Below, one piece after another: positions 1 to 64,000 of a stretch of 64,000 bases of DNA; positions within the stretch are counted from its first letter, which is position 1; every line of letters begins with the position of its first letter. The translations under genes were made by a program, and so were the position numbers. Source of the stretch: Streptomyces sp. NBC_01142 (GTDB lineage Bacteria > Actinomycetota > Actinomycetes > Streptomycetales > Streptomycetaceae); the NCBI RefSeq assembly GCF_026341125.1, contig NZ_JAPEOR010000001.1, positions 1,984,001 to 2,048,000 on the forward strand. The letters are read 5' to 3'. A model generated the notes under the pieces. It saw only the letters and a list, made by a program, of their open reading frames with translations, searched no databases and was not told the DNA's origin.

Positions 1-22
1 GCGGCCGCCTTATCGTGTGTAC

Positions 23-571
23 ATGACGACGAGGTACGCGGCACTGCTGCGCGGGATCAATGTGGGCGGGCACAAGAGGGTCCCCATGGCCGAGCTGCGT
101 GAACTGCTCGCCGAACTGGGACACCGGGACGTCGTCACGTATCTGCAGAGCGGCAACGCCGTCTTCACCAGCGACTCGGACGACGAGAAGGCACTCACCG
201 CCGGCCTGGAACAGGCCATGGAGGAGCGCTTCGGCTTCCGGATCGACTGCCTGGTGCGCAACAGCGCGTATCTGAGCGCGGTGGCCGACGCGTGCCCGTT
301 CCCCGCCGCCGGGCTTCAGGGCAAGCAGCTGCACGTCACCTATCTCTCGCAGTCCGTCGGACCCGAGCGGTTCGCGTCGATCGACGGGGCGGCGCATCTG
401 CCGGAGGAATTCCGGCTCGGCGACCGGGTGCTGTATCTGTACGCACCGAACGGCCTCGGCCGCTCCAAACTCGCGGCGGCGCTCGGGAGGCCGAGCCTGT
501 ACAAGGGCATCACCGTCACCACCCGCAACTGGAACACCGTGGTCAAGCTGGTGGAGCTGACCCGTGACTGA
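23..571 (+). CDS. DUF1697 domain protein
   Basis: Encodes a 182-residue protein with the opening TRYAALLRGINVGG and the later pattern YLQSGNAVF, both typical of the DUF1697 family, whose biochemical role is not established. Its length fits the family. A GTG lies two codons upstream at position 17, but the ATG gives the usual MxxRYxALLRGINVGG beginning. The end of the window is only 22 bases upstream, so no promoter or ribosome-binding site can be judged. Its stop overlaps the first codons of the degraded DUF4440 gene that follows, which suggests the two once formed an operon. Confidence 0.85.
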   Translation: MTTRYAALLRGINVGGHKRVPMAELRELLAELGHRDVVTYLQSGNAVFTSDSDDEKALTAGLEQAMEERFGFRIDCLVRNSAYLSAVADACPFPAAGLQGKQLHVTYLSQSVGPERFASIDGAAHLPEEFRLGDRVLYLYAPNGLGRSKLAAALGRPSLYKGITVTTRNWNTVVKLVELTRD

Positions 572-955
572 TCCCGCGGCCGCGGGTCGACGCCGCCACG
601 GAGGGGGAGTTCCGGAGTTCCGTCTCCTCGACCCGGCGGTGCGGGCCTCGCCCGAGCGGCTGGACGAGCTGCTCCACCCGGACTACCGCGCAGGGGTGTC
701 TCGGGGGTGATTCGGGACCGGGACTCGGTCATCGCGTCCCGCGCGGCGCGGGACGCGCCCGCGCCCCGGCCGATCACCGCCTCACGGATGAAGGGCGTTC
801 AGCTCGCCCCCGACGGGGTGCATCCGACCTTCCACACCGGGTCGGGCGCCCAACGTGCCCGTCGCAGCTCGCTGTGGCTCCTGACCGACGGCAGCCGGCA
901 GCCGACTGCTCCACTACGACCGGAGCACGCGGTTCAGTGACGACGGGAGTGGCGG
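564..955 (+). pseudogene. DUF4440 / NTF2-like gene remnant
   Basis: This is a broken gene. Frame one, starting at a GTG that overlaps the previous stop, reads FRLLDPAVRASPERLDELLHPDYR, the normal start of DUF4440 proteins (pieces: RLLDPAVRASPERLDELLHP). After a stop near 708 the reading moves to another frame, which gives SVIA and then ASRMKGVQLAPDGVHPTF and RRSSLWLLTDG. Near 890 it returns to the first frame for SRLLHYDRSTRF, matching the usual WRLxxHQGTP ending. At least two frame changes and a premature stop mean no functional product. What is seen is the order of matching pieces; the family assignment rests on recall of DUF4440 motifs. Confidence 0.65.
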
Positions 956-1125
956 CGCCAGGTGAATCCGCCGGGCAGACGCACCAAGGCACTGCGGTGA
1001 CCGTGGCTGTCGCCGGTGACCTGGGCCCGGCGCCCGCCGAACGTCCACGACCAGCCGTGTGAGCTGACAGTGAGGTGAAGCAGCTTCGGGATCAGGGTGA
1101 TCCGCTTGTTGTAATACAGCGACAT
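934..1125 (-). CDS. Small DUF4236-like protein
   Basis: A 63-residue basic protein beginning MSLYYNKRITLIPKLLHL and rich in short beta-type hydrophobic pairs (SWTFGGRRAQV). It resembles the short DUF4236 proteins (M-xx-F/Y-x-K/R-xx-x-L-xPG...), whose function is unknown. A near-perfect Shine-Dalgarno sequence AGGAAGGAGG sits five bases before the ATG, strong support for real translation, and it lets the start be placed well inside a longer open frame. The 3' end overlaps the degraded tail of the DUF4440 remnant on the other strand. Confidence 0.6.
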   Translation of the reverse strand: MSLYYNKRITLIPKLLHLTVSSHGWSWTFGGRRAQVTGDSHGHRSALVRLPGGFTWRRHSRRH

Positions 1126-1441
1126 GTCGGCCTCCTTCCTCCGATAGTGCGCTGTACGCGCCCCGTACCGGTCACCGACGCGCCACGGTTGTGTCACCGA
1201 GGGCGGCCGGATCCTCCGCGGAGAGCAGGATCGCCGCCGCTTCCAGGTTCTCCTCCGCAGGCGCGAGCGAACCGGCGCCCGGCTTCGGGCACGGCAACAG
1301 CGCGCACCCCCCGGCCCCGGCACCGGGCCCGTCAGCCGGGCGGAGCGGTGGCCGGTCAGGCGTACGAGCAGGTCTCCGCCGAGCCGAAAGGTTCGCGAAG
1401 ATCACGGCCGGGCCGCATCCGGCTGTGCGAGTCTCGTACGT
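1126..1441. other. Intergenic stretch, no confident gene
   Basis: About 316 bases with G/C-rich sequence and several overlapping open frames on both strands but no recognisable protein family, no good ribosome-binding site and no clear hairpin. It lies between the small DUF4236-like gene (its upstream side) and the ketopantoate reductase remnant. It probably contains the promoter of the small gene and decayed coding sequence. Confidence 0.4.
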
Positions 1442-1616
1442 ATGTGCCAGGTCATCATTGGGGCAGGGGCGATCGGTGGCACCATCGGCGAACGGCTTCG
1501 CCCTGCCGGCCCGGATGCACGGCGTACGCACCCCGGTTCATGACGCCCTGCGGCGGATGGCGAACAGCTTCCCCGCGAGGGCAGGGCGGCGGGGTCGATG
1601 TCGACTGCCGAGCTGA
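1442..1616 (+). pseudogene. Ketopantoate reductase remnant with internal deletion
   Basis: Two short pieces of a 2-dehydropantoate 2-reductase-like gene are joined. The first, in frame from ATG 1442, reads MCQVIIGAGAIGGTIGERL, which is the NAD(P)-binding start GAGAIGG of the family. The second, in another frame from about 1518, reads [16 protein letters not shown], which matches the C-terminal HGVPTPVNxxLxxLAN end. The middle of about 250 residues is missing. Seen: both motifs in correct order within 175 bases. Inferred: a single large internal deletion of an ancestral gene of about 900 bases. Confidence 0.65.
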
Positions 1617-1635
1617 ACCGCGCCGGTGGACGCCG

Positions 1636-1704
1636 AAGTGGCCCGGTGATCCCGAAGTGGCCCAGTGATCAAGGCTCCAAGTGGCCCGGGGAATCGGGCC
1701 ACTT
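1636..1704 (+). promoter_or_regulatory. Repeated AAGTGGCCC operator-like array
   Basis: The motif AAGTGGCCC occurs at 1636, 1655 and 1679, and its complement GGGCCACTT ends at 1704. The first two copies are extended direct repeats, AAGTGGCCCRGTGATC, spaced 19 bases apart. The third copy and the reverse copy form a perfect 10-base inverted repeat with a 6-base centre (1679-1704). The array sits directly upstream of a TAGTCT -10 candidate (1711-1716), covering the expected -35 region of the next gene. It looks like a binding site for a dimeric repressor or activator; the regulator is not identifiable here. Confidence 0.6.
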
Positions 1705-1723
1705 CCGGTCTAGTCTCGTTGCC

Positions 1724-2359
1724 ATGAGCGCCGAGAAGAGCACCCGCGCACGCAAGACCGCCGCCGTCGACCTCTGGTTCGACCCCGCTTGTCCCTTCGC
1801 CTGGATCACCTCCCGCTGGATGCTCGAGGTGGAGAAGGAGCGCGACATCGATCTGCGCTTCCGGCCGATGAGCCTGTATCTGCACAACACCGGCAATGAA
1901 CTGCCCGACTGGTACCGGGAGTTGGTCGACAAGTCGATCGGCCCGGTACGGGTCGCGGTCGCCGCCGCCGAACAGTACGGGGACGGGATCCTGCGCGAGC
2001 TCTACACCGCCTTCGGCACCCGTATCCACCAGGACAGGAACGAGGACTTCGACGAGGTGATCGCCCAGTCGCTGGCCGGGCTCGGACTGTCCGCGTCGCT
2101 CGCGAAGGCCGCACACGACCCCGCGTACGACGAAGCCGTCCGCCGCAGCCACGACGCGGGCAGGGACCCGGCGGCCGATGCCTATGTCGGCACGCCGACC
2201 CTCCATGTCGACGGCACGGTCTGGTTCGGCCCGGTCCTCAACTCGATCCCCCGCGGCGAGGAGGCCGCCCGGCTCTTCGACAGCTTCCGGGTCATCGCCG
2301 GCTACCCGGACTTCTTCGAGCTCAAGCGCACCCGCACCGGCAGCCTCAGCTTCGACTGA
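1724..2359 (+). CDS. DsbA-family protein, mycothiol-dependent nitroreductase-like
   Basis: A 211-residue thioredoxin-fold protein. Near the N-terminus it has [19 protein letters not shown], the signature of the Rv2466c-type mycothiol-dependent nitroreductase family; the active-site motif here is CPFA, so the second cysteine of a CxxC is absent. A cis-proline region appears as [11 protein letters not shown]. Such enzymes act in the cytoplasm with mycothiol as cofactor. The ATG lies only 8 bases after a TAGTCT -10 element, so the mRNA is probably leaderless. The operator-like array just upstream suggests tight regulation, perhaps by thiol or electrophile stress; that part is inference. Confidence 0.85.
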
Positions 2360-2426
2360 GACCTGTCCGCCCGGGCGTCGCGTTTGTTCAAGACCCGGCC
2401 CGGCGCCCGGACCCAGCATGGGGGAC

Positions 2427-3047
2427 ATGGACAAGGACACCGTGTACCCGCACCTGACCGAATGCGCCGCCGAGACCGCCCGTATCGCCCGTGGCGTCGT
2501 CGCCGACCAGCTGACCGCGGCGACCCCCTGCGAGGAGTGGGACGTGCGGACCCTCGTCAACCACCTCGTCCTCTACTCCTCCCACGGCCTCGAACACCGC
2601 GCGCAGCGCACGCAGCTCCCCGAGGAGCTCACCGCCCGTGACTTCACCACCGATGCCGACTGGGCCCAGCAGTACGCGGACCAGCTGGACCGTGCGCTGG
2701 CCGCCTGGTCGGACCCGGCCGTCTGGGAGGGCGAGGTGGACCTCGGTTTCATGGCGATGCCCGCACCCGAGATCGCTTCGCTGATCACCAAGGAACTGGC
2801 CGTCCACGGCTGGGACCTGGCCCGCGCCACCGGTCAGGAGTACCGGATCTCGGAGGCGGCCGCGGCGCTGATCCTGACCGTCGTCGACAAGCACGCCGAG
2901 GTGTACCGCCAGTACGACGGCTTCACCGATCCCGTACCGCTGCCCGGTTCCGCACCGGCCTTCGAGCGGGCGCTCGCGGACAGCGGCCGCGATCCGCACT
3001 GGAGTGCCCAGCCGGCCGGCGTCCCCGGTGCCGCGGTCAGGCGCTGA
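2427..3047 (+). CDS. TIGR03086-like DinB/mycothiol-fold protein
   Basis: A 206-residue protein of the DinB-like four-helix family related to mycothiol-dependent maleylpyruvate isomerase N-terminal domains (TIGR03086 type). It shows the typical TPCEEWDVRTLVNHLV segment near the start, a later LAVHGWDLARATG, and the histidines (NHLV, VHGWD) that bind a metal in the family. The product is probably cytoplasmic and the substrate is unknown. ATG 2427 is preferred because GGGGG lies 4-8 bases upstream; ATG 2418 is also in frame. Its 3' end overlaps the convergent CbiX-like gene by 11 bases. It follows the mycothiol nitroreductase-like gene, a sensible functional neighbour. Confidence 0.8.
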   Translation: MDKDTVYPHLTECAAETARIARGVVADQLTAATPCEEWDVRTLVNHLVLYSSHGLEHRAQRTQLPEELTARDFTTDADWAQQYADQLDRALAAWSDPAVWEGEVDLGFMAMPAPEIASLITKELAVHGWDLARATGQEYRISEAAAALILTVVDKHAEVYRQYDGFTDPVPLPGSAPAFERALADSGRDPHWSAQPAGVPGAAVRR

Positions 3048-3780
3048 CAGCCAGCGACTGCTCGACGCGCGCCCGGTCGTAGCGCCGGAGCAGCAGCTGC
3101 GCCAACTCCGGGGAAGCGCCCAGGACATCGGCGAGTACGTCGGCCCCCGCCTCCCCGGCCCCGCGTGCGATGCGGTCCGGGAGGAAGCCGGGGGCGATGA
3201 CGTACGGAGCCACCGCCACCTGCCGCACGCCCTCGGCGCGCAGCTCCCGTACCGCGTCCTCGGTACGGGGCAGAGATGCGGAGGCGAACGCAGGCCGCAC
3301 GGCGCACCAACCGGTGTGCCGCAGCTCCCGCGCAATTTCAGCGATCACTGCGATCGCCTCCGGGTCCGTGGAGCCCGCCGAGGCCAGGACCAGCCCCGTC
3401 GAGCGCCTGTCGCCGGGCGCCACCCCGGCTTCGTACAGCCGCCGCTGCACGGCGGTGAGCAGCAGCGGGGACGGGCCGAGCACCTCGGCCTGGCGGATGT
3501 TCAGCACCGCCGGCGCCCGGTGCAGTACGGCGGGGATGTCCGCCTTGGCGTGGAAGGCACGGGTCAGCAGCAGAGGCAGGGCGACCACATCGCGTACGCC
3601 CTCGGCCGCCAGCCGCTCCAGCACCCTGGGCACCGCAGGGGCATTGAAGTCCAGGAAGCCCGTCTCCACGCGCAGCCCGGGCCGCAGCGACTGCACACGC
3701 CGGGTGAGGGCGTGCACGGTCGCCGCGTGCCGCGGATCGCGGCTGCCGTGGGCGATGACGAGAAGGACCGGGCTGTGCAT
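3037..3780 (-). CDS. CbiX/SirB-type sirohydrochlorin chelatase
   Basis: A 247-residue protein starting PVLLVIAHGSRDPRHAATV, the metal-chelatase motif AHGSRDP with its ligand histidine, followed by VALPLLLTRAFHAKADIP (second histidine) and a repeated half with VAPYVIAPGFLPDRI. Two chelatase halves in one chain match CbiX/SirB enzymes that insert iron or cobalt into sirohydrochlorin. It is the last gene of the sulfur operon, after the ABC permease with an 8-base gap. The likely job is making siroheme for the sulfite reductase SirA encoded at the operon's start; a cobalamin role cannot be excluded. Confidence 0.85.
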   Translation of the reverse strand: MHSPVLLVIAHGSRDPRHAATVHALTRRVQSLRPGLRVETGFLDFNAPAVPRVLERLAAEGVRDVVALPLLLTRAFHAKADIPAVLHRAPAVLNIRQAEVLGPSPLLLTAVQRRLYEAGVAPGDRRSTGLVLASAGSTDPEAIAVIAEIARELRHTGWCAVRPAFASASLPRTEDAVRELRAEGVRQVAVAPYVIAPGFLPDRIARGAGEAGADVLADVLGASPELAQLLLRRYDRARVEQSLAVSA

Positions 3781-3788
3781 GGCGGGAC

Positions 3789-4673
3789 TCAGCTCCTGAC
3801 CAGCAGACCGCGGCTGCGCAGCACGCGCCGCTCCAGCGGGGAGAAGAACAGCAGGTCGACGCCGATGCCGACGATCAGGATCAGAATGATCGTGGCGAGG
3901 ACACCCGACATGTCGCTGTAGGTACGGAAGTTCTCCATCAACTGGCCGAGACCGGTACCGAGATCGGGCGACTTCGCGATCAGTTCGGCGGCCATCAGCG
4001 AGCGCCAGGAGAATGCCCAGCCCTGCTTGAGGCCGGCCAGATAGCCAGGGAGCGCGGCGGGCAGGAGGACATGCCGGATGCCGTTGATCCCGGTGGCGCC
4101 GATGGTGCGGCCCGCCCGCAGATACAGCGGCGGGATCTGGTCGACGCCGGCCACCAGGCCGTTCGCGATGGACGGTACGGCCCCCAGAAGCACCACCGCG
4201 TAGATCGTCGCATCGGTCAGCCCGAACCAGATGATCGCGGCCGGGACCCACGCCACGGACGGCAGGGACTGCAGACCCGACAGGATCGGGCCGATCGCCG
4301 CCCGAACCGGCTTGACCCGGGCGACCAGCAGACCGAGCGGCGTACCGATCGCCACCGAGACCGCGAAGCCGAGCGCACCGCGCGACAGGCTGGTCCAGAT
4401 GTAGCCGAGGAGCGTGCCGTCGAGCCACATGTCCGAGATGGAGTGCCAGACGTCCACCGGGCCCGGCAGCACGTAGTCCGGCTTGAGGTCGGAGGCAGCA
4501 GCGAGCTGCCAGACCGTGATGACCAGGGCGACGGCTATCAGCGGCGGAACGATCTTCGAGAGGAGGATGCTGCCGAAGGACACCCGCTCGGCGGCCGGTG
4601 TCGCCTCCAGCGCGTCCAGGCCGGCTTCCAGTCCGGCCAGATCGTGCTTGTCAGTGGTCTCAGTGCTGGCCAT
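3789..4673 (-). CDS. ssuC: ABC transporter permease, sulfonate/sulfate-ester type
   Basis: A 294-residue inner-membrane permease with about six hydrophobic segments, the first at residues 40-60 (IVPPLIAVALVITVWQLA). The cytoplasmic EAA-type loop reads RTIGATGINGIRHVLLPAALPG, typical of SsuC/TauC/NrtB permeases. ATG 4673 is chosen because GGGGAG lies about nine bases upstream; a GTG six codons further up is also in frame. The start overlaps the end of the ATPase gene by 14 bases, so the two are translationally coupled. With the binding protein and ATPase upstream it completes an importer; substrate assignment to sulfur compounds rests on the operon context. Confidence 0.88.
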   Translation of the reverse strand: MASTETTDKHDLAGLEAGLDALEATPAAERVSFGSILLSKIVPPLIAVALVITVWQLAAASDLKPDYVLPGPVDVWHSISDMWLDGTLLGYIWTSLSRGALGFAVSVAIGTPLGLLVARVKPVRAAIGPILSGLQSLPSVAWVPAAIIWFGLTDATIYAVVLLGAVPSIANGLVAGVDQIPPLYLRAGRTIGATGINGIRHVLLPAALPGYLAGLKQGWAFSWRSLMAAELIAKSPDLGTGLGQLMENFRTYSDMSGVLATIILILIVGIGVDLLFFSPLERRVLRSRGLLVRS

Positions 4674-5454
4674 GGCGGCGGATCTCCCCACGCAACTGTT
4701 CAGTGATCTCGACGGAGAGCTCCGCCACCGCGGAGTCCTCGATCCGGCGCGGCTGCGGGATGTCGATCTGCCATTCGCGCGCGATGCGCCCCGGCCGGGA
4801 CGACAGGAGCACCACGCGCTGGGCCAGACGGACGGCCTCGCGGACGTTGTGCGTGACGAAGAGGACCGAGACGTCCGTCTCGGACCAGATGCGGGTCAGC
4901 TCCTCGTGCAGCACATCGCGGGTGATGGCGTCGAGCGCGGCGAACGGCTCGTCCATCAGGAGAAGCCGGCTGTCCTGGGCGAGCGCGCGGGCGAGCGCGA
5001 CACGCTGGCGCATACCGCCCGACAGCTCGTGCACCCGCTTCCCGTACGCGCCCTTGAGCCGTACGAGATCGAGCAGCCGCTCCGCCTCGCCGCGCCGCTC
5101 CGACTTGGGCATGCCCCGCATCTTCAGGGCGAGCTCGATGTTCTTTCCCGCGGTGAGCCACGGGAAGAGCGCATGCTCCTGGAACATCAGGGCCGGACGC
5201 CCGCCGGGTACGTCGATCGTCCCGGCGGACGGCAGGTCGAGCCCCGCGGCCAGATTGAGCAGCGTGGACTTTCCGCAGCCGGAAGCCCCCAGGAGGGTCA
5301 CGAACTCGCCGGGACGGACATCAATACTGATGTCGTCCAGCACCAACTGCTGGGCGCCGGCCCGGCCGAACGACTTCGACACATGGTCGAGACGTGCCGC
5401 GTACTGCACCGTGTCATCGACCGGTGTGGCCTGCTTGATGAGTGTGGTGGCCAT
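4660..5454 (-). CDS. ssuB: ABC transporter ATP-binding protein, sulfonate/sulfate-ester type
   Basis: A 264-residue ATPase. Walker A reads GASGCGKST, the Q-loop lies in MFQEHALFPWLT, the signature is LSGGMRQRVALARAL, Walker B is LLLMDEPFAALD and the switch histidine is in VLFVTHN. This ordering and the FQE...LFPW variant fit SsuB/TauB/NrtD importers. The ATG has AGGAGG nearby upstream (CTCAGGAGGTGAG), so the start at 5454 is well supported over an in-frame codon at 5463. It lies 40 bases after the binding-protein gene and overlaps the permease gene. Confidence 0.9.
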   Translation of the reverse strand: MATTLIKQATPVDDTVQYAARLDHVSKSFGRAGAQQLVLDDISIDVRPGEFVTLLGASGCGKSTLLNLAAGLDLPSAGTIDVPGGRPALMFQEHALFPWLTAGKNIELALKMRGMPKSERRGEAERLLDLVRLKGAYGKRVHELSGGMRQRVALARALAQDSRLLLMDEPFAALDAITRDVLHEELTRIWSETDVSVLFVTHNVREAVRLAQRVVLLSSRPGRIAREWQIDIPQPRRIEDSAVAELSVEITEQLRGEIRRHGQH

Positions 5455-5494
5455 GAGTCTCACCTCCTGAGGGCGTTACGGCGATTGACTGCGG

Positions 5495-6607
5495 TTACTT
5501 GACGCCGAGGCCGGCGTCGGCGACCGCGGGCTGTCCCTCGGCCTTCAGCACCTTGTTGAGCAGCGTCAGGTCGTAGATGCCGTCGAGCACCGGGTCCTCG
5601 AGCAGACCGGCCTTGACCGCGTGATCGGCCTCGTCGCGCAGCGTCGAGGCGAGCGGGTCATTGAGGAGTTCGACGTTCTTGAACGCCGGGTCGATCACCT
5701 CGGCCGGCAGCTCCTTGCCGGAGTCCGCCTTCAGCCTGCTGTTGATCGAGGCCTTGGCCTTGTCGGGGTTGGCGGTGATCCACGCGTTGGTCTTCACCGA
5801 GCCGCGCAGCACGGCCTCGACGACATCCGGGTGCTCCTCGAGGAACTTCTGGGAGACGATCACGTTCGTGATGACGAACTTGCCGTCCTTCCACAGCTTC
5901 TTCTCGTCGAGCAGCACCTTGCCGCCGCCCGCGACCAGCTTGGACGCGGTGGGCTCGGGCACCCAGGCGCCGTCCAGCGCGCCGGACTCGAAGGAGGCCG
6001 GGATCTCCTTGTTGTCCTGCCGGACGACGGTGACATCGCCCTTGCCGGTGTTGGCGTCGACCTTCAGGCCCTTCTCCGACAGGTAGTTGAGCAGTGCCAC
6101 ATCCTGCGTGTTGCCGAGCTGCGGGGTGGCGATGCGCTTGCCCTTGAGGTCGTCCAGGGACTTGATCTTGTCGGAGTTGACGACCAGCGAGACACCGCCG
6201 GAGGCAGAACCGGAGATGATCCGCAGGTTCTGGCCCTTGGACTTGGTGAAGCCGTTGATCGAGGGGGAGGGGCCGATCCAGCCGATGTCGATGGCGCCGG
6301 CGTTGAGCGCCTCGATCTCGGACGGGCCCGCGTTGAACACCTGCGGCTTGATCGCGGTGCCGCCGAGCTCCTTCTGGATCAGGCCTTCCTGGAGGCCGAC
6401 CAGGGCGGTGGCGTGGGTGACGTTGGCGAAGTAACCGATCTTCACCTCGTCGAGCCCACCGATTTTCTCGCCCTTGGCGGCGGGGGCGACCTTGTCGTCC
6501 TTCTTCGCCTCGGAGCCGTAGCCGCAGGCGGTGAGCGCCACGGCCAGCAGTGGCAGGGCGGCGGCTGCGGCGAGGCTGCGGCGCAAGGTGATGCGGATGG
6601 CAGGCAC
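5495..6607 (-). CDS. ssuA: Sulfonate/sulfate ABC transporter substrate-binding lipoprotein
   Basis: A 370-residue lipoprotein. After RRSLAAAAALPLLAVALTAC the lipobox LTAC gives a lipid-modified Cys28. The mature part begins like SsuA/NrtA/TauA proteins (VKIGYFANVTHATALVGLQEG) and has the GAIDIGWIGPSPSINGF region that lines the ligand pocket. The protein would be anchored outside the cell and deliver a sulfur-containing anion to the adjacent ATPase and permease. The start codon is GTG with GAGGAA about 10 bases upstream. The homologous order (sirA-cysHCDN-binding protein-ATPase-permease-CbiX) is known from Streptomyces sulfur clusters. Confidence 0.88.
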   Translation of the reverse strand: MPAIRITLRRSLAAAAALPLLAVALTACGYGSEAKKDDKVAPAAKGEKIGGLDEVKIGYFANVTHATALVGLQEGLIQKELGGTAIKPQVFNAGPSEIEALNAGAIDIGWIGPSPSINGFTKSKGQNLRIISGSASGGVSLVVNSDKIKSLDDLKGKRIATPQLGNTQDVALLNYLSEKGLKVDANTGKGDVTVVRQDNKEIPASFESGALDGAWVPEPTASKLVAGGGKVLLDEKKLWKDGKFVITNVIVSQKFLEEHPDVVEAVLRGSVKTNAWITANPDKAKASINSRLKADSGKELPAEVIDPAFKNVELLNDPLASTLRDEADHAVKAGLLEDPVLDGIYDLTLLNKVLKAEGQPAVADAGLGVK

Positions 6608-6636
6608 GGGAGGTGTTCCTCTCGGTGGCCCGGTTC

Positions 6637-6744
6637 TTACGTCCTACGGCTGTTGCGGGACGCGGCCGGGAAGTCGGCATGTCTTCGTCGGTGCAGGTAC
6701 GGCTCGTGGGGGGTGCGGGCGCGCAGGCAGTGCGCGTACGTCAT
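6637..6744 (-). CDS. Leader-peptide-like ORF before the sulfonate transporter
   Basis: A 35-codon open frame starting MTYAHCLRARTP and ending HRRRHADFPAASRNSR, 30 bases before ssuA. The RRRHADF core resembles the RRHVDL core of actinobacterial sulfur leader peptides such as the one before sirA in this same operon, with A for V and F for L, but the terminal cysteine is missing. Another ATG three codons upstream is in frame. No good ribosome-binding site is visible. It could be a diverged second leader that tunes transporter expression, or a chance resemblance. Confidence 0.4.
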   Translation of the reverse strand: MTYAHCLRARTPHEPYLHRRRHADFPAASRNSRRT

Positions 6745-6841
6745 CACGCACATCGCGCCACCCCGCCCGTTCCCGCGCCGAGGGCGCCGCTGCCGACGCG
6801 GCCGCCCTCCTTCGCGAAGGTCGCGTACATGTCGATGCTCA

Positions 6842-8185
6842 TCAGAAGTCCCACTCCGCGTCGTCGTCCGCGGCCTGCACGGCCTTGGCCGTGGCGAAGG
6901 AGTCGCCCGCCATACCGGCGGCCAGGGTGGTGCCGTCCGACGGGTCGATCAGCAGGAAGGACCCGGTGCGGCGGGAGTCGGCGTACGAGTCGAGCGCGAG
7001 CGGCTCGGCGGTACGGACCTTCACGCGGCCGATGTCATTGGCGACCAGCTGCCCGGGGTTCGGGTGCTGGGAGAGGTCGTCGAGGGTCAGCCGGGACGGG
7101 ATCTCCTTGACGATCGCCTTGACCGTACGGGTGGTGTGCTTGAGCAGCACCCGCTGGCCGACGGCGAGCGGCTGGTCGGCGACATGGCAGACCGTCGCCT
7201 CGACGTCCTGCGTGGTCGCGGGCGCGTCGCCGCTCGGCACGATCAGGTCGCCGCGGGAGATGTCGATGTCGTCCTCCAGCAGGAGGGTGACGGACTGCGG
7301 GGTCCAGGCGATGTCCACCGCCTCGCCGAGCAGGTCGATCCCGGCGATCTTCGAGGTGCGGCCGGACGGCAGGACGGTCACCTGCTCGCCGACCCGGAAC
7401 GTCCCGGCGGCGATCTGGCCCGCGTAGCCGCGGTAGTCGGGGTGCTCGGCGGTCTGCGGGCGGATCACGTACTGCACCGGCAGCCGGGCATGGCAACCGG
7501 TCAGGTCGTGACTGGCCGGGACCGTCTCCAGGTGCTCCAGCACGGTCGGGCCGCCGTACCAGTCCATGTTGGCGCTGGGCTCCACCACATTGTCGCCGGC
7601 GAGCGCGGAGATCGGGATCGCGGTGATCTCGGGGACGCCGAGGGAGGCGGCGTACGAGGTGAACTCCTCGGCGATCGCGGCGAAGACGGGCTCGGCGTAC
7701 TCGACGAGGTCCATCTTGTTCACGGCGAGGACGACATGCGGGACGCGCAGCAGGGCGGCGACGGCGGCGTGACGGCGGGTCTGCTCGACCACGCCGTTGC
7801 GCGCGTCGACCAGGACCACGGCCAGTTCGGCGGTGGACGCACCGGTGACCATGTTCCGGGTGTACTGCACGTGGCCCGGGGTGTCGGCGAGGATGAACCG
7901 CCGGCGCGCGGTGGCGAAGTAGCGGTACGCGACATCGATGGTGATGCCCTGCTCACGCTCGGCCCGCAGACCGTCGGTGAGCAGCGCCAGGTCCGGGGCC
8001 TCCTGGCCGCGGCTCAGGGACACCGCCTCGACGGCCTCCAGCTGGTCGGTGAGGATCGACTTGGAGTCGTGCAGCAGCCGGCCCACCAGGGTCGACTTGC
8101 CGTCGTCTACGGACCCGGCGGTGGCGAAGCGCAGCAGGGTGGTGGCCGAGAGCTGCTCGGTCAACTGCTCCGTGGTGCTGGTCAT
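6842..8185 (-). CDS. cysN: Sulfate adenylyltransferase subunit 1 (GTPase)
   Basis: A 447-residue elongation-factor-like GTPase. G1 reads AGSVDDGKST, G3 is DTPGHVQYTRNM, G4 is VNKMDLVEY, and the switch region has REQGITIDVAYRYF. The C-terminal beta-barrel domains (VLPSGRTSKIAGID and later) follow. CysN couples GTP hydrolysis to APS synthesis by CysD. Its length suits a stand-alone CysN without a fused CysC, and cysC is indeed a separate gene here. The ATG is two bases after the cysD stop, so translation is coupled; the ribosome-binding site is weak. Confidence 0.95.
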   Translation of the reverse strand: MTSTTEQLTEQLSATTLLRFATAGSVDDGKSTLVGRLLHDSKSILTDQLEAVEAVSLSRGQEAPDLALLTDGLRAEREQGITIDVAYRYFATARRRFILADTPGHVQYTRNMVTGASTAELAVVLVDARNGVVEQTRRHAAVAALLRVPHVVLAVNKMDLVEYAEPVFAAIAEEFTSYAASLGVPEITAIPISALAGDNVVEPSANMDWYGGPTVLEHLETVPASHDLTGCHARLPVQYVIRPQTAEHPDYRGYAGQIAAGTFRVGEQVTVLPSGRTSKIAGIDLLGEAVDIAWTPQSVTLLLEDDIDISRGDLIVPSGDAPATTQDVEATVCHVADQPLAVGQRVLLKHTTRTVKAIVKEIPSRLTLDDLSQHPNPGQLVANDIGRVKVRTAEPLALDSYADSRRTGSFLLIDPSDGTTLAAGMAGDSFATAKAVQAADDDAEWDF

Positions 8186-8187
8186 CT

Positions 8188-9138
8188 CTAGAAGTACCCT
8201 TCGCGCTTGCGGTCTTCCATCGCGGCCTCGGACATCTTGTCGTCGGCGCGGGTGGCGCCCCGCTCGGTGAGCCGGGAGGCGGCGATCTCGGCGATCACGG
8301 CGTCCAGCGTGGTGGCGTCGGAGTCGACGGCGCCGGTGCAGGACATGTCGCCGACCGTGCGGTAGCGGATGAGACGCGTCTCGACGCTCTCGCTGTCCTT
8401 GGGGCCGCCCCAGTCTCCGGCGGTCAGCCACATGCCGGCGCGCTGGAAGACCTCGCGCTCGTGTGCGAAGTAGATCTCGGGAAGCGCGATCTTCTCGCGG
8501 GCGATGTACTGCCAGACGTCCAGCTCGGTCCAGTTGGACAGCGGGAAGACCCGGACGTGCTCACCGGGCGCGTGGCGGCCGTTGTAGAGCTGCCACAGCT
8601 CCGGGCGCTGCCGGCGCGGGTCCCACTGCGAGAACTCGTCCCGCAGCGAGAACACCCGCTCCTTGGCACGAGCCTTCTCCTCGTCCCGGCGGCCGCCGCC
8701 GAACACCGCGTCGAAGCGGTGCTGCTGGATGGCCTCGGTCAGCGGCACGGTCTGCAGCGGGTTGCGGGTGCCGTCGGGACGCTCGCGCAGCTTCCCGGCG
8801 TCGATGTACTCCTGTACGGAGGCGACATGGAGCCGCAGCCCGTGCTCGGCGACCGCGCGGTCGCGGTACTCGAGGACCTCGGGGAAGTTGTGCCCGGTGT
8901 CCACGTGCAGCAGCGTGAAGGGGACCGGCGCCGGCGCGAACGCCTTGAGCGCCAGATGCAGCATGACGATCGAGTCCTTGCCGCCGGAGAAGAGGATCAC
9001 CGGCCGCTCGAACTCGCCCGCCACCTCACGGAAGATGTGGACCGCCTCGGACTCCAGGGCGTCCAAGTGGCTGAGCGCGTACGGGCTGGAGTGCTCGGAG
9101 TTGTCTGCAGTCTCGTGCACAGTGGCGGCAGTCGTCAT
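8188..9138 (-). CDS. cysD: Sulfate adenylyltransferase subunit 2
   Basis: A 316-residue protein with the PP-loop motif ILFSGGKDSIVMLHLA, the HVDTGHNFPEVLEYRD strand, and the family marker GGRRDEEKARAKERVFS. CysD makes adenosine 5'-phosphosulfate from sulfate and ATP together with CysN. The typical C-terminal MEDRKREGYF is present, so the gene is full length. Its ATG overlaps the cysC stop by four bases (ATGA). Confidence 0.95.
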   Translation of the reverse strand: MTTAATVHETADNSEHSSPYALSHLDALESEAVHIFREVAGEFERPVILFSGGKDSIVMLHLALKAFAPAPVPFTLLHVDTGHNFPEVLEYRDRAVAEHGLRLHVASVQEYIDAGKLRERPDGTRNPLQTVPLTEAIQQHRFDAVFGGGRRDEEKARAKERVFSLRDEFSQWDPRRQRPELWQLYNGRHAPGEHVRVFPLSNWTELDVWQYIAREKIALPEIYFAHEREVFQRAGMWLTAGDWGGPKDSESVETRLIRYRTVGDMSCTGAVDSDATTLDAVIAEIAASRLTERGATRADDKMSEAAMEDRKREGYF

Positions 9139-9710
9139 GCCAGGCCCCTCTCGGTGAGCAGTGCGTGGAGTGCGGCTGCGGACTCCTGCACGGTCTGGTG
9201 GTGCGACTCGATCCGCAAGTCCGGGTTCTGCGGCTCCTCGTACGGATCGTCGACGCCGGTCAGCCCGCTGATCTCGCCGGCCGCCTGCTTAGCATACAAA
9301 CCCTTGACATCACGAACGGAGCAGACTTCAACGGGAGTTGCGACATGCACCTCCAGATACGGGGTGCCCTCGCCCTGATGGCGTTTGCGCACGGCCTCGC
9401 GGCTCTCCTCGTACGGCGCGATGACCGGGACGAGCGCCTTGACCCCGTTGGACGCCAGCAACTCGGCGACGAAGCCGATCCGCTGGACGTTGGTGTGGCG
9501 GTCCTCGCGGCTGAAGCCGAGACCCGCGGAGAGGAATTCGCGGATCTCGTCGCCGTCGAGCACCTCGGTCCGGTGTCCGTCCGCGCGCAGCCGGTCCGCC
9601 AGCTCGTAGGCGATGGTGGTCTTGCCCGCGCTCGGCAGACCGGTCAGCCAGATGGTGGCCCCCGTCACGTGGTTCTCCTGCTGGTTCGCGTTGTCGTCGT
9701 GGGTCGTCAT
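9135..9710 (-). CDS. cysC: Adenylylsulfate (APS) kinase
   Basis: A 191-residue kinase with P-loop GLPSAGKTT, the LDGDEIREFLSAGLGFSRED motif and the KGLYAKQAAGEI segment that closes on APS. It phosphorylates APS to PAPS. From ATG 9710 it overlaps the cysH stop by one base. An in-frame GTG at 9668 has AGGAG six bases upstream and would remove 14 residues; this may be the true or a second start. An oddity is a patch of about 60 bases (9289-9347) with roughly half G+C and rare codons (GCA, ACT, GTT, GAA, TTG, TAT, GCT), unlike the rest of the gene. Confidence 0.93.
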   Translation of the reverse strand: MTTHDDNANQQENHVTGATIWLTGLPSAGKTTIAYELADRLRADGHRTEVLDGDEIREFLSAGLGFSREDRHTNVQRIGFVAELLASNGVKALVPVIAPYEESREAVRKRHQGEGTPYLEVHVATPVEVCSVRDVKGLYAKQAAGEISGLTGVDDPYEEPQNPDLRIESHHQTVQESAAALHALLTERGLA

Positions 9711-10405
9711 CAGCCGTGCAGCCCGCATTCCGTCTTGGCCCGGCCGGCCCAGCGGCCGGCCCGGGCGTCCTCGCCCTCCTGCACCCGGAAGGTGCAGGGT
9801 GCGCAGCCTACGGAGGCATAACCGTCCATCAGCAGCGGATTGGTGAGAACGCCGTGCTCGGCGACGTACGCGTCCACGTCGTCCTGCGTCCAGCGGGCGA
9901 TCGGGGAGATCTTGACCTTCTGCCGCTTCTCGTCCCAGCCGACGACCGGGGTGTTCGCCCGGGTGGGGGACTCGTCGCGGCGCAGGCCCGTCGCCCACGC
10001 GTCGTACCCGGTCAGGCCCTCTTCGAGGGGCTTGACCTTGCGCAGGGCGCAGCACAGGTCGGGGTCGCGGTCGTGCAGCTTCGGGCCGTACTCGGCGCCC
10101 TGCTCGGCCACCGTCTGCCGCGGTGTGAGCGTGATGACATGGACGTCCATCACGGCCTCGACCGCGTCCCGGGTCCCGATGGTCTCGGGGAAGTGGTACC
10201 CCGTGTCGAGGAAGACGACGTCGACGCCGGGCAGGACACGGGAGGCGAGGTGGGCGACCACCGCGTCCTCCATCGAGGAAGTGACGCAGAAGCGCTTGCC
10301 GAACGTGTCGGCCGCCCACTTCAGGATGTCGAGCGGTGCGGCGTCCTCGAGCTCACGGCCCGCCCGCTCGGCGAGTGCCCTGAGATCTTCCTGAACCATC
10401 GTCAT
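9710..10405 (-). CDS. cysH: Phosphoadenylyl/adenylyl-sulfate reductase
   Basis: A 231-residue thioredoxin-dependent reductase. It has the PP-loop-derived segment FCVTSSMEDAVVAHL, then DTGYHFPETI, and the paired cysteines CCALRKVKPL and VGCAPCTF that ligate a 4Fe-4S cluster. The final ECGLHG carries the catalytic cysteine. The cluster cysteines suggest APS rather than PAPS as the preferred substrate. The ATG overlaps the stop of the small upstream ORF by four bases, and GGAGGGGACGAGAT provides a strong ribosome-binding site. Confidence 0.95.
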   Translation of the reverse strand: MTMVQEDLRALAERAGRELEDAAPLDILKWAADTFGKRFCVTSSMEDAVVAHLASRVLPGVDVVFLDTGYHFPETIGTRDAVEAVMDVHVITLTPRQTVAEQGAEYGPKLHDRDPDLCCALRKVKPLEEGLTGYDAWATGLRRDESPTRANTPVVGWDEKRQKVKISPIARWTQDDVDAYVAEHGVLTNPLLMDGYASVGCAPCTFRVQEGEDARAGRWAGRAKTECGLHG

Positions 10406-10581
10406 ATCTCGTCCCCTCCACCGTCGTTGCGCTGAACTCCCCGGGACAGCAGTCCGAGGAACTTCAACTGGAAGGCTCGATTGCATGCCCCGCATTCCCA
10501 GGCGCCGTGGCCCTGCTCGTGGGGACGCAGGTCCTCGTCGCCGCAGTACGGGCAGTAGAAGGGTGCGGCGCGCTCGCTCAT
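10402..10581 (-). CDS. Small zinc-ribbon protein between sirA and cysH
   Basis: A 59-residue protein too short for most gene callers' defaults. It starts MSERAAPFYCPYCGDEDLRP and continues with WECGACNRAFQLKFLGL, giving two CxxC pairs (YCPYCG and ECGAC) arranged as a zinc ribbon. Four-base overlaps at both ends (with the sirA stop and the cysH start) show that it is part of the operon. A small gene at this place is known in Streptomyces sulfur operons. A role as an iron-sulfur or zinc chaperone or as an assembly factor for SirA/CysH is a guess. Confidence 0.85.
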   Translation of the reverse strand: MSERAAPFYCPYCGDEDLRPHEQGHGAWECGACNRAFQLKFLGLLSRGVQRNDGGGDEI

Positions 10582-12275
10582 GACAGCGCCTCCTCGGAAG
10601 CACGCGCCGCCCAGGTGGCGAAGCGCTCGTCCTCCTCGCGCTCCGCCTGGAAGCGCGCGAGGACCCGCTCGACGTAGTCGGGCAGCTCCGCGGAGGTGAC
10701 CTTCAGACCGCGGACCTTGCGGCCGAAACCGGCCTCCAGGCCCAGCGCGCCGCCCAGGTGCACCTGGAAGCCCTCGACCTGGTTGCCGTCCTCGTCCAGC
10801 ATCAGCTGACCCTTGAGACCGATGTCCGCGACCTGGATACGGGCGCAGGCGTTGGGGCAGCCGTTGATGTTGATGGTGATCGGGTGGTCGAACTCGGGGA
10901 TGCGGCGCTCGAGTTCATCGATCAGCGAGGCGCCGCGCGCCTTGGTCTCGACGATCGCCAGCTTGCAGAACTCGATGCCGGTGCAGGCCATCGTGCCCCG
11001 CCGGAACGGCGAGGGGTTGACCCGCAGGTCCAGTGACTCAAGACCCGAGACGAGGGACTCGACCTGGTCCTCCGCCACATCGAGCACGATCATCTTCTGC
11101 TCGGCGGTGGTACGCAGCCGTCCCGAGCCGTGCGCCGCGGCGACCTCGGCGATCTTCGTCAGGGTCGTGCCGTCGACGCGGCCGACGCGCGGGGCGAAGC
11201 CGACGTAGAAGCGGCCGTCCTTCTGCCGGTGCACGCCGAGGTGGTCGCGCCACGTGCCGGTCGGCTGCTCGGGGGCGGGACCGTCGATCAGCGTGTACTT
11301 GAGGTACTCGTCCTCGAGGACCTGGCGGAACTTCTCCGGGCCCCAGTCGGCGACCAGGAACTTCAGCCGGGCGCGGGTGCGCAGCCTGCGGTAGCCGTAG
11401 TCGCGGAAGATGCCGATGACGCCGCCGAACACGTCGGGCACCTCGTCGAGCGGCACCCAGGCGCCCAGCCGGACACCGAGCTTGGGGTTGGTGGAGAGCC
11501 CGCCGCCGACCCACAGGTCGAAGCCGGGGCCGTGCTCGGGGTGGTTGACACCCACGAACGCGATGTCGTTGATCTCGTGCGCGACATCCAGCTGCGGGGA
11601 GCCGGAGATCGCGGACTTGAACTTGCGCGGCAGGTTCGAGAAGTCGGGGTTGCCGATGAAGCGGCGCTGTATCTCGTCGATGGCGGGCGAGCCGTCGATG
11701 ATCTCGTTCTCGGCGATGCCGGCCACGGGGGACCCGAGGATCACCCGGGGAGTGTCGCCGCAGGCCTCGGTCGTGGACAGCCCCACGGCCTCCAGGCGCT
11801 TCCAGATCTCCGGGACGTCCTCGATCCGGATCCAGTGGTACTGCACGTTCTGCCGGTCGGTGAGATCGGCCGTCCCGCGCGCGAACTCCTGCGAGATCTC
11901 GCCGATGACCCGCAGCTGCTCGGTGGTCAGCCGCCCGCCGTCGATACGGACGCGGAGCATGAAGTACTTGTCGTCCAGCTCCTCCGGCTCCAGGATCGCG
12001 GTCTTGCCGCCGTCGATGCCGGGCTTGCGCTGGGTGTACAGCCCCCACCAGCGCATACGTCCGCGCAGGTCGGCGCCGTCGATCGAGTCGAAGCCGCGGT
12101 GGGCGTAGATCGTCTCAATGCGTGTCCGCACATTGAGACCGTCGTCGTCTCTCTTCGCCTGCTCATTGGCGTTGAGCGGCGTCAGGTGGCCAACGGCCCA
12201 TTGGCCCTCGCCGCGGTGGCGTCCGGCCTTGCGGCGGGGCGCGGCGGAGCTGGGCGTTTCGGGGATGGCGGCCAT
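10578..12275 (-). CDS. sirA: Assimilatory sulfite reductase (ferredoxin/siroheme type)
   Basis: A 565-residue siroheme and 4Fe-4S enzyme. The N-terminal half-domain carries ADLTDRQNVQYHWIRIEDVP; the cluster-binding cysteines appear as TACTGIEFC-like MACTGIEFCKLAIVE and later NGCPNACARIQVADIG. This CxxxxxC...CxxxC set is the mark of sulfite/nitrite reductases; placement at the head of a cys operon makes sulfite the substrate. The ATG has GAAGGA upstream. The gene starts 117 bases after the sulfur leader peptide ORF, and a long stretch without other genes lies between them. Confidence 0.95.
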   Translation of the reverse strand: MAAIPETPSSAAPRRKAGRHRGEGQWAVGHLTPLNANEQAKRDDDGLNVRTRIETIYAHRGFDSIDGADLRGRMRWWGLYTQRKPGIDGGKTAILEPEELDDKYFMLRVRIDGGRLTTEQLRVIGEISQEFARGTADLTDRQNVQYHWIRIEDVPEIWKRLEAVGLSTTEACGDTPRVILGSPVAGIAENEIIDGSPAIDEIQRRFIGNPDFSNLPRKFKSAISGSPQLDVAHEINDIAFVGVNHPEHGPGFDLWVGGGLSTNPKLGVRLGAWVPLDEVPDVFGGVIGIFRDYGYRRLRTRARLKFLVADWGPEKFRQVLEDEYLKYTLIDGPAPEQPTGTWRDHLGVHRQKDGRFYVGFAPRVGRVDGTTLTKIAEVAAAHGSGRLRTTAEQKMIVLDVAEDQVESLVSGLESLDLRVNPSPFRRGTMACTGIEFCKLAIVETKARGASLIDELERRIPEFDHPITININGCPNACARIQVADIGLKGQLMLDEDGNQVEGFQVHLGGALGLEAGFGRKVRGLKVTSAELPDYVERVLARFQAEREEDERFATWAARASEEALS

Positions 12276-12391
12276 GGCGGTACGTCCTTCGACACTGCAG
12301 GAGGGCGGCTCTGAGCTGCACACTCGCGCGAGGGCGCGGCGGTGCGCAGGGGCTGGTGCTGAGGGCGGTGAAAGCGCGGCTGTGCTGGGCT

Positions 12392-12475
12392 TCAGCAGGC
12401 CGGACAGATGGCGCTGGACATGCGGCCGAGGTCGACGTGCCGCCGACTCACCAAGGCAATTCCAGCTCGAGACAT
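12392..12475 (-). CDS. Sulfur-operon leader peptide (RRHVDL type)
   Basis: A 27-codon open frame ends in SRRHVDLGRMSSAICPAC and then stop. This is the classical actinobacterial putative leader peptide found before sulfur genes, with the RRHVDLxR core and cysteines near the end. It lies 117 bases upstream of sirA on the same strand. Its terminal cysteine codons fit a model where cysteine supply affects ribosome progress and so expression of the operon. The ATG lacks a clear ribosome-binding site; an internal GTG eight codons later is an alternative start. Confidence 0.8.
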   Translation of the reverse strand: MSRAGIALVSRRHVDLGRMSSAICPAC

Positions 12476-12571
12476 GACGGAAGCGTGTCACGGCGATCCG
12501 AGACGAGTCCACCGTCGTCCAGAATCTGGACAACACTGTCCCGCATCGCGAGACAGTGTGTTGCCCGTCAC

Positions 12572-13138
12572 TCAGCCGTGGGCGCCTGGCCAGGGGCCGG
12601 GAGCGGCCGTCTCCGGCTCCTGTTCCGTCCTGGTGTCGAAGAGGGTGAAGCCCCGCCGCAGGTAGTTGTCCATGGCGTGCGGGCCGTCCTTGGAGCAGGT
12701 GTGCAGCCAGACCCGCTTGGTCGGTATCAGGCTCGGGTGGCGCTCGGCGAGGTCCCAGGCCCGGGCGATTCCGTACGAGAGGAGATGGCCGCCGATCCGC
12801 CGTCCCCGGAACGCGGGGATCAGCCCGAAGTAGACGATCTCGACGGAACCCTCGTCCTGCGCCTCCAGCTCCACATAGCCGGCCGGTGTCCCCTTCTCGT
12901 ACGCCACCCAGGTCTCGGTGCCCGGCCGGCCGAGCGCCTCCTCCCACTGCGCGTACGTCATATCGAGCCGGTCGGTCCAGTGGATGTCACCGCCGACGGC
13001 CGTGTACAGAAAGCGGCTGAACTCGGGCGAGGGCACCTCGGCCCGAACGATCCGCAGATCCCCTTCGGGCACGGCCGACGGCCGCAGATCGGCGTGCGAG
13101 GTCTGCTCCAGGGACCAGGTGGTCACAGTTGTGCTCAT
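12572..13138 (-). CDS. GNAT-family N-acetyltransferase
   Basis: A 188-residue acetyltransferase. The acetyl-CoA loop appears as VEIVYFGLIPAFRGRRIGGHLLSYGIA (core PAFRGRRIGGHLL), followed by VWLHTCSKDGPHAMDNYLRRGF, the usual last motifs of GNAT enzymes. The start at ATG 13138 gives MSTTVTTWSLEQ; an in-frame codon further up is less likely. It is encoded on the minus strand just upstream of the sulfur leader, with about 96 bases between them, so it may share or precede that promoter. Substrate unknown. Confidence 0.85.
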   Translation of the reverse strand: MSTTVTTWSLEQTSHADLRPSAVPEGDLRIVRAEVPSPEFSRFLYTAVGGDIHWTDRLDMTYAQWEEALGRPGTETWVAYEKGTPAGYVELEAQDEGSVEIVYFGLIPAFRGRRIGGHLLSYGIARAWDLAERHPSLIPTKRVWLHTCSKDGPHAMDNYLRRGFTLFDTRTEQEPETAAPGPWPGAHG

Positions 13139-13175
13139 GCGCGCCAGGGAACCATGGCGTCGCGATCCGGCCAAC

Positions 13176-14459
13176 TCATCCCCGGTCCGTACGCGCGCTC
13201 ACCACCGCCGGGGCCGTCGAGTGCGGCAGCAGACCGGCCGGGTGTTCCGGCCTGATCACCTCCACCTCCACCTCCTCCACGAAGCGGTACGGGCGGTGCG
13301 CCAGGACATGGGCGAGATGGCGCCGCAGCCGCGACATCTCGGCCCGCACCGTCACCGTGCGCGTCCGGTCCTCGAAGATCTCCTGCGCGAGCTGAGCCGC
13401 GCTCCGCCCGTCCCGGTGCAGCGCCAGCACAAAGAGGAGCTCGGCATGGCGCGGGCTCAGCTCCTGCGCCCAGCTGCCCGCCGTACCCGAGACGGTGACA
13501 GAAGGCCGCCGCGGCCTGCTCAGATCCAGCACCACCCGCCCCGGTACCGCCGCCACCTGCTCGTCGTCCACCCGCACCAGCCAGCCGCCCGGCAGCGGCT
13601 CGATCGCGCACATACCGAGCGAGGGCAGCCAGAGCCGGCCGCCGCGGACGGACTTCGGCAGCCGCAGCCGTCCGGTCGGCGGCATCCCGGTGACGGCGGC
13701 CGGCCAGCCGTTGCCGTCCAGGGCCAGCGCCCGTCCGCCCACGCGCGCGAGCAGCGGAGACGCCACGCAGCGCAGCCGGTCCAGCGCCTCGAAGTGCCGG
13801 TTGCGCAGCTCGGCCTCCGCCAGCCGGCCGACCGAGGTGACCAGGGAGAGCGTGGCCGGATGCATGGTGGACAGCGGTCCGCTGATGTCGACGACGCCGA
13901 TCAGCCTGCCGTCCCGCGGATCGGTGATCGGAGCCCCCGCGCAGGTCCAGGTGTGGTGAGTGGCGACGAAGTGCTCGGCGGAGTGCACCTGGACCGGCCG
14001 CCCGGACACCAGGGGAGTGCCGACGCCGTTCGTGCCGACCAGCGACTCGTTCCAGTCGGCGCCCGGGACGAAGCCGTGCGAGTCACCCTTGCGCAGCACG
14101 GCCGCGCTGCCCTCACGCCACAGCAGCCGCCCCTCCGTGTCCGCGACGACCATGATGTGGTGCGCGGCCTCCGCGACGGACACCAGGCCTTCGCGCAGCA
14201 CCGGCAGCACCTCCCGCAGGGGCGAGGCGAGGCGGCGGCGTTCCAACTCCTCCAGCGGCAGCAGCCCGGCTCTGCGGTCCCGGTCGGGGTCCACGCCACC
14301 GCGCAGCATCCGCTGCCAGGACTCGCTGATGTCCGCTCGCGGAGCCAGGCGGGAGTGGCGTCCCGCGAGCGTTGCGTCTCGTACGCCCTTCAGCAGCCGG
14401 GTGGCTTCCGCACTGTCCATGGCAGCGAGTCTGGCCATGTCGAGAGATGTGTTCTGCAC
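13176..14459 (-). CDS. GAF-domain transcriptional regulator with winged-helix C-terminus
   Basis: A 427-residue regulator. The N-terminal part resembles AcoR-type activators: SRLAPRADISESWQRML, then a GAF domain (HHIMVVADTEGRLLWREG ... ADWNESLVGTNGVGTPL ... HTWTCAGAPI). The sigma-54 AAA domain is absent; instead the C-terminus has an OmpR-like winged helix (LSPRHAELLFVLALHRDGRS ... TVTVRAEMSRLRRHL). GTG 14459 is chosen because AGGAGG lies five bases upstream. In Streptomyces such proteins often sit beside aldehyde or alcohol dehydrogenase genes. Here an IS110-family element starts about 70 bases upstream, so its native promoter may be disrupted. Confidence 0.82.
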   Translation of the reverse strand: MQNTSLDMARLAAMDSAEATRLLKGVRDATLAGRHSRLAPRADISESWQRMLRGGVDPDRDRRAGLLPLEELERRRLASPLREVLPVLREGLVSVAEAAHHIMVVADTEGRLLWREGSAAVLRKGDSHGFVPGADWNESLVGTNGVGTPLVSGRPVQVHSAEHFVATHHTWTCAGAPITDPRDGRLIGVVDISGPLSTMHPATLSLVTSVGRLAEAELRNRHFEALDRLRCVASPLLARVGGRALALDGNGWPAAVTGMPPTGRLRLPKSVRGGRLWLPSLGMCAIEPLPGGWLVRVDDEQVAAVPGRVVLDLSRPRRPSVTVSGTAGSWAQELSPRHAELLFVLALHRDGRSAAQLAQEIFEDRTRTVTVRAEMSRLRRHLAHVLAHRPYRFVEEVEVEVIRPEHPAGLLPHSTAPAVVSARTDRG

Positions 14460-14533
14460 TGGGTCCTCCTGGGCGACGCCAGCGTCCGGTGGTGGGGGGG
14501 GTGCCTCTATGTCCTTCGTCAAGCCTGAGCAGG

Positions 14534-15742
14534 TCATGCGGTGGCTGTCTCGGGGGTGCGGGATTCGTAGAAGGTGCCGTCGCGGAGCATGGCGAACAGC
14601 ACGCTGATGCGGTGGCGGGCGAGGCGGAGCAAGGCCTGTGTGTGGGTCTTGCCGCGGGCTCTTTGCCGTTCGTAGTAGGTGCGGGAGGCGGGGTCGTGCA
14701 GGGCGGCGAACGCGGAGAGGAACATGGCCCGTTTCAGGAGCCGGTTGCCTGTTCTGGGGGCGTGTTCGCCGTGGATGGAGGATCCGGAGGACCTCGTTGC
14801 CGGGGCGAGGCCGGCGTAGGAGGCAAGGTGGGCGGCAGTGGGGAACGAGGTGCCGTCGCCGATGGTGACCAGCAAGGTGGCGGCGGTCCTGACACCGACT
14901 CCGGGCATCGAGGTCAGGACCTGGGAAAGAGGGTGCGACTCAAGCAGCTCGCCGATCTGGGCTTCCAGAGCGCGTCGTTGTTCGTGGACGGCGGCCAGCG
15001 AGCGGGCCAGCGAGGGCACGACCACGTCCAGGGTGCCGGTGCCCGGGACCACGACGGTCTGTTCGTCGAGCGCGTCGAAGATGTCGTCCACCAGGCGTTC
15101 GGCCATGCGCGGGGCCTTGGGCCGTATCAGGTTCACGAGCCTGCGGCGTCCGGCCTTACGCAGGGCGGCGGGCGAGCCGAAGCGTTCCAGCAGGTGCGTC
15201 ACAGCCTGGTGGTCCAGGCGGGGCCCCAGTACTCGCTCCAGGCTCGGGTGGAACTGGGTGAGCAGGCCGCGGAGCCGGTTGCTGGTGCGGGTAGCCTCGG
15301 CGGCGAGGTCCTGGTCGAAGCCGGTCAGGACGGTAAGCTGGGCCGCGGTCTCGTCGGCCAGTTCCAGGGCCCGCAGGGTGTGAGGCATGGTGCGGGCGGC
15401 GTCCGCGATCACGTGCGCGTCGCGGGCATCGGTCTTGGCCTCACCGGGATACAAATCGGCGATCCGCCGCATCGCCAGCCCTGGCAGGTAGGCCACGTGG
15501 CAGCCGGCGTCCCGGGCCACCGCGAGCGGCAGGGCGCCGATCGATGCGGGCTGGTCCACGATGACCAGCACGCGGCCGAACCTGGCCGTGAGCTTGTCGA
15601 ACACGGCCCGCAGTTTCGGCTCGCTGTTGGGCAGCCGCTTGTCGTAGACGGTCTTGCCGCCCGCTGTCAGGCCGTGGCCGTGGTGGTCGCCCTTGCCGAC
15701 GTCCAGGCCGAGGAAGACCGCGATTTCACCGGTGTCGAGCAC
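14534..15742 (-). CDS. IS110-family transposase
   Basis: A 402-residue recombinase. The RuvC-like N-terminal DEDD domain shows VFLGLDVGKGDH (Asp14), VLVIVDQPASIGALPL and GEAKTDARDAHVIAD. The C-terminal transposase_20 domain shows LTSMPGVGVRTAATLL, SFPTAAHLASYAGLAP and SSGSSIHGEHAPRTGN with the serine expected to act in DNA cleavage. No frameshift or internal stop is seen, so it is probably active. GTG 15742 is proposed as start because it lies just before the first conserved strand and after a G-rich stretch; an upstream in-frame start would add 16 residues. Confidence 0.9.
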   Translation of the reverse strand: MLDTGEIAVFLGLDVGKGDHHGHGLTAGGKTVYDKRLPNSEPKLRAVFDKLTARFGRVLVIVDQPASIGALPLAVARDAGCHVAYLPGLAMRRIADLYPGEAKTDARDAHVIADAARTMPHTLRALELADETAAQLTVLTGFDQDLAAEATRTSNRLRGLLTQFHPSLERVLGPRLDHQAVTHLLERFGSPAALRKAGRRRLVNLIRPKAPRMAERLVDDIFDALDEQTVVVPGTGTLDVVVPSLARSLAAVHEQRRALEAQIGELLESHPLSQVLTSMPGVGVRTAATLLVTIGDGTSFPTAAHLASYAGLAPATRSSGSSIHGEHAPRTGNRLLKRAMFLSAFAALHDPASRTYYERQRARGKTHTQALLRLARHRISVLFAMLRDGTFYESRTPETATA

Positions 15743-15925
15743 CGCACCCCCCGAGGGTGGTCGTTCCGTCCCGGCCTCACCCACCGGCACCGAGCGCGCG
15801 CATCCACGTTACGCAGACCTGCCACCCTTCAACGGCCGGGCGTTGCGCTCGGCCGGGTGACGGTCGGGCCTCTCATCAGCGGTCAGACGGTGCCCCGGAC
15901 CCGGTGACACCACCCCCCAGGTCAT
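15743..15925 (-). ncRNA. Possible bridge RNA region of the IS110 element
   Basis: The non-coding segment upstream of an IS110-group transposase is where bridge RNAs are encoded in studied members. This segment of about 180 bases has the right place and size, and no open frame of note. The specific target and donor loops could not be identified by eye, so this entry rests on position alone. Confidence 0.3.
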
Positions 15926-16287
15926 CACTTCGACAGGGGGCAACAGTCATGCCGGGCCCGGAGGCCAGGAGCCCCGTTTCAGGGCCACGAAGAAAGTAAC
16001 GGGGGCTGGCTCAATCGTGCCCTTCCCCGTTGCCGTGCGCGGCGATATGGGCCACAACGCTGCAACCCTTTGCAACCCTCGCGAACGGGCGTGCGCCTGT
16101 ACGAAGGTGACGGAACACCGGTTCGCCGGTGGTCATGCACCGCACCGCTCTGTCCGCGGAGCGCATGACAGCGCGCGGGGTGGTGCCGTGTCGGCGCAGC
16201 ACCACCCCGACATCGTGAGAGGTGCGGCCGGGGCCTTCGGACCCCGGCCCGCGCCAGTCCCCAGCCCGCGCCAGTCCTGGGCCCGCG
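15926..16287. promoter_or_regulatory. Intergenic region with TGCAACCCT repeats
   Basis: No gene is visible in these 362 bases. It holds an imperfect stem (AGCCCCGTT at 15970 against AACGGGGGCT ending 16007) and a direct repeat TGCAACCCT at 16061 and 16071, exactly ten bases apart, i.e. on the same face of the helix. The repeat looks like an activator site. Without the IS element it would lie roughly 100-200 bases upstream of the GAF regulator gene, so it may be that regulator's own operator, now separated by the insertion. Confidence 0.4.
16177..16249 (-). terminator. Double hairpin downstream of acyl-CoA dehydrogenase
   Basis: Two hairpins stand in a row just after the 3' end of the minus-strand acyl-CoA dehydrogenase: 16226-16249 (8-bp stem GGCCGGGG/CCCCGGCC) and 16177-16208 (perfect 10-bp stem GGGGTGGTGC/GCACCACCCC). 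Between them and the gene, the phrase CCCGCGCCAGTCC occurs twice. This is the usual high-GC, U-poor Streptomyces terminator style. Confidence 0.6.
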
Positions 16288-17925
16288 TCAGATCACGGCC
16301 CGCGACCGCTCGACTACCGACCGCAGATCCAGCGTGTGGGGCAGCGTGCCGAAGGTCGTGCCCCAGTCCCCGCCGAGCCGTGAGGCGCAGAACGCGTCCG
16401 CCACCTCCGGCGGCGCCCACCGCACCAGCAGCGACGCCTGCAGCACCAGTGCGAGTCGCTCGACGAGCCGGCGTCCCCCCGCCTCGATGCCGTTCAGATC
16501 GGCCAGTTCGGTCAGCAGACCCTTGATCGCCCGGTCCAGCCGGTGATCGGCGCCGTACGCCGTGCCGACCTCCTTGAGGAAGGCGTCCAGCGCCTGCGGC
16601 TCACGCTGGAGCGCCCGCAGGACGTCCAGTGCCTGGACGTTCCCCGAACCCTCCCAGATGGAGTTGAGCGGAGACTCGCGCAGCAGCCGCGGCAGCCCCG
16701 ACTCCTCGACATAGCCGTTGCCGCCCAGACACTCGAGGGCCTCGGCGACCAGGGGCGTACAGCGCTTGGTCACCCAGTACTTGGCGGCAGGCACCGCAAG
16801 ACGCAGGAACGCGCGCTCCTCGTCCGTATCGGCGTCGTACGCGGCGGCGAGCCGCAGCGCGAGCGTCGTGGCGGCCTCCGACTCCAGTGCAAGATCGGCC
16901 AGTACGTTGCGCATCAGCGGCTTGTCGATCAGCAGCCCGCCGAACGCGCTGCGGTACGCGGTGTGGTGGATCGCCTGCGCCACGGCCTGGCGCATCAGCG
17001 CGGCCGACCCGGTGACACAGTCGAGCCGGGTCGCCGCCACCATCCCGATGATGGTGCGCACCCCGCGCCCCTCCTCACCGACCCGGCGCGCCCACGTCCC
17101 CTCGAACTCGACCTCGCTCGACGCATTGGAACGGTTGCCCAGCTTGTCCTTGAGGCGCTGGATCCGGAACACATTCCGGGTCCCGTCCTCCAGCACCCGG
17201 GGAACCAGGAAACACGTCAGACCTTCTGCCGCCTGGGCGAGCACCAGAAAGCCGTCACACATCGGCGCGGAGCAGAACCACTTGTGCCCCGTGAGCAGAT
17301 ACTCCCCGTCACTGCCGGCGATCGGCTCGGCCCGCGTCGTATTGGCCCTGACGTCACTGCCGCCCTGCTTCTCCGTCATTCCCATCCCGAACAGGACCCC
17401 GGACTTCTGTGCGACCGGCCGCAGCCCCTCTTCGTACAGCTGCGAGGTGAGGCGCGGCTCCCACTCGGCCGCCAGCGCCGGATCCGTACGCAGCGCCGGC
17501 ACCGCCGCATGCGTCATGGAGAGCGGACAGCCGTGCCCGGCCTCCACCTGCGTCCACACCAGGAATCCGGCCGCGCGCCGCACATGGCCGGCGGGCCTGC
17601 CCCAGGCACTCACCAGCCCCGCGGTGACGCCTTTCCCCAGCAGGCGGTGCCAGGCCGGATGGAAGTCGACCTCGTCGATCCGGTTTCCGTAGCGGTCGTG
17701 GGTGCGGAGTTTCGGCAGGTTCTCGTTGGCCTGAACCCCCCACTCCTGGGCCTGCGCGGAGCCCGCGGTGCGACCGAGCAGCGCGAGCTCCTCCCGCATC
17801 CCGTCGAAAAGGCCGGGTGCGACATGCCGCTCCACAGCCTCCGAGAGTGCCCGGTCGGCGGTGTAGACGTCGTACCCGACCAGGGGCGGAGCCTGGTTGG
17901 TCACTGTGTGGGTGGTGGCTGCCAT
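16288..17925 (-). CDS. AidB-like acyl-CoA dehydrogenase
   Basis: A 545-residue flavoprotein. It shows the AidB-family pattern: HDRYGNRIDEVDFHPAWH near residue 80, then MTEKQGGSDVRANTT, LTGHKWFCSAPMCDGFLVLAQ, KLGNRSNASSEVEFEGTWARRVG and ECLGGNGYVEESGLPRL-type ending (core ECLGGNGYVEE). E. coli AidB binds DNA and is induced by alkylation; a true dehydrogenase substrate is not known. It starts 17 bases from the divergent YihY gene, so the two promoters must overlap. A paralogue lies at 26591-28294. Confidence 0.9.
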   Translation of the reverse strand: MAATTHTVTNQAPPLVGYDVYTADRALSEAVERHVAPGLFDGMREELALLGRTAGSAQAQEWGVQANENLPKLRTHDRYGNRIDEVDFHPAWHRLLGKGVTAGLVSAWGRPAGHVRRAAGFLVWTQVEAGHGCPLSMTHAAVPALRTDPALAAEWEPRLTSQLYEEGLRPVAQKSGVLFGMGMTEKQGGSDVRANTTRAEPIAGSDGEYLLTGHKWFCSAPMCDGFLVLAQAAEGLTCFLVPRVLEDGTRNVFRIQRLKDKLGNRSNASSEVEFEGTWARRVGEEGRGVRTIIGMVAATRLDCVTGSAALMRQAVAQAIHHTAYRSAFGGLLIDKPLMRNVLADLALESEAATTLALRLAAAYDADTDEERAFLRLAVPAAKYWVTKRCTPLVAEALECLGGNGYVEESGLPRLLRESPLNSIWEGSGNVQALDVLRALQREPQALDAFLKEVGTAYGADHRLDRAIKGLLTELADLNGIEAGGRRLVERLALVLQASLLVRWAPPEVADAFCASRLGGDWGTTFGTLPHTLDLRSVVERSRAVI

Positions 17926-17942
17926 GCCGCTACGGTAAGGAG

Positions 17943-19103
17943 GTGCAGGCAGCAAATGAAACACCCGAGCGGCCGTCGGGCCGACTTCACCGGGCCCGAG
18001 TCCTCTACCGCAACGTTTCCAAGCGGAAGATGGCATGGCTGCTGCTCAAGGACACCGTGAATTCGTGCATCGAGTACCGCATCCTCGGTCTCGCGGCCGA
18101 GGCGGCCTTCTTCACGCTGCTGTCCCTGCCGCCTCTCATGCTCGGCCTGATCGGCCTCCTCGGCTACATCGACGACTGGACCAACACCACGACCGTCGCC
18201 TCCATCGAGGAGAACATCCTGGGCGCGGTCGGCACGGTCCTGTCCGACCGGGGCGTCAACGAGATCGCCAAGCCTCTGCTGGAGGACGTCACCCACGGCG
18301 GCCGTCCCGACATCATCTCCATCGGCTTCGCCATCGCCCTCTGGTCGGGCTCGCGCGCGGTGAACGTCTTCATCGACACCATCACCGTGATGTACGGGCT
18401 GGACGGCCAGCGCGGCATCGTCGCCACCCGGCTGCTCGCCTTCCTGCTCTACATCGTGGCGCTGCTGATCGGCGCGGTGGTGCTGCCGCTGGCGGTGGTG
18501 GGGCCCGACCGGGTCGTGGAGTTCATCCCCTGGGGCACGGAAGTCGTCAGCGTCATGTACTGGCCGGTGGTCAGCCTGCTCTCGATCGCGTTCCTCACCA
18601 CGCTCTACCACGTGTCCGTCCCCGTCCGGTCCCCGTGGATCGAGGATGTGCCCGGAGCGCTGGTGGCGCTCGGAATGGGTGTGTTCGGCAGCTTCCTGCT
18701 CCGCATCTACCTCACCAGCACGGTCGAGGGCCCCACGATCTACGGTTCGCTCGCCGCCCCCATCGCCGTCCTGCTGTGGATCGGCCTCACCGCCTTCGCC
18801 GTACTGGTGGGCGCGGCCGTGAACGCCGCGATCGACCGTGTCTGGCCGTCGGTCGCCACGGCCGCGGCCCGCGCCGCCAACGAGCGCGTACGCGCCGCCC
18901 ACGCGGCGGAGCTCGTCGCCCGGGCGAGGGCGGCCCATGTCTTCGGTGACGAGGACGACGACGAGGACGACGACGGGGACATGCCCTCCGAGTTCCCGGA
19001 GCGGTGGTCGCGGTTCCTGCCGCCGGACGATGTGAAGTCGCGGCTGCACACGGGACGGGACAACGGCCGCGAGAAGGAGCCCCGCAACGGCGGAGATGAC
19101 TAG
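17943..19103 (+). CDS. YihY/BrkB-family membrane protein
   Basis: A 386-residue membrane protein with about six hydrophobic segments, beginning around residue 40 with YRILGLAAEAAFFTLLSLPP and ending near LLWIGLTAFAVLVGAAVNA. These motifs identify the YihY/BrkB family, whose function is unresolved. The C-terminal 80 residues are cytoplasmic and contain the acidic run DEDDDEDDDGD. The GTG start at 17943 follows AAGGAG directly; the spacing is too short for a normal ribosome-binding site, so the real start or leader use is uncertain. The next in-frame ATG lies 29 codons on. Confidence 0.85.
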   Translation: MQAANETPERPSGRLHRARVLYRNVSKRKMAWLLLKDTVNSCIEYRILGLAAEAAFFTLLSLPPLMLGLIGLLGYIDDWTNTTTVASIEENILGAVGTVLSDRGVNEIAKPLLEDVTHGGRPDIISIGFAIALWSGSRAVNVFIDTITVMYGLDGQRGIVATRLLAFLLYIVALLIGAVVLPLAVVGPDRVVEFIPWGTEVVSVMYWPVVSLLSIAFLTTLYHVSVPVRSPWIEDVPGALVALGMGVFGSFLLRIYLTSTVEGPTIYGSLAAPIAVLLWIGLTAFAVLVGAAVNAAIDRVWPSVATAAARAANERVRAAHAAELVARARAAHVFGDEDDDEDDDGDMPSEFPERWSRFLPPDDVKSRLHTGRDNGREKEPRNGGDD

Positions 19104-19158
19104 GGGGCGGGGGGTAAGCGGGCGCGGACCGTACCGCCGGAGCCGTAGCCTCGGTGGT

Positions 19159-19896
19159 GTGTACGAGGAATGGGCGTCGCGGATCGACGGTGCCGTCGTC
19201 TGGACGCGGACCACGGACCTCCGCGCCGGTGCTGTGTACCCGGTGCTGCCCGACGGCTGCATGGATCTGCTGTGGAGCGAGGGCAGGCTGTTCGTGGCCG
19301 GCCCCGACACCCATGCCTACGTCCCGGCGGGCGGCTGGGGCGCGAGCTTCGCCGGGGTGCGCTTCGCGCCCGGCACCGCGCCCGCGTTCTTCGGCGTACC
19401 GGCGCACGAGCTGCGCGACCGGCGGGTGGACCTCGCCGACCTGTGGGGCGGGGCCGAAGCCGGCCGGCTCACCGAGCGGATCGACGCGGCCGCGGACCCG
19501 GTGGCCGAACTGGAGGCCGTGGCGCTGCGGCGGACGGCCCGGTCCGGGCCGCCCGACCCGCTGCTGAGCGCCGTGGTGCGGCATCTGGAGGCGGGTGGCA
19601 CCGTCGCCGGGGCCGCGGACACGGTCGGCCTCGGTGCCCGGCAGCTGCACCGGCGCTCCCTGGACGCCTTCGGGTACGGACCCAAGACGCTGGCCCGGGT
19701 TCTGCGGCTGCAGCGGGCGCTCAGCCTCGTACGGGAGGGTGTGCCCTACGCCGGGGCGGCACTCGCCGCGGGCTGCGCCGACCAGGCGCATCTGGCCCGC
19801 GAGATGCGTGACCTGGCAGGAATCACCCTCAGCGCCTACGCCGCAGTGGCGAAGAGCGAGACACCGCAGCCGTCGGGGTCGAGGACGATCGCGTAG
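19159..19896 (+). CDS. AraC-family transcriptional regulator
   Basis: A 245-residue regulator. The N-terminal part (PVLPDGCMDLLWSEGRLFVAGPDT) is the domain common in short AraC-type proteins that sense small ligands; the C-terminal part has GLGARQLHRRSLDAFGYGPK and RVLRLQRALSLV with ALAAGCADQAHLAREMRDLAG, a two-helix-turn-helix AraC domain. The GTG lies 8 bases after a TAGCCT -10-like hexamer, so the mRNA is probably leaderless. Its 3' end overlaps the convergent VOC gene by 61 bases; such pairs often regulate each other. Confidence 0.85.
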   Translation: MYEEWASRIDGAVVWTRTTDLRAGAVYPVLPDGCMDLLWSEGRLFVAGPDTHAYVPAGGWGASFAGVRFAPGTAPAFFGVPAHELRDRRVDLADLWGGAEAGRLTERIDAAADPVAELEAVALRRTARSGPPDPLLSAVVRHLEAGGTVAGAADTVGLGARQLHRRSLDAFGYGPKTLARVLRLQRALSLVREGVPYAGAALAAGCADQAHLAREMRDLAGITLSAYAAVAKSETPQPSGSRTIA

Positions 19897-20231
19897 CGCT
19901 GCCCCCAGAAGGCGTCCCAGGGCTTGAGATGGCCCTGGTGACCTGCCGCGATCAGGTCGGCGTACACCGAGTCGACCTCGGCGGGGCTGTCGCAGCGGAA
20001 CGCGAGTCCGAGACGTTCGCCGCCGCGCGTGGGGCGGGTCCACTCCGGGTCGAAGGAGCGGACGGTCTCCTCGGTATCCCACAGGACGCGCAGCCCGCCG
20101 GGCAGCGTCGCCTCGACGTGGGGCGCGGAGTCGGAGTCGGCGGGGATGTCCAGGCCGAGGCGGCGGTAGAAGGCGAGTGAGGCGGCCATGTCGGAGACGA
20201 CGAGGCCGATCGCGTCGAGTTGTGGAGTCAT
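19836..20231 (-). CDS. VOC-family (glyoxalase/bleomycin-resistance) protein
   Basis: A 131-residue protein of the vicinal oxygen chelate fold. It starts PQLDAIGLVVSDMAASLAFYRRLGLDIP and ends YAIVLDPDGCGVSLFA, the two beta-alpha-beta-beta-beta halves typical of single-chain VOC proteins. Metal ligands cannot be assigned with confidence. The gene converges with, and overlaps by 61 bases, the AraC regulator, which suggests the regulator may control it; the substrate is unknown. Confidence 0.85.
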   Translation of the reverse strand: MTPQLDAIGLVVSDMAASLAFYRRLGLDIPADSDSAPHVEATLPGGLRVLWDTEETVRSFDPEWTRPTRGGERLGLAFRCDSPAEVDSVYADLIAAGHQGHLKPWDAFWGQRYAIVLDPDGCGVSLFATAA

Positions 20232-20359
20232 GACCCCAACGTAGACAAGGGCCGGGCCGGAGGTCTTGAACGAATCGGACGCTGCTGGGACGCCGGACGT
20301 CATCCTTTCGTAAGACTGCGCGTGCGGTGGACCCTGCTCCGTACGAGGACACTGGCGGT

Positions 20360-21157
20360 ATGCACAAGATTCTGGTCGTCGACGACGATCCGACCGTCGC
20401 CGAGGTCGTCACCGGCTATCTGGAGCGCGCGGGCTGCACCGTGGACCGGGCCGCCGACGGTCCGCAGGCACTCCGCCTCGCCGCCGCCCACAGGCCCGAC
20501 CTCGTCGTCCTCGACCTGATGCTGCCGGGCATGGACGGCCTGGAGGTGTGCCGCCGGCTCCGGGCCGGTGATCTCGCCCCCGTACCCGTGATCATGCTGA
20601 CCGCCCGCGGCGACGAGGACGACCGGATCCTGGGTCTCGAGGTGGGGGCGGACGACTATGTGACCAAGCCGTTCAGCCCGCGCGAGCTGGTGCTGCGGGT
20701 CGAGTCCGTACTGCGCCGGGGCGGTGCGGCGGTGGAACGGCCGACGGGTCCCGAGCTGGCGGCCGCGGGGATCGTGCTCGACCCGGGCGCCCGCAGGGCC
20801 ACCAAGGACGGCCGCGAACTGGCCCTGACCCTGCGCGAGTTCGACCTGCTCGCCCACCTGATGCGGCACCCGGGCCGCGCGATCGGCCGGGAGCGGCTCA
20901 TGCAGGACGTGTGGGGCTGGGAGTTCGGCGATCTGTCGACGGTCACCGTCCATGTGAGGCGGCTCCGCGGCAAGATCGAGGACGATCCGGCACGGCCGCG
21001 GCTGATCCAGACGGTGTGGGGGGTGGGCTACCGCTTCGACGTGCCCGGTGACAGAGACGTACAAGCAGACGTAAGAGCAGACGCCGACCGGGGCGTACCG
21101 GGGGATCCGGCCGGGGACGTGCCACCCGCGCCCCTGTCGCGGCGCGAAGGAGCTTGA
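20360..21157 (+). CDS. OmpR-family two-component response regulator
   Basis: A 265-residue regulator. The receiver domain has ILVVDDDPTVAEVV (acidic pair), the phospho-acceptor Asp in VVLDLMLPGMDG (Asp51), Thr in MLTARG and Lys in YVTKPFSPREL. The DNA-binding domain shows LTLREFDLLAHLMRHPGRA and STVTVHVRRLRGKIEDDP, ending TVWGVGYRF. About 40 extra hydrophilic residues follow the usual end. GAGGA lies ten bases before ATG 20360. It is followed 5 bases later by the sensor kinase gene, its likely partner. Confidence 0.93.
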   Translation: MHKILVVDDDPTVAEVVTGYLERAGCTVDRAADGPQALRLAAAHRPDLVVLDLMLPGMDGLEVCRRLRAGDLAPVPVIMLTARGDEDDRILGLEVGADDYVTKPFSPRELVLRVESVLRRGGAAVERPTGPELAAAGIVLDPGARRATKDGRELALTLREFDLLAHLMRHPGRAIGRERLMQDVWGWEFGDLSTVTVHVRRLRGKIEDDPARPRLIQTVWGVGYRFDVPGDRDVQADVRADADRGVPGDPAGDVPPAPLSRREGA

Positions 21158-21162
21158 TCACC

Positions 21163-22281
21163 GTGCGGGACATGCTCCTCATCGCGCTCTTCGCCTTCCT
21201 CGGGGCAGCGGCCGCCGGCCTCCTCGGAGCCCTGGTGCTGCGCCTGCTGCGCCACCGCTCCGTCACTGTCTCCCTCACGGTCGTCGCCGCCGTCGCCGTC
21301 ACCGCGATGCTCGCCGGCACACTCGCCGTCGCGCAGGCGATGTTCCTCTCCGCGCACGACCTCACCGTTGTCACCACGGTCGTGGCGATGGCGGCCGTCG
21401 TCTCGCTCGCCACCGCCCTGCTGCTCGGCCGCTGGGTCGTTGCTCGCAGCCGCGAACTGGCGCTGGCCGCACGCTCGTTCGGCGACGGCGATGGGTTTGC
21501 CGCCCCCGACGGCGCCTCCACCGCCGAACTGGCGGCCGTCAGCCGGGAACTCGCGGCCACCAGCGACCGGCTCGCCGCCTCCCGGGAGCGCGAACGTGCC
21601 CTGGAGACCTCCCGCCGCGAACTCGTGGCCTGGATCTCCCACGACCTGCGCACCCCGCTGGCCGGGCTGCGCGCGATGTCCGAAGCCCTGGAGGACGGCG
21701 TCGTCCAGGACCCGGAGCGCTACTTCCGCCAGATCCGTACCGAGGTCGACCGTCTCAACTCGATGGTCGGCGACCTCTTCGAACTCTCCCGCATCCACGC
21801 GGGCGCGCTGGCTCTGACGCCGACCCGTATGTCGGTGTACGACCTGGTCGGCGAGGCGCTTGCCGGCGCGGACCCGCTCGCGCGCGAGAACGGCGTACGG
21901 CTCGTCGGCGACGCCGTCGAGGCGCTTCCGGTCGAGGTGGACGGCAAGGAGATGACCCGCGTCCTCGCGAACCTGCTGGTCAACGCCATCCGCAGGACCC
22001 CCGCCGACGGCACGGTCGCCGTCGCCGCGGAACGCCGCGAGGAATGGGTGGTCCTCTCCGTCACCGACGGCTGCGGTGGCATCCCGGAGGAGGACCTTCC
22101 CCGCGTCTTCGACACCGGCTGGCGCGGCACCCAGGCGCGTACGCCCCCGGCGGGCGCGGGTCTCGGCCTCGCGATCGTCCGCGGCATCGTCGAGGCGCAC
22201 GCGGGCCACGCCGACGTACGCAATGTGAGCGGCGGCTGCCGCTTCGAGGTGTCCCTGCCCGCGGCGCCGGCTCCGGTCTGA
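21163..22281 (+). CDS. Two-component sensor histidine kinase
   Basis: A 372-residue membrane kinase. Two hydrophobic segments at about residues 4-28 and 37-85 precede a HAMP-like stretch. The phospho-acceptor box is ELVAWISHDLRTPLAGLRAM; the ATPase domain has LANLLVNAIRRTP (N box), VTDGCGGIPEEDL (G1) and AGLGLAIVRGIVEAH (G2). There is almost no extracellular domain, so it may sense the membrane or work through a partner. GTG 21163 is chosen since AAGGAG lies ten bases upstream; an in-frame TTG at 21154 is too close to it. Confidence 0.92.
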   Translation: MRDMLLIALFAFLGAAAAGLLGALVLRLLRHRSVTVSLTVVAAVAVTAMLAGTLAVAQAMFLSAHDLTVVTTVVAMAAVVSLATALLLGRWVVARSRELALAARSFGDGDGFAAPDGASTAELAAVSRELAATSDRLAASRERERALETSRRELVAWISHDLRTPLAGLRAMSEALEDGVVQDPERYFRQIRTEVDRLNSMVGDLFELSRIHAGALALTPTRMSVYDLVGEALAGADPLARENGVRLVGDAVEALPVEVDGKEMTRVLANLLVNAIRRTPADGTVAVAAERREEWVVLSVTDGCGGIPEEDLPRVFDTGWRGTQARTPPAGAGLGLAIVRGIVEAHAGHADVRNVSGGCRFEVSLPAAPAPV

Positions 22282-22308
22282 GCCCTCCCGCCCTCCCGCA
22301 CTGCGCCA

Positions 22309-22376
22309 GACCCGTTCGCCGGACCTGTTCGCCCGACCCCGTTGGCCCGACCCGTCCTGCCCGATCCCCTTCGCCC
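22309..22376. repeat. Imperfect 13-14 bp tandem repeat
   Basis: Five diverged units of the type GACCCGTTCGCCC follow one another in the gap after the sensor kinase gene: units begin at 22309, 22322, 22335, 22349 and 22363. They lie in non-coding DNA. No hairpin with T-run follows, so terminator function is not evident. Confidence 0.6.
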
Positions 22377-22516
22377 GGTCCTCGACATCGTTGAAACACC
22401 GATGACTTGAAGGCGTGACCGGGGAGGCGGCAGGGCAGTCACACGTCGACAGCCCTGGGGGAGACCTCGCGATCTGTAACCGGTGGAAGACAGCGGAAGA
22501 CAGGGGTGCGGACGGC

Positions 22517-23401
22517 ATGGCGCAACACACGGACACGGCATGGGAATTCCTGGACGACCGCGGTCGCCTGGCGGCAGCACCACGGGTGCCGTCGCGGATG
22601 GCTGCGTACATCCAGGCCGGAGCGGCACTGTTCGACCACGGCATACGCCCGGTGGGGCTCTTCGGCTCCCACCACGACGGCGACAGCGCCGATGCGGCCA
22701 AGGGCGGTGCCCTGCCGCTCGACGAGATCGCCTATCTCGGAGCGGGAGCCCGACTCGCCGACGCGGAAGCCCTGTTACGGGCCGACCCCGACCTCGTGGT
22801 CGCCGTGACCTACGGCGGCGACCAGGTGTACGGCCTGGATCCGGACACGGCCAAGCATGTCGAAGAACGCGTCCCCCTGGTGGTGCTGGACGTGGGCCAG
22901 GGACGCTCGCTCGGCGATCTGCGCGCCCGCTTCACGGCGCTGGCCCTCTCGCTCGGCGCGCAGGAGGACCTGTCGGGGGCGGCGGAACTCGACCGTGCGG
23001 AGCGCCGGCTGCGCATGGTGGCCGCCGGAGCCACTGACGTACGGGTGCTGGCGCTGTCGCCCGCCGCGGCGGACAGCGTCCACCTCGCGAAGCCGCGCGC
23101 CTGGCCGGACCTCAGGGCGCTCGCCGACCGCGGCGTGACCCTCGTGGAACCGGAGTGGGGGCCGGGCGTCAACTGGTCCACCGTCGACTGGCCCGCGGCC
23201 GCGTCACTGGAGCCCGACATCGTGCTGGCGGACGTACGGGCCAACGCTCTGCCGCTCGGCCGGCTCGGGGGAGTCGAGGCGTGGCAGGTCCTCGCGGGCC
23301 GGGCGCGCGTGGTGCCGTGGAATCCCGAGATTCCGTGCAGTGCCACCGCCCACGCACACTTTCTCGACACCTTCGCGGATGCGGCGCGGGCCGTGTCGTA
23401 G
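22517..23401 (+). CDS. ABC-type substrate-binding-like protein, no signal peptide
   Basis: A 294-residue protein resembling periplasmic binding proteins of the iron-siderophore class in its order of strands (MAAYIQAGAALFDHGIRPVGLFGS; later LEPDIVLADVRANALP), but with neither signal peptide nor lipobox, so it is probably cytoplasmic. Such orphan members occur in Streptomyces; the function is unknown. No transporter genes lie next to it. Codon 87 is TTA (22775-22777), a rare leucine codon read by the bldA tRNA, which suggests expression during development. A GTG at 22415 would extend the frame upstream by 34 residues without support. Confidence 0.75.
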   Translation: MAQHTDTAWEFLDDRGRLAAAPRVPSRMAAYIQAGAALFDHGIRPVGLFGSHHDGDSADAAKGGALPLDEIAYLGAGARLADAEALLRADPDLVVAVTYGGDQVYGLDPDTAKHVEERVPLVVLDVGQGRSLGDLRARFTALALSLGAQEDLSGAAELDRAERRLRMVAAGATDVRVLALSPAAADSVHLAKPRAWPDLRALADRGVTLVEPEWGPGVNWSTVDWPAAASLEPDIVLADVRANALPLGRLGGVEAWQVLAGRARVVPWNPEIPCSATAHAHFLDTFADAARAVS

Positions 23402-23452
23402 GCGGGCATCGCGGACGGAAGAGGTCTAGCGTGACCCGTGGGGTGAGACGTG

Positions 23453-24238
23453 ATGCAGAATTCGGGCGCAGTCGCCGGGGCTCCGTGCTGGGTGAGTCTG
23501 CTGGCGCGCGAGCTCCCTGCCGCGCAGGACTTCTACGGTGCGGTGCTGAGCTGGACCTTCCGGCCCGCAGGGTTCGGTGAGGGCTTCTCCGTTGCCCTCA
23601 CCGACGGACTGCCCGTCGCGGGCATCGGTGCGCTGGCCTCTTCGCTGCAGGTGGCGGTCTCCTGGACGCCGTATTTCGCCGTCGCCGACGCGGACGAGGC
23701 CGCCGCCCGGATCAGGGAGCGCGGTGCCACCGTGGCGGTGGGACCGCTGGCCTTCTACTCCGGCCGGGCCGCGCTGGCCACCGACCCGGACGGAGCCGCC
23801 TTCGGCATCTGGGAGGGCTCCGTGCGCACCGACTGGTCGGTCGGCCGCGGCAGCGCACCGGCCTGGCTGGAGCTGCATACGCGCGATGCGCACGCCGCCG
23901 CCCGGTTCTACTCCGGCGCCCTCGGCTGGGCCCCCGAGGGCGAGAGCGGCAGCAGCCTCGCCTACGAGAACGACCAGGCGGTCCTGCGCCAGGAGGACCG
24001 CGTCGTCGCCAAGATCCGGAGCGGTGCGGTCCAGGCCGCCCCCGACCCGCGGATCCGGCCTCGCTGGCATGTGCACTTCCGCGTGCCGGATGTGGACGCG
24101 TCGGTCGAGGCGGCCCTGGCGGCCGGCGGCAGCCTGGTCTCCCGGCCGGAGCTGCCCGCCGTCGACAAGGCCATGCTGCGCGATCCCGACGGCGCCCTGT
24201 TCACCATCACCACGGCCGGAGCGCCGCCCGCGAGCTGA
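23453..24238 (+). CDS. Two-domain VOC-family protein
   Basis: A 261-residue protein built of two glyoxalase-like halves. The first begins GAPCWVSLLARELPAAQDFYGAVLSW and ends ATDPDGAAFGIWEG; the second begins PAWLELHTRDAHAAARFYSGALGW and ends LRDPDGALFTIT. The two halves share the same spacing, as in the 27-kDa antigen Cfp30B-type proteins. No active-site assignment can be made. The ATG follows GGTGAG; a GTG one codon upstream is also possible. Confidence 0.85.
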   Translation: MQNSGAVAGAPCWVSLLARELPAAQDFYGAVLSWTFRPAGFGEGFSVALTDGLPVAGIGALASSLQVAVSWTPYFAVADADEAAARIRERGATVAVGPLAFYSGRAALATDPDGAAFGIWEGSVRTDWSVGRGSAPAWLELHTRDAHAAARFYSGALGWAPEGESGSSLAYENDQAVLRQEDRVVAKIRSGAVQAAPDPRIRPRWHVHFRVPDVDASVEAALAAGGSLVSRPELPAVDKAMLRDPDGALFTITTAGAPPAS

Positions 24239-24278
24239 CCGGCCCGGATACGGGCGGCGCCCGGCCGTTGGACCGACG

Positions 24279-26336
24279 TCAGGCGGTGATGATCGCCGGG
24301 TCGCTCACGCCGGACTCGCCGTTCTCGACGTGCCCGGCGAACCGGCGCAGGAACCTGCTGTCCGTGTCGGACACCACGGACAGGTCGTACCAGCGCTTGC
24401 TGCCGCGCAGATCCACGGTGTGTACGACCTGTCCGCCCTTGCGGACAGTGAATGTCTCGCTCTCCCCACCGTAGGCATTGCCGACAGTGAGCCGGCAGTC
24501 GGCGCTGCCCGCGTTGGTCATGGTCAGCTCGAGGCGGCCACCGGCCGCGAGGTGACGGGCGGTCACTTCGGGGCCCGCGGTGGTGCCGTGGCCCTTGAAC
24601 GTGCGCAGAAAGCCGTTCGGGCCGTAGACCGACAGGTCGTACACCTCCTTCGAATAGGCCGTGTTCCAGGTGTCGGAGAGCTTCTTGCCGGCCGCGGCGG
24701 TGTAGGTCCAGGGGCCGTCCGTGCGGTTGCCGGACGTGACGGAGAAGTACGCCCCGGCCGCCTCGCCGCCGCTGAAGGTGAGCGTGTAGCGCCCCGTCGA
24801 GGGCGTCGAGGCCCCGTCCACCAGCGGTGCGTACGGCAGCGGTCGCGCCGGCCTCGACCCCTTCTCCTGCTTGGGCAGAACGGGGCCGGCGGGAGGCTTC
24901 GGCACATAGCTGGGGTGCCGCTCGTGGTCCGGCGGCTCGTATCCGTCGGTGTCCGGGAGTGAGGCGGGCTTCGTGTCGGTGAGGTCGAAGTCGAAGGCCG
25001 AGGTGAGATCGCCGCAGATGGCCCTGCGCCAGGGCGAGATGTTCGGCTCGGCCACGCCGAACCGTCGCTCCATGAACCGCAGGATCGAGGTGTGGTCGAA
25101 GGTCTCCGAGCAGACGTAGCCGCCGGTGGACCAGGGGGAGACGACGAGCATGGGGACGCGCTGGCCGAGACCGTACGGCCCGGCGGCGTAGTTGCTGTTG
25201 CCGCGGAACTGGTCGAGTGAGGTGTCCACGGTCGACAGACCCTGGGCGGCGGAGGCCGGCGGATAGGGCGGGGCGACGTGGTCGAAGTAGCCGTCGTTCT
25301 CGTCGTAGGTGATGAAGAGCGCGGTCCTGGCCCACACCTCGGGGTTGGAGGTGAGAGCGTCCAGTACCTGGGAGATGTACCAGGCGCCGTAGTTCGCGGG
25401 CCAGTTGGGGTGCTCGGTGAAGGCTTCCGGTGCGGCGATCCAGGAGATCTTCGGGAGCCTGCCCGCCTGTACATCGGCCTTGAGGTGGTCGAAGTAGCCG
25501 TCGCCGCTCTTCACGTCGGTGCCGGTGCGCGCCTTGTCGTAGAGCGGATCGCCGGGCTTGGCGCCCCGGTAGGTGTTGAAGTACAGCAGCGAGTTGTCGC
25601 CGTAGTTGCCGCGGTAGGCGTCCTCGATCCAGCCCCAGTGGCCGGCCGTGTCCAGGCCGTCGCCGATGTCCTGGTAGATCTTCCATGAGACCCCGGCCCG
25701 CTCGAGGCGCTCCGGGTACGTCGTCCAGCCGTATCCCGCCTCGTCGTTGCCGAGAACGGGCCCGCCGCCCTTGCCGTCGTTGCCCGTGTGGCCCGTCCAC
25801 ATGTAGTAGCGGTTGGGGTCGGTGGCCCCGATGAACGAGCAGTGGTAGGCGTCGCACACGGTGAACGCGTCGGCCAGCGCGTAGTGGAACGGGATGTCCT
25901 CGCGGGTCAGGTACGCCATCGTCCCCGGGGACTTGGCGGGTATCCACTGGTCGTACTTCCCGTTGTTCCAGGCCTTGTGGCCGCCCGCCCAGTCGTGGTC
26001 GAGCCCCGCGATGAACTGCATGCCGAGGTCCTCGGCGTCCGGGTGGTAGGGCAGCACGTCCGTGCTGCCGTTCGGCTGGTGCCAGACCGACTTGCCGCCG
26101 GGCAGGGTCACCGGGCGGGGGTCACCGAATCCGCGTACGCCCTTGAGTGAGCCGAAGTAGTGATCGAAGGAGCGGTTCTCCTGCATCAGCACGACGATGT
26201 GCTCGACGTCCTCGATGGTGCCGGAGCGGCGACTGGCGGGGATGGCGGCGGCGCGGTCGATGCTGCTCGACAGGGCCGCGAATCCCGCGGTGGTGCCGGC
26301 GAATTGGAGGAAGCGCCGCCGATTGAGTTCAGGCAT
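24279..26336 (-). CDS. Secreted phosphocholine-type phospholipase C
   Basis: A 685-residue exported enzyme. The twin-arginine signal RRRFLQFAGTTAGFAALSS is at the start. The catalytic domain shows VVLMQENRSFDHYFGSLKG with metal-binding Glu/Asn, GLDHDWAGGHKAW, and FITYDENDGYFDHVAPP, the order known in non-haemolytic (PlcN/PlcC) phospholipases and acid phosphatases of that family. Two C-terminal repeats of about 90 residues (YTLTFSGGEAAGAYFSV and RLELTMTNAGSADCRLTV) match the DUF756-type domains of these enzymes. It likely releases phosphate or choline from phospholipids outside the cell. Confidence 0.92.
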   Translation of the reverse strand: MPELNRRRFLQFAGTTAGFAALSSSIDRAAAIPASRRSGTIEDVEHIVVLMQENRSFDHYFGSLKGVRGFGDPRPVTLPGGKSVWHQPNGSTDVLPYHPDAEDLGMQFIAGLDHDWAGGHKAWNNGKYDQWIPAKSPGTMAYLTREDIPFHYALADAFTVCDAYHCSFIGATDPNRYYMWTGHTGNDGKGGGPVLGNDEAGYGWTTYPERLERAGVSWKIYQDIGDGLDTAGHWGWIEDAYRGNYGDNSLLYFNTYRGAKPGDPLYDKARTGTDVKSGDGYFDHLKADVQAGRLPKISWIAAPEAFTEHPNWPANYGAWYISQVLDALTSNPEVWARTALFITYDENDGYFDHVAPPYPPASAAQGLSTVDTSLDQFRGNSNYAAGPYGLGQRVPMLVVSPWSTGGYVCSETFDHTSILRFMERRFGVAEPNISPWRRAICGDLTSAFDFDLTDTKPASLPDTDGYEPPDHERHPSYVPKPPAGPVLPKQEKGSRPARPLPYAPLVDGASTPSTGRYTLTFSGGEAAGAYFSVTSGNRTDGPWTYTAAAGKKLSDTWNTAYSKEVYDLSVYGPNGFLRTFKGHGTTAGPEVTARHLAAGGRLELTMTNAGSADCRLTVGNAYGGESETFTVRKGGQVVHTVDLRGSKRWYDLSVVSDTDSRFLRRFAGHVENGESGVSDPAIITA

Positions 26337-26590
26337 GAGTGTGGGGCCTCTTGGGTGTGAGAAAGCAGAGTAAGCGAGTGTCCAAGAGGACCCACGGGAA
26401 GGGAAGGGGCGGTGTCGTCAGCATGAAAGAGCGCGGTACGTGTCACGAAAAGCCCGGTCGGCCGGATGTGCCCTCGTCCCGCCGGTCCGGACCCGGTGGG
26501 GTTGGTCCGGTTCACCCGGTTCGGTTTCGATTCAGCCGGTTCAGTTTCGGCTCACCCGTTCGGTTTCGGTTCGGATTGGGCTCGGTTCAT
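26337..26590. repeat. Intergenic region with CGGTTC-type degenerate repeats
   Basis: This 254-base gap lies between two minus-strand genes. From about 26495 to 26590 it is made of diverged copies of CGGTTC / CGGTTTCGG (for example at 26516, 26527, 26545, 26568). G+C falls here compared with coding DNA because of the TT pairs. The repeat ends exactly at the stop codon of the downstream-reading acyl-CoA dehydrogenase. No gene was found. Confidence 0.5.
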
Positions 26591-28294
26591 TCAGACGCTG
26601 CCCTCGGCGTGACGTTCCACGATCGCGGCGGCGTCGGTGCCGCGCGGCAGGGTGCCGTACTGATGGCCACGGCTCTCGCCGAGGCGGGCCGCGATGAACG
26701 CCTCCGCCGCCGGAGCGGGCGCGTGCCGGAGCATCAGTGAGGACTGCAGGGCCAGTGCCATGCCCTCGACCGTCGCCCGCGCCCGTGTCTGCGCCGCGAC
26801 CGGATCGCGCAGATCCTGTGCCAGCTCCTGCTGGACGCGCTTCAGATGCGCATCGAGCACGCTGCTTGCTCCCGCGGTCTGCCCCAGCTCGGCCCAGAAG
26901 GCGTCCAGCGAGGCGGGGGTCTTGGCGATGCCTCGCAGCACGTCGAGCGCGATGACGTTTCCCGAGCCCTCCCAGATCGACAGCAGGGGCTGCTCGCGGT
27001 AGCGGCGTGCCAGCGGCCAGTCCTCGGTGTAGCCGTTGCCGCCCAGGCACTCCAGGGCCTCGTAGGCGTGGTGCGGGCCGCGCTTGCAGATCCAGTACTT
27101 CGCGACCGCGGTGGCCAGCCGCCGGAACATCACCTCGGACTCGCCGCTGCCGGCCTCGTACGCGTGCGCCAGCCGAAGGGCGGTCCAGGTCGCGGCCTCC
27201 GTCTCCAGTGCCAGGTCGGCGAGGACTGCCGTCATGGCGGGCTGGTCGACCAGGCGGGCGCCGAAGGCGTGGCGGTGGCGGGCATGCCACACGGCCTCGG
27301 TCAGTGCCTGGCGCATGCCCGCGGTGGTGCCGAGCACACAGTCCAGCCGGGTGTGGTTGACCATTTCGATGATGGTGGGCACACCACGTCCCGGCTCACC
27401 GACCCGCAGCGCCCAGGTGCCGTCGAACTCCACCTCGGAGGAGGCGTTCGACTTGTTGCCCAGCTTGTTCTTCAGCCGCTGGACGCGGACCGTGTTGCGC
27501 GTGCCGTCGGGCAGCACCCGGGGCACCAGGAAGCAGGTGAGCCCGGCGTCGGCCTGGGCCAGTACCAGGAACGCGTCGGACTGCGGGGCCGAGAAGAACC
27601 ACTTGTGGCCGGTGAGCAGATGGACCCGGCCGTCGGGGTCGGAGGGCACCGGTACGGCCAGGGTGGTGTTGGCCCGTACGTCGGAGCCGCCCTGCTTCTC
27701 CGTCATCCCCATGCCGAACATGAGCCCCTGCTTGAGGCCGGGGGCGATCGGGCGCGGATCGTAGGAGCGGCTGAACAGGCCGGGCAGCCAGTCCTTGCCC
27801 ACCTCAGGGTCGCGCTGGAGAACCGGGACGACGGCGTGCGTCATGGACGTCGGGCAGGCGTGGCCCGGCTCGATCTGCGCGAAGAGCATGAAGGTCGCCG
27901 CTCGTGCGACCGTCGCCCCGGGCCTGGGGTCGGCCCAGGCCGAGGTGTGCGCGCCGTGCCGCACCGCGGCGCCGATCACCTCGTGGTACGCGGGGTGGAA
28001 GTCGATCTCGTCGACCCGGTTGCCGTACCGGTCGTGCGTGCGCAGCTCGGGCGGGGACGTGTGCGACACCTCGGCCCACTCCTGGAACTGCCCGGAGCCG
28101 ACCAGGGTGCCTATCTCGTGCAGCTCCGGCTCGTGCCAGGCCGCGCCGTACTGCCGTACGCCCTGCGCGAGGGGCAGATTCGTGCCGTACTCGTCGACAC
28201 CGGCCCGGCGCGGCACCTGGTTGAGCACGGCATGGGTGAGGTGGGGTGCGGGGGCGCCCGGCCGGGGGCCGGTGGGGTGGGCGGTCGCCGTCAT
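26591..28294 (-). CDS. AidB-like acyl-CoA dehydrogenase (second copy)
   Basis: A 567-residue paralogue of the protein at 16288-17925, with the same HDRYGNRVDEIDFHPAYH, MTEKQGGSDVRANTT, GHKWFFSAPQSDAF, KLGNKSNASSEVEFDGTW and ECLGGNGYTEDWPLARRY motifs. It carries a longer N-terminus with VPRRAGVDEYGTNLPLAQGV, as in E. coli AidB, and so is the closer AidB relative of the two. It lies downstream of a TetR-type gene in the same direction, which suggests control by that regulator. Confidence 0.9.
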   Translation of the reverse strand: MTATAHPTGPRPGAPAPHLTHAVLNQVPRRAGVDEYGTNLPLAQGVRQYGAAWHEPELHEIGTLVGSGQFQEWAEVSHTSPPELRTHDRYGNRVDEIDFHPAYHEVIGAAVRHGAHTSAWADPRPGATVARAATFMLFAQIEPGHACPTSMTHAVVPVLQRDPEVGKDWLPGLFSRSYDPRPIAPGLKQGLMFGMGMTEKQGGSDVRANTTLAVPVPSDPDGRVHLLTGHKWFFSAPQSDAFLVLAQADAGLTCFLVPRVLPDGTRNTVRVQRLKNKLGNKSNASSEVEFDGTWALRVGEPGRGVPTIIEMVNHTRLDCVLGTTAGMRQALTEAVWHARHRHAFGARLVDQPAMTAVLADLALETEAATWTALRLAHAYEAGSGESEVMFRRLATAVAKYWICKRGPHHAYEALECLGGNGYTEDWPLARRYREQPLLSIWEGSGNVIALDVLRGIAKTPASLDAFWAELGQTAGASSVLDAHLKRVQQELAQDLRDPVAAQTRARATVEGMALALQSSLMLRHAPAPAAEAFIAARLGESRGHQYGTLPRGTDAAAIVERHAEGSV

Positions 28295-28411
28295 GGCGGT
28301 TCCTCTCCGAGTCGGCGGGCCGGCCGGATCTGACGGGTTGCATCGGTCCGGTCACGTCCCGCAGGTCACGTGCGGCCGGTTGCCCATGGCTGGTCACGTC
28401 CGGCCACGTCC

Positions 28412-28494
28412 TGCTGGTCACGTCCTGCTGGTCACGTCCTGCTGGTCACGTCCTGCTGGTCACGTCCTGCTGGTCACGTCTGCTGGTCACGTCC
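28412..28494. repeat. 14-bp tandem repeat at the 3' end of the tetR gene
   Basis: Six head-to-tail copies of TGCTGGTCACGTCC start at 28412, 28426, 28440, 28454, 28468 and 28481; the fifth lacks one C and is 13 bases long. Related GGTCACGTCC pieces continue to about 28350. The repeat lies across the end of the TetR gene and the gap before the second acyl-CoA dehydrogenase. Because 14 is not a multiple of three, copy-number change would alter the TetR C-terminus. Confidence 0.85.
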
Positions 28495-29099
28495 GGCGGG
28501 GCGCCGACCGCCCGCAGACAGAGCGCGGCGATGGACTCCACCGTCGGGCCCGGCTCGGTACGGTCACCGACCGGGGACAGCGGGCCGAGCAGCGCCTCGC
28601 TGATCGCCCCGATCACGGCGGCGGCGGACAGCCGGGCGTCCTGCGCGGGCAGTTCACCTGCGGCGACGCCCGCCGCGATGGTCTGCTCGGCAACGGTGTG
28701 GTAGCCGCGCCGGTAGGTCAGGCGCTCGGTCTCGACGAGCGGGTCCACCCGCTCGGCGAGCAGCGCCCAGGCGGTGCGCGGTGCCCGCAGCGCCCGGTAC
28801 GAGAAGACCTCGACCAGCGCCCGCAGCCGGGCAGCCGCGTCGTGCTGCGCGTCCACCGCCTCCCGCACGGCGGTGAGTTCGTGCCCGGCGATGTGCCGGA
28901 AGACCGCGGCGAGCAGCTCCTGCTTGGAGCCGAAGTGGTTGTAGACGCTGCCGGTGGCCACGCCGGCCCGCTCGGCCAGCGCGGAGATGCTCGCCGCCGC
29001 GTAGCCGCCCTCGGCGAGCAGCCCTCGTGCCGCGGCCAGCAGCCGCTCACGGTGGGCGAGCCGCGTCGCCTCCGTACGGGCGGTGGGCCGGTAGACCAT
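28446..29099 (-). CDS. TetR-family transcriptional regulator
   Basis: A 217-residue repressor. The N-terminal helix-turn-helix is RERLLAAARGLLAEGGYAAASISALAERAGVATGSVYNHFGSKQELLAAVF (core GVATGSVYNHFGSKQ). The remaining helices form a ligand domain (AALCLRAVGAPP near the end). The last 14 or so residues (DVTSRRDQQDVTSRT) are encoded by the 14-bp tandem repeat and the stop codon lies inside it, so the tail is accidental. The gene precedes an AidB-like acyl-CoA dehydrogenase gene on the same strand. Confidence 0.88.
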   Translation of the reverse strand: MVYRPTARTEATRLAHRERLLAAARGLLAEGGYAAASISALAERAGVATGSVYNHFGSKQELLAAVFRHIAGHELTAVREAVDAQHDAAARLRALVEVFSYRALRAPRTAWALLAERVDPLVETERLTYRRGYHTVAEQTIAAGVAAGELPAQDARLSAAAVIGAISEALLGPLSPVGDRTEPGPTVESIAALCLRAVGAPPDVTSRRDQQDVTSRT

Positions 29100-29167
29100 G
29101 ATGCTCTGAACCTCGATTCATATCTTGAGTTGTCACTGAACCACCTCTGCCCGCGGCACGCAACGCC

Positions 29168-29280
29168 CCGAACCCGAACCCGAACCCGAGCCGGAACCAG
29201 GACCAGGACCAGGACCGGGACCGCGGCCGGGACCGGGACCGGAACCAGGGCGGGAACCGCGGCCGGGACCGGAGCCGGGG
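29168..29280. repeat. Hexamer-rich repeat (GAACCC / GGACCA / GGACCG)
   Basis: About 110 bases made almost wholly of 6-base words of the type GAACCC, GGACCA and GGACCG, changing gradually from left to right. It lies in the gap between the TetR gene start and the terminator of the FAD hydroxylase gene. No coding function; translated frames give only Arg-Thr or Pro-Gly runs. Confidence 0.75.
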
Positions 29281-29286
29281 ATCCAC

Positions 29287-29337
29287 AGAACGCGCAGAGA
29301 CCGGCGGGCCCAGTGCCCGCCGGTCTCTGCGCGTTCT
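29287..29337. terminator. Perfect 23-bp inverted repeat terminator
   Basis: Two 23-base arms (29287-29309 and 29315-29337) are perfectly complementary around a 5-base loop CCAGT. It begins 19 bases after the stop codon of the minus-strand FAD hydroxylase gene. There is no long T run, as is common for actinobacterial terminators. It ends the pigment hydroxylase transcript. Confidence 0.85.
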
Positions 29338-29355
29338 TCAGCCGTACGCCGTTTC

Positions 29356-30984
29356 TCAGGCCAGGCGCAGCAGCCTGGTCATGACCTCATGAAGCGTCGC
29401 CGGTGCATCGGGCACGGTGTCCACCGAACGCCAGGCCACGAAGCCGTCCGGACGGATGATCACCGCCCCTTCGCTCGTCGTTCCGTGCGCCTGCGCCCAG
29501 TCGGCCCCGCTCTCGGGAGTGAGATCGGCGTCCGGCCCCGTACCGATCGCATACGCCTCCAGCGGTACGGACAGCCGCTCGGCGATCTTCCGCGCCGCCG
29601 AGCGCCACGGTGTGTCGGTGGCGCTGAGCAGCACGAAGGACCGCTCGTACAGGTCCAGGGTGGAGACCCGCCCCCCGGCCCTGCCGAGCCACAGGTGCGG
29701 GGCCCGGCTGCCCGGAGCGCCCGTCAGCTGCATCCGGTCGGGTACGACGGGCTGTTCGGGGTCGACGCCCAGGACGGCGCCGTTCGGATAGGTGTAGCCC
29801 ATGGCCACCGTGAGGATCCCGCCCTGGCGGCCGCCCGGGGTGATGGCGGGTGCGTACCCGGGGTGGCTGTGCTCGGCGGAGCGGGACGAGGCGCGCTCGC
29901 TCGTCGCCCGCGCCACCGGCTGCCGCTCCGAGCCGTACGTCTCCAGCAGCTCGGGGCCCGCCCAGCCGTCCAGCACCGCCGCGAGCTTCCAGGCCAGGTT
30001 GTGGGCGTCCTGGATACCGGTGTTGGAACCGAACGCCCCGGTGGGGGACATCTCGTGGGCGGAGTCCCCGGCGAGGAAGACCCGGCCCGAGGAGTACCGC
30101 TCCGCGACGCGTTCCGCCGCGTGCCACGGGGCCCTTCCGGTGATCTCGACATCGAGATCCAGTACGCCCGTTGCCCGGCGGATGTGCTCGATGCACCGCT
30201 CGTCGGTGAAGTCCTCGAGCGTCTCGCCCCGGTCGGGGTGCCAGGGCGCGTGGAACACCCACTGTTCCCGGTTGTCCACCGGCAGCAGGGCTCCGTCCGC
30301 CTCCGGGTTGGTGAGGTAGCAGACGATGAAGCGCCGGTCTCCCAGCACGTCCGCGAGCTGCCGGGAACGGAAGGTGATGCTCACGTTGTGGAACAGGTCG
30401 CCGGGGCCGGTCTGGCCGATGTGGAGCTGCTCCCGGATGGGGCTGCGCGGCCCGTCGGCCGCGACGAGGTACTCCGAGCGGATGATGCTCTGCTCCCCGG
30501 TCTCGCGGCTCCTCATCGTCGCCGTCACGCCGTCCGCGTCCTGGGTGAACGAGATCAGCTCGGTGGAGAACCGCAGGTCACCGCCCTGCTCACGGGCGCA
30601 GGACAGCAGTACGGGTTCGAGGTCGTTCTGACTGCACAGGCACCACCCGGTCGGGCTGAAGCGCGCGAGCGCACCACCGGGGTCGATCTCTTTGAACAGC
30701 CACTCCTGGTCGTCGCCGGTGAGCGAGCCCGCCTGCAGGATGCCGTGGTTCTCCGCGAGGATCGAGGCGGCCTGCCGGATCTCCTTCTCCGCACCGGCGC
30801 CCCGGAACAGCTCCATCGTCCGCACGTTGTTTCCGCGTCCGCGCGGGTGCATGGAGGTGCCCGCGTGCTTCTCGATCAACAGGTGCCTGATGCCGTGCCG
30901 GCCCAGGAACAGCGAGGTGGACAGGCCCACCAGGGACCCGCCCACGATGAGGACCGGTACGTAGTGGTCGACGTTGTCTTTCAT
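29356..30984 (-). CDS. FAD-dependent aromatic hydroxylase of spore pigment cluster (whiE ORFVIII-like)
   Basis: A 542-residue flavoprotein monooxygenase. The FAD-binding start is VPVLIVGGSLVGLSTSLFL; the second FAD motif is RVFLAGDSAHEMSPTGAFG followed by GIQDAHNLAWKLAAVL; the C-terminal domain is the thioredoxin-like tail of this class. It resembles polyketide hydroxylases such as WhiE ORFVIII and SchC. It is transcribed away from the polyketide synthase genes, the same arrangement as in Streptomyces coelicolor whiE. It probably hydroxylates the aromatic pigment late in synthesis. An in-frame ATG 15 codons upstream is possible. Confidence 0.88.
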   Translation of the reverse strand: MKDNVDHYVPVLIVGGSLVGLSTSLFLGRHGIRHLLIEKHAGTSMHPRGRGNNVRTMELFRGAGAEKEIRQAASILAENHGILQAGSLTGDDQEWLFKEIDPGGALARFSPTGWCLCSQNDLEPVLLSCAREQGGDLRFSTELISFTQDADGVTATMRSRETGEQSIIRSEYLVAADGPRSPIREQLHIGQTGPGDLFHNVSITFRSRQLADVLGDRRFIVCYLTNPEADGALLPVDNREQWVFHAPWHPDRGETLEDFTDERCIEHIRRATGVLDLDVEITGRAPWHAAERVAERYSSGRVFLAGDSAHEMSPTGAFGSNTGIQDAHNLAWKLAAVLDGWAGPELLETYGSERQPVARATSERASSRSAEHSHPGYAPAITPGGRQGGILTVAMGYTYPNGAVLGVDPEQPVVPDRMQLTGAPGSRAPHLWLGRAGGRVSTLDLYERSFVLLSATDTPWRSAARKIAERLSVPLEAYAIGTGPDADLTPESGADWAQAHGTTSEGAVIIRPDGFVAWRSVDTVPDAPATLHEVMTRLLRLA

Positions 30985-31250
30985 CAGGTGTTCCAGCTCC
31001 TGCCGCCCTAGGGGGAATGGAATCTCCATGCCCGGTGCGGGAGCTGTTCGCTCGCGCATTCACCCGCTTGGTTCTCATCTCTCGCGCCACTCGTGGTACC
31101 GGACCACGATCGGTTCCGGGAGCGTCTCCGAGACATGGGGGGCGGACCGTACGCATCCGCAGGGCGCTTGGTCCGGGCGGATCCACCGAATGACTGCCGA
31201 GGGGCCACGTGAAAGTGGCGGCCGCGCTGTCGTGAAAAGGAGTGTGAAAG
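30985..31250. promoter_or_regulatory. Divergent promoter region of spore pigment cluster
   Basis: These 266 bases separate the hydroxylase gene from the SchA/CurD gene and must hold both promoters. The perfect inverted repeat CGTGGTACCGGACCACG lies at 31092-31108. By analogy to whiE, the promoters should be active only in sporulating aerial hyphae, one of them through a sporulation sigma factor; no consensus for that factor could be fixed by eye. Confidence 0.5.
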
Positions 31251-32372
31251 ATGACAACCCTTTCGGAGCGGATATCGCAATCCGCGTTCGACGGCTCCAG
31301 GCTTCGGGTCGTCCTGTTGCTTGATCTTCACGACGGTGCCCAGAAGGAGTTCCTCGACGCGTACGAGCACTTGCGCAACCAGGTGGCATCGGTCCCCGGT
31401 CACATCAGTGACCAGTTGTGCCAGTCGATCGAGAACCCGTCGCAGTGGCTGATCACCAGCGAATGGGAGAGCGCACCGCCCTTCCTTGCCTGGGTGAACA
31501 GCGAGGAGCACGTCGAGACCGTCCAGCCGCTGCACAGCTGCGTACGCGACACCCGGTCGCTGCGGTTCAGCGTCCTGCGGGAGACAGGAGAGTTCTTCAG
31601 CGAAGCACCCGATCAGCTCAAGCGCCGGCTCCAGGCTTCGCCCCGGCTCGGGGACGGAGTGGTCCGCCACGCCCTGACGTTCACGGTCAAGCCGGGCAGC
31701 GAGAAGGAGGTCGCGAAGATCCTGGCCGGGTACACCTCCCCGGCGGCCCAGGTCGACGAGAACACCCGGCTGTGCCGCACCTCGCTCTTCATGCACGGCA
31801 ACCGCGTCGTACGGGCCATCGAGGTACAGGGCGACCTGCTGGCCGCACTGCGCCATGTGGCCCGCCAGCCCGAGGTCAGGGCCGTCGAGGAAGCCATCAA
31901 CCCGTATCTGGAGCAGCACCGGGACCTCAACGATTCCGACTCCGCCCGGATGTTCTTCACCCGGGCCGCTCTCCCGGCGGTGCACCACGTGGCGGCCGAC
32001 GGCCCCTACCCCGCCGACGCACACCGGCACGCGCTGTACTACCCGGCCAAGGAGGGCTGCGGGATGGCCCTGGCCAAGCTGCTCGCCAAGCAGGACGAGG
32101 TGGCGGCAGACAGTCCCGACAGTCCCATCAGCAGCAGCACCATCTTCCAGCGCGACGACATCGTCGTCCGGCTCATCGATCTGAGCGGCCCGCTCGACGC
32201 GCATCCAGCCCTGGCGCTCGGCGTCAGCGGCCCTCGGAAGGCGGCCATGTTCGCCCGTCTGCTCGCCACCCCGCAGGGCGGCATGCCGGCCACCGACAAG
32301 GAGATGGCGCGCTTCCTCGCGCGCTCCGACATGCAACTGATCACTGACAGGTCCGCCGAACCCGAATCCTGA
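31251..32372 (+). CDS. SchA/CurD-like spore pigment protein (whiE ORFI-like)
   Basis: A 373-residue protein. The N-terminal 100 residues (LRVVLLLDLHDGAQKEFLDAY ... PSQWLITSEWES) resemble antibiotic-biosynthesis monooxygenase (ABM) folds; the rest (VRHALTFTVKPGSEKEVAKIL ... VRAIEVQGDL) is the SchA/CurD domain found only in spore pigment clusters. A GGAG lies nine bases before ATG. It is the first gene of the plus-strand pigment operon. Its function is thought to be in pigment targeting or late tailoring, but is not proven. Confidence 0.88.
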   Translation: MTTLSERISQSAFDGSRLRVVLLLDLHDGAQKEFLDAYEHLRNQVASVPGHISDQLCQSIENPSQWLITSEWESAPPFLAWVNSEEHVETVQPLHSCVRDTRSLRFSVLRETGEFFSEAPDQLKRRLQASPRLGDGVVRHALTFTVKPGSEKEVAKILAGYTSPAAQVDENTRLCRTSLFMHGNRVVRAIEVQGDLLAALRHVARQPEVRAVEEAINPYLEQHRDLNDSDSARMFFTRAALPAVHHVAADGPYPADAHRHALYYPAKEGCGMALAKLLAKQDEVAADSPDSPISSSTIFQRDDIVVRLIDLSGPLDAHPALALGVSGPRKAAMFARLLATPQGGMPATDKEMARFLARSDMQLITDRSAEPES

Positions 32373-32441
32373 CCCGAGCGCCCGGACCGACGTGGCCACG
32401 CGACCAAGCCGTCGGGGCCAAGCCACCTGGAGGAAGCAGTC

Positions 32442-32903
32442 ATGACCACGCACCGCCCACGCATTGTGGACCTCAGTGAGACCCAGCCCAACCGCAGGCG
32501 CGGAGGCGACCTGCGCGCCATGCTCACCCCGACCGCCGTGGGTGCCACCAGCGGCTTCATGGGCCTGGCCATCGTGCAGCCCGGTGACCGCATCGGCGAG
32601 CATTACCACCCGTACTCCGAGGAGTTCGTGTACGTCGTGAGCGGGCTCCTCGAAGTGGATCTGGACGGGGAGACGCACTCGATGCGCCCCGACCAGGGCC
32701 TCATGATCCCGCTGAACGTACGTCACCGGTTCCGTAACGTCGGCGATGTGGAGGCCCGTATGGTCTTCCACCTCGGCCCGCTGGCTCCGCGCCCGGAGCT
32801 CGGGCATGTCGACACCGAACCCACCGAGCACACCGATGCCTCAGGGCACCCCGAAAGCGCCGAGCAAGGCCGGCCGCCGGAACGGACTGGGGCCGTTTCA
32901 TGA
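32442..32903 (+). CDS. Cupin-domain pigment protein (whiE ORFII-like)
   Basis: A 153-residue single-domain cupin. The two cupin motifs are [21 protein letters not shown] (metal-binding His, His, Glu) and [14 protein letters not shown] (His). The tail is hydrophilic. GGAGG lies before the ATG. The four-base overlap with the KS-alpha gene shows translational coupling. WhiE ORFII-type cupins are thought to act on the polyketide chain or to help the synthase. Confidence 0.88.
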
Positions 32904-34168
32904 CCCGGCGGGTGGCGGTCACCGGGGTCGGTATCGTCGCCCCGGGCGGAGTCGGCGCCCCGGCGTTCTGGGATCTGCTCGCCAACGGCCGCACGGCGAC
33001 GCGGGGCATCACCCTCTTCAACCCGGAGGGCTTCCGCTCACGCATAGCTGCCGAGGTGGACTTCGACCCTGCGGCCAACGGTCTGGACCAGGAGCAGGTG
33101 GCACGGTCGGACCGGTACATCCAGTTCGCTCTGGTGGCCGCCCGGGAGGCGGTGCATGACGCCGGTCTCGACCCCGAGAAGGAGGATGCCTGGCGCATCG
33201 GGGTGTCCCTGGGCACCGCGGTCGGCGGCACCACACGCCTGGAGCACGACTACGTGGCCGTCAGCAGCAACGGCGCGTACTGGGACGTGGACCACCACCC
33301 GGCCGAACCCCATCTGCACCGGGCGTTCTCGCCGAGCTCTCTGGCCTCCGCGGTGGCCGAGCAGGTCGGCGCCCACGGTCCGGTGCAGACCGTCTCCACC
33401 GGCTGCACCTCGGGACTCGACGCGATCGGGTACGCCTTCCAGTCCATCCAGGACGGCCGGGTCGATGTCTGCATAGCCGGTGCGTCGGACTCGCCCATCT
33501 CCCCGATCACGGTGGCGTGCTTCGACGCGATCAAGGCGACCTCGCCGAACAACGACGATCCGGCCCATGCCTCACGGCCGTTCGACGCCAACCGGGACGG
33601 GTTCGTCATGGGCGAGGGCGGCGCCGTCCTCGTACTGGAAGACCTGGAACACGCCCGCGCCCGCGGCGCACGGGTGTACTGCGAGATCGGAGGCTACGCC
33701 ACCTTCGGAAACGCCTACCACATGACGGGACTGACCCCCGAGGGCCTGGAGATGGCCCAGGCGATCAACACCGCCCTCGACCACGCCCGTATCAACGGCA
33801 CACAGATCGACTACGTCAACGCGCACGGCTCCGGCACCAAGCAGAACGACCGCCACGAGACGGCCGCGGTGAAACGCTCACTGGGCGACCACGCCTACAG
33901 GACGCCCATGAGCTCGATCAAGTCCATGGTGGGCCACTCGCTGGGCGCGATCGGGGCGATCGAACTCGTCGCCTGCGTCCTGGCCATCGACCACCAGGTG
34001 GTGCCGCCGACCGCGAACTACGACACCCCCGACCCCGAATGCGACCTCGACTACGTGCCGCGCACCGCCCGCTCCCGGAAGCTGAACAGCGTGCTCTCCG
34101 TGGGCAGCGGCTTCGGCGGTTTCCAGTCCGCGGTCGTCATGACCCGACCAAATGGGAGGACACAATGA
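32900..34168 (+). CDS. Ketosynthase alpha of type II PKS (whiE ORFIII-like)
   Basis: A 422-residue ketosynthase. The active-site Cys169 is in [11 protein letters not shown]; the other catalytic residues are His309 (VNAHGSGT), Lys341 and His346 (SMVGHSLGA). It works as a heterodimer with the chain-length factor to elongate malonyl units on the ACP. The order KS-CLF-ACP-aromatase-cyclase is that of spore pigment clusters. Overlaps of four bases at both ends couple it to the cupin and the CLF. Confidence 0.95.
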
Positions 34169-35415
34169 GCTCCCGGCAAGATCGGCGCACGGTCGTCACC
34201 GGCATCGGCGTCATCGCCCCCAACGGCGCCGGCACCGACATCTTCTGGAAATCCACTCAGGAGGGCATCAGCGTCCTCGACCGGGTCACCCGCCCGGGGT
34301 GCGAGCATCTGCCGCTCCGCGTCGCGGGTGAGGTACGCGCCTTCGACCCGGGTGAGCTGATCGAGGAGCGCTATCTCGTCCAGACCGACCGGTTCACGCA
34401 CTTCGCGATGGCCGCGGCCGATCTCGCCATGGACGATGCCCGGCTCGGCCGCGCCGACTACGAAGGCTCGCCCTTCGCTGTCGGGGTGGTGACCGCCGCC
34501 GGATCCGGCGGCGGTGAGTTCGGACAGCGCGAACTGCAGCGGCTGTGGGGACAGGGCTCGCGCTTTGTCGGCCCGTACCAGTCCATCGCCTGGTTCTACG
34601 CCGCGAGCACCGGCCAGATATCCATCCGCGGCGGTTTCAAGGGGCCGTGCGGCGTCGTTGCCAGCGACGAAGCAGGCGGACTCGACGCCTTCGCGCACGC
34701 CGCCAGGGCCGTGCGCCGGGGCACCGACGCGGTCGTGGTCGGTGCCGCGGAAGCCCCTCTCGCGCCGTACTCGGTCGTCTGCCAGCTCGGGTACCAGGAC
34801 CTGAGTACCAGCGAGGACCCGGCGCGTGCCTACCGGCCCTTCACCTCCGACGCCTGCGGCTTCGTGCCTGCCGAAGGCGGCGCGATGCTCGTGGTCGAGG
34901 AGGAGAACGCGGCCCGCCGCCGCGGTGCCAGGGCCCGCGCCTACGTGGCGGGTCACGCCGCGACCTTCACCGGGCCCTCCCAGTGGGAGCAGTCGCGGGA
35001 GGGGCTGGCCCGCGCCATCCGCGGCGCACTGCAGGAGGCCGACTGCGCGCCGGAGGAGATCGACGTGATCTTCGCGGACGCGCTCGGCGTACCGGAGGCC
35101 GACCGTGCAGAAGCGCTGGCGATCGCCGACGCGCTGGGCGTACACGGCCGACGGGTACCGGTGACGGCACCCAAGACCGGCACCGGCCGGGCGTACTGCG
35201 GGGGCCCCGTGCTCGACACGGCCGCCGCGGTGCTGTCCATGGAACACGGCCTCATACCGCCCACGCCCAATGTCTTCGACGTGTGCCACGACCTCAACGT
35301 CGTGACCGGCCGGGCCAGGTCCGCAGAGCTGCGGACGGCGCTGGTGCTGAGCCGCGGGCTCATGGGCTCGAACGCGGCGCTGGTGCTGCGCAGCGCCATC
35401 GACACCCCCTCGTGA
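34165..35415 (+). CDS. Chain-length factor (KS-beta) of type II PKS (whiE ORFIV-like)
   Basis: A 416-residue KS-beta. It aligns with the KS-alpha but the active-site Cys is replaced: [11 protein letters not shown] gives Glu169 where the synthase has Cys169. Most chain-length factors carry Gln here, so Glu is a variant worth noting. The [11 protein letters not shown] start and [14 protein letters not shown]-terminal region are typical. It fixes the number of extension steps, in spore pigments thought to give a dodecaketide (24-carbon) chain. Confidence 0.93.
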
Positions 35416-35431
35416 GAAGGAGAAGTCCCTC

Positions 35432-36173
<742 letters not shown>

Positions 36174-36202
36174 GCCCCCGGGCAAGGAAAGGGAACTCCC
36201 CG

Positions 36203-36535
36203 ATGCACCAAGCTCTGATCGTCGCCCGGATGGCGCCGGAATCGGCGCCGGACATCGCCGAGCTGTTCGCAGCCTCCGACACCGGTGAACTGCCGCACCT
36301 CGTCGGAGTCACCCGGCGCAGCCTCTTCCAGTTCGGCGATGTGTATCTGCATCTGATCGAGTCCGAAAGGCCTCCCGGTCCCGCGATCGCCAAGGTGACG
36401 GAACACCCGGCGTTCAAGGACATCAGCGACAAGCTCACCGCCTTCGTCAGTCCGTACGATCCGCAGACCTGGCGGAGCCCGAAGGACGCGATGGCCCACC
36501 AGTTCTACCGGTGGCAGCGCGACGCCACCGCCTGA
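36203..36535 (+). CDS. TcmI-family polyketide cyclase (whiE ORFVII-like)
   Basis: A 110-residue cyclase. MHQALIVARMAPESAPDIAELF and VTRRSLFQFGDVYLHLIE are the opening strand-helix-strand of the TcmI/ferredoxin-like fold, and it ends with the typical MAHQFYRW. It cyclises later rings in the pigment. It is the last gene before the strong convergent terminator. Confidence 0.93.
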   Translation: MHQALIVARMAPESAPDIAELFAASDTGELPHLVGVTRRSLFQFGDVYLHLIESERPPGPAIAKVTEHPAFKDISDKLTAFVSPYDPQTWRSPKDAMAHQFYRWQRDATA

Positions 36536-36541
36536 TACGAC

Positions 36542-36582
36542 GATCGCCCCGAGCCCGGCTCAGTGCCGGGCTCGGGGCGATC
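36542..36582. terminator. Perfect 18-bp inverted repeat, convergent terminator
   Basis: Arms at 36542-36559 and 36565-36582 pair perfectly over 18 bp around the loop TCAGT. It stands 7 bases after the cyclase stop and 48 bases from the 3' end of the minus-strand methyltransferase gene, so it serves both. Confidence 0.9.
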
Positions 36583-36630
36583 TCGTGGTTGCGGGTCCTG
36601 ATGCGGTGCCTGGAGCAGTCCTGATGCGGA

Positions 36631-37719
36631 TCAGCCCGGGATGACGCACTCGAACGCGTGCAGATACGCGTTGACCGGCCGGACCTCGCCGACCAGCAGA
36701 CCGGCCTGCGTCATCCGGTCCACCAGGCTGGCCCGGGAGTGCTTCGCGCCGCCGACGTTGAGCAGCAGAAGCAGGTCCATGGCCGTGGTGAACTTCATCG
36801 AGGGAGTGTCGTCGACGAGATTCTCGATGACCACGACCCTGGCTCCCGGCCGGGCCGCCGCGACGATGTTCCGCAGAGTCCTGCGGGTGCTCTCGTCGTC
36901 CCACTCCAGGATGTTCTTGATGATGTAGAGATCCGCCTCGACGGGGATGCCGAGGCGGCAGTCCCCGGGAACGATCCGTACGCGCTCCGCGAGTGAGCCG
37001 CCGTCACTCAGCCGCGGGTCGGCCTTCGCCACCACACCGGGCAGATCGAGCAGGGTGCCCCGTACGGCAGGATGCTTCTCCAGCAGACTCGCGAGCACAT
37101 GTCCCTGGCCGCCCCCGATGTCCGCGACCACCGAAACACCGGTGAGGTCGAGGAGTTCAGCGACGTCCAGTGCCGACTGCATGCTGGATGTGGTCATGGC
37201 CCGGTTGAACACATGGGCCGACTCATGTGCGTCCTGGTGCAGATAGTCGAAGAACCCCTTGCCGTACACATCGTGGAAGACGCTCCCGCCCGAACGCACC
37301 GCCTCGTCGAGCCGCGGCCAGACGTCCCACGTCCACGGCTCCGTGCACCACAGGGCGATGTACCGAAGGCTGTTGGGATCGTCGTCACGCAGCATCAGGG
37401 ACATGTCCGTGTGGGCGAACGTCCCGTCCTCGGTCTCGACGAAGATGCCGTAGCAGGACAGGGCGCGGAGCAGCCGGCGCAGGGGCTGTGGTTCGGTGTG
37501 CAACGTCGCGGCGAGGTCCTCCGCGGTGGCAGGTGTGTCGCCGAGCGCGTCGGCCACGCCCAGCCGGGCGGCAGCGCGTACGGCCGCGGCACACGCCGCC
37601 CCGAAGACGAGCTCCCTCAGACGCATGGCCGGCGGGGGAGTGGGGCTGGGGAGGGGGGCGTGGGTGGTGATGGGGAGAGGGGTGTGAGTGGTGGTGGGGC
37701 TGGGACTTACGGTGGTCAT
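36631..37719 (-). CDS. SAM-dependent O-methyltransferase
   Basis: A 362-residue methyltransferase of the acetylserotonin/hydroxyneurosporene type, frequent in aromatic polyketide clusters. An N-terminal dimerisation part has LRELVFGAACAAAVRAAARLGVADAL; the SAM-binding site is VVADIGGGQGHVLASLL, followed by LLDLPGVV and the catalytic region IIKNILEWDDESTRRTLRNI. Its first 30 residues are a Pro/Thr/Ser tail. It faces the cyclase gene across a terminator and starts 34 bases after the beta-helix gene. It may methylate the pigment; S. coelicolor whiE has no such gene. Confidence 0.85.
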   Translation of the reverse strand: MTTVSPSPTTTHTPLPITTHAPLPSPTPPPAMRLRELVFGAACAAAVRAAARLGVADALGDTPATAEDLAATLHTEPQPLRRLLRALSCYGIFVETEDGTFAHTDMSLMLRDDDPNSLRYIALWCTEPWTWDVWPRLDEAVRSGGSVFHDVYGKGFFDYLHQDAHESAHVFNRAMTTSSMQSALDVAELLDLTGVSVVADIGGGQGHVLASLLEKHPAVRGTLLDLPGVVAKADPRLSDGGSLAERVRIVPGDCRLGIPVEADLYIIKNILEWDDESTRRTLRNIVAAARPGARVVVIENLVDDTPSMKFTTAMDLLLLLNVGGAKHSRASLVDRMTQAGLLVGEVRPVNAYLHAFECVIPG

Positions 37720-37753
37720 ACCGCCTCAATTCTCCTGGTGAGGGGAACGCTGG

Positions 37754-38818
37754 TCAGCACATCCCTGCGGGTTTGGAAGCCAGGCACTCGTTGCGGACGA
37801 ACGTGTTGCTCGTTCCGTTACCCTGGTTGGCCAGGTCGGCCGGTTTGTTGCCCTGCACCTGGTTGTCTCTGATGACGTTGTCGGTGTTGCTGGCGCCGAC
37901 GAAGCTCTTGAACAGGACGATTCCACCCGACAGCGGTGAGGCGCCGACGTTGTCCAGGACCTGGTTCGCGCGGACGAGGGTGGACTCCGAGCCGGTGAGG
38001 ACGATGCCGGAGCCCTGGAGGTAAGGGAGCCGGCTGTTGGCGGCGCAGTACTTGTTGTTCTTGAAGACCCTGTTGTGGTGGATGGTCATGTCTCCCGCGG
38101 CGGGCTTCGACTCGTCGCCCACGACGAACACCCCGGCGCAGTTCGCGGTCACGATGTTGTTGTGGACGGAGAGGTTTCTGACCCGCCTGATGGTGACTCC
38201 GATCCGGTTCCCGCTCAGCAGGTTGCCCGCGACCACCGCCCCCTTGGTGTCCGTCGCTCCGCCCTCCTTGTCGACCGTGTTCGCGATGAAGATGGCAGCG
38301 TCACCGTTGTCCCGGACGATGTTGTTCCGGAACACCCCCCGGGTGGACAGCTGCTGGGCGATGCCCCAGACCCCGTTCTTCTTCGCGGTCACCCCTGTGA
38401 CGGTGAGCCGGTCGGTCGCCGAGGCCCAGACGCCGCTCTTCTTGAAGCCCGTGAGCGTCAGCGAGCGGATGGTGACACGGCTGACGGCCTTTTTCGCCGT
38501 GCCGGTCACACAGATGCCGTTGCCGCTCTTCGCGCAGGTGTTCGCGGCCCGCGCGGTGGCCGACGCCGGCTTGATCACGGTCGAGGAACCCGCCCCGCGC
38601 AGGGTCAGGTTCGCCTTGGTGACAAGGACGCTCTCCCGGTAGGTGCCGGGTGCAACGAAAATGGTGTCACCCGGCCTGGCGGCATCCACCGCTTTCTGGA
38701 TTGATTCGCCCGGATGCACCACGTGGGGGACAGCGCCGGTGGACGGCGCGGCTGCGCCCAGTCCTGAGGCGATGGCGACGGCGGCGCAAGCGAGGGACGT
38801 GATCTGTCGTTTCGTCAT
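37754..38818 (-). CDS. Secreted right-handed beta-helix repeat protein
   Basis: A 354-residue exported protein. A Sec signal peptide (QITSLACAAVAIASGLGAA) precedes HPGESIQKAVDAARPGDTIFVAPGTYRE, the start of a pectin-lyase-like beta helix. Repeats such as LTLTGFKKSGVW, VRDNGDAAIFIANT, LSGNRIGVTIRRV and VTANCAGVFVVGD follow, typical of NosD/parallel-beta-helix proteins. It may bind or cut a polysaccharide at the cell surface. It lies upstream of the methyltransferase gene on the same strand with a 34-base gap. Confidence 0.85.
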   Translation of the reverse strand: MTKRQITSLACAAVAIASGLGAAAPSTGAVPHVVHPGESIQKAVDAARPGDTIFVAPGTYRESVLVTKANLTLRGAGSSTVIKPASATARAANTCAKSGNGICVTGTAKKAVSRVTIRSLTLTGFKKSGVWASATDRLTVTGVTAKKNGVWGIAQQLSTRGVFRNNIVRDNGDAAIFIANTVDKEGGATDTKGAVVAGNLLSGNRIGVTIRRVRNLSVHNNIVTANCAGVFVVGDESKPAAGDMTIHHNRVFKNNKYCAANSRLPYLQGSGIVLTGSESTLVRANQVLDNVGASPLSGGIVLFKSFVGASNTDNVIRDNQVQGNKPADLANQGNGTSNTFVRNECLASKPAGMC

Positions 38819-39080
38819 GAGCCGAAGTTATGGGCGATCTTTCCCACTCGCCACACGGAGTGAGCGGATGGATACATTCCGTGGGCCAGGTCGGCGCAGA
38901 AAAGGCTTGGCGCGTTTATCTCCGGCCGGGCTGGGGTGAGCGCGCTCGCTCGGTGGCGGAAGGCGGCCGGGCCCAGCTGTCCGAAACCGGGAGGTGTGAC
39001 GGATGGCTGTCATGGCGAGGAGTGCTGCCCTCGTCCAGAACCGGTGGTGCGGGGGCCGGAGGTTGGGGAATGATGCCGCC

Positions 39081-39593
39081 ATGGCCGAGATCAGCGACTC
39101 GCTGTGGAACGACGACGTCACCGTCTCCGACTATCGCGAGGGGTCCGCGCCGTACCAGGCGGCGGTGTTCGAGCAGTACAAACTGTGCGTGGAGATGGCC
39201 GACCGGGTCAGCGGCCGCCGCAACCTGGCCAACACGTTCTTCCTGACGTTCAACGGCGGCCTCGTCGCCTTCCTCGGCGCATGGCTGTCGCGGGCGGACC
39301 GGGACGGCCTGCCGGTCCTGCTGCTCCTGGCGGGGCTGCTGGTCCTGCTGGCCATGTGCGCCGCCTGGTGGTTCACCGTCCGCTCCTACCGGCAGTTGAA
39401 CGACGGGAAGTGGAAGGTGATCGGGGGCCTCGAGGACCGGCTGCCGACCCGTGCCTTCTCGGCCGCCGAGTGGCGGGCGCTGGACGAGGGACGGGACTGG
39501 CGCGTCTATCTGCCGCTGACCCACGTCGAACGCTGGGTCCCCGTCATCTTCGCCGGCGCCTACCTCATGGGTTTCGCCGCCCTGGCGCTGTGA
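39081..39593 (+). CDS. RipA-family-like membrane protein
   Basis: A 170-residue protein. The N-terminal 60 residues are hydrophilic (YQAAVFEQYKLCVEMADRVSGRRN) and two hydrophobic segments follow (TFFLTFNGGLVAFLGAWL and LPVLLLLAGLLVLLAMCAAWW), then a cytoplasmic part and a last hydrophobic stretch (WVPVIFAGAYLMGFAALAL). The pattern ANTFFLTFNGGL...W is that of the RipA family of octameric membrane proteins. Its role here is unknown. It is followed after 90 bases by a SLOG-like protein, a pairing that hints at nucleotide signalling or defence. Confidence 0.7.
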   Translation: MAEISDSLWNDDVTVSDYREGSAPYQAAVFEQYKLCVEMADRVSGRRNLANTFFLTFNGGLVAFLGAWLSRADRDGLPVLLLLAGLLVLLAMCAAWWFTVRSYRQLNDGKWKVIGGLEDRLPTRAFSAAEWRALDEGRDWRVYLPLTHVERWVPVIFAGAYLMGFAALAL

Positions 39594-39683
39594 CGCGTAC
39601 CAGGGACGGCCGGCTCTCGGCGCCACCGAGGGCCCGCGGGTAGTGTTCGACGCCAGTCCGCAGGTCCGGGAGGGTGGTGCCGA

Positions 39684-40181
39684 ATGACCACGATCGCCGT
39701 CACCGGCCATATGGATCTGGCCGCACAGGCCACCGGGCCCATCCGTGAAGGCCTCCACGCACTGCTGTCGGGCTTCCGCGGCGGCGCCCTCGCGGGGCGC
39801 TCGTGCCTGGCACGCGGCGCCGACTGCCTCTTCGCCGAGGAGCTGCTCGCGCTCGGAGGGCGGCTGTCGGTGATCATCCCGTCCCGGGACTACCGGGAAG
39901 CGGTGGTGCGCCCCGATGACCTTCCGCGCTTCGACGCCTTGCGGGACGCCGCCGCGGACGTGACCGTCATGCCGTACGAGCATGCGGGTCCCGGCGCCTA
40001 CGAGGCGGCCAACGTCCGCCTGTTGCAGGGGGCGGACCGGCTGCTGGCGGTGTGGGACGGCAGTGTGCCCTCGGGGCGTGGCGGCGGCACCGCGGACACG
40101 GTGGCCGCGGCACGGGCGGCCGGAGTGACGGTCGACGTGCTGTGGCCACCCGGGTCCCGGCGGACCGGTTTCCGGAGCTGA
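39684..40181 (+). CDS. SLOG/LOG-like Rossmann-fold protein
   Basis: A 165-residue protein. TTIAVTGHMDLAAQATGPI opens the fold; CLARGADCLFAEELLALGGRLSVIIPSRDY contains the GADxLFAE and IPSxDY patterns of the SLOG/LOG superfamily (nucleotide or nucleotide-sugar binding); LLQGADRLLAVWDGS follows. Such domains occur in systems that sense or cut signalling nucleotides. A good ribosome-binding site (GGGAGGGTGG) is present. It lies between the RipA-like protein and the chaperone/TIR operon. Confidence 0.65.
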   Translation: MTTIAVTGHMDLAAQATGPIREGLHALLSGFRGGALAGRSCLARGADCLFAEELLALGGRLSVIIPSRDYREAVVRPDDLPRFDALRDAAADVTVMPYEHAGPGAYEAANVRLLQGADRLLAVWDGSVPSGRGGGTADTVAAARAAGVTVDVLWPPGSRRTGFRS

Positions 40182-40553
40182 GCCGACTCGGAGGATGTGC
40201 TTCCGCAACGTCCGGGCGACAGATCCGGCCACCGTCGCGGTGAACGACGGTCTCCGGATGCCGTGCTGCCCCGGCCGGGTTCCGCTGCCGTACGAGCAGC
40301 TCGACCGCAGGGTGTACGGGGCCGCCCGGCGGGACTTCCGGAGGGGCGTCGAGGAGTCAATTCCGGCCATTGTCATCCGAGTTGCCGCGACTGCTGCAGA
40401 TCAGCGGCGGGTCGCTCGACACGCCCCTAGAATCGACCACACGTCACGGCCGCACACGGTCGTGCGGCGTGTACGAAGACCGCGTCGAGCACGGGCGTCC
40501 GTCACTGGGGCTCGTCCCTCGCTGCGTAGCGTTTGTGAACGGGGGCTGTTGCG
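40182..40553. promoter_or_regulatory. Intergenic region upstream of chaperone/TIR operon
   Basis: These 372 bases hold no convincing gene; an open frame of 125 codons exists but has no known pattern and poor start signals. The sequence TAGAAT at 40428-40433 is a possible -10 element for the operon, without a clear -35. Promoter for the next eight genes is expected here. Confidence 0.4.
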
Positions 40554-41000
40554 ATGCCCGATGCCGACATGAGCGGCGGGGCGCTGTTCACGCTGCCCAT
40601 GGTTGTTCCCAGATCGACCGAGTACGCGCGCCTCGGTGTACCGCCCGAGGCCACAGCGGAGGAGATCCGCGCGGCGGCCGCCCGGTACGACGCTCGGCTC
40701 AAGGCGCGCGGCGCCGGCGAGCAAGAGATTGCCGCCGCCCATGCCGCCGGTCTGGAGAACGCCGAAGCCCGCGCCGTGCACGACGCACGCCATCCACCGC
40801 TCCCGCTCCTGCGCCTCGAGCCGACCTGGCAACCGGTCCTCGACGACAGGGACGCCGGTCTGACCGTGCTGCGCCGGGAGATCGAGGCCTTCCTGACGGC
40901 CGCCGGCGAGAGTGTCCACCCCCCGGCGGACACGACCCGAACCGATTTCACCGGCGACTTCACCCGCTCGCACCTGCTCGACGGCTTCGCCGACGAGTGA
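40554..41000 (+). CDS. J-domain-like protein lacking HPD
   Basis: A 148-residue protein. Residues 22-80 fit helices I-IV of a J domain (STEYARLGVPPEATAEEIRA; AAHAAGLENAEARAVHDARH), but the HPD loop between helices II and III, needed to stimulate Hsp70 ATPase, is missing (RYDARLKARGAGEQE instead). The tail has LPLLRLEPTW and a region ending in acidic residues. It precedes the Hsp70 gene by 19 bases. It is best described as a pseudo-J partner that may recruit rather than stimulate the chaperone. GGGGG upstream serves as ribosome-binding site. Confidence 0.6.
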   Translation: MPDADMSGGALFTLPMVVPRSTEYARLGVPPEATAEEIRAAAARYDARLKARGAGEQEIAAAHAAGLENAEARAVHDARHPPLPLLRLEPTWQPVLDDRDAGLTVLRREIEAFLTAAGESVHPPADTTRTDFTGDFTRSHLLDGFADE

Positions 41001-41019
41001 CTCCCCGGAGGACCTCCCC

Positions 41020-42993
41020 ATGGACGATGAGCTGCACCGGGTCATCGGCATCGACCTCGGCACGACCTACTCGGCCGTCTCCGCCTACCACCCCGACGAG
41101 TTCGCCCCGACCATCCTCGCCGACCCCGAACGCGAGGGGGCCGCAGCCGTCGCCACACCCTCGGCCGTGCGGCTCGATCCCGGCACCGGCACGCTCGTGG
41201 TCGGACACGACGCCAAGGATGCCATCAGCGAAGGGCCGGGCGCCGGCGACACATTGGTGGAGATCAAGCGGGAGATGGGGGCGGTCTTCACCCCCGAGCT
41301 GCTGAGCCACTTCGGCGCGGCCGGCGTCCACGCGGAGGGCGACCCCGTACGGGCCAGGCTCGGCGGCGAGTGGCTGCGCCCGCAGGAGATCAGCGCGCTG
41401 GTACTCATGCGGATGAAGCGGATCGCCGAGCAGACGCTGGGCGGAGAGGTCCACGACGCGGTGATCACCGTACCCGCGTACTTCATGGAACGGCAGAAGA
41501 AGGCCACCGAGGAGGCGGCGCTGCTGGCCGGCCTCTATCCCCGCCAGCTCATTCCCGAGCCCACCGCTGCGGCCATCGCCTACGGGGTCGACCGCGCCGA
41601 ATCCGAGAAGCAGATCTATCTGGTCTTCGACCTGGGAGGCGGCACGTTCGACGTGTCGATCATCCAGACCCAGAACGACGAGATCGAGGTCATCGCGACC
41701 GCCGGTGACCAGCGGCTGGGCGGCGGCGACTTCGACGACGCCGTCGTCGAGTGGATCCTTGGGGAGCTGGGCGAGGCGCTGCCGAAGGGCACCGAACGGC
41801 TGCGGATCAAGGCGGCCGCGGAGGCCGCGAAGCGCGAACTGTCCCTGCGCAGCAGCACGACCATCGACCTCGGCAACTCAATCCCGCCCCTGGAGCTCGA
41901 CAGGGCCACCCTCGAAGCGCTGATCCAGCCGATCCTCGCCCGGTCCCTGCGCGAGGTCGGCGAAGCCCTGCGCCTGGCCGAGGCGAAGGGCGTGCGGCGC
42001 GAGGACATCAACGCGGTGCTGCTCGTGGGTGGTTCCACCCGCATCCCCCAGGTCAAGCAGATGCTGCTCGACCACTTCGACCAGGACGAGGGGTTCGTAC
42101 GCGGCGACGCCAATCCCGACACCCTGGTCGCCAGGGGTGCGGCGATCATGGCCTACCGGTTCGAGCCGTCACCCGTCTTCGACCTGGAGTCCGGGCCGGC
42201 CGGCGAGCGGTCCGCGGATGGCCAGGACTACACGGTCACACTGATCACCGAGCACACCCTGGGCGTCGGGGTCCAGCAGGGGAAGTTCGACAAGCTGATC
42301 GACCGGGGCACCAAGATCCCGGCCCGCAAGGTGAAGTCGTACGCGAATCCGGAGCAGGCCCACCGCATCGAGGCGGCCGTCTACCAGGGCGAGGGCGCGT
42401 ACATCTACGACAACACCCTGGTCGGCACGATCCACCTCGACGACATCGAGCCCCGCCCGGAGGGGTACCACCAGTTCGAGGTCGAGTTCTCCCTCACGGT
42501 GGACGGTCTGCTCGAAGTGCAGGTCACCCACGCCAACACCGGGCGGGAGTACAAGGCATCCTTCGAGCAGGCCACCAACATCGGCCACCTCAGCGAGCTG
42601 GCGGAGCGGCGCGCGGCCCTGGTGAAGCTGTACGCGACCGTCAGGCCGGCCGGGGCTCCGGGCGGCGCGAAGCCCGCCGACGCGCGGCAGTTGGATGCCG
42701 GAGAGCAGGCGTTCACGATTCCCCCGCCGGTGACCGAGACGGTGCCGGAAGCCGCAGCGGTCCCGGCGCCCGCGTCCGCACCCGCCGCGGAGATCGACCC
42801 CGGCAGCGTACCGGCGGAGTACCGGCGCCTGGTCAAGAAGGCGCTCCGGGCGGCGCGGGACGGGCAGGCGCCGGCCTCGCTCACCGAGTCCCTGCGCGCG
42901 TTCGTGGACGCGGTGGGCGCAGGTGCGGACGAGGACACGCTGGACGAGTTCGCCGACCGGCTCGAGGACGCGTATGACGACAGTCGTCGGTGA
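41020..42993 (+). CDS. Hsp70-family chaperone with divergent C-terminus
   Basis: A 657-residue Hsp70. The ATPase domain is complete: IGIDLGTTYSAVSAY (phosphate 1), YLVFDLGGGTFDVSI (phosphate 2), AVLLVGGSTRIPQVKQML (adenosine), and LIPEPTAAAIAYG. The substrate-binding beta domain is recognisable (ITEHTLGVGVQQGKFDKLI; YHQFEVEFSLTVDGLLEVQV), but the usual alpha-helical lid is replaced by a Pro/Ala linker and a short helical domain (EYRRLVKKALRAARDG ... LDEFADRLEDAYDD). This is not the housekeeping DnaK. It likely binds the other products of this operon. Confidence 0.92.
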   Translation: MDDELHRVIGIDLGTTYSAVSAYHPDEFAPTILADPEREGAAAVATPSAVRLDPGTGTLVVGHDAKDAISEGPGAGDTLVEIKREMGAVFTPELLSHFGAAGVHAEGDPVRARLGGEWLRPQEISALVLMRMKRIAEQTLGGEVHDAVITVPAYFMERQKKATEEAALLAGLYPRQLIPEPTAAAIAYGVDRAESEKQIYLVFDLGGGTFDVSIIQTQNDEIEVIATAGDQRLGGGDFDDAVVEWILGELGEALPKGTERLRIKAAAEAAKRELSLRSSTTIDLGNSIPPLELDRATLEALIQPILARSLREVGEALRLAEAKGVRREDINAVLLVGGSTRIPQVKQMLLDHFDQDEGFVRGDANPDTLVARGAAIMAYRFEPSPVFDLESGPAGERSADGQDYTVTLITEHTLGVGVQQGKFDKLIDRGTKIPARKVKSYANPEQAHRIEAAVYQGEGAYIYDNTLVGTIHLDDIEPRPEGYHQFEVEFSLTVDGLLEVQVTHANTGREYKASFEQATNIGHLSELAERRAALVKLYATVRPAGAPGGAKPADARQLDAGEQAFTIPPPVTETVPEAAAVPAPASAPAAEIDPGSVPAEYRRLVKKALRAARDGQAPASLTESLRAFVDAVGAGADEDTLDEFADRLEDAYDDSRR

Positions 42994-44479
42994 GCGAAGA
43001 GAGGTCATCGAGGAGGAACTCGAGGCCGAGTACGCGGGGGTCGGCTGGTGGGGCTCGCTCTACCGCGCACCGCGGCGGCGCCGCTGGTACCGGCTCATCC
43101 CGGTCGAGGAGATCAGCGGCGAGCAGCGGTCCGAGCTGCTCGCCTGGCAGACGCGGCCGCGTCGCCCCGACCTCGTCCCGGTGGTGCCCGGAGAGCGGGG
43201 CGAGCAGCGGCAGTTCGCGGACCGCTGGTACCAGATCGTCTGCTACGAGACCGACGCCGAGCGCAGCCTCGCCGACGCGGTCGCCGAGCCCGAACCGACC
43301 CGTCGGCTCGCCTCCGTGGCCGACGTGATCCGGGCACTTCCGGGCTGGCGCGAGGCGATGGGCACCGGCCTGGTGCCGCTGCCCGCCGACACCGTGCTCG
43401 CCGGGCACCGGCCGCTGCTGCTGCCGCTGCCGGCCTGGGGCTCCCCCTCCCTCGGACAGGTCTTCGCCGAGCCGGAGCGGGTGGCTCATCTGACGCCCGA
43501 GGCGGTACGCGGCCTGCCGTCCGGCGGCCGCGCCCCCGACCTGTACGCGCTGGGCGTCGCGGCGCTGCGCTGCTTCGGGACACTGCCGTACGACGACACG
43601 GAGCGGCTCCTCCAACGGACCTCCTGTGCCGCCGTGTTCGGGGACCAGCGGCGCGATGGCCGGCTGCCTTCGTGGATGCGCCGCGTGGAGCCGGTGCGGA
43701 AGGTGCTGCAACAACTGTGCGACCTCACCGGCCCCCGGGCCGCGGGGTCCGGCGACGCGGATCCGTGGCAGCTGGCCGACGCCCTCGATCAGGCACGACG
43801 CGCGATGGACCCGCTGACGGCGGTACGTTCCCTCCGGGCCGCGGGTGAACCCCGCAAGGCCGTTGGGCTCGCCCACGCGGCGCTGGTCGACCAGCCGGGC
43901 TCCCCGCTGCTGCTCCTCGCGGCCGAGATCGCCCACCAGGATCTGGGGGAGCCGTTGGAGGCGCTGTCGCTGCTGGAACGCGCGGTACAGGCGGACCCGG
44001 AGCGCAGTCAGGCCTACGCGGCACAGCTGTCGATCATCGGCGGCCTGTGGTCCGTCGTCCAGGGCCGGCTCGCCGGGGCCACCAACGGCTCCTTCGCCCA
44101 CCGGCTCCATGCGACGGCCCGCGCGGCCTTCGACCGCCTGCCGCCCGAATCGCGCCGGGAACACGCTCACGAGATGGCCCGCTGCCTCATCGGCCAGGGC
44201 GAACTGGTCGAGGCCAGCGCCTTCGTGCACCACTGGCTGCACGACGGGGACACGCTGATGTGGTGGCGCTTCGACCTCATGCTCGACTACGCCGAGACCT
44301 TCCTGAGGCTCGGCCGCCTCGAAGCCGCCGCCCAGATCGCCGACCAGGTCAAGGCGGGACTGCGCCGCATCCGGGAGAGCGGCCGGATGGACCGGCGCGA
44401 CATCCATGAACACGGCATGCGGTACGCGGACTTCGTACGAGATCTGCACGAGGCACGGGGCGGGGAGACGGGCACGTGA
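42974..44479 (+). CDS. Pseudokinase-TPR protein
   Basis: A 501-residue protein. Residues 30-260 follow the order of a protein kinase domain: WYQIVCYETDAERSLADAV (hinge), PADTVLAGHRPLLLPL (catalytic-loop place), HLTPEAVRG (APE place) and APDLYALGVAALRCFG (F-helix). The key Lys, HRD Asp and DFG Asp are absent, so it is probably a pseudokinase. The rest forms TPR-like helices (RSLRAAGEPRKAVGLAHAAL; LGEPLEALSLLERAVQADPE). The ATG overlaps the Hsp70 gene by 20 bases; the next gene starts within its stop. Confidence 0.65.
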   Translation: MTTVVGERREVIEEELEAEYAGVGWWGSLYRAPRRRRWYRLIPVEEISGEQRSELLAWQTRPRRPDLVPVVPGERGEQRQFADRWYQIVCYETDAERSLADAVAEPEPTRRLASVADVIRALPGWREAMGTGLVPLPADTVLAGHRPLLLPLPAWGSPSLGQVFAEPERVAHLTPEAVRGLPSGGRAPDLYALGVAALRCFGTLPYDDTERLLQRTSCAAVFGDQRRDGRLPSWMRRVEPVRKVLQQLCDLTGPRAAGSGDADPWQLADALDQARRAMDPLTAVRSLRAAGEPRKAVGLAHAALVDQPGSPLLLLAAEIAHQDLGEPLEALSLLERAVQADPERSQAYAAQLSIIGGLWSVVQGRLAGATNGSFAHRLHATARAAFDRLPPESRREHAHEMARCLIGQGELVEASAFVHHWLHDGDTLMWWRFDLMLDYAETFLRLGRLEAAAQIADQVKAGLRRIRESGRMDRRDIHEHGMRYADFVRDLHEARGGETGT

Positions 44480-46026
44480 TCACGATTCTGCTGGCGGGCG
44501 TCCTTCCGCTGCTGTTCCTGTCGACGGTGGCCAGCGCCGCGTACTTCCTCGTGGTGCTGCCGAGCCTGTGGCGGCTGCCGTACGAGCAGTCCCTGGCCCT
44601 GCTCGACAGCGACGACCGAGACGAGCTGGAGCGGGCCGACCGGCTGCTCGGGCAGGCGCTCAACGCCGGGCCCCGGGGACGGGCGCTCGGCCGGATCCGG
44701 TTCGCGCAGGCCCATGTGCGGGCGATGCTGGGGACGTACGAACCCGCCCGCTACGGTGCCGCCGCGACCGTGCTCGACGAGCTGATCACCGCCGAGGGCC
44801 GCACCGAACACACCGCCTACCTGGAGCTGTGGGTGCAGGCGCGGCTGGAGAACCACGACCGCGTCACCGATCTCTACACCGAGCACCGCGACCTCCTGGA
44901 CGCCCGCCCGCAGAGCCGCCGCATCGCCGCCATCTCCCACCTCCAGCTGGCCGCCGGGCACTGGCGGCGGCGGGAGACCGACGGATCCCTGCACCACTTC
45001 GACCGGGTCCGGGAACTCGGCGAACTCACCGAGAAGATCCCGCCCGAGGTCAACGACCTCCAGCTTGTCAAGGGCGTCCAGGCGGTGTTCGACGGGCGGA
45101 CCGACGAGGCCCGAGCCGCGTTCGGCGACGCGCGGAAGCGGTCCGCCGAGCGGGGACTGCCGACTGTGGAGGCCGAGTTGGGGCTGCTCGTCTGCGACTG
45201 GGCGGACGGCGACCCCCAGCGGCTGGGCGAATGGCTGGGACACCTGGCGGAGGAGGTGGAGCAGAACCCTCCGGAAGACGGCACGGCGGAGCTCCTGCGC
45301 ACCGGCATCGCGCTGCTGAGGCTCCTGACGCTCCTGCGGGAATGGCTGCTCAGGCCCGCCCTGTCCGGGGCACCGTCGGCGGCCGACTTCGGGGAGCTGA
45401 GGCGGCGGGGGGACGCGCTGCGCGAGGCCGACCCCGAACTCGGTGACGCCTGCCTCGTCGACGGCCTGGTCCGCTACTACTTCGCCCTGGACCAGTCCGA
45501 GCGCGAAGGGGCCCTCGCCGTGCTGGAGAGCGGCACCGGGTTGGCCAAGGGCATCCTGCTGCCCGAGGTGCTGGACCTCATGGAGCGCGAGCGCGCGCTC
45601 GGCGGGGAGGGAGACGCCATCTCGCGCTTCCGCGTCCTCGTGGAGGAGCTCCACGACGATCCCGAAGGCTCGGAGGAGAACCGGGCCCAGTACCGGCGCC
45701 TCAAGGCGAAGTTCACCCGGTTCGGGGACCCCGGCGACCTCGAGGACGGGGCCGTTCCGAACCAGCGGGTCCCGCTGGACGACCACCGGCGCCGCTCGGC
45801 GGCGCTCCGCAGCCGCGTCGAACTCATCCTGTACCCGAGACTCCGGGATCTCGCCGACGACGACCCCGCACGCGGCGCCGTGCGCGAGCTGCTGGACGAA
45901 CTCGAGCAGGCGTCCTCGGTGTACGTCGAGGGCGCCGAGGTCCTGCACGGCGCCGAGCGCAACCTCATCACCAGTACCGGACAGATCCTGCTGCCCGAGG
46001 AGCCTGATGACCAGGATCGTGCCTAG
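44476..46026 (+). CDS. Membrane-anchored TPR-like protein
   Basis: A 516-residue protein. A single N-terminal hydrophobic segment (ITILLAGVLPLLFLSTVASA and beyond) anchors it in the membrane. Helical repeat pairs follow with the DELERADRLLGQALNAGPRG and VQAVFDGRTDEARAAFGDAR patterns, in the style of TPR and protein-interaction scaffolds. The C-terminal part is charged. It starts at a GTG inside the stop of the preceding gene (GTGA). It could bring the operon's complex to the membrane. Confidence 0.7.
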   Translation: MITILLAGVLPLLFLSTVASAAYFLVVLPSLWRLPYEQSLALLDSDDRDELERADRLLGQALNAGPRGRALGRIRFAQAHVRAMLGTYEPARYGAAATVLDELITAEGRTEHTAYLELWVQARLENHDRVTDLYTEHRDLLDARPQSRRIAAISHLQLAAGHWRRRETDGSLHHFDRVRELGELTEKIPPEVNDLQLVKGVQAVFDGRTDEARAAFGDARKRSAERGLPTVEAELGLLVCDWADGDPQRLGEWLGHLAEEVEQNPPEDGTAELLRTGIALLRLLTLLREWLLRPALSGAPSAADFGELRRRGDALREADPELGDACLVDGLVRYYFALDQSEREGALAVLESGTGLAKGILLPEVLDLMERERALGGEGDAISRFRVLVEELHDDPEGSEENRAQYRRLKAKFTRFGDPGDLEDGAVPNQRVPLDDHRRRSAALRSRVELILYPRLRDLADDDPARGAVRELLDELEQASSVYVEGAEVLHGAERNLITSTGQILLPEEPDDQDRA

Positions 46027-46303
46027 CCGGCCGAACGGGGCCGTGCCCCGGCGTCTGGCCGGTCTCCTGCCCGGCAGACGCCGTACGGCGGACCACGCCG
46101 GGCTGCTCGACCGGCTCGCGCCCGTGGAGCACCGTCCCGCGGCGGACGAGGAGCAGCTCTTCGAACAGGCCTCGCTGGCCCGGGTGCTGCTCCTCATGGT
46201 GAAGGTGGACCAGGAGGCCGAGTATCTGCTCTGCCGGGAGCTGGCCGAGCACGCGCTCGGCAGCGTGCCCGAACCCCGCGACGGAACAGAGGCCTCGGAC
46301 TGA
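46007..46303 (+). CDS. Small hypothetical protein in TIR operon
   Basis: A 98-residue protein of no known family. The N-terminal third is basic (RRLAGLLPGRRRTA), the rest is helical and acidic (EEQLFEQASLARVLLLMVKV and QEAEYLLCRELAEHALG). The ATG overlaps the preceding gene by 20 bases and GAGGAG stands just before it. Coupling to both neighbours argues that it is real. A small adaptor or lid for one of the TPR proteins is possible. Confidence 0.65.
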   Translation: MTRIVPSRPNGAVPRRLAGLLPGRRRTADHAGLLDRLAPVEHRPAADEEQLFEQASLARVLLLMVKVDQEAEYLLCRELAEHALGSVPEPRDGTEASD

Positions 46304-46393
46304 GGCCCCTTCTCCGTCCCGGGCACACCGCTCTCGTGTCCGCAATCCCCGACCTCCCCGCCGTCTTTCCCTCTGTCACCGGAAGGGGCACCC

Positions 46394-48274
46394 GTGACCG
46401 GCACCGGCCGTGACCACGCATTCCAGGAGATCCGCCCCGTACAGGCGCTGCAGATGCCCGCCTTCGAGTTCACGGAGGTCAGGGGGCACGACGACGTCGC
46501 CGAACACGACCGGCGCCTGGAGGAGATCGCCCGCGAACACGCCGCCAAGGCCGCCTCGCAGACCGCGCTGGTCCTGGCACCGCCCGCCGATTCGCTGGTC
46601 GAGATGTCGCTCGATCTGGGCTCCGACGGGGAGGAACTGCTGGCGGACGCCCGGGCGAACGCCCGCGACGGCCGGCACGACGTGGCGCTGGAGCAGCTGG
46701 AGGAGTATCTGCGGCCGGCCCCCGAGCACCAGGAGGCCCGCTATCTGCGCGCGTACTGTCTGTACCACCTGGGCGGGCAGCACCACCTGAAGGCACTGCG
46801 GATCCTGCGCCCCCTGCGCGACGAGCCGGTGGAAGCCGACCTGCGCGAGCGGATCAGTGACCTCCGCCGCGAACTGCGCCGCCGTCTCACCCCGCTTGAG
46901 GTCACCGCGTACACCGGGACGGCCAGGTCCGATCCCCTGGGTGCGTTGGCCCGCGTGGAGGCGTTCCTGGAGCTGGCCCCGGAAGAGGGCACACTGTCCT
47001 ACCTCCTCGCCCTCGGCCAGTCGCGGGGCGGTGATCTGGAAGAGGCCCTCGACACGGCCACCCGTGGCGCCGCCGAGGCCGATGTCGATCAGGAGCAGGT
47101 CGCTGCGCTGGCGCGCAGGCTGCGGCTCGCGCTCCTGGCGCCGGTCGCCGCGCCGGCCGTCACCGCGTTCAAGGCCGGTGACCTGCACCGCGCCCGCGGC
47201 GAGCTGTTCCGCATGGACCCCCGATGGCGCGCGAACATGGTCCTTGACGACTTCGACGCCTATCTCGCCCTCCTGGTCGACCACCCGTCCCTGACGCCGC
47301 CCGCGCCGCGTCTGCCCGCCGATCGCACCGAGGACCTCTACTCGCTGATCGCCGAATCCGACGGGCAGCATGCCGCCGTGCTGATGCAGACCGGTCGCGC
47401 CGACGAGGCGGAGCGGCTGCTGGCCCATGTGCTGTCCCTGGTGCCGGACTTCCCCTGGCTCAACTTCCTCTACGCGGCCTGCCTCTACCGACTGGGCCGC
47501 GAGCCCGACCGCGCCGCGGCCTGCGCCGAGATCGCCCGGCGGGACCCCGCCATCGCCCAGGCCGACCAGCTGCTGGAGGCGATCAGGGGCTGGCAGGAGG
47601 CCGCGGTGATCAACCCCGCGCTGGACGAGTACGTCGCCGCCATGGAATCCGTACGGGGCGAGGTGTCCGCCGACCGGCTGGAGGCACTGCGCAAGCGGAT
47701 GGCCGTGCTGGAACGCGGGCTCCCCGCGCTGCGCGAGGCGGCCCGGACCGAACGGGGAGCTCAGGTCGTCCGGGAGCTCGGGGAGGCGATCGGGCAGCGG
47801 CTCGCGGAGGTCACCGACGCCATGGCCGTGCACCGCCTGTACGAGAAGTACGAGGGCATCATGTCCACGGCCAAGGGCGGAGTATCGGACGCGTCGGCGG
47901 CGGACCGGCTCGCCCGTTCGCTCGACGGCCTGGCGGCGGAGATCAAGAACACCCGCCGCCGCGCCGATAAGGGCGGCCCGGGGAATCAGCTCGACGAGCT
48001 GGCGGCACTCGTGACCCTCCGCCGCACGGAACTCGACCGAGTGACGGCGGCTGTGCGGGTGTCCGATCTCGTACGGCGCTTCAATCAGCTGGCCGAACGA
48101 CAGTCCGAACCTCTTGCGCGGCTGCGCGCGGCTCCGTCCGAGGTGCGCGGCACGCTGACCGCGATCCTCAACGAGGCACGGCAGCTGAGCCGCAGTGCCA
48201 AGGGCACCTTGGACGCCCGGGACCGGTCGCTGCTCGACGAGTTGATCGGCACGATCGCGAGGACGCTGCGATGA
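46394..48274 (+). CDS. TPR-like repeat protein
   Basis: A 626-residue protein made of helical repeats. TPR-type pairs include ANARDGRHDVALEQLEEYLR, LLALGQSRGGDLEEALDTA and AAVLMQTGRADEAERLLAHVL, followed by a C-terminal coiled-coil-like part (LRKRMAVLERGLPALREAA and LDELAALVTLRRTELDRV). No enzymatic motif is seen. The start is GTG with GGAAGGGG upstream. The stop overlaps the start of the TIR gene by four bases. Confidence 0.75.
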   Translation: MTGTGRDHAFQEIRPVQALQMPAFEFTEVRGHDDVAEHDRRLEEIAREHAAKAASQTALVLAPPADSLVEMSLDLGSDGEELLADARANARDGRHDVALEQLEEYLRPAPEHQEARYLRAYCLYHLGGQHHLKALRILRPLRDEPVEADLRERISDLRRELRRRLTPLEVTAYTGTARSDPLGALARVEAFLELAPEEGTLSYLLALGQSRGGDLEEALDTATRGAAEADVDQEQVAALARRLRLALLAPVAAPAVTAFKAGDLHRARGELFRMDPRWRANMVLDDFDAYLALLVDHPSLTPPAPRLPADRTEDLYSLIAESDGQHAAVLMQTGRADEAERLLAHVLSLVPDFPWLNFLYAACLYRLGREPDRAAACAEIARRDPAIAQADQLLEAIRGWQEAAVINPALDEYVAAMESVRGEVSADRLEALRKRMAVLERGLPALREAARTERGAQVVRELGEAIGQRLAEVTDAMAVHRLYEKYEGIMSTAKGGVSDASAADRLARSLDGLAAEIKNTRRRADKGGPGNQLDELAALVTLRRTELDRVTAAVRVSDLVRRFNQLAERQSEPLARLRAAPSEVRGTLTAILNEARQLSRSAKGTLDARDRSLLDELIGTIARTLR

Positions 48275-50067
48275 CGACGGACGGAGCGGCGACCGCGTCC
48301 GCGGCCGAGCAGTGGGACGTGTTCATCAGTTACGCCCGCGAGGACTTCATCCAGGCCAAGAGCCTGCACGATGCTCTGAGCGAGTGCGTGACCGCCCGCG
48401 GCGGGACGCCGAGGATCTACCTCGACGTGTCACGCACCGGCACGCCCGTGGGGGCGGACTGGCAGAGCTTCCTCGAGGAAGCCCTCCCCCGCAGTCGCCA
48501 TGTCGTGGCGCTCTATTCGCAGACGTACTTCGACAAGGACGTCTGCCAGTGGGAGCTGCACGAGGCGTACAAGCTGAACCCGCCGGAGGGCGGCCGGCTC
48601 ATCCCGGTGCTCATCGACCCGGAGGCCGCCAAGAAGGTTCCGTACATCGTCAACCGGATCAACTGGATCCCGACGTACAAGCCGCACTGGATCGAGGAGG
48701 TGCGCGAGTCCGTCGGGCTGCGCCCCGCCGGGGCGCGCCCCGTCCTACGGTTCGACACCCCGGTCACCGATGTGGTGGCCGGCCACACGCTGCCCGCCCT
48801 GAGCGTGAGCGGCTCGGCGCAGGGGAGCGCGCCCCGGTGGCCGTCCGGGGCGACGGTCACCCTCGCCGCCGACCCGCCCGTCGCCGGGCTGACCGGCACG
48901 CTCACCGCGCCGGTCACCCGGAACCCGGCCGTTTTCGGCGACCTGGCGTTCCGGACGGCCACGGCCGAGGTGCGGCTCGTCGCCACCGCCCCCGGCTGCG
49001 AACCGGCCGTGACCCCGCCGTTTGCGGTGCGGGCGCCCGCCGAGCAGCCGTCCTGGGACGACGGCGACCGTCCTGTCCTTGCCGCGCTCGGGCGCCCGGT
49101 CTTCTTCCCCGACGGCCGGGCCCTGGCCGTGCGTGACGGGCGGAAGCTGACGATCCACACGGCGGCGTACGAGGCCGCCGGCACCGCGGAGCTCAGGGAG
49201 CGGCCCCGGCTGTGGGCGCGCGGGGAGCGCTGTCTGGCCGTCGCCGACTGGTCGGGGCGGGTGGTCCTCGCAGCCCCGGACGGGACGATGCGGGTCGTGG
49301 ACCTGCCGGCGCCGCACGGTGCGCGGTTCAACGTGCCGGGCGCGCTGGCGTTCGACGGGGACGTGCTGCACATCGGCATGTGGGGAGGGTCCGTGTGGTC
49401 CCTCTCCCTCGACGCCGAGGAGCCGGAGCTGGTGCTGGAACACCGGGCTGGGGTCCAGGTGTTGGTGGCCGGCAACACCGGGCTGCTGGTGGGCGACCTC
49501 GGCGGGAAGCTCACCCACTACGTGCTGGGCAGGGCCAGGGCGGAGCACACTCTGGAACCGCTGCTTCTCGCCATCACGCACGTGCGGGACTACGCACTGA
49601 TCTTCGGTGAACACCGGGTCCACCGGTGGGACCTGGCCAAGGGACAGCTGCTTCAGGTCCCCCAGCCCGTGACCGGGATCACCGGGACGCTCCCGGACGG
49701 CGAGCTGACCGCGATCGTCGACGCGGAGGGCCAAGGCGTCTGTTTCGATGCCGAGTTGGCGGTGCGCGTCGGCTTCCACACGGTGCCCGGCGCCCGGCCC
49801 GTGGGCTCGGGCCGGGGCGGGCGCCTGCTGGTCCTGGAGTATCCCGACGGCTCCCACGCGCTGGTGCGCGACGGCCGCACCACCTATGTCTGCGAGCACC
49901 CGATGGCCGTCTCCCCCGACGGGCGCCGGGCAGCGGTGTCGGACGGGGAACGGCTGCTGATCCTGCCGCCCGAGAAGCTGGGCGGCGGTGTGGCGCCGTC
50001 GGACGCCGACGGGAGCCCGGGTCCGGGGAGAGGCATCACGGATCCGGGGGAGGGGAAGCCCGCATGA
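48271..50067 (+). CDS. TIR-domain protein with beta-propeller C-terminus
   Basis: A 598-residue protein. Residues 15-145 form a TIR domain: WDVFISYAREDF at the start, then RIYLDVSRTGTPVGADW, HVVALYSQTYFDKDVCQWEL with the conserved acidic residue (Glu95) at the place of the NADase glutamate, and INWIPTYKPHW. After a beta-rich linker, residues 270-570 show repeated four-strand blades (FPDGRALAVRDGRKLTIH; DGDVLHIGMWGGSVWSLSL), a WD40-like propeller. A TIR with this glutamate can be an NAD-cleaving effector; the propeller may keep it silent until triggered. Confidence 0.85.
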   Translation: MTTDGAATASAAEQWDVFISYAREDFIQAKSLHDALSECVTARGGTPRIYLDVSRTGTPVGADWQSFLEEALPRSRHVVALYSQTYFDKDVCQWELHEAYKLNPPEGGRLIPVLIDPEAAKKVPYIVNRINWIPTYKPHWIEEVRESVGLRPAGARPVLRFDTPVTDVVAGHTLPALSVSGSAQGSAPRWPSGATVTLAADPPVAGLTGTLTAPVTRNPAVFGDLAFRTATAEVRLVATAPGCEPAVTPPFAVRAPAEQPSWDDGDRPVLAALGRPVFFPDGRALAVRDGRKLTIHTAAYEAAGTAELRERPRLWARGERCLAVADWSGRVVLAAPDGTMRVVDLPAPHGARFNVPGALAFDGDVLHIGMWGGSVWSLSLDAEEPELVLEHRAGVQVLVAGNTGLLVGDLGGKLTHYVLGRARAEHTLEPLLLAITHVRDYALIFGEHRVHRWDLAKGQLLQVPQPVTGITGTLPDGELTAIVDAEGQGVCFDAELAVRVGFHTVPGARPVGSGRGGRLLVLEYPDGSHALVRDGRTTYVCEHPMAVSPDGRRAAVSDGERLLILPPEKLGGGVAPSDADGSPGPGRGITDPGEGKPA

Positions 50068-53000
50068 CATCCCGCAGGGCGCTGGAGAACCGGCCCGATG
50101 TGCTGTGGCGCATGGTCGGGCACCTGTGGTCGCGCCTCGAAGAGGGGGAGCGGCTCACCCAGGGACAGCTGGACGCCGTGGTCGAAGGGTTCTTCCGGAT
50201 CGGAGTACATCCCGGCACCGACCCGCCGACCGCGCTGCGCCTGCTGGCCCGCGCCCACCGGCTGGACGGCTCGAACCCCAAGCACCCGTACCACGTCGGG
50301 CTGCTCTACCTGCGGCACGGCCGACCGGAAGCGGCCGTCCGCTGGCTGACGGCAGCCGCCGCCCTGTCTCCCGTCAACCACCGTATCTGGGCCCATCTGA
50401 GCCTCGCGTACAGGGGACTCCACGAGCATCGGAAGGACACCCCCGACTACACCGGGGAGGATCGCGCCCGGGCCGAGGCGATCGCCGGCACGGTCCGTGC
50501 GGGCCGCGACGACTTCGACCCGGAGGCCGCCGAGCCCACGCTGCCGCTGCTGCGGCCCGGGGAATGCCGGTGGACGGGAATCCACGACATGGCGGCCGAC
50601 GGCCGGCTGCACGGCACGACGGCCGAGCGGACCAGGGACGTACTCGCCGCCGAACTGGAGGGCGTTGCCGAGCTGGCGGGCCGCCGCCGGGGCGGGTGTG
50701 CCGCGTTCACCGTCCTGGCCGTGCAGTGGATGGTGTACGGCTACCCGACCGCGACCGTGCGCAGGCTGGCGAAGAGACTGCCGCCCGACGACGGCCCGGC
50801 GACCCGCATGCTGGACCTGGTCTGCGACCTCCTCGAGACCGATCGTGGCGAACTCCCGGACCGGCTCGCGGCCTGTCTGGCCGACCGCTCCCTCCCCGAC
50901 CTGCTCGTCGCGCTGCTCCACCGGCGGCGACTGTTCTGGCGCCCGCTCCGGTTCCCGGACCTGGGCGCCCACGCGGCCGCCAGGGAATTCACCGACGGCG
51001 ACCCGGCCAGGCACGAGAAGGCCCTGCAGTCGGCGTGGAACGCGCTCGGCGCCGGACCTCCCGAGCCGATGGCGGACGTCCCGAACCCGTCGGGGCCCGC
51101 CGAGCCGGAGGCCACGGGCCCCGACGAGCGGCTGGTGATGTTCGAGGAGGTGGCCGCCCGGCTGACCGGCGTGGTGGACCACGCACTGGCCCACGCCAAA
51201 CTCCTGGGCAGGACCACGGTGGGTGACGAGGCCGACTTCCGTCGGATTTCGGGGGACAAGGACGTCCTGACGGAGATGGTGGACCGTCTGGAGACCTCGC
51301 GGAAGTCCTGGTTGGAGGCTCTCCAGCGGTTCAAGGACGCCGAGCCGACCGGTCTGGTCATGGCGTTCGAGGACTTTCGTCAGCGGGTGGAGGAGTGCGA
51401 GGCGCGGTTCCAGAAGTCTCCGGGCAGTGTGCGGAAGGTCCTGGACAGGAAGGTCGGCCGGAATCTGGCGGCGCGGCAGAAGGAGTTCGGGTCGGCCGCA
51501 CCCGCGCCCTCGGAGCACGCGCTGGCTCTCGAGGAGCGGCTGTCCGACCTGGAGGCGCAACGGCCCTCGGCGGCTCCGGCCGACGGCCCGGCGGCAACCG
51601 GTCAGCGCCCCTCTTCCCCGCCGCCGCCCGCCGATGCCGGCGCACGCGAGCGGGTGGCCCACGCCCTCGACGCCGCCGAACGCCGGCTCGACGACAACTT
51701 CGCCGAAGCCTGGCAGACGCTGGACGCCTATCCTGCGCGGCTGAGGAACGGGGAGGCCGTCACCCTGCTGCGCGCCTATCTCGGCGGACACCAGGCGGAG
51801 GCCGAACTCCGGCTGGGCCGGACGACAGCCGCGCGACGGCGCTGGAGCGGCATGCTCACCGACGACCCCCTGCATCCCGGAGTGCTGCGGAACCTCGCGG
51901 TGGCGCACACCTCGGCGGGGGACCTGGGCCCGGCCGCGCAGGCGTGGAGCCGCTATCTCGAAGCGCTGTACCTGCGGGACATGCTGGCCGGGGACATCCG
52001 CCGCGGCGCCGCCGACCGCGCCGAGCTGCACGGCGTGCTGGCCGGTTCCTTCGGCACGGCCGCGCTGTACGCGCGCTCCGCGCCCGGCGCCGAGCTGGAC
52101 GGGGACGTGCGGCAGATCGCCCCCGTCCTGGCCGGCACCGGCAAGGTCGCGATCACCGTCGCCCACCTACGGCTGGAAGAGCTCAACCACACACTCTCGC
52201 ACCGCAGCCCGACTCTGCTTCTCGGCGTCGGCCGCTCCGTCGGGGAAGCGGAGCTGGCCGCCGCGCGGGACCGTCGCACGACCGCGGTCGAAGCAGCCGT
52301 ACGGGCGCTCCCGGCCAGGGTGCGGGACCCCTTCGAGAAGCTGTGCCGCCAGGCCGTCGACGAGGCGCACCGCGAAGCCTCCGAGACGAACGGGCGCACC
52401 CGCAGGCCGGGCGACGAGGCCGAGGAACAGGCGCACATGGACTGGGCGCGCGGGCGGATCCTGTGGAAGCTGCGGATCGCCAAGGGCGTCATGGGAGCGG
52501 ACGCGGACTGGCCGCTCACCGAGTACTCCGGCGACGTGATCCGGAATCTGCGCCTCATCGACGAGCTGCCCCTGGACGCGGCGGACGAGGCAGTGCTGCG
52601 CAGCGCCCAGCAGCTGGGGACCCCGGGCGACCCCAAGAAGTTCGTCGAACGGCACAACCAACTCTCCGAACTCGCCTGTCGATTCGCGCTGGGGCAGATC
52701 TTCGAGGCGTCCGAGGAGAGCGCGTCCGGCGCCGCCACGCACGACTTCCCCGACCGGTTCCGGCGCATCGGCCGCTCCTGGGGACGCAACAGCGACGCGA
52801 TTCCCGAGGAGTACGCCGATCGCCTCGACGACCCCACGCGGCTCTACCAGTCGTCCGCGAGGTCGGCGTTCGCGATCCTGGGGTCCTCGGGTGCCCCCAC
52901 CGACGACCGGGAGCGCGGCATCGTCGCGGCCGCCGTGACCGGATTGGAGCGCTGGGTGAAACGACTGCCCGGGGCCACCGGCCCCGCCCGCGCCCTGGCC

Positions 53001-53690
53001 GCGCTCCTGAGCAGCCTCGACCGGCACGACGAGGCCCTGGAGGTGCTGGCCACTGCCAGGGACGAGGCGTTCGGTCCGCTGGGACGGGACCGGCTCGCGG
53101 TGTCCTTCGTCCGACTCGACATCGCCCGCGGACGGTTCGCGGTGGCCGTGACACAGGTGCGGACGCTGTTGGAGAGCGGTCCCGACGACGAGCAGCTCCG
53201 CCATCTGCTCACCCGGGCCTACCAGAGCTGGATCAACTCCGGCGAGGACACTCCCGCCGCGGGGCGCATCGCCGAGGACTTCGCCCGGTGGACGGATCCC
53301 GAGACCGTCGGGAACCGCCGTCGGCTGGTCGTGTCGGCGACCCTGGCCCGCTACCAGGACCGCCCGGACGGGGCGCAGACCGCCGCGCTCGCGGGCGAGC
53401 TGCGAGAGCTGTGCCTGCAGGACCCCGGCAACGCGGAGGCCCGCTACCACCTTGCCTGCGCGCTGTACCGGCAGGCCTGGGAGATCCGCGAGCGGATCCG
53501 GGGCGCTGCGGGCCGACGGCGCCGGGAATTGGGCGAGGAGCTCGCCGAGATCCGCAAGGAGTGCGCGGGGCACTGCCTGGCACTCCTCGGCCCGGAATCC
53601 GCCGAGGCGGCTCCCGGGACGCTCACCGACGAGGAACGGCGCGAGCAGATCCGGCGGATCCTCAAAGACGTACGCCCTGATGACCTGTGA
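50064..53690 (+). CDS. Large TPR-like repeat protein
   Basis: A 1208-residue protein, the largest in the window. N-terminal TPR-like pairs (PYHVGLLYLRHGRPEAAVRWL; LSPVNHRIWAHLSLAYRGL) are followed by a middle region with long helices and a Pro/Ala linker near residue 500, then further repeats (LRLGRTTAARRRWSGML; ALAALLSSLDRHDEALEVLA; QVRTLLESGPDDEQLRHLL). It starts at ATG 50064 inside the TIR gene's stop (ATGA); a much longer open frame upstream in this frame overlaps the TIR gene and is not used. It may be the scaffold or sensor of the complex. Confidence 0.75.
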   Translation: MTSRRALENRPDVLWRMVGHLWSRLEEGERLTQGQLDAVVEGFFRIGVHPGTDPPTALRLLARAHRLDGSNPKHPYHVGLLYLRHGRPEAAVRWLTAAAALSPVNHRIWAHLSLAYRGLHEHRKDTPDYTGEDRARAEAIAGTVRAGRDDFDPEAAEPTLPLLRPGECRWTGIHDMAADGRLHGTTAERTRDVLAAELEGVAELAGRRRGGCAAFTVLAVQWMVYGYPTATVRRLAKRLPPDDGPATRMLDLVCDLLETDRGELPDRLAACLADRSLPDLLVALLHRRRLFWRPLRFPDLGAHAAAREFTDGDPARHEKALQSAWNALGAGPPEPMADVPNPSGPAEPEATGPDERLVMFEEVAARLTGVVDHALAHAKLLGRTTVGDEADFRRISGDKDVLTEMVDRLETSRKSWLEALQRFKDAEPTGLVMAFEDFRQRVEECEARFQKSPGSVRKVLDRKVGRNLAARQKEFGSAAPAPSEHALALEERLSDLEAQRPSAAPADGPAATGQRPSSPPPPADAGARERVAHALDAAERRLDDNFAEAWQTLDAYPARLRNGEAVTLLRAYLGGHQAEAELRLGRTTAARRRWSGMLTDDPLHPGVLRNLAVAHTSAGDLGPAAQAWSRYLEALYLRDMLAGDIRRGAADRAELHGVLAGSFGTAALYARSAPGAELDGDVRQIAPVLAGTGKVAITVAHLRLEELNHTLSHRSPTLLLGVGRSVGEAELAAARDRRTTAVEAAVRALPARVRDPFEKLCRQAVDEAHREASETNGRTRRPGDEAEEQAHMDWARGRILWKLRIAKGVMGADADWPLTEYSGDVIRNLRLIDELPLDAADEAVLRSAQQLGTPGDPKKFVERHNQLSELACRFALGQIFEASEESASGAATHDFPDRFRRIGRSWGRNSDAIPEEYADRLDDPTRLYQSSARSAFAILGSSGAPTDDRERGIVAAAVTGLERWVKRLPGATGPARALAALLSSLDRHDEALEVLATARDEAFGPLGRDRLAVSFVRLDIARGRFAVAVTQVRTLLESGPDDEQLRHLLTRAYQSWINSGEDTPAAGRIAEDFARWTDPETVGNRRRLVVSATLARYQDRPDGAQTAALAGELRELCLQDPGNAEARYHLACALYRQAWEIRERIRGAAGRRRRELGEELAEIRKECAGHCLALLGPESAEAAPGTLTDEERREQIRRILKDVRPDDL

Positions 53691-53867
53691 CGGACAGTTG
53701 TGTTCCGACGGTGACCGCGGCGTCGCGAGGCCCAGGCGTCCGCGACAAGCTGCTGGTGCCGCGTCCCGGGGCGGGGGTGGAGTTCGTGATCGTTTCCACC
53801 CTGTGGTCTCCGGCTGACCTCTTGTTGCTCTTCCGCGCCGGTGCGACAGCGGCCCGGTGGAACCGTG
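53691..53867. repeat. Gap with partial copy of rsgA leader region
   Basis: The stretch 53780-53818 is nearly the same as 54674-54713, the end of the rsgA leader ORF, differing at three positions and lacking one C. Just before it, 53762-53776 matches 54535-54549. So this gap holds a shortened copy of the rsgA upstream region with the middle part missing. It flanks the thioesterase gene on one side, the full copy on the other. Confidence 0.7.
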
Positions 53868-54293
53868 TCAGAGGCCGAACACGCCAGGGTCGGAGGCCAC
53901 AGCACGGAAGTACTCGCGCGGGTTGGCGACCAGCTTGCGTGCCTTCAGGTCGAGCAGACCGCCGACGTTGAAGACCTCGGCCACGAGAGTGTTGTCGTCC
54001 GTACGGTGGAACGTCTGCTCCACCCGGAACGACTTGCCCTCGCCGAAGATGAACGCGCAGGTGATGTCGACGTCGTCACCCGCGACCACCTCGCGGTGGT
54101 ACCGGATCGTGCTCTCCAGACTGACCGGGCCGACGCCCTTCGCCACCAGTGCGTTCTGCTCGATTCCGGCTGCCCGCAGCAACTCCCAGCGTGCGTGCTC
54201 CGCATGCTGCAGATACACATTTCCATTGAGGTGGCCCTGTGTATCGGTCTCGTAGCCGCGGACGGTAACCCTCACGGTAAACAGGTCTGCCAT
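53868..54293 (-). CDS. Hot-dog fold acyl-CoA thioesterase
   Basis: A 141-residue single-domain thioesterase. VRGYETDTQGHLNGNVYLQHAEHARWEL carries the catalytic Asp (DTQGHLN) and the helix of the 4-hydroxybenzoyl-CoA thioesterase class. AKGVGPVSLESTIRYHREVVAGDDVDI follows the class order. AAGGA lies close before ATG 54293. It may release a fatty or polyketide acid; no partner genes lie beside it. It is flanked by a duplicated sequence on both sides and might have been inserted here. Confidence 0.85.
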   Translation of the reverse strand: MADLFTVRVTVRGYETDTQGHLNGNVYLQHAEHARWELLRAAGIEQNALVAKGVGPVSLESTIRYHREVVAGDDVDITCAFIFGEGKSFRVEQTFHRTDDNTLVAEVFNVGGLLDLKARKLVANPREYFRAVASDPGVFGL

Positions 54294-54637
54294 TTCAATC
54301 CTTTCAACAGGGCACCCATCGAGCGCCCTGAGCAAGGTAACGGGCTACTTCCACCAGTGGGTTGATTTCGAGATTCCGGATCACTGCTCGTGGGTGACAG
54401 CGCTTGGCATGCGGTGAAAGCTCTGTCCGCCAGGGCGATCTGGCCATTCGTCAGCCCCGACCAGATGCGCGACGGCCCGCTCGGCCAAGGGGAGGGTGGG
54501 GCTGAGGCGGCGTCCGAATAAACGGGTGGCGTCGCGTCCCGGGGCGGGGTTATGGTTCCACCGGTCCGGGACGCGGTGATGTGTCGCTCCCGGAAGAACA
54601 CGTTGGTTCGTTGAGGAAACAGGAGGTGAGGACATTG
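54294..54637. promoter_or_regulatory. Region upstream of rsgA leader and thioesterase
   Basis: No gene can be supported in these 344 bases. A 9-bp inverted repeat, GCGTCCCGG (54534-54542) against CCGGGACGC (54566-54574), encloses TATGGT, a possible -10 element. It lies about 64 bases before the leader ORF. The thioesterase promoter must be at the left end. Confidence 0.4.
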
Positions 54638-54712
54638 ATGACTGTCACGGTGACGGGCGCTGCCCGCATTCAGGAGTTCATCATCGTTTCCACCCCTGTG
54701 GTCTCCGGCTGA
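54638..54712 (+). CDS. 24-codon leader ORF upstream of rsgA
   Basis: A short ORF starting MTVTVTGAARIQEF and ending IVSTPVVSG has a very strong ribosome-binding site (AGGAGGTGAG, 8 bases before ATG), stronger than that of rsgA itself. It stops 60 bases before the rsgA start. The composition (Val/Thr/Ile) does not suggest an amino-acid attenuator. Its translation may control folding of the hairpins before rsgA. It could also be a small protein in its own right. Confidence 0.55.
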   Translation: MTVTVTGAARIQEFIIVSTPVVSG

Positions 54713-54729
54713 CACCCACACACCTTCCG

Positions 54730-54775
54730 CGCGCCGAGCGCGCCGCCGGGGCCACCCTTCGAAGGGTTTCCCTTG
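54730..54775 (+). promoter_or_regulatory. Hairpins covering the rsgA ribosome-binding site
   Basis: GCGCGC-CGA-GCGCGC (about 54729-54743) can form a hairpin, and ACCCTTCGAAGGGT (54754-54767) is a perfect palindrome that includes the GAAGGG ribosome-binding site of rsgA. Pairing would hide the site. The TTG start follows at 54773. Seen: the repeats and their position. Inferred: translational control. Confidence 0.5.
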
Positions 54776-55936
54776 TTCCACGCTTCGCTCAACACCCCTT
54801 CCACTTCTGATGCCCAGCATGCCCTCGCCTCCTACGGCTGGGACGAAGGCTGGGCTGCCGAGTTCGCTCCGTACGCCGAGCAGGGGCTGGTGCCCGGCCG
54901 TGTCATACGGGTCGACCGTGGCCAGTGCGATGTCGTCACCCCGGACGGCACCGTGCGGGCCGATACCGAATTCGTTGTCCCGCGCGATCCGATGAAGGTC
55001 GTGTGCACGGGGGACTGGGTTGCTGTCGATCCGGCCGGCGATCCGCGGTATGTGCGGACGTTGCTGCCTCGACGCGCCGCCTTCGTGCGGTCGACCTCGT
55101 CCCAGCGGTCCGAAGGCCAGGTGCTGGCCACCAACATCGATCACATCGTCATCTGTGTGTCCCTCGCGGTCGAACTCGATCTCGGGCGGATCGAGCGGTT
55201 CCTCGCCCTCGCGATGTCCAGCTCGAGCGGGGATGCGCTGCTGCACAGGCCGGCATCCTCCTGGGAGAGCGGCGCGCAGCCGCTCGTCGTGCTCACCAAG
55301 GCCGACCTGGTGCCGGATCCGATCGGACTCTCGTACCTCGTCCAGGACGTGGAGACGACCGCGCCCGGAGTGCAGGTGCTGCCGGTCAGCTCGGAGACGG
55401 GTGAGGGCATCGAGGTACTCGCCGCGATCGTCTCCGGCGGGACGAGTGTGCTGCTCGGTGTCTCCGGTGCGGGCAAGTCGACCCTCGCCAACGCGCTGCT
55501 CGGGGAGGACGTGATGGATGTGCAGACCATCCGTGACGTCGATGGCAAGGGCCGGCACACCACGACGACCCGCAACCTTCTCGTCCTGCCGGGCGGGGGC
55601 GTCCTGATCGACACCCCCGGCCTGCGGGGCGTCGGCCTCTGGGACGCCGAGACCGGTGTGGGCCAGGTCTTCTCGGAAATCGAGGAACTCGCCGCACAGT
55701 GCCGTTTCCACGACTGCGGACACGGTGCGGAGCCGGGCTGCGCGGTGCTGGCCGCGATCGAGGACGGTTCGCTGCCGGAGCGCCGGCTGGAGAGCTACCG
55801 CAAGCTGCTGCGCGAGAACCAGCGCATCGTCGCGAAGACGGACGCACGGCTGCGGGCGGAAATCCGGCGAGACTGGAAGCAGAAGGGCGCGGAGGGCCGC
55901 GCGGCCCTGCAGGCGAAACGCGGCCGGGTCCGCTGA
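54773..55936 (+). CDS. rsgA: Ribosome small-subunit-dependent GTPase A
   Basis: A 387-residue circularly permuted GTPase. The OB fold (QGLVPGRVIRVDRGQCDVVTP) comes first, then G4 LTKADLV, G1 VSGAGKSTLANALLG and G3 DTPGLRGVGLW, the permuted order of RsgA. The zinc knuckle is CRFHDCGHGAEPGC. RsgA checks maturation of the 30S decoding centre. The start is TTG (54773), with GAAGGG six bases upstream; no ATG or GTG close by suits better. The C-terminal basic tail is typical. Confidence 0.93.
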   Translation: MFHASLNTPSTSDAQHALASYGWDEGWAAEFAPYAEQGLVPGRVIRVDRGQCDVVTPDGTVRADTEFVVPRDPMKVVCTGDWVAVDPAGDPRYVRTLLPRRAAFVRSTSSQRSEGQVLATNIDHIVICVSLAVELDLGRIERFLALAMSSSSGDALLHRPASSWESGAQPLVVLTKADLVPDPIGLSYLVQDVETTAPGVQVLPVSSETGEGIEVLAAIVSGGTSVLLGVSGAGKSTLANALLGEDVMDVQTIRDVDGKGRHTTTTRNLLVLPGGGVLIDTPGLRGVGLWDAETGVGQVFSEIEELAAQCRFHDCGHGAEPGCAVLAAIEDGSLPERRLESYRKLLRENQRIVAKTDARLRAEIRRDWKQKGAEGRAALQAKRGRVR

Positions 55937-55950
55937 CGGGGGGTGACGGC

Positions 55951-56026
55951 GCTCCCGGCCGAGGGGGCGGGCCCCTTCGGCCGGGAGCGTCCCGACGCGG
56001 GCGGCCCGGGCCGCCCGCGTCGGGAC
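55951..56026. terminator. Tandem hairpin terminators after rsgA
   Basis: Two hairpins lie back to back. The first, 55951-55988, has a perfect 12-bp stem (GCTCCCGGCCGA against TCGGCCGGGAGC). The second, 55989-56026, is a perfect 38-base palindrome without a loop. They start 15 bases after the rsgA stop and also stand at the 3' side of the convergent PPOX gene, though 178 bases away. Confidence 0.85.
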
Positions 56027-56203
56027 GGGCTGCGGCGGTCGTCCGGGCCGCGGGTGCCGTGCCCGTGAGTCCCGTGAGCCGGGGCCCGGCCCGGGCGCGC
56101 TCGTGGTCGGCCGGGTCCCGGGGAGGGGGTGGATCCCGGGGCAGGGTGGGTCCCGGGCTCACGGCCCGGGAGGAGGCGTCGGGCCCCTCCTGTTGCTCCG
56201 GGC

Positions 56204-56569
56204 CTACTCCAGGCCCCAGCTGTGGATCTTCTTCGGGTGGATGCGGATCAGTTCCTCGCTGAAGTGCGGACCCAGCTCGTGCGGACCCGTCAGCAGTTCC
56301 GCCTCGCCGCGGATGTCGATGCCGCGGACCTTCCACGGCCGGTGGCTCACGATGTCGTCCACGACCAGCGCCACCTTGGGATTCGCCTGCAGGTTGCGCC
56401 ACTTCTTCGTCGTGCCCAGGGCATAGCCGCCCACCAGGATCGTCCCGTCGTCCTGGGGGAAGAAGCCGACCGGGTTCGCCTGTGGCTGGCCCTTCGGGTC
56501 CACGGTCGCCAGCCGTCCCAGGCGCTGGGAGGTGAGGTACTCGCGCTCGGCCTCGCTGAATTCGGTCAT
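56204..56569 (-). CDS. PPOX-class (F420/FMN) oxidoreductase-like protein
   Basis: A 121-residue split-barrel protein. It begins FSEAEREYLTSQRLGRLATVDPKGQPQANPVGF, the typical first strands of PPOX-class F420-dependent enzymes, and contains TTKKWRNLQANPKVALVVDD and RGEAELLTG. These bind F420 or FMN; the substrate is not known. ATG 56569 is selected; 12 further residues upstream have no pattern. Confidence 0.88.
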   Translation of the reverse strand: MTEFSEAEREYLTSQRLGRLATVDPKGQPQANPVGFFPQDDGTILVGGYALGTTKKWRNLQANPKVALVVDDIVSHRPWKVRGIDIRGEAELLTGPHELGPHFSEELIRIHPKKIHSWGLE

Positions 56570-56695
56570 GGAGGCAGCCTCACACGCGTACCACGTCCGC
56601 CGCATCGGCTGCGGGACCCGGACGAGTCCTAGGACTTAGGGCCGATTCGGGCCGGTCGGCCCGGGAGACTCCGCGACGGGGCCGCGGCCGGAGCG

Positions 56696-57205
56696 TCAGC
56701 CCCAGATCACCGCACCCAGCCAAGCCCCCACGACCAGCAGACAGGCGAACAGCTCGACCAGCACACTCGTCCCCACCGCCCGCATCACCGCCCGGGTCGA
56801 GGCCACCGCCGGGCCGTGCCCGCCGAGCCGCCGCCGCTCGGAGCCGTAGATCCCCCCGATGAATCCGGGCACGGCGCCCACCACCGGCAGCAGGATGAAG
56901 CCGAGAACCGCTCCCGCGCCCGCGGACACCACCATCCGCCGGGTGATCCCCACCCCCCGGATCCGGCGCGGCGGAAGCAGCCACACCACCACCTGATCGA
57001 CCAGCAGCAGCACCGTCGAGCCCACCAGCAGCACCCAGGCCAGACCGGTCTGCTCGTGCAGCGACCACCAGAGCATCGCGGCCCACACCAGCCACCGCCC
57101 CGGAACACCGGGAACGAGCACCCCGAGCAGACCCAGCAGCATCACCAGGCCCACCATCAGGAGCTGCCACACGCCCATCTGCCAAGGGTGCAGGATGTGG
57201 ATCAT
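56696..57205 (-). CDS. DUF456 membrane protein
   Basis: A 169-residue membrane protein with about four hydrophobic segments: LLMVGLVMLLGLLGVLVPGVPG, WVLLVGSTVLLLVDQVVVWLL (in part), MVVSAGAGAVLGFILLPVVG and VLVELFACLLVVGAWLGAVIW. The GxVPGxPG and FIGGIYGSERRR parts mark DUF456, whose function is unknown. The ATG 57205 lies in the second half of a 17-base duplication which carries the stop of the upstream gene; a second ATG nine codons in is an alternative start. Confidence 0.85.
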   Translation of the reverse strand: MIHILHPWQMGVWQLLMVGLVMLLGLLGVLVPGVPGRWLVWAAMLWWSLHEQTGLAWVLLVGSTVLLLVDQVVVWLLPPRRIRGVGITRRMVVSAGAGAVLGFILLPVVGAVPGFIGGIYGSERRRLGGHGPAVASTRAVMRAVGTSVLVELFACLLVVGAWLGAVIWG

Positions 57206-57230
57206 TCCCGCAGTTGGATCATTCCCGCAG
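57199..57230. repeat. 17-bp tandem duplication at a stop/start junction
   Basis: GGATCATTCCCGCAG occurs at 57199-57213 and 57216-57230 (period 17). On the minus strand each copy carries the GAATGATCC word in which the TGA of the regulator gene and the ATG of the next gene overlap. The first copy on that strand ends the regulator; the second provides the start of the DUF456 gene. Confidence 0.8.
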
Positions 57231-58214
57231 GTCGCGCGTCACCCATCCCTTTGCGTACGCCTGCCAGCCGAGCTGCAGCCGGGTCGTCACACCCGTCAGT
57301 TCCATCAGCCCCTTCACCCGGCGCTGCACCGTCCGCAGCCCCAGGTCCAGCTGCTTGGCGACGCACGCGTCCGTCATTCCGGCGAGCAGCAGCGAAAGGA
57401 TGTCCAGATCGGTGACGTCGGGCCCCGGCGCCGCCTCCTCCGAGATCCCGCCCCTCGCGCCGAGCCGCAACGGCATCGCCTCCCGCCACACCGCCTCGAA
57501 CAGACCCATCAGGGACTCCAGCAGTCCGCTCGCGTGGACGACGAGTGCCGCGGGCTCGGCCCCGCGCCCCGTCAGGGGCACCATCGCCAGGGTGCGGTCC
57601 GCGACGACGAGCTTGGTCGGCACCCGGTCCACCACCCGGACCTGCTCGCCACGGCTCAGCGCCGAGGTCAGCTCGACGGTCCCGGCGGGCAGCGACAGCA
57701 CCTCGCGATCGAGCACCACGCGGTACGCCACCCCGCGCGTCGCCGCCTTCTCCTCCGCCTCGTCGTTGTCCATCGCGGTCACCGCGATCGGCTTGCCGGT
57801 GACCAGGGCGCAGACCTCGGACGTCGCCCCCAGCTGCAGCTGCAGGAAACGGTGCGCGACGGCCCGCGCGCCCGTCACCACCTCGACCAGATCGTGCACG
57901 GCAAGCTCGGCGGCCTCCGCCCGGTACTCCTCCGCGAGCAGCGCCGCCGCCAGCTCCGCCTGCTTCAGCTCATGACGCTGCTGCGTCAGCAGCGCGCCCA
58001 GTGCCACGCCGGGCGGGGCCGCCACCCAGCGTCCGGTGCCGGCCGAGGACTGCGCGGCAAGACCCTGCTGCTCCAGCCGCCGCAGCGTGCGTTCCGTGTC
58101 CGTCTCGGGCAGGGCGAGCCGGTGCGCCAGATCCGTGACCTCCGCCGCTCCGAGCGCGACGAGCGCGCGGTACGCCGACTCCTGCCTCTCGTCGAGACCT
58201 ATTGCTCCCAGCAC
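57219..58214 (-). CDS. TrmB/LuxR-type helix-turn-helix regulator
   Basis: A 331-residue regulator. The N-terminal wHTH resembles TrmB: LGAIGLDERQESAYRALVALG and LAHRLALPETDTERTLRRLEQQGL. The middle has EVVTGARAVAHRFLQLQLGA. The C-terminus is a LuxR-like HTH: TDLDILSLLLAGMTDACVAK and GLRTVQRRVKGLMELTG. No receiver domain. GTG 58214 is preferred: it gives the usual M-L-xAIGLD start and has GGGGAGGGG upstream; longer starts add 11-21 unmatched residues. The stop is nearly joined to the DUF456 gene. Confidence 0.85.
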   Translation of the reverse strand: MLGAIGLDERQESAYRALVALGAAEVTDLAHRLALPETDTERTLRRLEQQGLAAQSSAGTGRWVAAPPGVALGALLTQQRHELKQAELAAALLAEEYRAEAAELAVHDLVEVVTGARAVAHRFLQLQLGATSEVCALVTGKPIAVTAMDNDEAEEKAATRGVAYRVVLDREVLSLPAGTVELTSALSRGEQVRVVDRVPTKLVVADRTLAMVPLTGRGAEPAALVVHASGLLESLMGLFEAVWREAMPLRLGARGGISEEAAPGPDVTDLDILSLLLAGMTDACVAKQLDLGLRTVQRRVKGLMELTGVTTRLQLGWQAYAKGWVTRDLRE

Positions 58215-58439
58215 CTGGCCCCACCCCTCCCCGGACGTGCGCATCATCTTTCGGCCGTTGTGGCGGAAACGGGCCACGGCGTAAACCCGCCTCGCGACAT
58301 CATCCCTTCATCACCCCTCCCTCGGTCAACGTGGCGCCACCGCAGCATCAACCGCCCCCGGCACCAGTGCATTTCGCGCCTTGGTGACTTTTTCGGGATG
58401 CCTCGTTTTCGTACGGCCCGTGCGGTGGACAATAAGGGC

Positions 58440-60194
58440 ATGAGTCAGCAGGGGGAGAGGCCCTCCACCGAGGACGAATGGTGGAACCGGCTGTACGACG
58501 AGTCAGCCCCGGACACGGGTCCCGCCGTGACGGCGGGCGACACGCTCGACGACCGTTTCGACTCGGCGGTGGGCACGGTGGCCGCCCAGCACCCGCCCGA
58601 GCCGCCTGCGCCGGTCCAGCCGCCCGAGCCGCCTGCGCCGGTCCAGCCGCCCGAGCCACCGCAGCCGCCCGGCCCGCCCGGCCCGCCCGAGGCGGGTGAC
58701 CCTCGGGTCCCTCGCATCCCTCGGGTCCCGGGTGCTCCGGGCCGGGCGCGCCCGCGCGCCTGGTGGGGGTCGCCCCAGCCGTCCGCACCCCCCTCGCCCT
58801 CACCGGCGCCTCCGCGTCAACGCGCCCCGTGGGAACCCCCGCTGCCGCCCGCCCCGGACCCCCCACGCACGCCGAAGGCTCCACCCGGGCGAGTGCCGGT
58901 CCCGGACGGTGGGTTCGGCGCGGTTCCGCCGACGCAGCTCCCACGGCGATGCGGCGCCCGGCCCATCCCTTCGCGCGGCGCGCCGGACGAGGAACCCGAC
59001 CGTTCGGGCCCCGCGCCGGACGCGACGCCTCACGCCACCGCCGGGCCCCAGCCCCAGCCCCAGCCCGAGACCGCGCCCAGCTCCGACAGCGACCCCACCC
59101 CCACCCCCACCCCCGACAGCGACCCCGCTCCGACGCTCCCCCGCCCCGACGCCGGATACGTCGGGGGCGGCCCGCCCACCTACGACGCCGAGCCCACCGC
59201 GCTCCCCGCCGTCCGGCCGCAGGAGTTGGACGAGCTCGTCGCCGACACCGTGCTCGACGGGGCGCGTTACGGCACGTACACCCTGCGCGCCGCCTCCGTA
59301 CGCGGGGACTCCGCGCGCTACCGGGGTGAGCCGCGTCGCGACGCCCTGCTCACCGCCCGGTTCGGCAACGGGGACGCCGCGCTCGTCCTGGTCGCCGTCG
59401 CCAGTGGCGCCCGTGCCGCGGAAGCGGCGCATCTGGCCGCCGCCGACGCCTGCCGGTGGATCGGCGGGGCCGTCGGCCGCAGTCACGCCCGGCTCGCCGA
59501 GGACATAAGGGCAGGTCGCCGCGGTGACCTCAAGTCCGGGCTGCAGCGTCTCACCGACCGCTCCTTCGGCAAGCTCCGTGGCCGTGCCGCCGAGCTCGGC
59601 GTGGAGCCCGAGGAGTACACCGCGAACCTGCGCTGTCTGCTGCTCTCGGCCGACCCCGACTGCCGCACCCGCGTGTTCTTCGGCGTCGGCGGCGGCGGTC
59701 TCTTCCGCCTCCGCGACGGCGCCTGGCAGGACATCGAGCCCCGCGTCCCGGAGCCTTCCTCGGTGGCAGGAGAGCCCGTCGTGGGATACGGCTCCGCGCC
59801 CGGCGGAACGGCCGCCGTGACGCCCACCCCGACGCCTGCCCATCCCCTCGCCGGGATGCCCGCCGAACCTCTCTCCGAGACCCCCGACGGCGACCGGCTC
59901 ACCATGGACCTGGGGATCGCGACGTCCCCGTCCCCGTACATCGAGGCCCCACCCCCACCCCCCGCCGACCCCTTCCGCTTCCGTGCCTCCGTGGCCCGCC
60001 CGGGCGACACCCTGCTGCTGTGCAGCAGCGGACTCGCCGAGCCGCTGCGCGGTGAGCCGGCCCTCGCCGAGGAGCTCGCCGAGCGCTGGGCGCCCGCCGA
60101 ACCCCCGGGCCTGGCCACGTTCCTCACGGACACCCAGCTGAGAGTGAAGGGGTACGCCGATGACCGTACGGCTGTCGCAGTCTGGGAGGCGTAA
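58440..60194 (+). CDS. PP2C-like protein with proline-rich N-terminus
   Basis: A 584-residue protein. The first 280 residues are disordered and rich in Pro, Ala and Gln, with PPEPPAPVQ repeated in tandem. The second half resembles PP2C-type phosphatases in order (GARYGTYTLRAASVRGDSARYRGEPRRDALL; ALVLVAVASGARAAEAAHLAAADACRWIG; DTLLLCSSGLAEPL; DDRTAVAVWEA), but the metal-binding Asp-Gly pair of the first motif is changed, so activity is doubtful. An AAGGG stands close before ATG. It may be a pseudophosphatase that binds phospho-proteins. Confidence 0.75.
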   Translation: MSQQGERPSTEDEWWNRLYDESAPDTGPAVTAGDTLDDRFDSAVGTVAAQHPPEPPAPVQPPEPPAPVQPPEPPQPPGPPGPPEAGDPRVPRIPRVPGAPGRARPRAWWGSPQPSAPPSPSPAPPRQRAPWEPPLPPAPDPPRTPKAPPGRVPVPDGGFGAVPPTQLPRRCGARPIPSRGAPDEEPDRSGPAPDATPHATAGPQPQPQPETAPSSDSDPTPTPTPDSDPAPTLPRPDAGYVGGGPPTYDAEPTALPAVRPQELDELVADTVLDGARYGTYTLRAASVRGDSARYRGEPRRDALLTARFGNGDAALVLVAVASGARAAEAAHLAAADACRWIGGAVGRSHARLAEDIRAGRRGDLKSGLQRLTDRSFGKLRGRAAELGVEPEEYTANLRCLLLSADPDCRTRVFFGVGGGGLFRLRDGAWQDIEPRVPEPSSVAGEPVVGYGSAPGGTAAVTPTPTPAHPLAGMPAEPLSETPDGDRLTMDLGIATSPSPYIEAPPPPPADPFRFRASVARPGDTLLLCSSGLAEPLRGEPALAEELAERWAPAEPPGLATFLTDTQLRVKGYADDRTAVAVWEA

Positions 60195-60221
60195 CTCCGC
60201 CCCTCATGGGTTGATGGATCC

Positions 60222-61964
60222 ATGGCTAAGCAGAACGTGGCAGAACAGTTCGTAGACATCCTCGTCCGGGCCGGCGTCCAGCGGCTGTACGGAGTCGTCG
60301 GCGACAGCCTCAACCCCGTCGTCGACGCCATCCGCCGCACCTCCGCCATCGACTGGATCCAGGTCAGGCACGAGGAGACCGCCGCCTTCGCGGCCGGCGC
60401 CGAGGCCCAGATCACCGGAAAGCTCGCCGCCTGCGCCGGCTCCTGCGGCCCCGGCAACCTCCACCTCATCAACGGGCTGTACGACGCCCACCGCTCCATG
60501 GCCTCGGTCCTCGCCCTCGCCTCGCACATCCCCTCCGGCGAGATCGGCCTCGGTTACTTCCAGGAGACCCACCCCGACCAGCTGTTCCGCGAGTGCAGCC
60601 ACTACAGCGAGATGATCTCCAGCCCGCAGCAGATGCCGCGGCTCCTCCAGACCGCGATCCAGCATGCGATCGGCCGAAGCGGCGTCAGCGTCGTCACTCT
60701 CCCGGGTGACATCGCCTCCCACGCCGCCCCGGAGAAGTCGATCGAGCACGCCCTGGTCACCACCCGCCCCTCCGTACGCCCGGGAGACACGGAGATCGAC
60801 AAGCTGGCACGCATGATCGACGAGGCGGACCGGGTCACGCTCTTCTGCGGCAGCGGCACCGCGGGCGCGCACGCCGAGGTCATGCAGTTCGCCGAGCGCA
60901 TCAAGTCCCCGGTCGGGCACGCGCTGCGCGGCAAGGAGTGGATCCAGTACGACAACCCGTACGACGTCGGCATGAGCGGTCTGCTCGGCTACGGCGCGGC
61001 CTACGAGGCCACCCACGAGTGCGATCTGCTGATCCTGCTGGGCACGGACTTCCCGTACAACGCCTTCCTCCCCGACGACGTCAAGATCGCCCAGGTCGAC
61101 GTCAGGCCCGAGCACCTCGGCCGCCGCTCCAAGCTGGACCTGGCCGTCTGGGGCGATGTACGCGAGACGCTGCGCTGTCTGACGCCGCGCGTGCGCGCCA
61201 AGTCGGACCGCAGGTTCCTCGACAAGATGCTGAAGAAGCACGCCGACGCGCTGGAAGGCGTGATCAAGGCGTACACCCGCAAGGTGGAGAAGCATATTCC
61301 GATCCACCCCGAGTATGTCGCCTCGGTCCTCGACGAACTCGCCGACGAGGACGCGGTGTTCACTGTGGACACGGGCATGTGCAATGTGTGGGCGGCCCGC
61401 TATCTCTCGCCCAACGGGCGGCGCCGGATCATCGGCTCGTTCAGTCACGGCTCGATGGCGAACGCCCTGCCCCAGGCGATCGGCGCGCAGTTCGTCGACC
61501 GGAACCGCCAGGTCGTCTCGATGTCGGGCGACGGCGGCTTCACCATGCTGATGGGCGACTTCCTCACCCTCGTCCAGTACGACCTGCCGGTGAAGATCGT
61601 CCTGTTCAACAACTCCTCACTGTCCATGGTGGAGTTGGAGATGCTGGTCGCCGGACTTCCCTCGTACGGCACCACCAACCGCAACCCGGACTTCGCGGCG
61701 ATCGCCCGGGCGGCGGGCGCGTACGGCGTACGGGTGGAGAAGCCCAAGCAGCTCGCGGGCGCGCTCAAGGACGCCTTCAAGCACAAGGGCCCCGCCCTGG
61801 TGGACATCGTCACCGATCCCCACGCGCTCTCCATCCCGCCGAAGATCAGCGCCGAGATGGTGACCGGCTTCGCGCTCTCCGCCAGCAAGATCGTGCTGGA
61901 CGGCGGGGTCGGCCGTATGGTCCAGATGGCCCGCTCCAATCTGCGGAACGTGCCGCGGCCCTGA
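60222..61964 (+). CDS. poxB: ThDP-dependent pyruvate oxidase/dehydrogenase-like enzyme
   Basis: A 580-residue ThDP enzyme. The N-terminal domain has the cofactor-activating Glu in VRHEETAAFAAGAEAQ; the middle domain CGSGTAGAHAEVMQFAE; the ThDP/Mg motif is MSGDGGFTMLMGDFLT ending with VLFNNSSLSMVELEM. This layout and KxxAEQFVDIL start match pyruvate:quinone oxidase (PoxB), which makes acetate and CO2 at the membrane. The acetolactate synthase route is less likely from the PHYNAFLP-type segment (DFPYNAFLP). 27 bases separate it from the PP2C-like gene. Confidence 0.88.
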   Translation: MAKQNVAEQFVDILVRAGVQRLYGVVGDSLNPVVDAIRRTSAIDWIQVRHEETAAFAAGAEAQITGKLAACAGSCGPGNLHLINGLYDAHRSMASVLALASHIPSGEIGLGYFQETHPDQLFRECSHYSEMISSPQQMPRLLQTAIQHAIGRSGVSVVTLPGDIASHAAPEKSIEHALVTTRPSVRPGDTEIDKLARMIDEADRVTLFCGSGTAGAHAEVMQFAERIKSPVGHALRGKEWIQYDNPYDVGMSGLLGYGAAYEATHECDLLILLGTDFPYNAFLPDDVKIAQVDVRPEHLGRRSKLDLAVWGDVRETLRCLTPRVRAKSDRRFLDKMLKKHADALEGVIKAYTRKVEKHIPIHPEYVASVLDELADEDAVFTVDTGMCNVWAARYLSPNGRRRIIGSFSHGSMANALPQAIGAQFVDRNRQVVSMSGDGGFTMLMGDFLTLVQYDLPVKIVLFNNSSLSMVELEMLVAGLPSYGTTNRNPDFAAIARAAGAYGVRVEKPKQLAGALKDAFKHKGPALVDIVTDPHALSIPPKISAEMVTGFALSASKIVLDGGVGRMVQMARSNLRNVPRP

Positions 61965-61984
61965 GGCGGGGACCCGGCCCGGTG

Positions 61985-64000
61985 CTAAGCGGGTGTGAGA
62001 CGCAGCGTGAGGATCTGGAAGGGCCGCAGCTTCAGCGCGAGCCCTTCCTCACCGGTCTCGGCATCCCGCAGGGGCCGCTCGAGCAGATCGGTGACCTGGG
62101 CCCGTACGACGGGAAAGCCGACGCTCAGTACGGATTCGGCCCGGCCGCCGGCCGATTCGTAGAGCCGGACGATGACGTCTCCGCCGCGGTCGTCGGCCGG
62201 CTTGACGGACTCGATGGTGATCGAGGGGTGCCGGACCTTCACCAGGGACGCGGCCGCCGGTGCGGCCGCGACCCGCAGGGGGAGGTTGAGCGCAAGGCCT
62301 TCCTGCACGGCCTGAGTCGCAGTGCCGCCGGGCAGCAGGGCGTAGCCGAAGCGGTGGGTGCCCAGATCCGTCTGCGGATCGGGGCTGTGCGGGGCGCGCA
62401 GCAGCGTCAGCCGTACGGTCGTGCCCAGCCCCTCGTCGTGCGGGGTGCGGGTCACGTCGTGTCCGTACGTCGAGTCATTGAGCACCGCGACTCCGTACCC
62501 GGGCTCGGCGACCCGCAGCCAGCGGTGGGCGCAGATCTCGAAACGGGCCGCGTCCCAGCCGGTGTTGTCGTGCGTCGCCCGGTGCACATGCCCGAACTGG
62601 ATCTCGGCGGTGGACCGTTCGGCGTGCACATCGAGGGGGAAGGCCGCCTTGAGGACCTTCTCCGGCTCCTGCCAGTCGACGTCGGTGACGACATCGACGC
62701 GCGGGCAGCCCGAGGCGAGCCGGATCTCCTGGGTGATCCGGGAGCTGCCGAAGGTGCGGACGACGCGGACCGCCGTCCGCAGCGGGCCCTCCTCCACCAG
62801 CTCGACCGACTCGGCGGCCGTCAGATCGGTGTGCTTGCGGCGGTAGTGCCGGTCGATGTCCCAGGCGTCCCACTGGTTGGGGTGGTCGGGGTGCAGCTGG
62901 AGGAGGTTGCCGCGGCTGCCGGGGGCCAGGACCTCGCGGCCGGCCGACAGGTCGCGGACGGAGGCGAGGAGCCCGTCTCCGTCCACGACGACCCGCAGCA
63001 GCCCGTTGTCGAGTACGAAGCCGCCGTCGCGGTGTACGCCAGCGACCACCTCCGCCCCGGCCACCTCCGCCCCGGCCACCTCCGCCCCGGCCCCGGCCCC
63101 GGTCGCGGTCGCGGCCGCAGGTCCGATCGCGGCCGCAGGTCCGATCGGGGTGCAGCCCAGCGCCGGTACCTCCACCGCCACCGCCACGCGTCCCTCGCGC
63201 AGCGGCTGGGCGGCCGTCCCCGTGGGCAGGGCCGCGGCCGTCTCCGCGTCCAGTTCGACCACCTCGGTCCGGTCGTACGGCGAGGCGTTGAGCACCGCGG
63301 GGCGCGCGCCCGCCCCCAGCGCGGCCACCGCGCCCGCGATGACCGCCTCCAGCTCCTCCCGTACCGCCTCATAGGTGTCCGCGGCCTCCCGGTGCACCCA
63401 GGCGATCGACGAGCCGGGCAGGATGTCGTGGAACTGGTGCAGCAGCACCGTCTTCCAGATCCGGTCCAGCACGTCGTACGGAAAGGCGTACCCGGGCGCC
63501 CGCAGCATCGCCGTCGTCGCCCACAACTCCGCCTCCCGCAGCAGATGTTCACTGCGGCGGTTGCCCTGCTTGGTCTTGGCCTGCGTGGTGTACGTCGCCC
63601 GGTGCAGCTCCAGGTAGAGCTCGCCGGACCAGACGGGGGCCGCCGGGCCGTACTCCTCCTCGGCCGCCGCGAAGAAGGCCGCCGGGTTCTCGACCGTGAC
63701 CCGTGGCGAGCCCTCCAGATCCCGTAGCCTGCGCGCCTTCTCCATCATCTCCCGGGTCGGACCGCCGCCGCCGTCGCCCCAGCCGAAGGGGACCAGTGAG
63801 CGCGTTGCCCGCCCCTTGTCGGCGAAGTTCTTTTCCGCATGGGCCAACTCGGCGGCATGGAACTGTGCGTTGTACGTATCCACGGGCGGGAAGTGGGTGA
63901 AGACCCGCGTCCCGTCGATGCCCTCCCACCAGAAGGTGTGGTGCGGCATCCTGTTGGACTGGTTCCAGGACAGCTTCTGGCTCAGGAACCACTTCACCCC
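61985..64000 (-). CDS. Alpha-mannosidase, GH38 family (5' end outside window)
   Basis: The last 671 or so residues of a larger enzyme. The frame is open to the window edge, so the start of the gene, with the catalytic nucleophile domain, is outside. Visible parts: MPHHTFWWEGIDGTRVFTHFPP and ELYLELHRATYTTQAKTKQGNRR-type (core YLELHRATYTTQA), WKTVLLHQFHDILPGSSIAWVHREA, and the C-terminal beta domains. Near the middle, an in-frame repeat gives AGAEVAGAEVAGAEV and IGPAAAIGPAAA, which is unusual. It probably trims mannose from glycans in the cytoplasm. Confidence 0.9.
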   Translation of the reverse strand, partial: GVKWFLSQKLSWNQSNRMPHHTFWWEGIDGTRVFTHFPPVDTYNAQFHAAELAHAEKNFADKGRATRSLVPFGWGDGGGGPTREMMEKARRLRDLEGSPRVTVENPAAFFAAAEEEYGPAAPVWSGELYLELHRATYTTQAKTKQGNRRSEHLLREAELWATTAMLRAPGYAFPYDVLDRIWKTVLLHQFHDILPGSSIAWVHREAADTYEAVREELEAVIAGAVAALGAGARPAVLNASPYDRTEVVELDAETAAALPTGTAAQPLREGRVAVAVEVPALGCTPIGPAAAIGPAAATATGAGAGAEVAGAEVAGAEVVAGVHRDGGFVLDNGLLRVVVDGDGLLASVRDLSAGREVLAPGSRGNLLQLHPDHPNQWDAWDIDRHYRRKHTDLTAAESVELVEEGPLRTAVRVVRTFGSSRITQEIRLASGCPRVDVVTDVDWQEPEKVLKAAFPLDVHAERSTAEIQFGHVHRATHDNTGWDAARFEICAHRWLRVAEPGYGVAVLNDSTYGHDVTRTPHDEGLGTTVRLTLLRAPHSPDPQTDLGTHRFGYALLPGGTATQAVQEGLALNLPLRVAAAPAAASLVKVRHPSITIESVKPADDRGGDVIVRLYESAGGRAESVLSVGFPVVRAQVTDLLERPLRDAETGEEGLALKLRPFQILTLRLTPA
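63046..63150. repeat. In-frame short tandem repeats inside the mannosidase gene
   Basis: CCGGCCACCTCCGCC occurs three times in a row (about 63057-63093), then GGTCGCGGTCGCGGCCGCAG and two copies of AGGTCCGATCGCGGCCGC-type words. All keep the reading frame (units of 15 or 18 bases). They encode Ala/Gly/Pro-rich sequence between two beta domains. Confidence 0.65.

Follow-up and report, generated by a model that had tools for sequence, protein, structure and literature searches.

The described systems closest to the locus studied here combine TIR proteins, chaperones or SLOG proteins in different ways. In Thoeris, a TIR protein (ThsB) is paired with a ThsA protein of the SIR2-SLOG or TM-macro kind; as set out in the sections of PMC11204291 drawn on here, SLOG serves as the reader of the TIR product in one type and the TM protein is thought to cluster in the other. 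The GTPase-centric conflict systems with GAP1-N2 carry HSP70, GrpE and DnaJ-FNIII proteins, their hosts include actinobacteria, and TIR is among the effectors of a related subsystem, according to the portions of Kaur et al. 2020 (PMC7159879) used for this comparison. Finally, SLATT is predicted to be a membrane effector regulated by ADPR derivatives, and cADPR sensors are described among the members of the YpsA-like SLOG clade (both from selected sections of PMC9503650).

Here we describe eight plus-strand genes, A to H, at positions 40554-53690 of the window, that is, the whole 64,000-nucleotide stretch of Streptomyces DNA that was analysed. Like Thoeris, the locus encodes a TIR protein and, in part of its copies, also a SLOG-fold and a membrane protein. 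However, the latter two are separate proteins here and are not always there, Pfam detected neither a SIR2 nor a macro family in nine of the ten proteins (all except E), and the eight-gene body of chaperone, pseudokinase and TPR proteins is without counterpart in the Thoeris descriptions in those sections of PMC11204291. With the GAP1-N2 systems, as far as the cited portions of PMC7159879 describe them, the locus has in common an HSP70 that stands with TPR proteins and a J-like protein in an operon of possible conflict type. It differs from them and from the DO-GTPase systems in that Pfam, run on seven of its operon proteins, gave no family of GTPase, tubulin, GrpE or FNIII type; its HSP70 is clear but its J-like protein lacks the HPD motif, and its TIR protein is constant (18/18 loci), not variable. 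Similarly, a small protein with several TM segments encoded next to a SLOG gene recalls the nucleotide-activated membrane effectors of the SLATT/SLOG kind, but Pfam files this protein as 8xMP and not as SLATT, SLATT_1 matching one 8xMP homologue weakly (E 0.038).

A sequence-only reading of this DNA had not recognised the gene set as a named system. The searches agree: it is a conserved multigene set with no named-system match in the libraries searched. Matches of the operon proteins to PADLOC were weak (best E 3.5e-5), none reached an NCBIfam cut-off, and PHROGs gave one weak match, to G, among the six proteins scanned. Pfam was run on seven of the eight operon proteins and on the adjoining pair, E being covered by PADLOC, NCBIfam and PHROGs. 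In addition, none of the titles and abstract openings listed for Hsp70, TIR, SLOG, SLATT, Thoeris and defence mentions the set, within the partial coverage of that literature. The eight genes, with a private Hsp70, scaffold-like proteins and a TIR protein, may represent a bacterial system for alarm or suicide that has not been described before.

Gene order and strand are conserved across loci

The earlier description of eight near-gapless plus-strand genes with overlaps was accurate: all are present, and the junctions from A/B to G/H measure, in order, +19, -20, -4, -20, +90, -4 and -4 nt. That reading had also left it to be seen whether the order is kept elsewhere, and order and strand are conserved in 18/18 loci. 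A scan keyed to gene C alone found A-B-C-D-E-F-G in this order and on this strand at 17/17 loci, which argues that the gene set is not a product of chance. H comes next in 15 of these 17; in one of the others it is cut by the contig end (L024), and in the second it lies beyond the contig end, to which G also runs (L013). Over the 18 loci, H has a homologue in 17, the 18th stopping at a contig end.

Between loci, pairwise identity falls as low as 36-54% in seven of the genes and 29% in F, and the identities of the eight genes vary together (Spearman 0.78-0.96). Several overlaps recur, pointing to translational coupling: B/C is -20 nt in 14/18 and C/D -4 in 13/18, F/G is -4 nt in 14/18 and G/H -4 in 12/17, where gene starts in relatives were set by script at the nearest start codon and single junction lengths may be off. 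The alignments used below took 18 of 77 matches (A1), 19 of 60 (A2) and 24 of 120 listed, from 937 found (A3).

A dedicated Hsp70 and a J-like protein without HPD

The first two genes had been read as a chaperone pair, and of this the second member stands. B (41020..42993, plus strand, 657 aa) matches PF00012 with 346.5 bits. Aligned to the genome's own DnaK, it keeps the phosphate-binding motifs and SBD-beta, whereas the DVLLLD linker is replaced after an insertion. Since it falls below the listed NCBIfam cut-offs for DnaK and HscA, it is not filed as DnaK itself; judged by its kept catalytic motifs, B is an Hsp70 of the ATPase type, and it accompanies this operon.

A (40554..41000, plus strand, 148 aa) has a weakly supported but specific likeness to the J fold. 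In hhalign, one DnaJ of the same genome aligned with a probability of 36.7 (E 3.6e-4), against at most 0.3 in seven control alignments. Pfam DnaJ matches five of the 18 members (best E 0.05), and in a PDB sequence search the best match is a designed protein (E 0.0025), with DnaJ-type chains making up 16 of the 26 matches at E<=5. HPD is missing from the loop between helices II and III in 18/18 copies (the letters occur elsewhere in four), and A therefore cannot be called a standard co-chaperone.

Pseudokinase, membrane and TPR proteins

The call of a pseudokinase-TPR protein for C (42974..44479, plus strand, 501 aa) was sound. The kinase fold is present, and weak IRAK4 kinase matches appear in a PDB sequence search, but the catalytic motifs are missing: where the kinase profile has its lysine (VAIK), all 19 rows of A2 carry an arginine (R40), and neither HRD nor DFG is retained at its position in the profile alignment. 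TPR families exceed the Pfam cut-off in C, in F (46394..48274, plus strand, 626 aa; TPR_19, 41.4 bits) and in H (50064..53690, plus strand, 1208 aa; TPR_19, 37 bits). D (44476..46026, plus strand, 516 aa) had been described as a membrane TPR protein; hydropathy bears out an N-terminal hydrophobic, membrane-type segment in 5/5 orthologues looked at, but the Pfam scan found no TPR family in it. Of the earlier domain calls, the TPR of D is one that the Pfam scan did not confirm, while Hsp70, TIR, the TPRs of C, F and H, the kinase fold of C and, weakly but specifically, the J-like A were upheld. E (46007..46303, plus strand, 98 aa) has a homologue in 18/18 loci.

A constant TIR protein with an invariant glutamate

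G (48271..50067, plus strand, 598 aa) carries TIR_2 at residues 17-136 with 61.5 bits against a Pfam cut-off of 28, followed by a long conserved C-terminal part, the putative propeller of the earlier reading. A TIR domain with its conserved glutamate had been claimed and was found: E95, whose column we take to be the catalytic TIR glutamate, is present in 18/18 operon copies, though G copies fall to 36% identity. Its single PADLOC match at E<=0.01 is PDC-S66 (E 3.5e-5). An effector that is exchanged from locus to locus, a trait of many conflict systems, was considered and rejected, G being present in 17/17 loci of the scan keyed to C.

A possible signalling pathway

We tentatively propose, as a possible reading that could well prove wrong, that the eight genes encode one signalling complex with an Hsp70-primed TIR, whose NAD+ product is read by SLOG-8xMP where these are present. 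D, C, F, H and the C-terminal part of G would form a membrane-associated sensor scaffold, which B together with A would assemble and keep primed but silent. A trigger that draws Hsp70 away or alters the scaffold would allow the TIRs to cluster and then to cleave NAD+ to an ADP-ribose-type product. In the sequence-only reading, too, the chaperones would keep the TIR inactive, and the TPR proteins and the pseudokinase would respond to phage, stress or the like. With the pair present, the YpsA-type SLOG would bind this product and drive 8xMP to permeabilise the membrane, ending in cell death or dormancy; pair-less carriers would rely on NAD+ loss or on another receiver.

It is tempting to speculate further, doubtful as the idea is, that this TIR machine is triggered by the state of its own Hsp70. 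The chaperone, the HPD-less J-like protein, the pseudokinase and the TPR scaffolds would then be a chaperone-occupancy sensor guarding proteostasis, its signal read by an exchangeable SLOG-8xMP cassette docked more than once. The chaperone-held immune receptors of plants follow a comparable logic. If the proposal is right, a bacterial TIR pathway would be under private Hsp70 control, in parallel to plant and animal immune receptors guarded by chaperones, and its second-messenger receiver would be a module able to come and go independently of the sensor. A ready experimental set-up exists in culturable Streptomyces, with a 13-kb operon, a single catalytic residue and a two-gene pair that can be detached.

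The adjoining 8xMP-SLOG pair

The unit originally drawn at 40554..53690 was too narrow, as a recurrent neighbour gene pair lies at 39081-40181. This docked module, outside the invariant eight, consists of a membrane protein of the 8xMP family (39081..39593, plus strand, 170 aa; PF24838, 147.6 bits against a cut-off of 30, scored on the longer frame 39003-39590), with hydrophobic segments at residues 77-95 and 152-170, and a YpsA-type SLOG protein (39684..40181, plus strand, 165 aa), whose fold is nearest YpsA, with ThsA and TRPM2 among further matches. Neither yielded anything in a PDB sequence search, and the pair has no PADLOC match. The sequence-only reading had overlooked the pair, the most concrete hint at how the TIR product may be used.

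When the flanking ORFs of the 18 loci were clustered without prior choice of family, the top shared families were 8xMP in 6 loci and SLOG in 4 (by ORF calling), the next two occurring in 2 loci each; a wider clustering included three stretches fetched for holding 8xMP, so that the unbiased count is that of the 18 loci. In one genome sample, 8xMP was found at E<=1e-25 in 5/5 carriers and 45/387 non-carriers (Fisher 2.8e-5, a value that overstates independence because the carriers are related). In a carrier that the first 18 do not include (G716), the pair lies immediately upstream of A and shares its strand. Altogether the pair adjoins the operon in 7/19 carriers, arranged in three ways, and in a tree the pairs of the three arrangements are spread over different clades and do not group as one. 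This recurrence speaks against the alternative that the chaperone-gated TIR acts via NAD+ depletion alone, with 8xMP-SLOG an independent module that only happens to occupy the same genomic islands, as does the make-up of the other shared flank families, which either belong, where scanned, to generic superfamilies or are limited to 2 or 3 loci. We regard this alternative as somewhat unlikely, although it would agree with several signs that the pair leads a life of its own. 8xMP was not found in 7/19 carrier genomes at E<=0.001, and three more carriers have 8xMP with no SLOG in the surrounding 3.4-kb locus, so that the pair is not obligate. At least 13 non-carriers have the pair, SLOG standing near 13 of the 27 non-carrier 8xMP loci viewed out of 45 such genomes, two of these SLOGs being weak (39-41%) and one lying ~1.1 kb away. 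Moreover, the distance from the SLOG stop to A is 212-954 nt in the five upstream cases with a shared orientation, and the pair is therefore probably on its own transcript. Two more observations count against the proposed pathway: four non-carrier pairs fall inside the operon-linked clade, and SLOG paralogues are common (at least one in 18/19 genomes searched).

Distribution and genomic surroundings

The proposed Hsp70-primed TIR complex is rare. At E<=1e-30, G was found in 5/392 same-genus genomes and in 1/396 genomes across the phylum, the latter being the window's own (in the rows listed, the scoring took in three candidates from each genome). The distribution is patchy and accessory, and on these counts a core housekeeping complex was rejected. 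Rarity and flanks that differ largely between carriers are also unlike a core developmental system, and one locus (L018) has an integrase-like gene upstream. These observations count against a reading that we find unlikely, in which the genes form a complex that serves actinobacterial development, stress signalling or protein quality control and has no role in conflict, its TIR being an adaptor or an NADase with a regulatory function. Such a complex would nevertheless suit the standard proteostasis parts (Hsp70, J-like and TPR proteins), the actinobacterial origin of all matches with a named source, and the finding of no G copies in phage and plasmid collections (limits 1e-10 and 1e-30, respectively). 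An assembly or secretion complex built on Hsp70 and TPR scaffolds, in which the TIR would be an interaction domain by fold only, would draw on the several scaffold-type proteins and the membrane-type segment of D. It is very improbable given the E95 that stays invariant in so diverged a protein and given that no secretion family exceeded the Pfam cut-off in the seven proteins scanned.

Returning to the signalling complex and its putative receiver, a common substitute in pair-less carriers was sought among the shared flank families scanned, and ABC-transporter ATPases, short-chain dehydrogenases and epoxide hydrolases included no evident receiver. A further point against the proposed pathway is that, in the wider flank set, two generic families are about as frequent as SLOG: ABC-transporter ATPases in 5 stretches (one lies 36 kb away from the operon of the window) and short-chain dehydrogenases in 4. 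An RsgA-type GTPase gene lies 1.1 kb downstream in the window and is not among the families common to other carriers. As counts without a control set, 39 PADLOC families matched the flanks at E<=1e-15 (135/141 ORFs scanned), and among the 25 listed, mad3 has 4 members and the other 24 one each, the single-member matches including PDC-S48, mad6, AbiU and many PD-T4-6 models. The carriers themselves are scattered soil actinobacteria.

Results

The eight genes, A to H, occupy positions 40554-53690 of the window on the plus strand, with successive junctions of +19, -20, -4, -20, +90, -4 and -4 nt, in a window of 71% GC from a genome of 10.1 Mb. They encode a J-like protein without HPD (A), an Hsp70 (B; 346.5 bits in Pfam), a pseudokinase-TPR protein (C), a protein with a membrane-type segment (D), a 98-aa protein (E), a TPR protein (F), a TIR protein (G; TIR_2, 61.5 bits in Pfam) and a large TPR protein (H). 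The Pfam scan covered seven operon proteins, all but E, and placed TPR families above the cut-off in C, F and H, while no family exceeded it in A or D. In the homologue search, the closest named relatives of G were from Streptomyces. Three long open frames lie antisense to the operon on the minus strand (window 42881-44449, 44287-46548 and 49884-52166); such frames are typical for high-GC coding regions, and the GC-frame script did not select them.

When the species-genome collection was searched using an alignment of gene C alone, 17 loci were recovered, from Streptomyces, Catenulispora, Amycolatopsis, Lentzea, Actinomadura, Actinoallomurus, Nonomuraea and one record labelled Nocardia. The genes A-B-C-D-E-F-G are found in the window's order and on a single strand in 17/17 loci, and H comes next after G in 15 of them; in the remaining two, H is truncated by the contig end (L024) or would lie past it (L013). 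An additional carrier genome, G716, holds the complete set of eight genes. The minimum pairwise identity per gene ranges from 29% (F) to 54% (B), and the overlaps themselves recur, with B/C at -20 nt in 14/18 loci, C/D at -4 in 13/18, F/G at -4 in 14/18 and G/H at -4 in 12/17. Pairwise identities also vary together across the eight genes, their matrices correlating at 0.78-0.96. Fixed order, repeated overlaps and correlated identities characterize a single functional unit, with no swapping of its members.

The operon is an accessory module. Full-length G (E<=1e-30) occurs in 5/392 same-genus genomes and, across the phylum, in 1/396 genomes drawn, namely the window's own; six other genomes, from a previous draw of 61, had no more than partial TIR-domain matches. 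The carriers are few and related to one another, and their flanking genes vary, apart from a pair beside the operon. Neither the plasmid nor the phage collection yielded a match for G at the limits applied. Upstream of the Catenulispora operon, a phage-type integrase match scored at the cut-off (L018, 5207-6220). Four further full-length homologues of G (P0074, P0075, P0076 and P0077) share an identity of only 34-35%.

The pair consists of an 8xMP membrane protein gene (window 39081-39593) and a YpsA-type SLOG gene (39684-40181), and the 8xMP-SLOG pairs that adjoin the operon belong to different clades. The link between operon and pair is statistical. A short SLOG fragment (a 49-aa frame, 74% identical) lies immediately upstream of A in L016 (7176-7325) and may be what is left of a pair that has decayed. 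In a genome without the operon, an 8xMP gene is found close to a gene whose 1349-aa product matches trypsin, nSTAND NTPase and TPR domains (L147, 8711-16774).

Elsewhere in the window, the stretch upstream of the operon (31251-37719) contains SchA/CurD, ketosynthase and O-methyltransferase genes, which point to a cluster for an aromatic polyketide or a spore pigment. Downstream, the gene at 54773-55936, whose product carries an RsgA-type GTPase domain, did not cluster with the neighbours of other carriers.

Discussion

The operon may function as TIR/SLOG signalling systems do. The fold assignments, the conserved gene order, the conservation of the TIR glutamate (E95 of G) and the adjoining pairs from different clades are what the analysis shows. 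Beyond these, we propose that the chaperone would keep the scaffold poised until the TIR domains cluster and, once clustered, cleave NAD+; the SLOG protein would then read the TIR product, and damage to the membrane would follow. The trigger could be phage, or proteotoxic stress that deprives the system of its chaperone. Because generic families are about as frequent as SLOG in the wider flanks, our confidence in this explanation, the best we have, is slightly lower.

One study of ThsA describes a 3'cADPR pocket in its SLOG domain and, for the TM-macro version, clustering that is thought to occur in the membrane (PMC11204291). A second study counts cADPR sensors within the YpsA-like SLOG clade and presents SLATT as a predicted membrane effector under the control of ADPR derivatives (PMC9503650). 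However, the operon falls outside Thoeris, because a ThsA carrying SIR2-SLOG or TM-macro in one protein was not found. An HSP70 within a conflict-type operon is a theme common to it and the GAP1-N2 systems described by Kaur et al. (PMC7159879), but no GTPase is among its seven scanned proteins. A literature search of partial coverage returned no publication on the eight-gene set.

A wider association of this SLOG family with TIR genes may also exist, since four carrier genomes have weaker SLOG paralogues (41-44%; G468:C16, G467:C1, G460:C666 and G459:C13) at distances of about 1.6-4.6 kb from other TIR-profile matches, which are weak. The window's own genome holds one more weak PF01582 TIR match elsewhere (G000:C3:274497-274751; 23.4 bits against a cut-off of 21.3).
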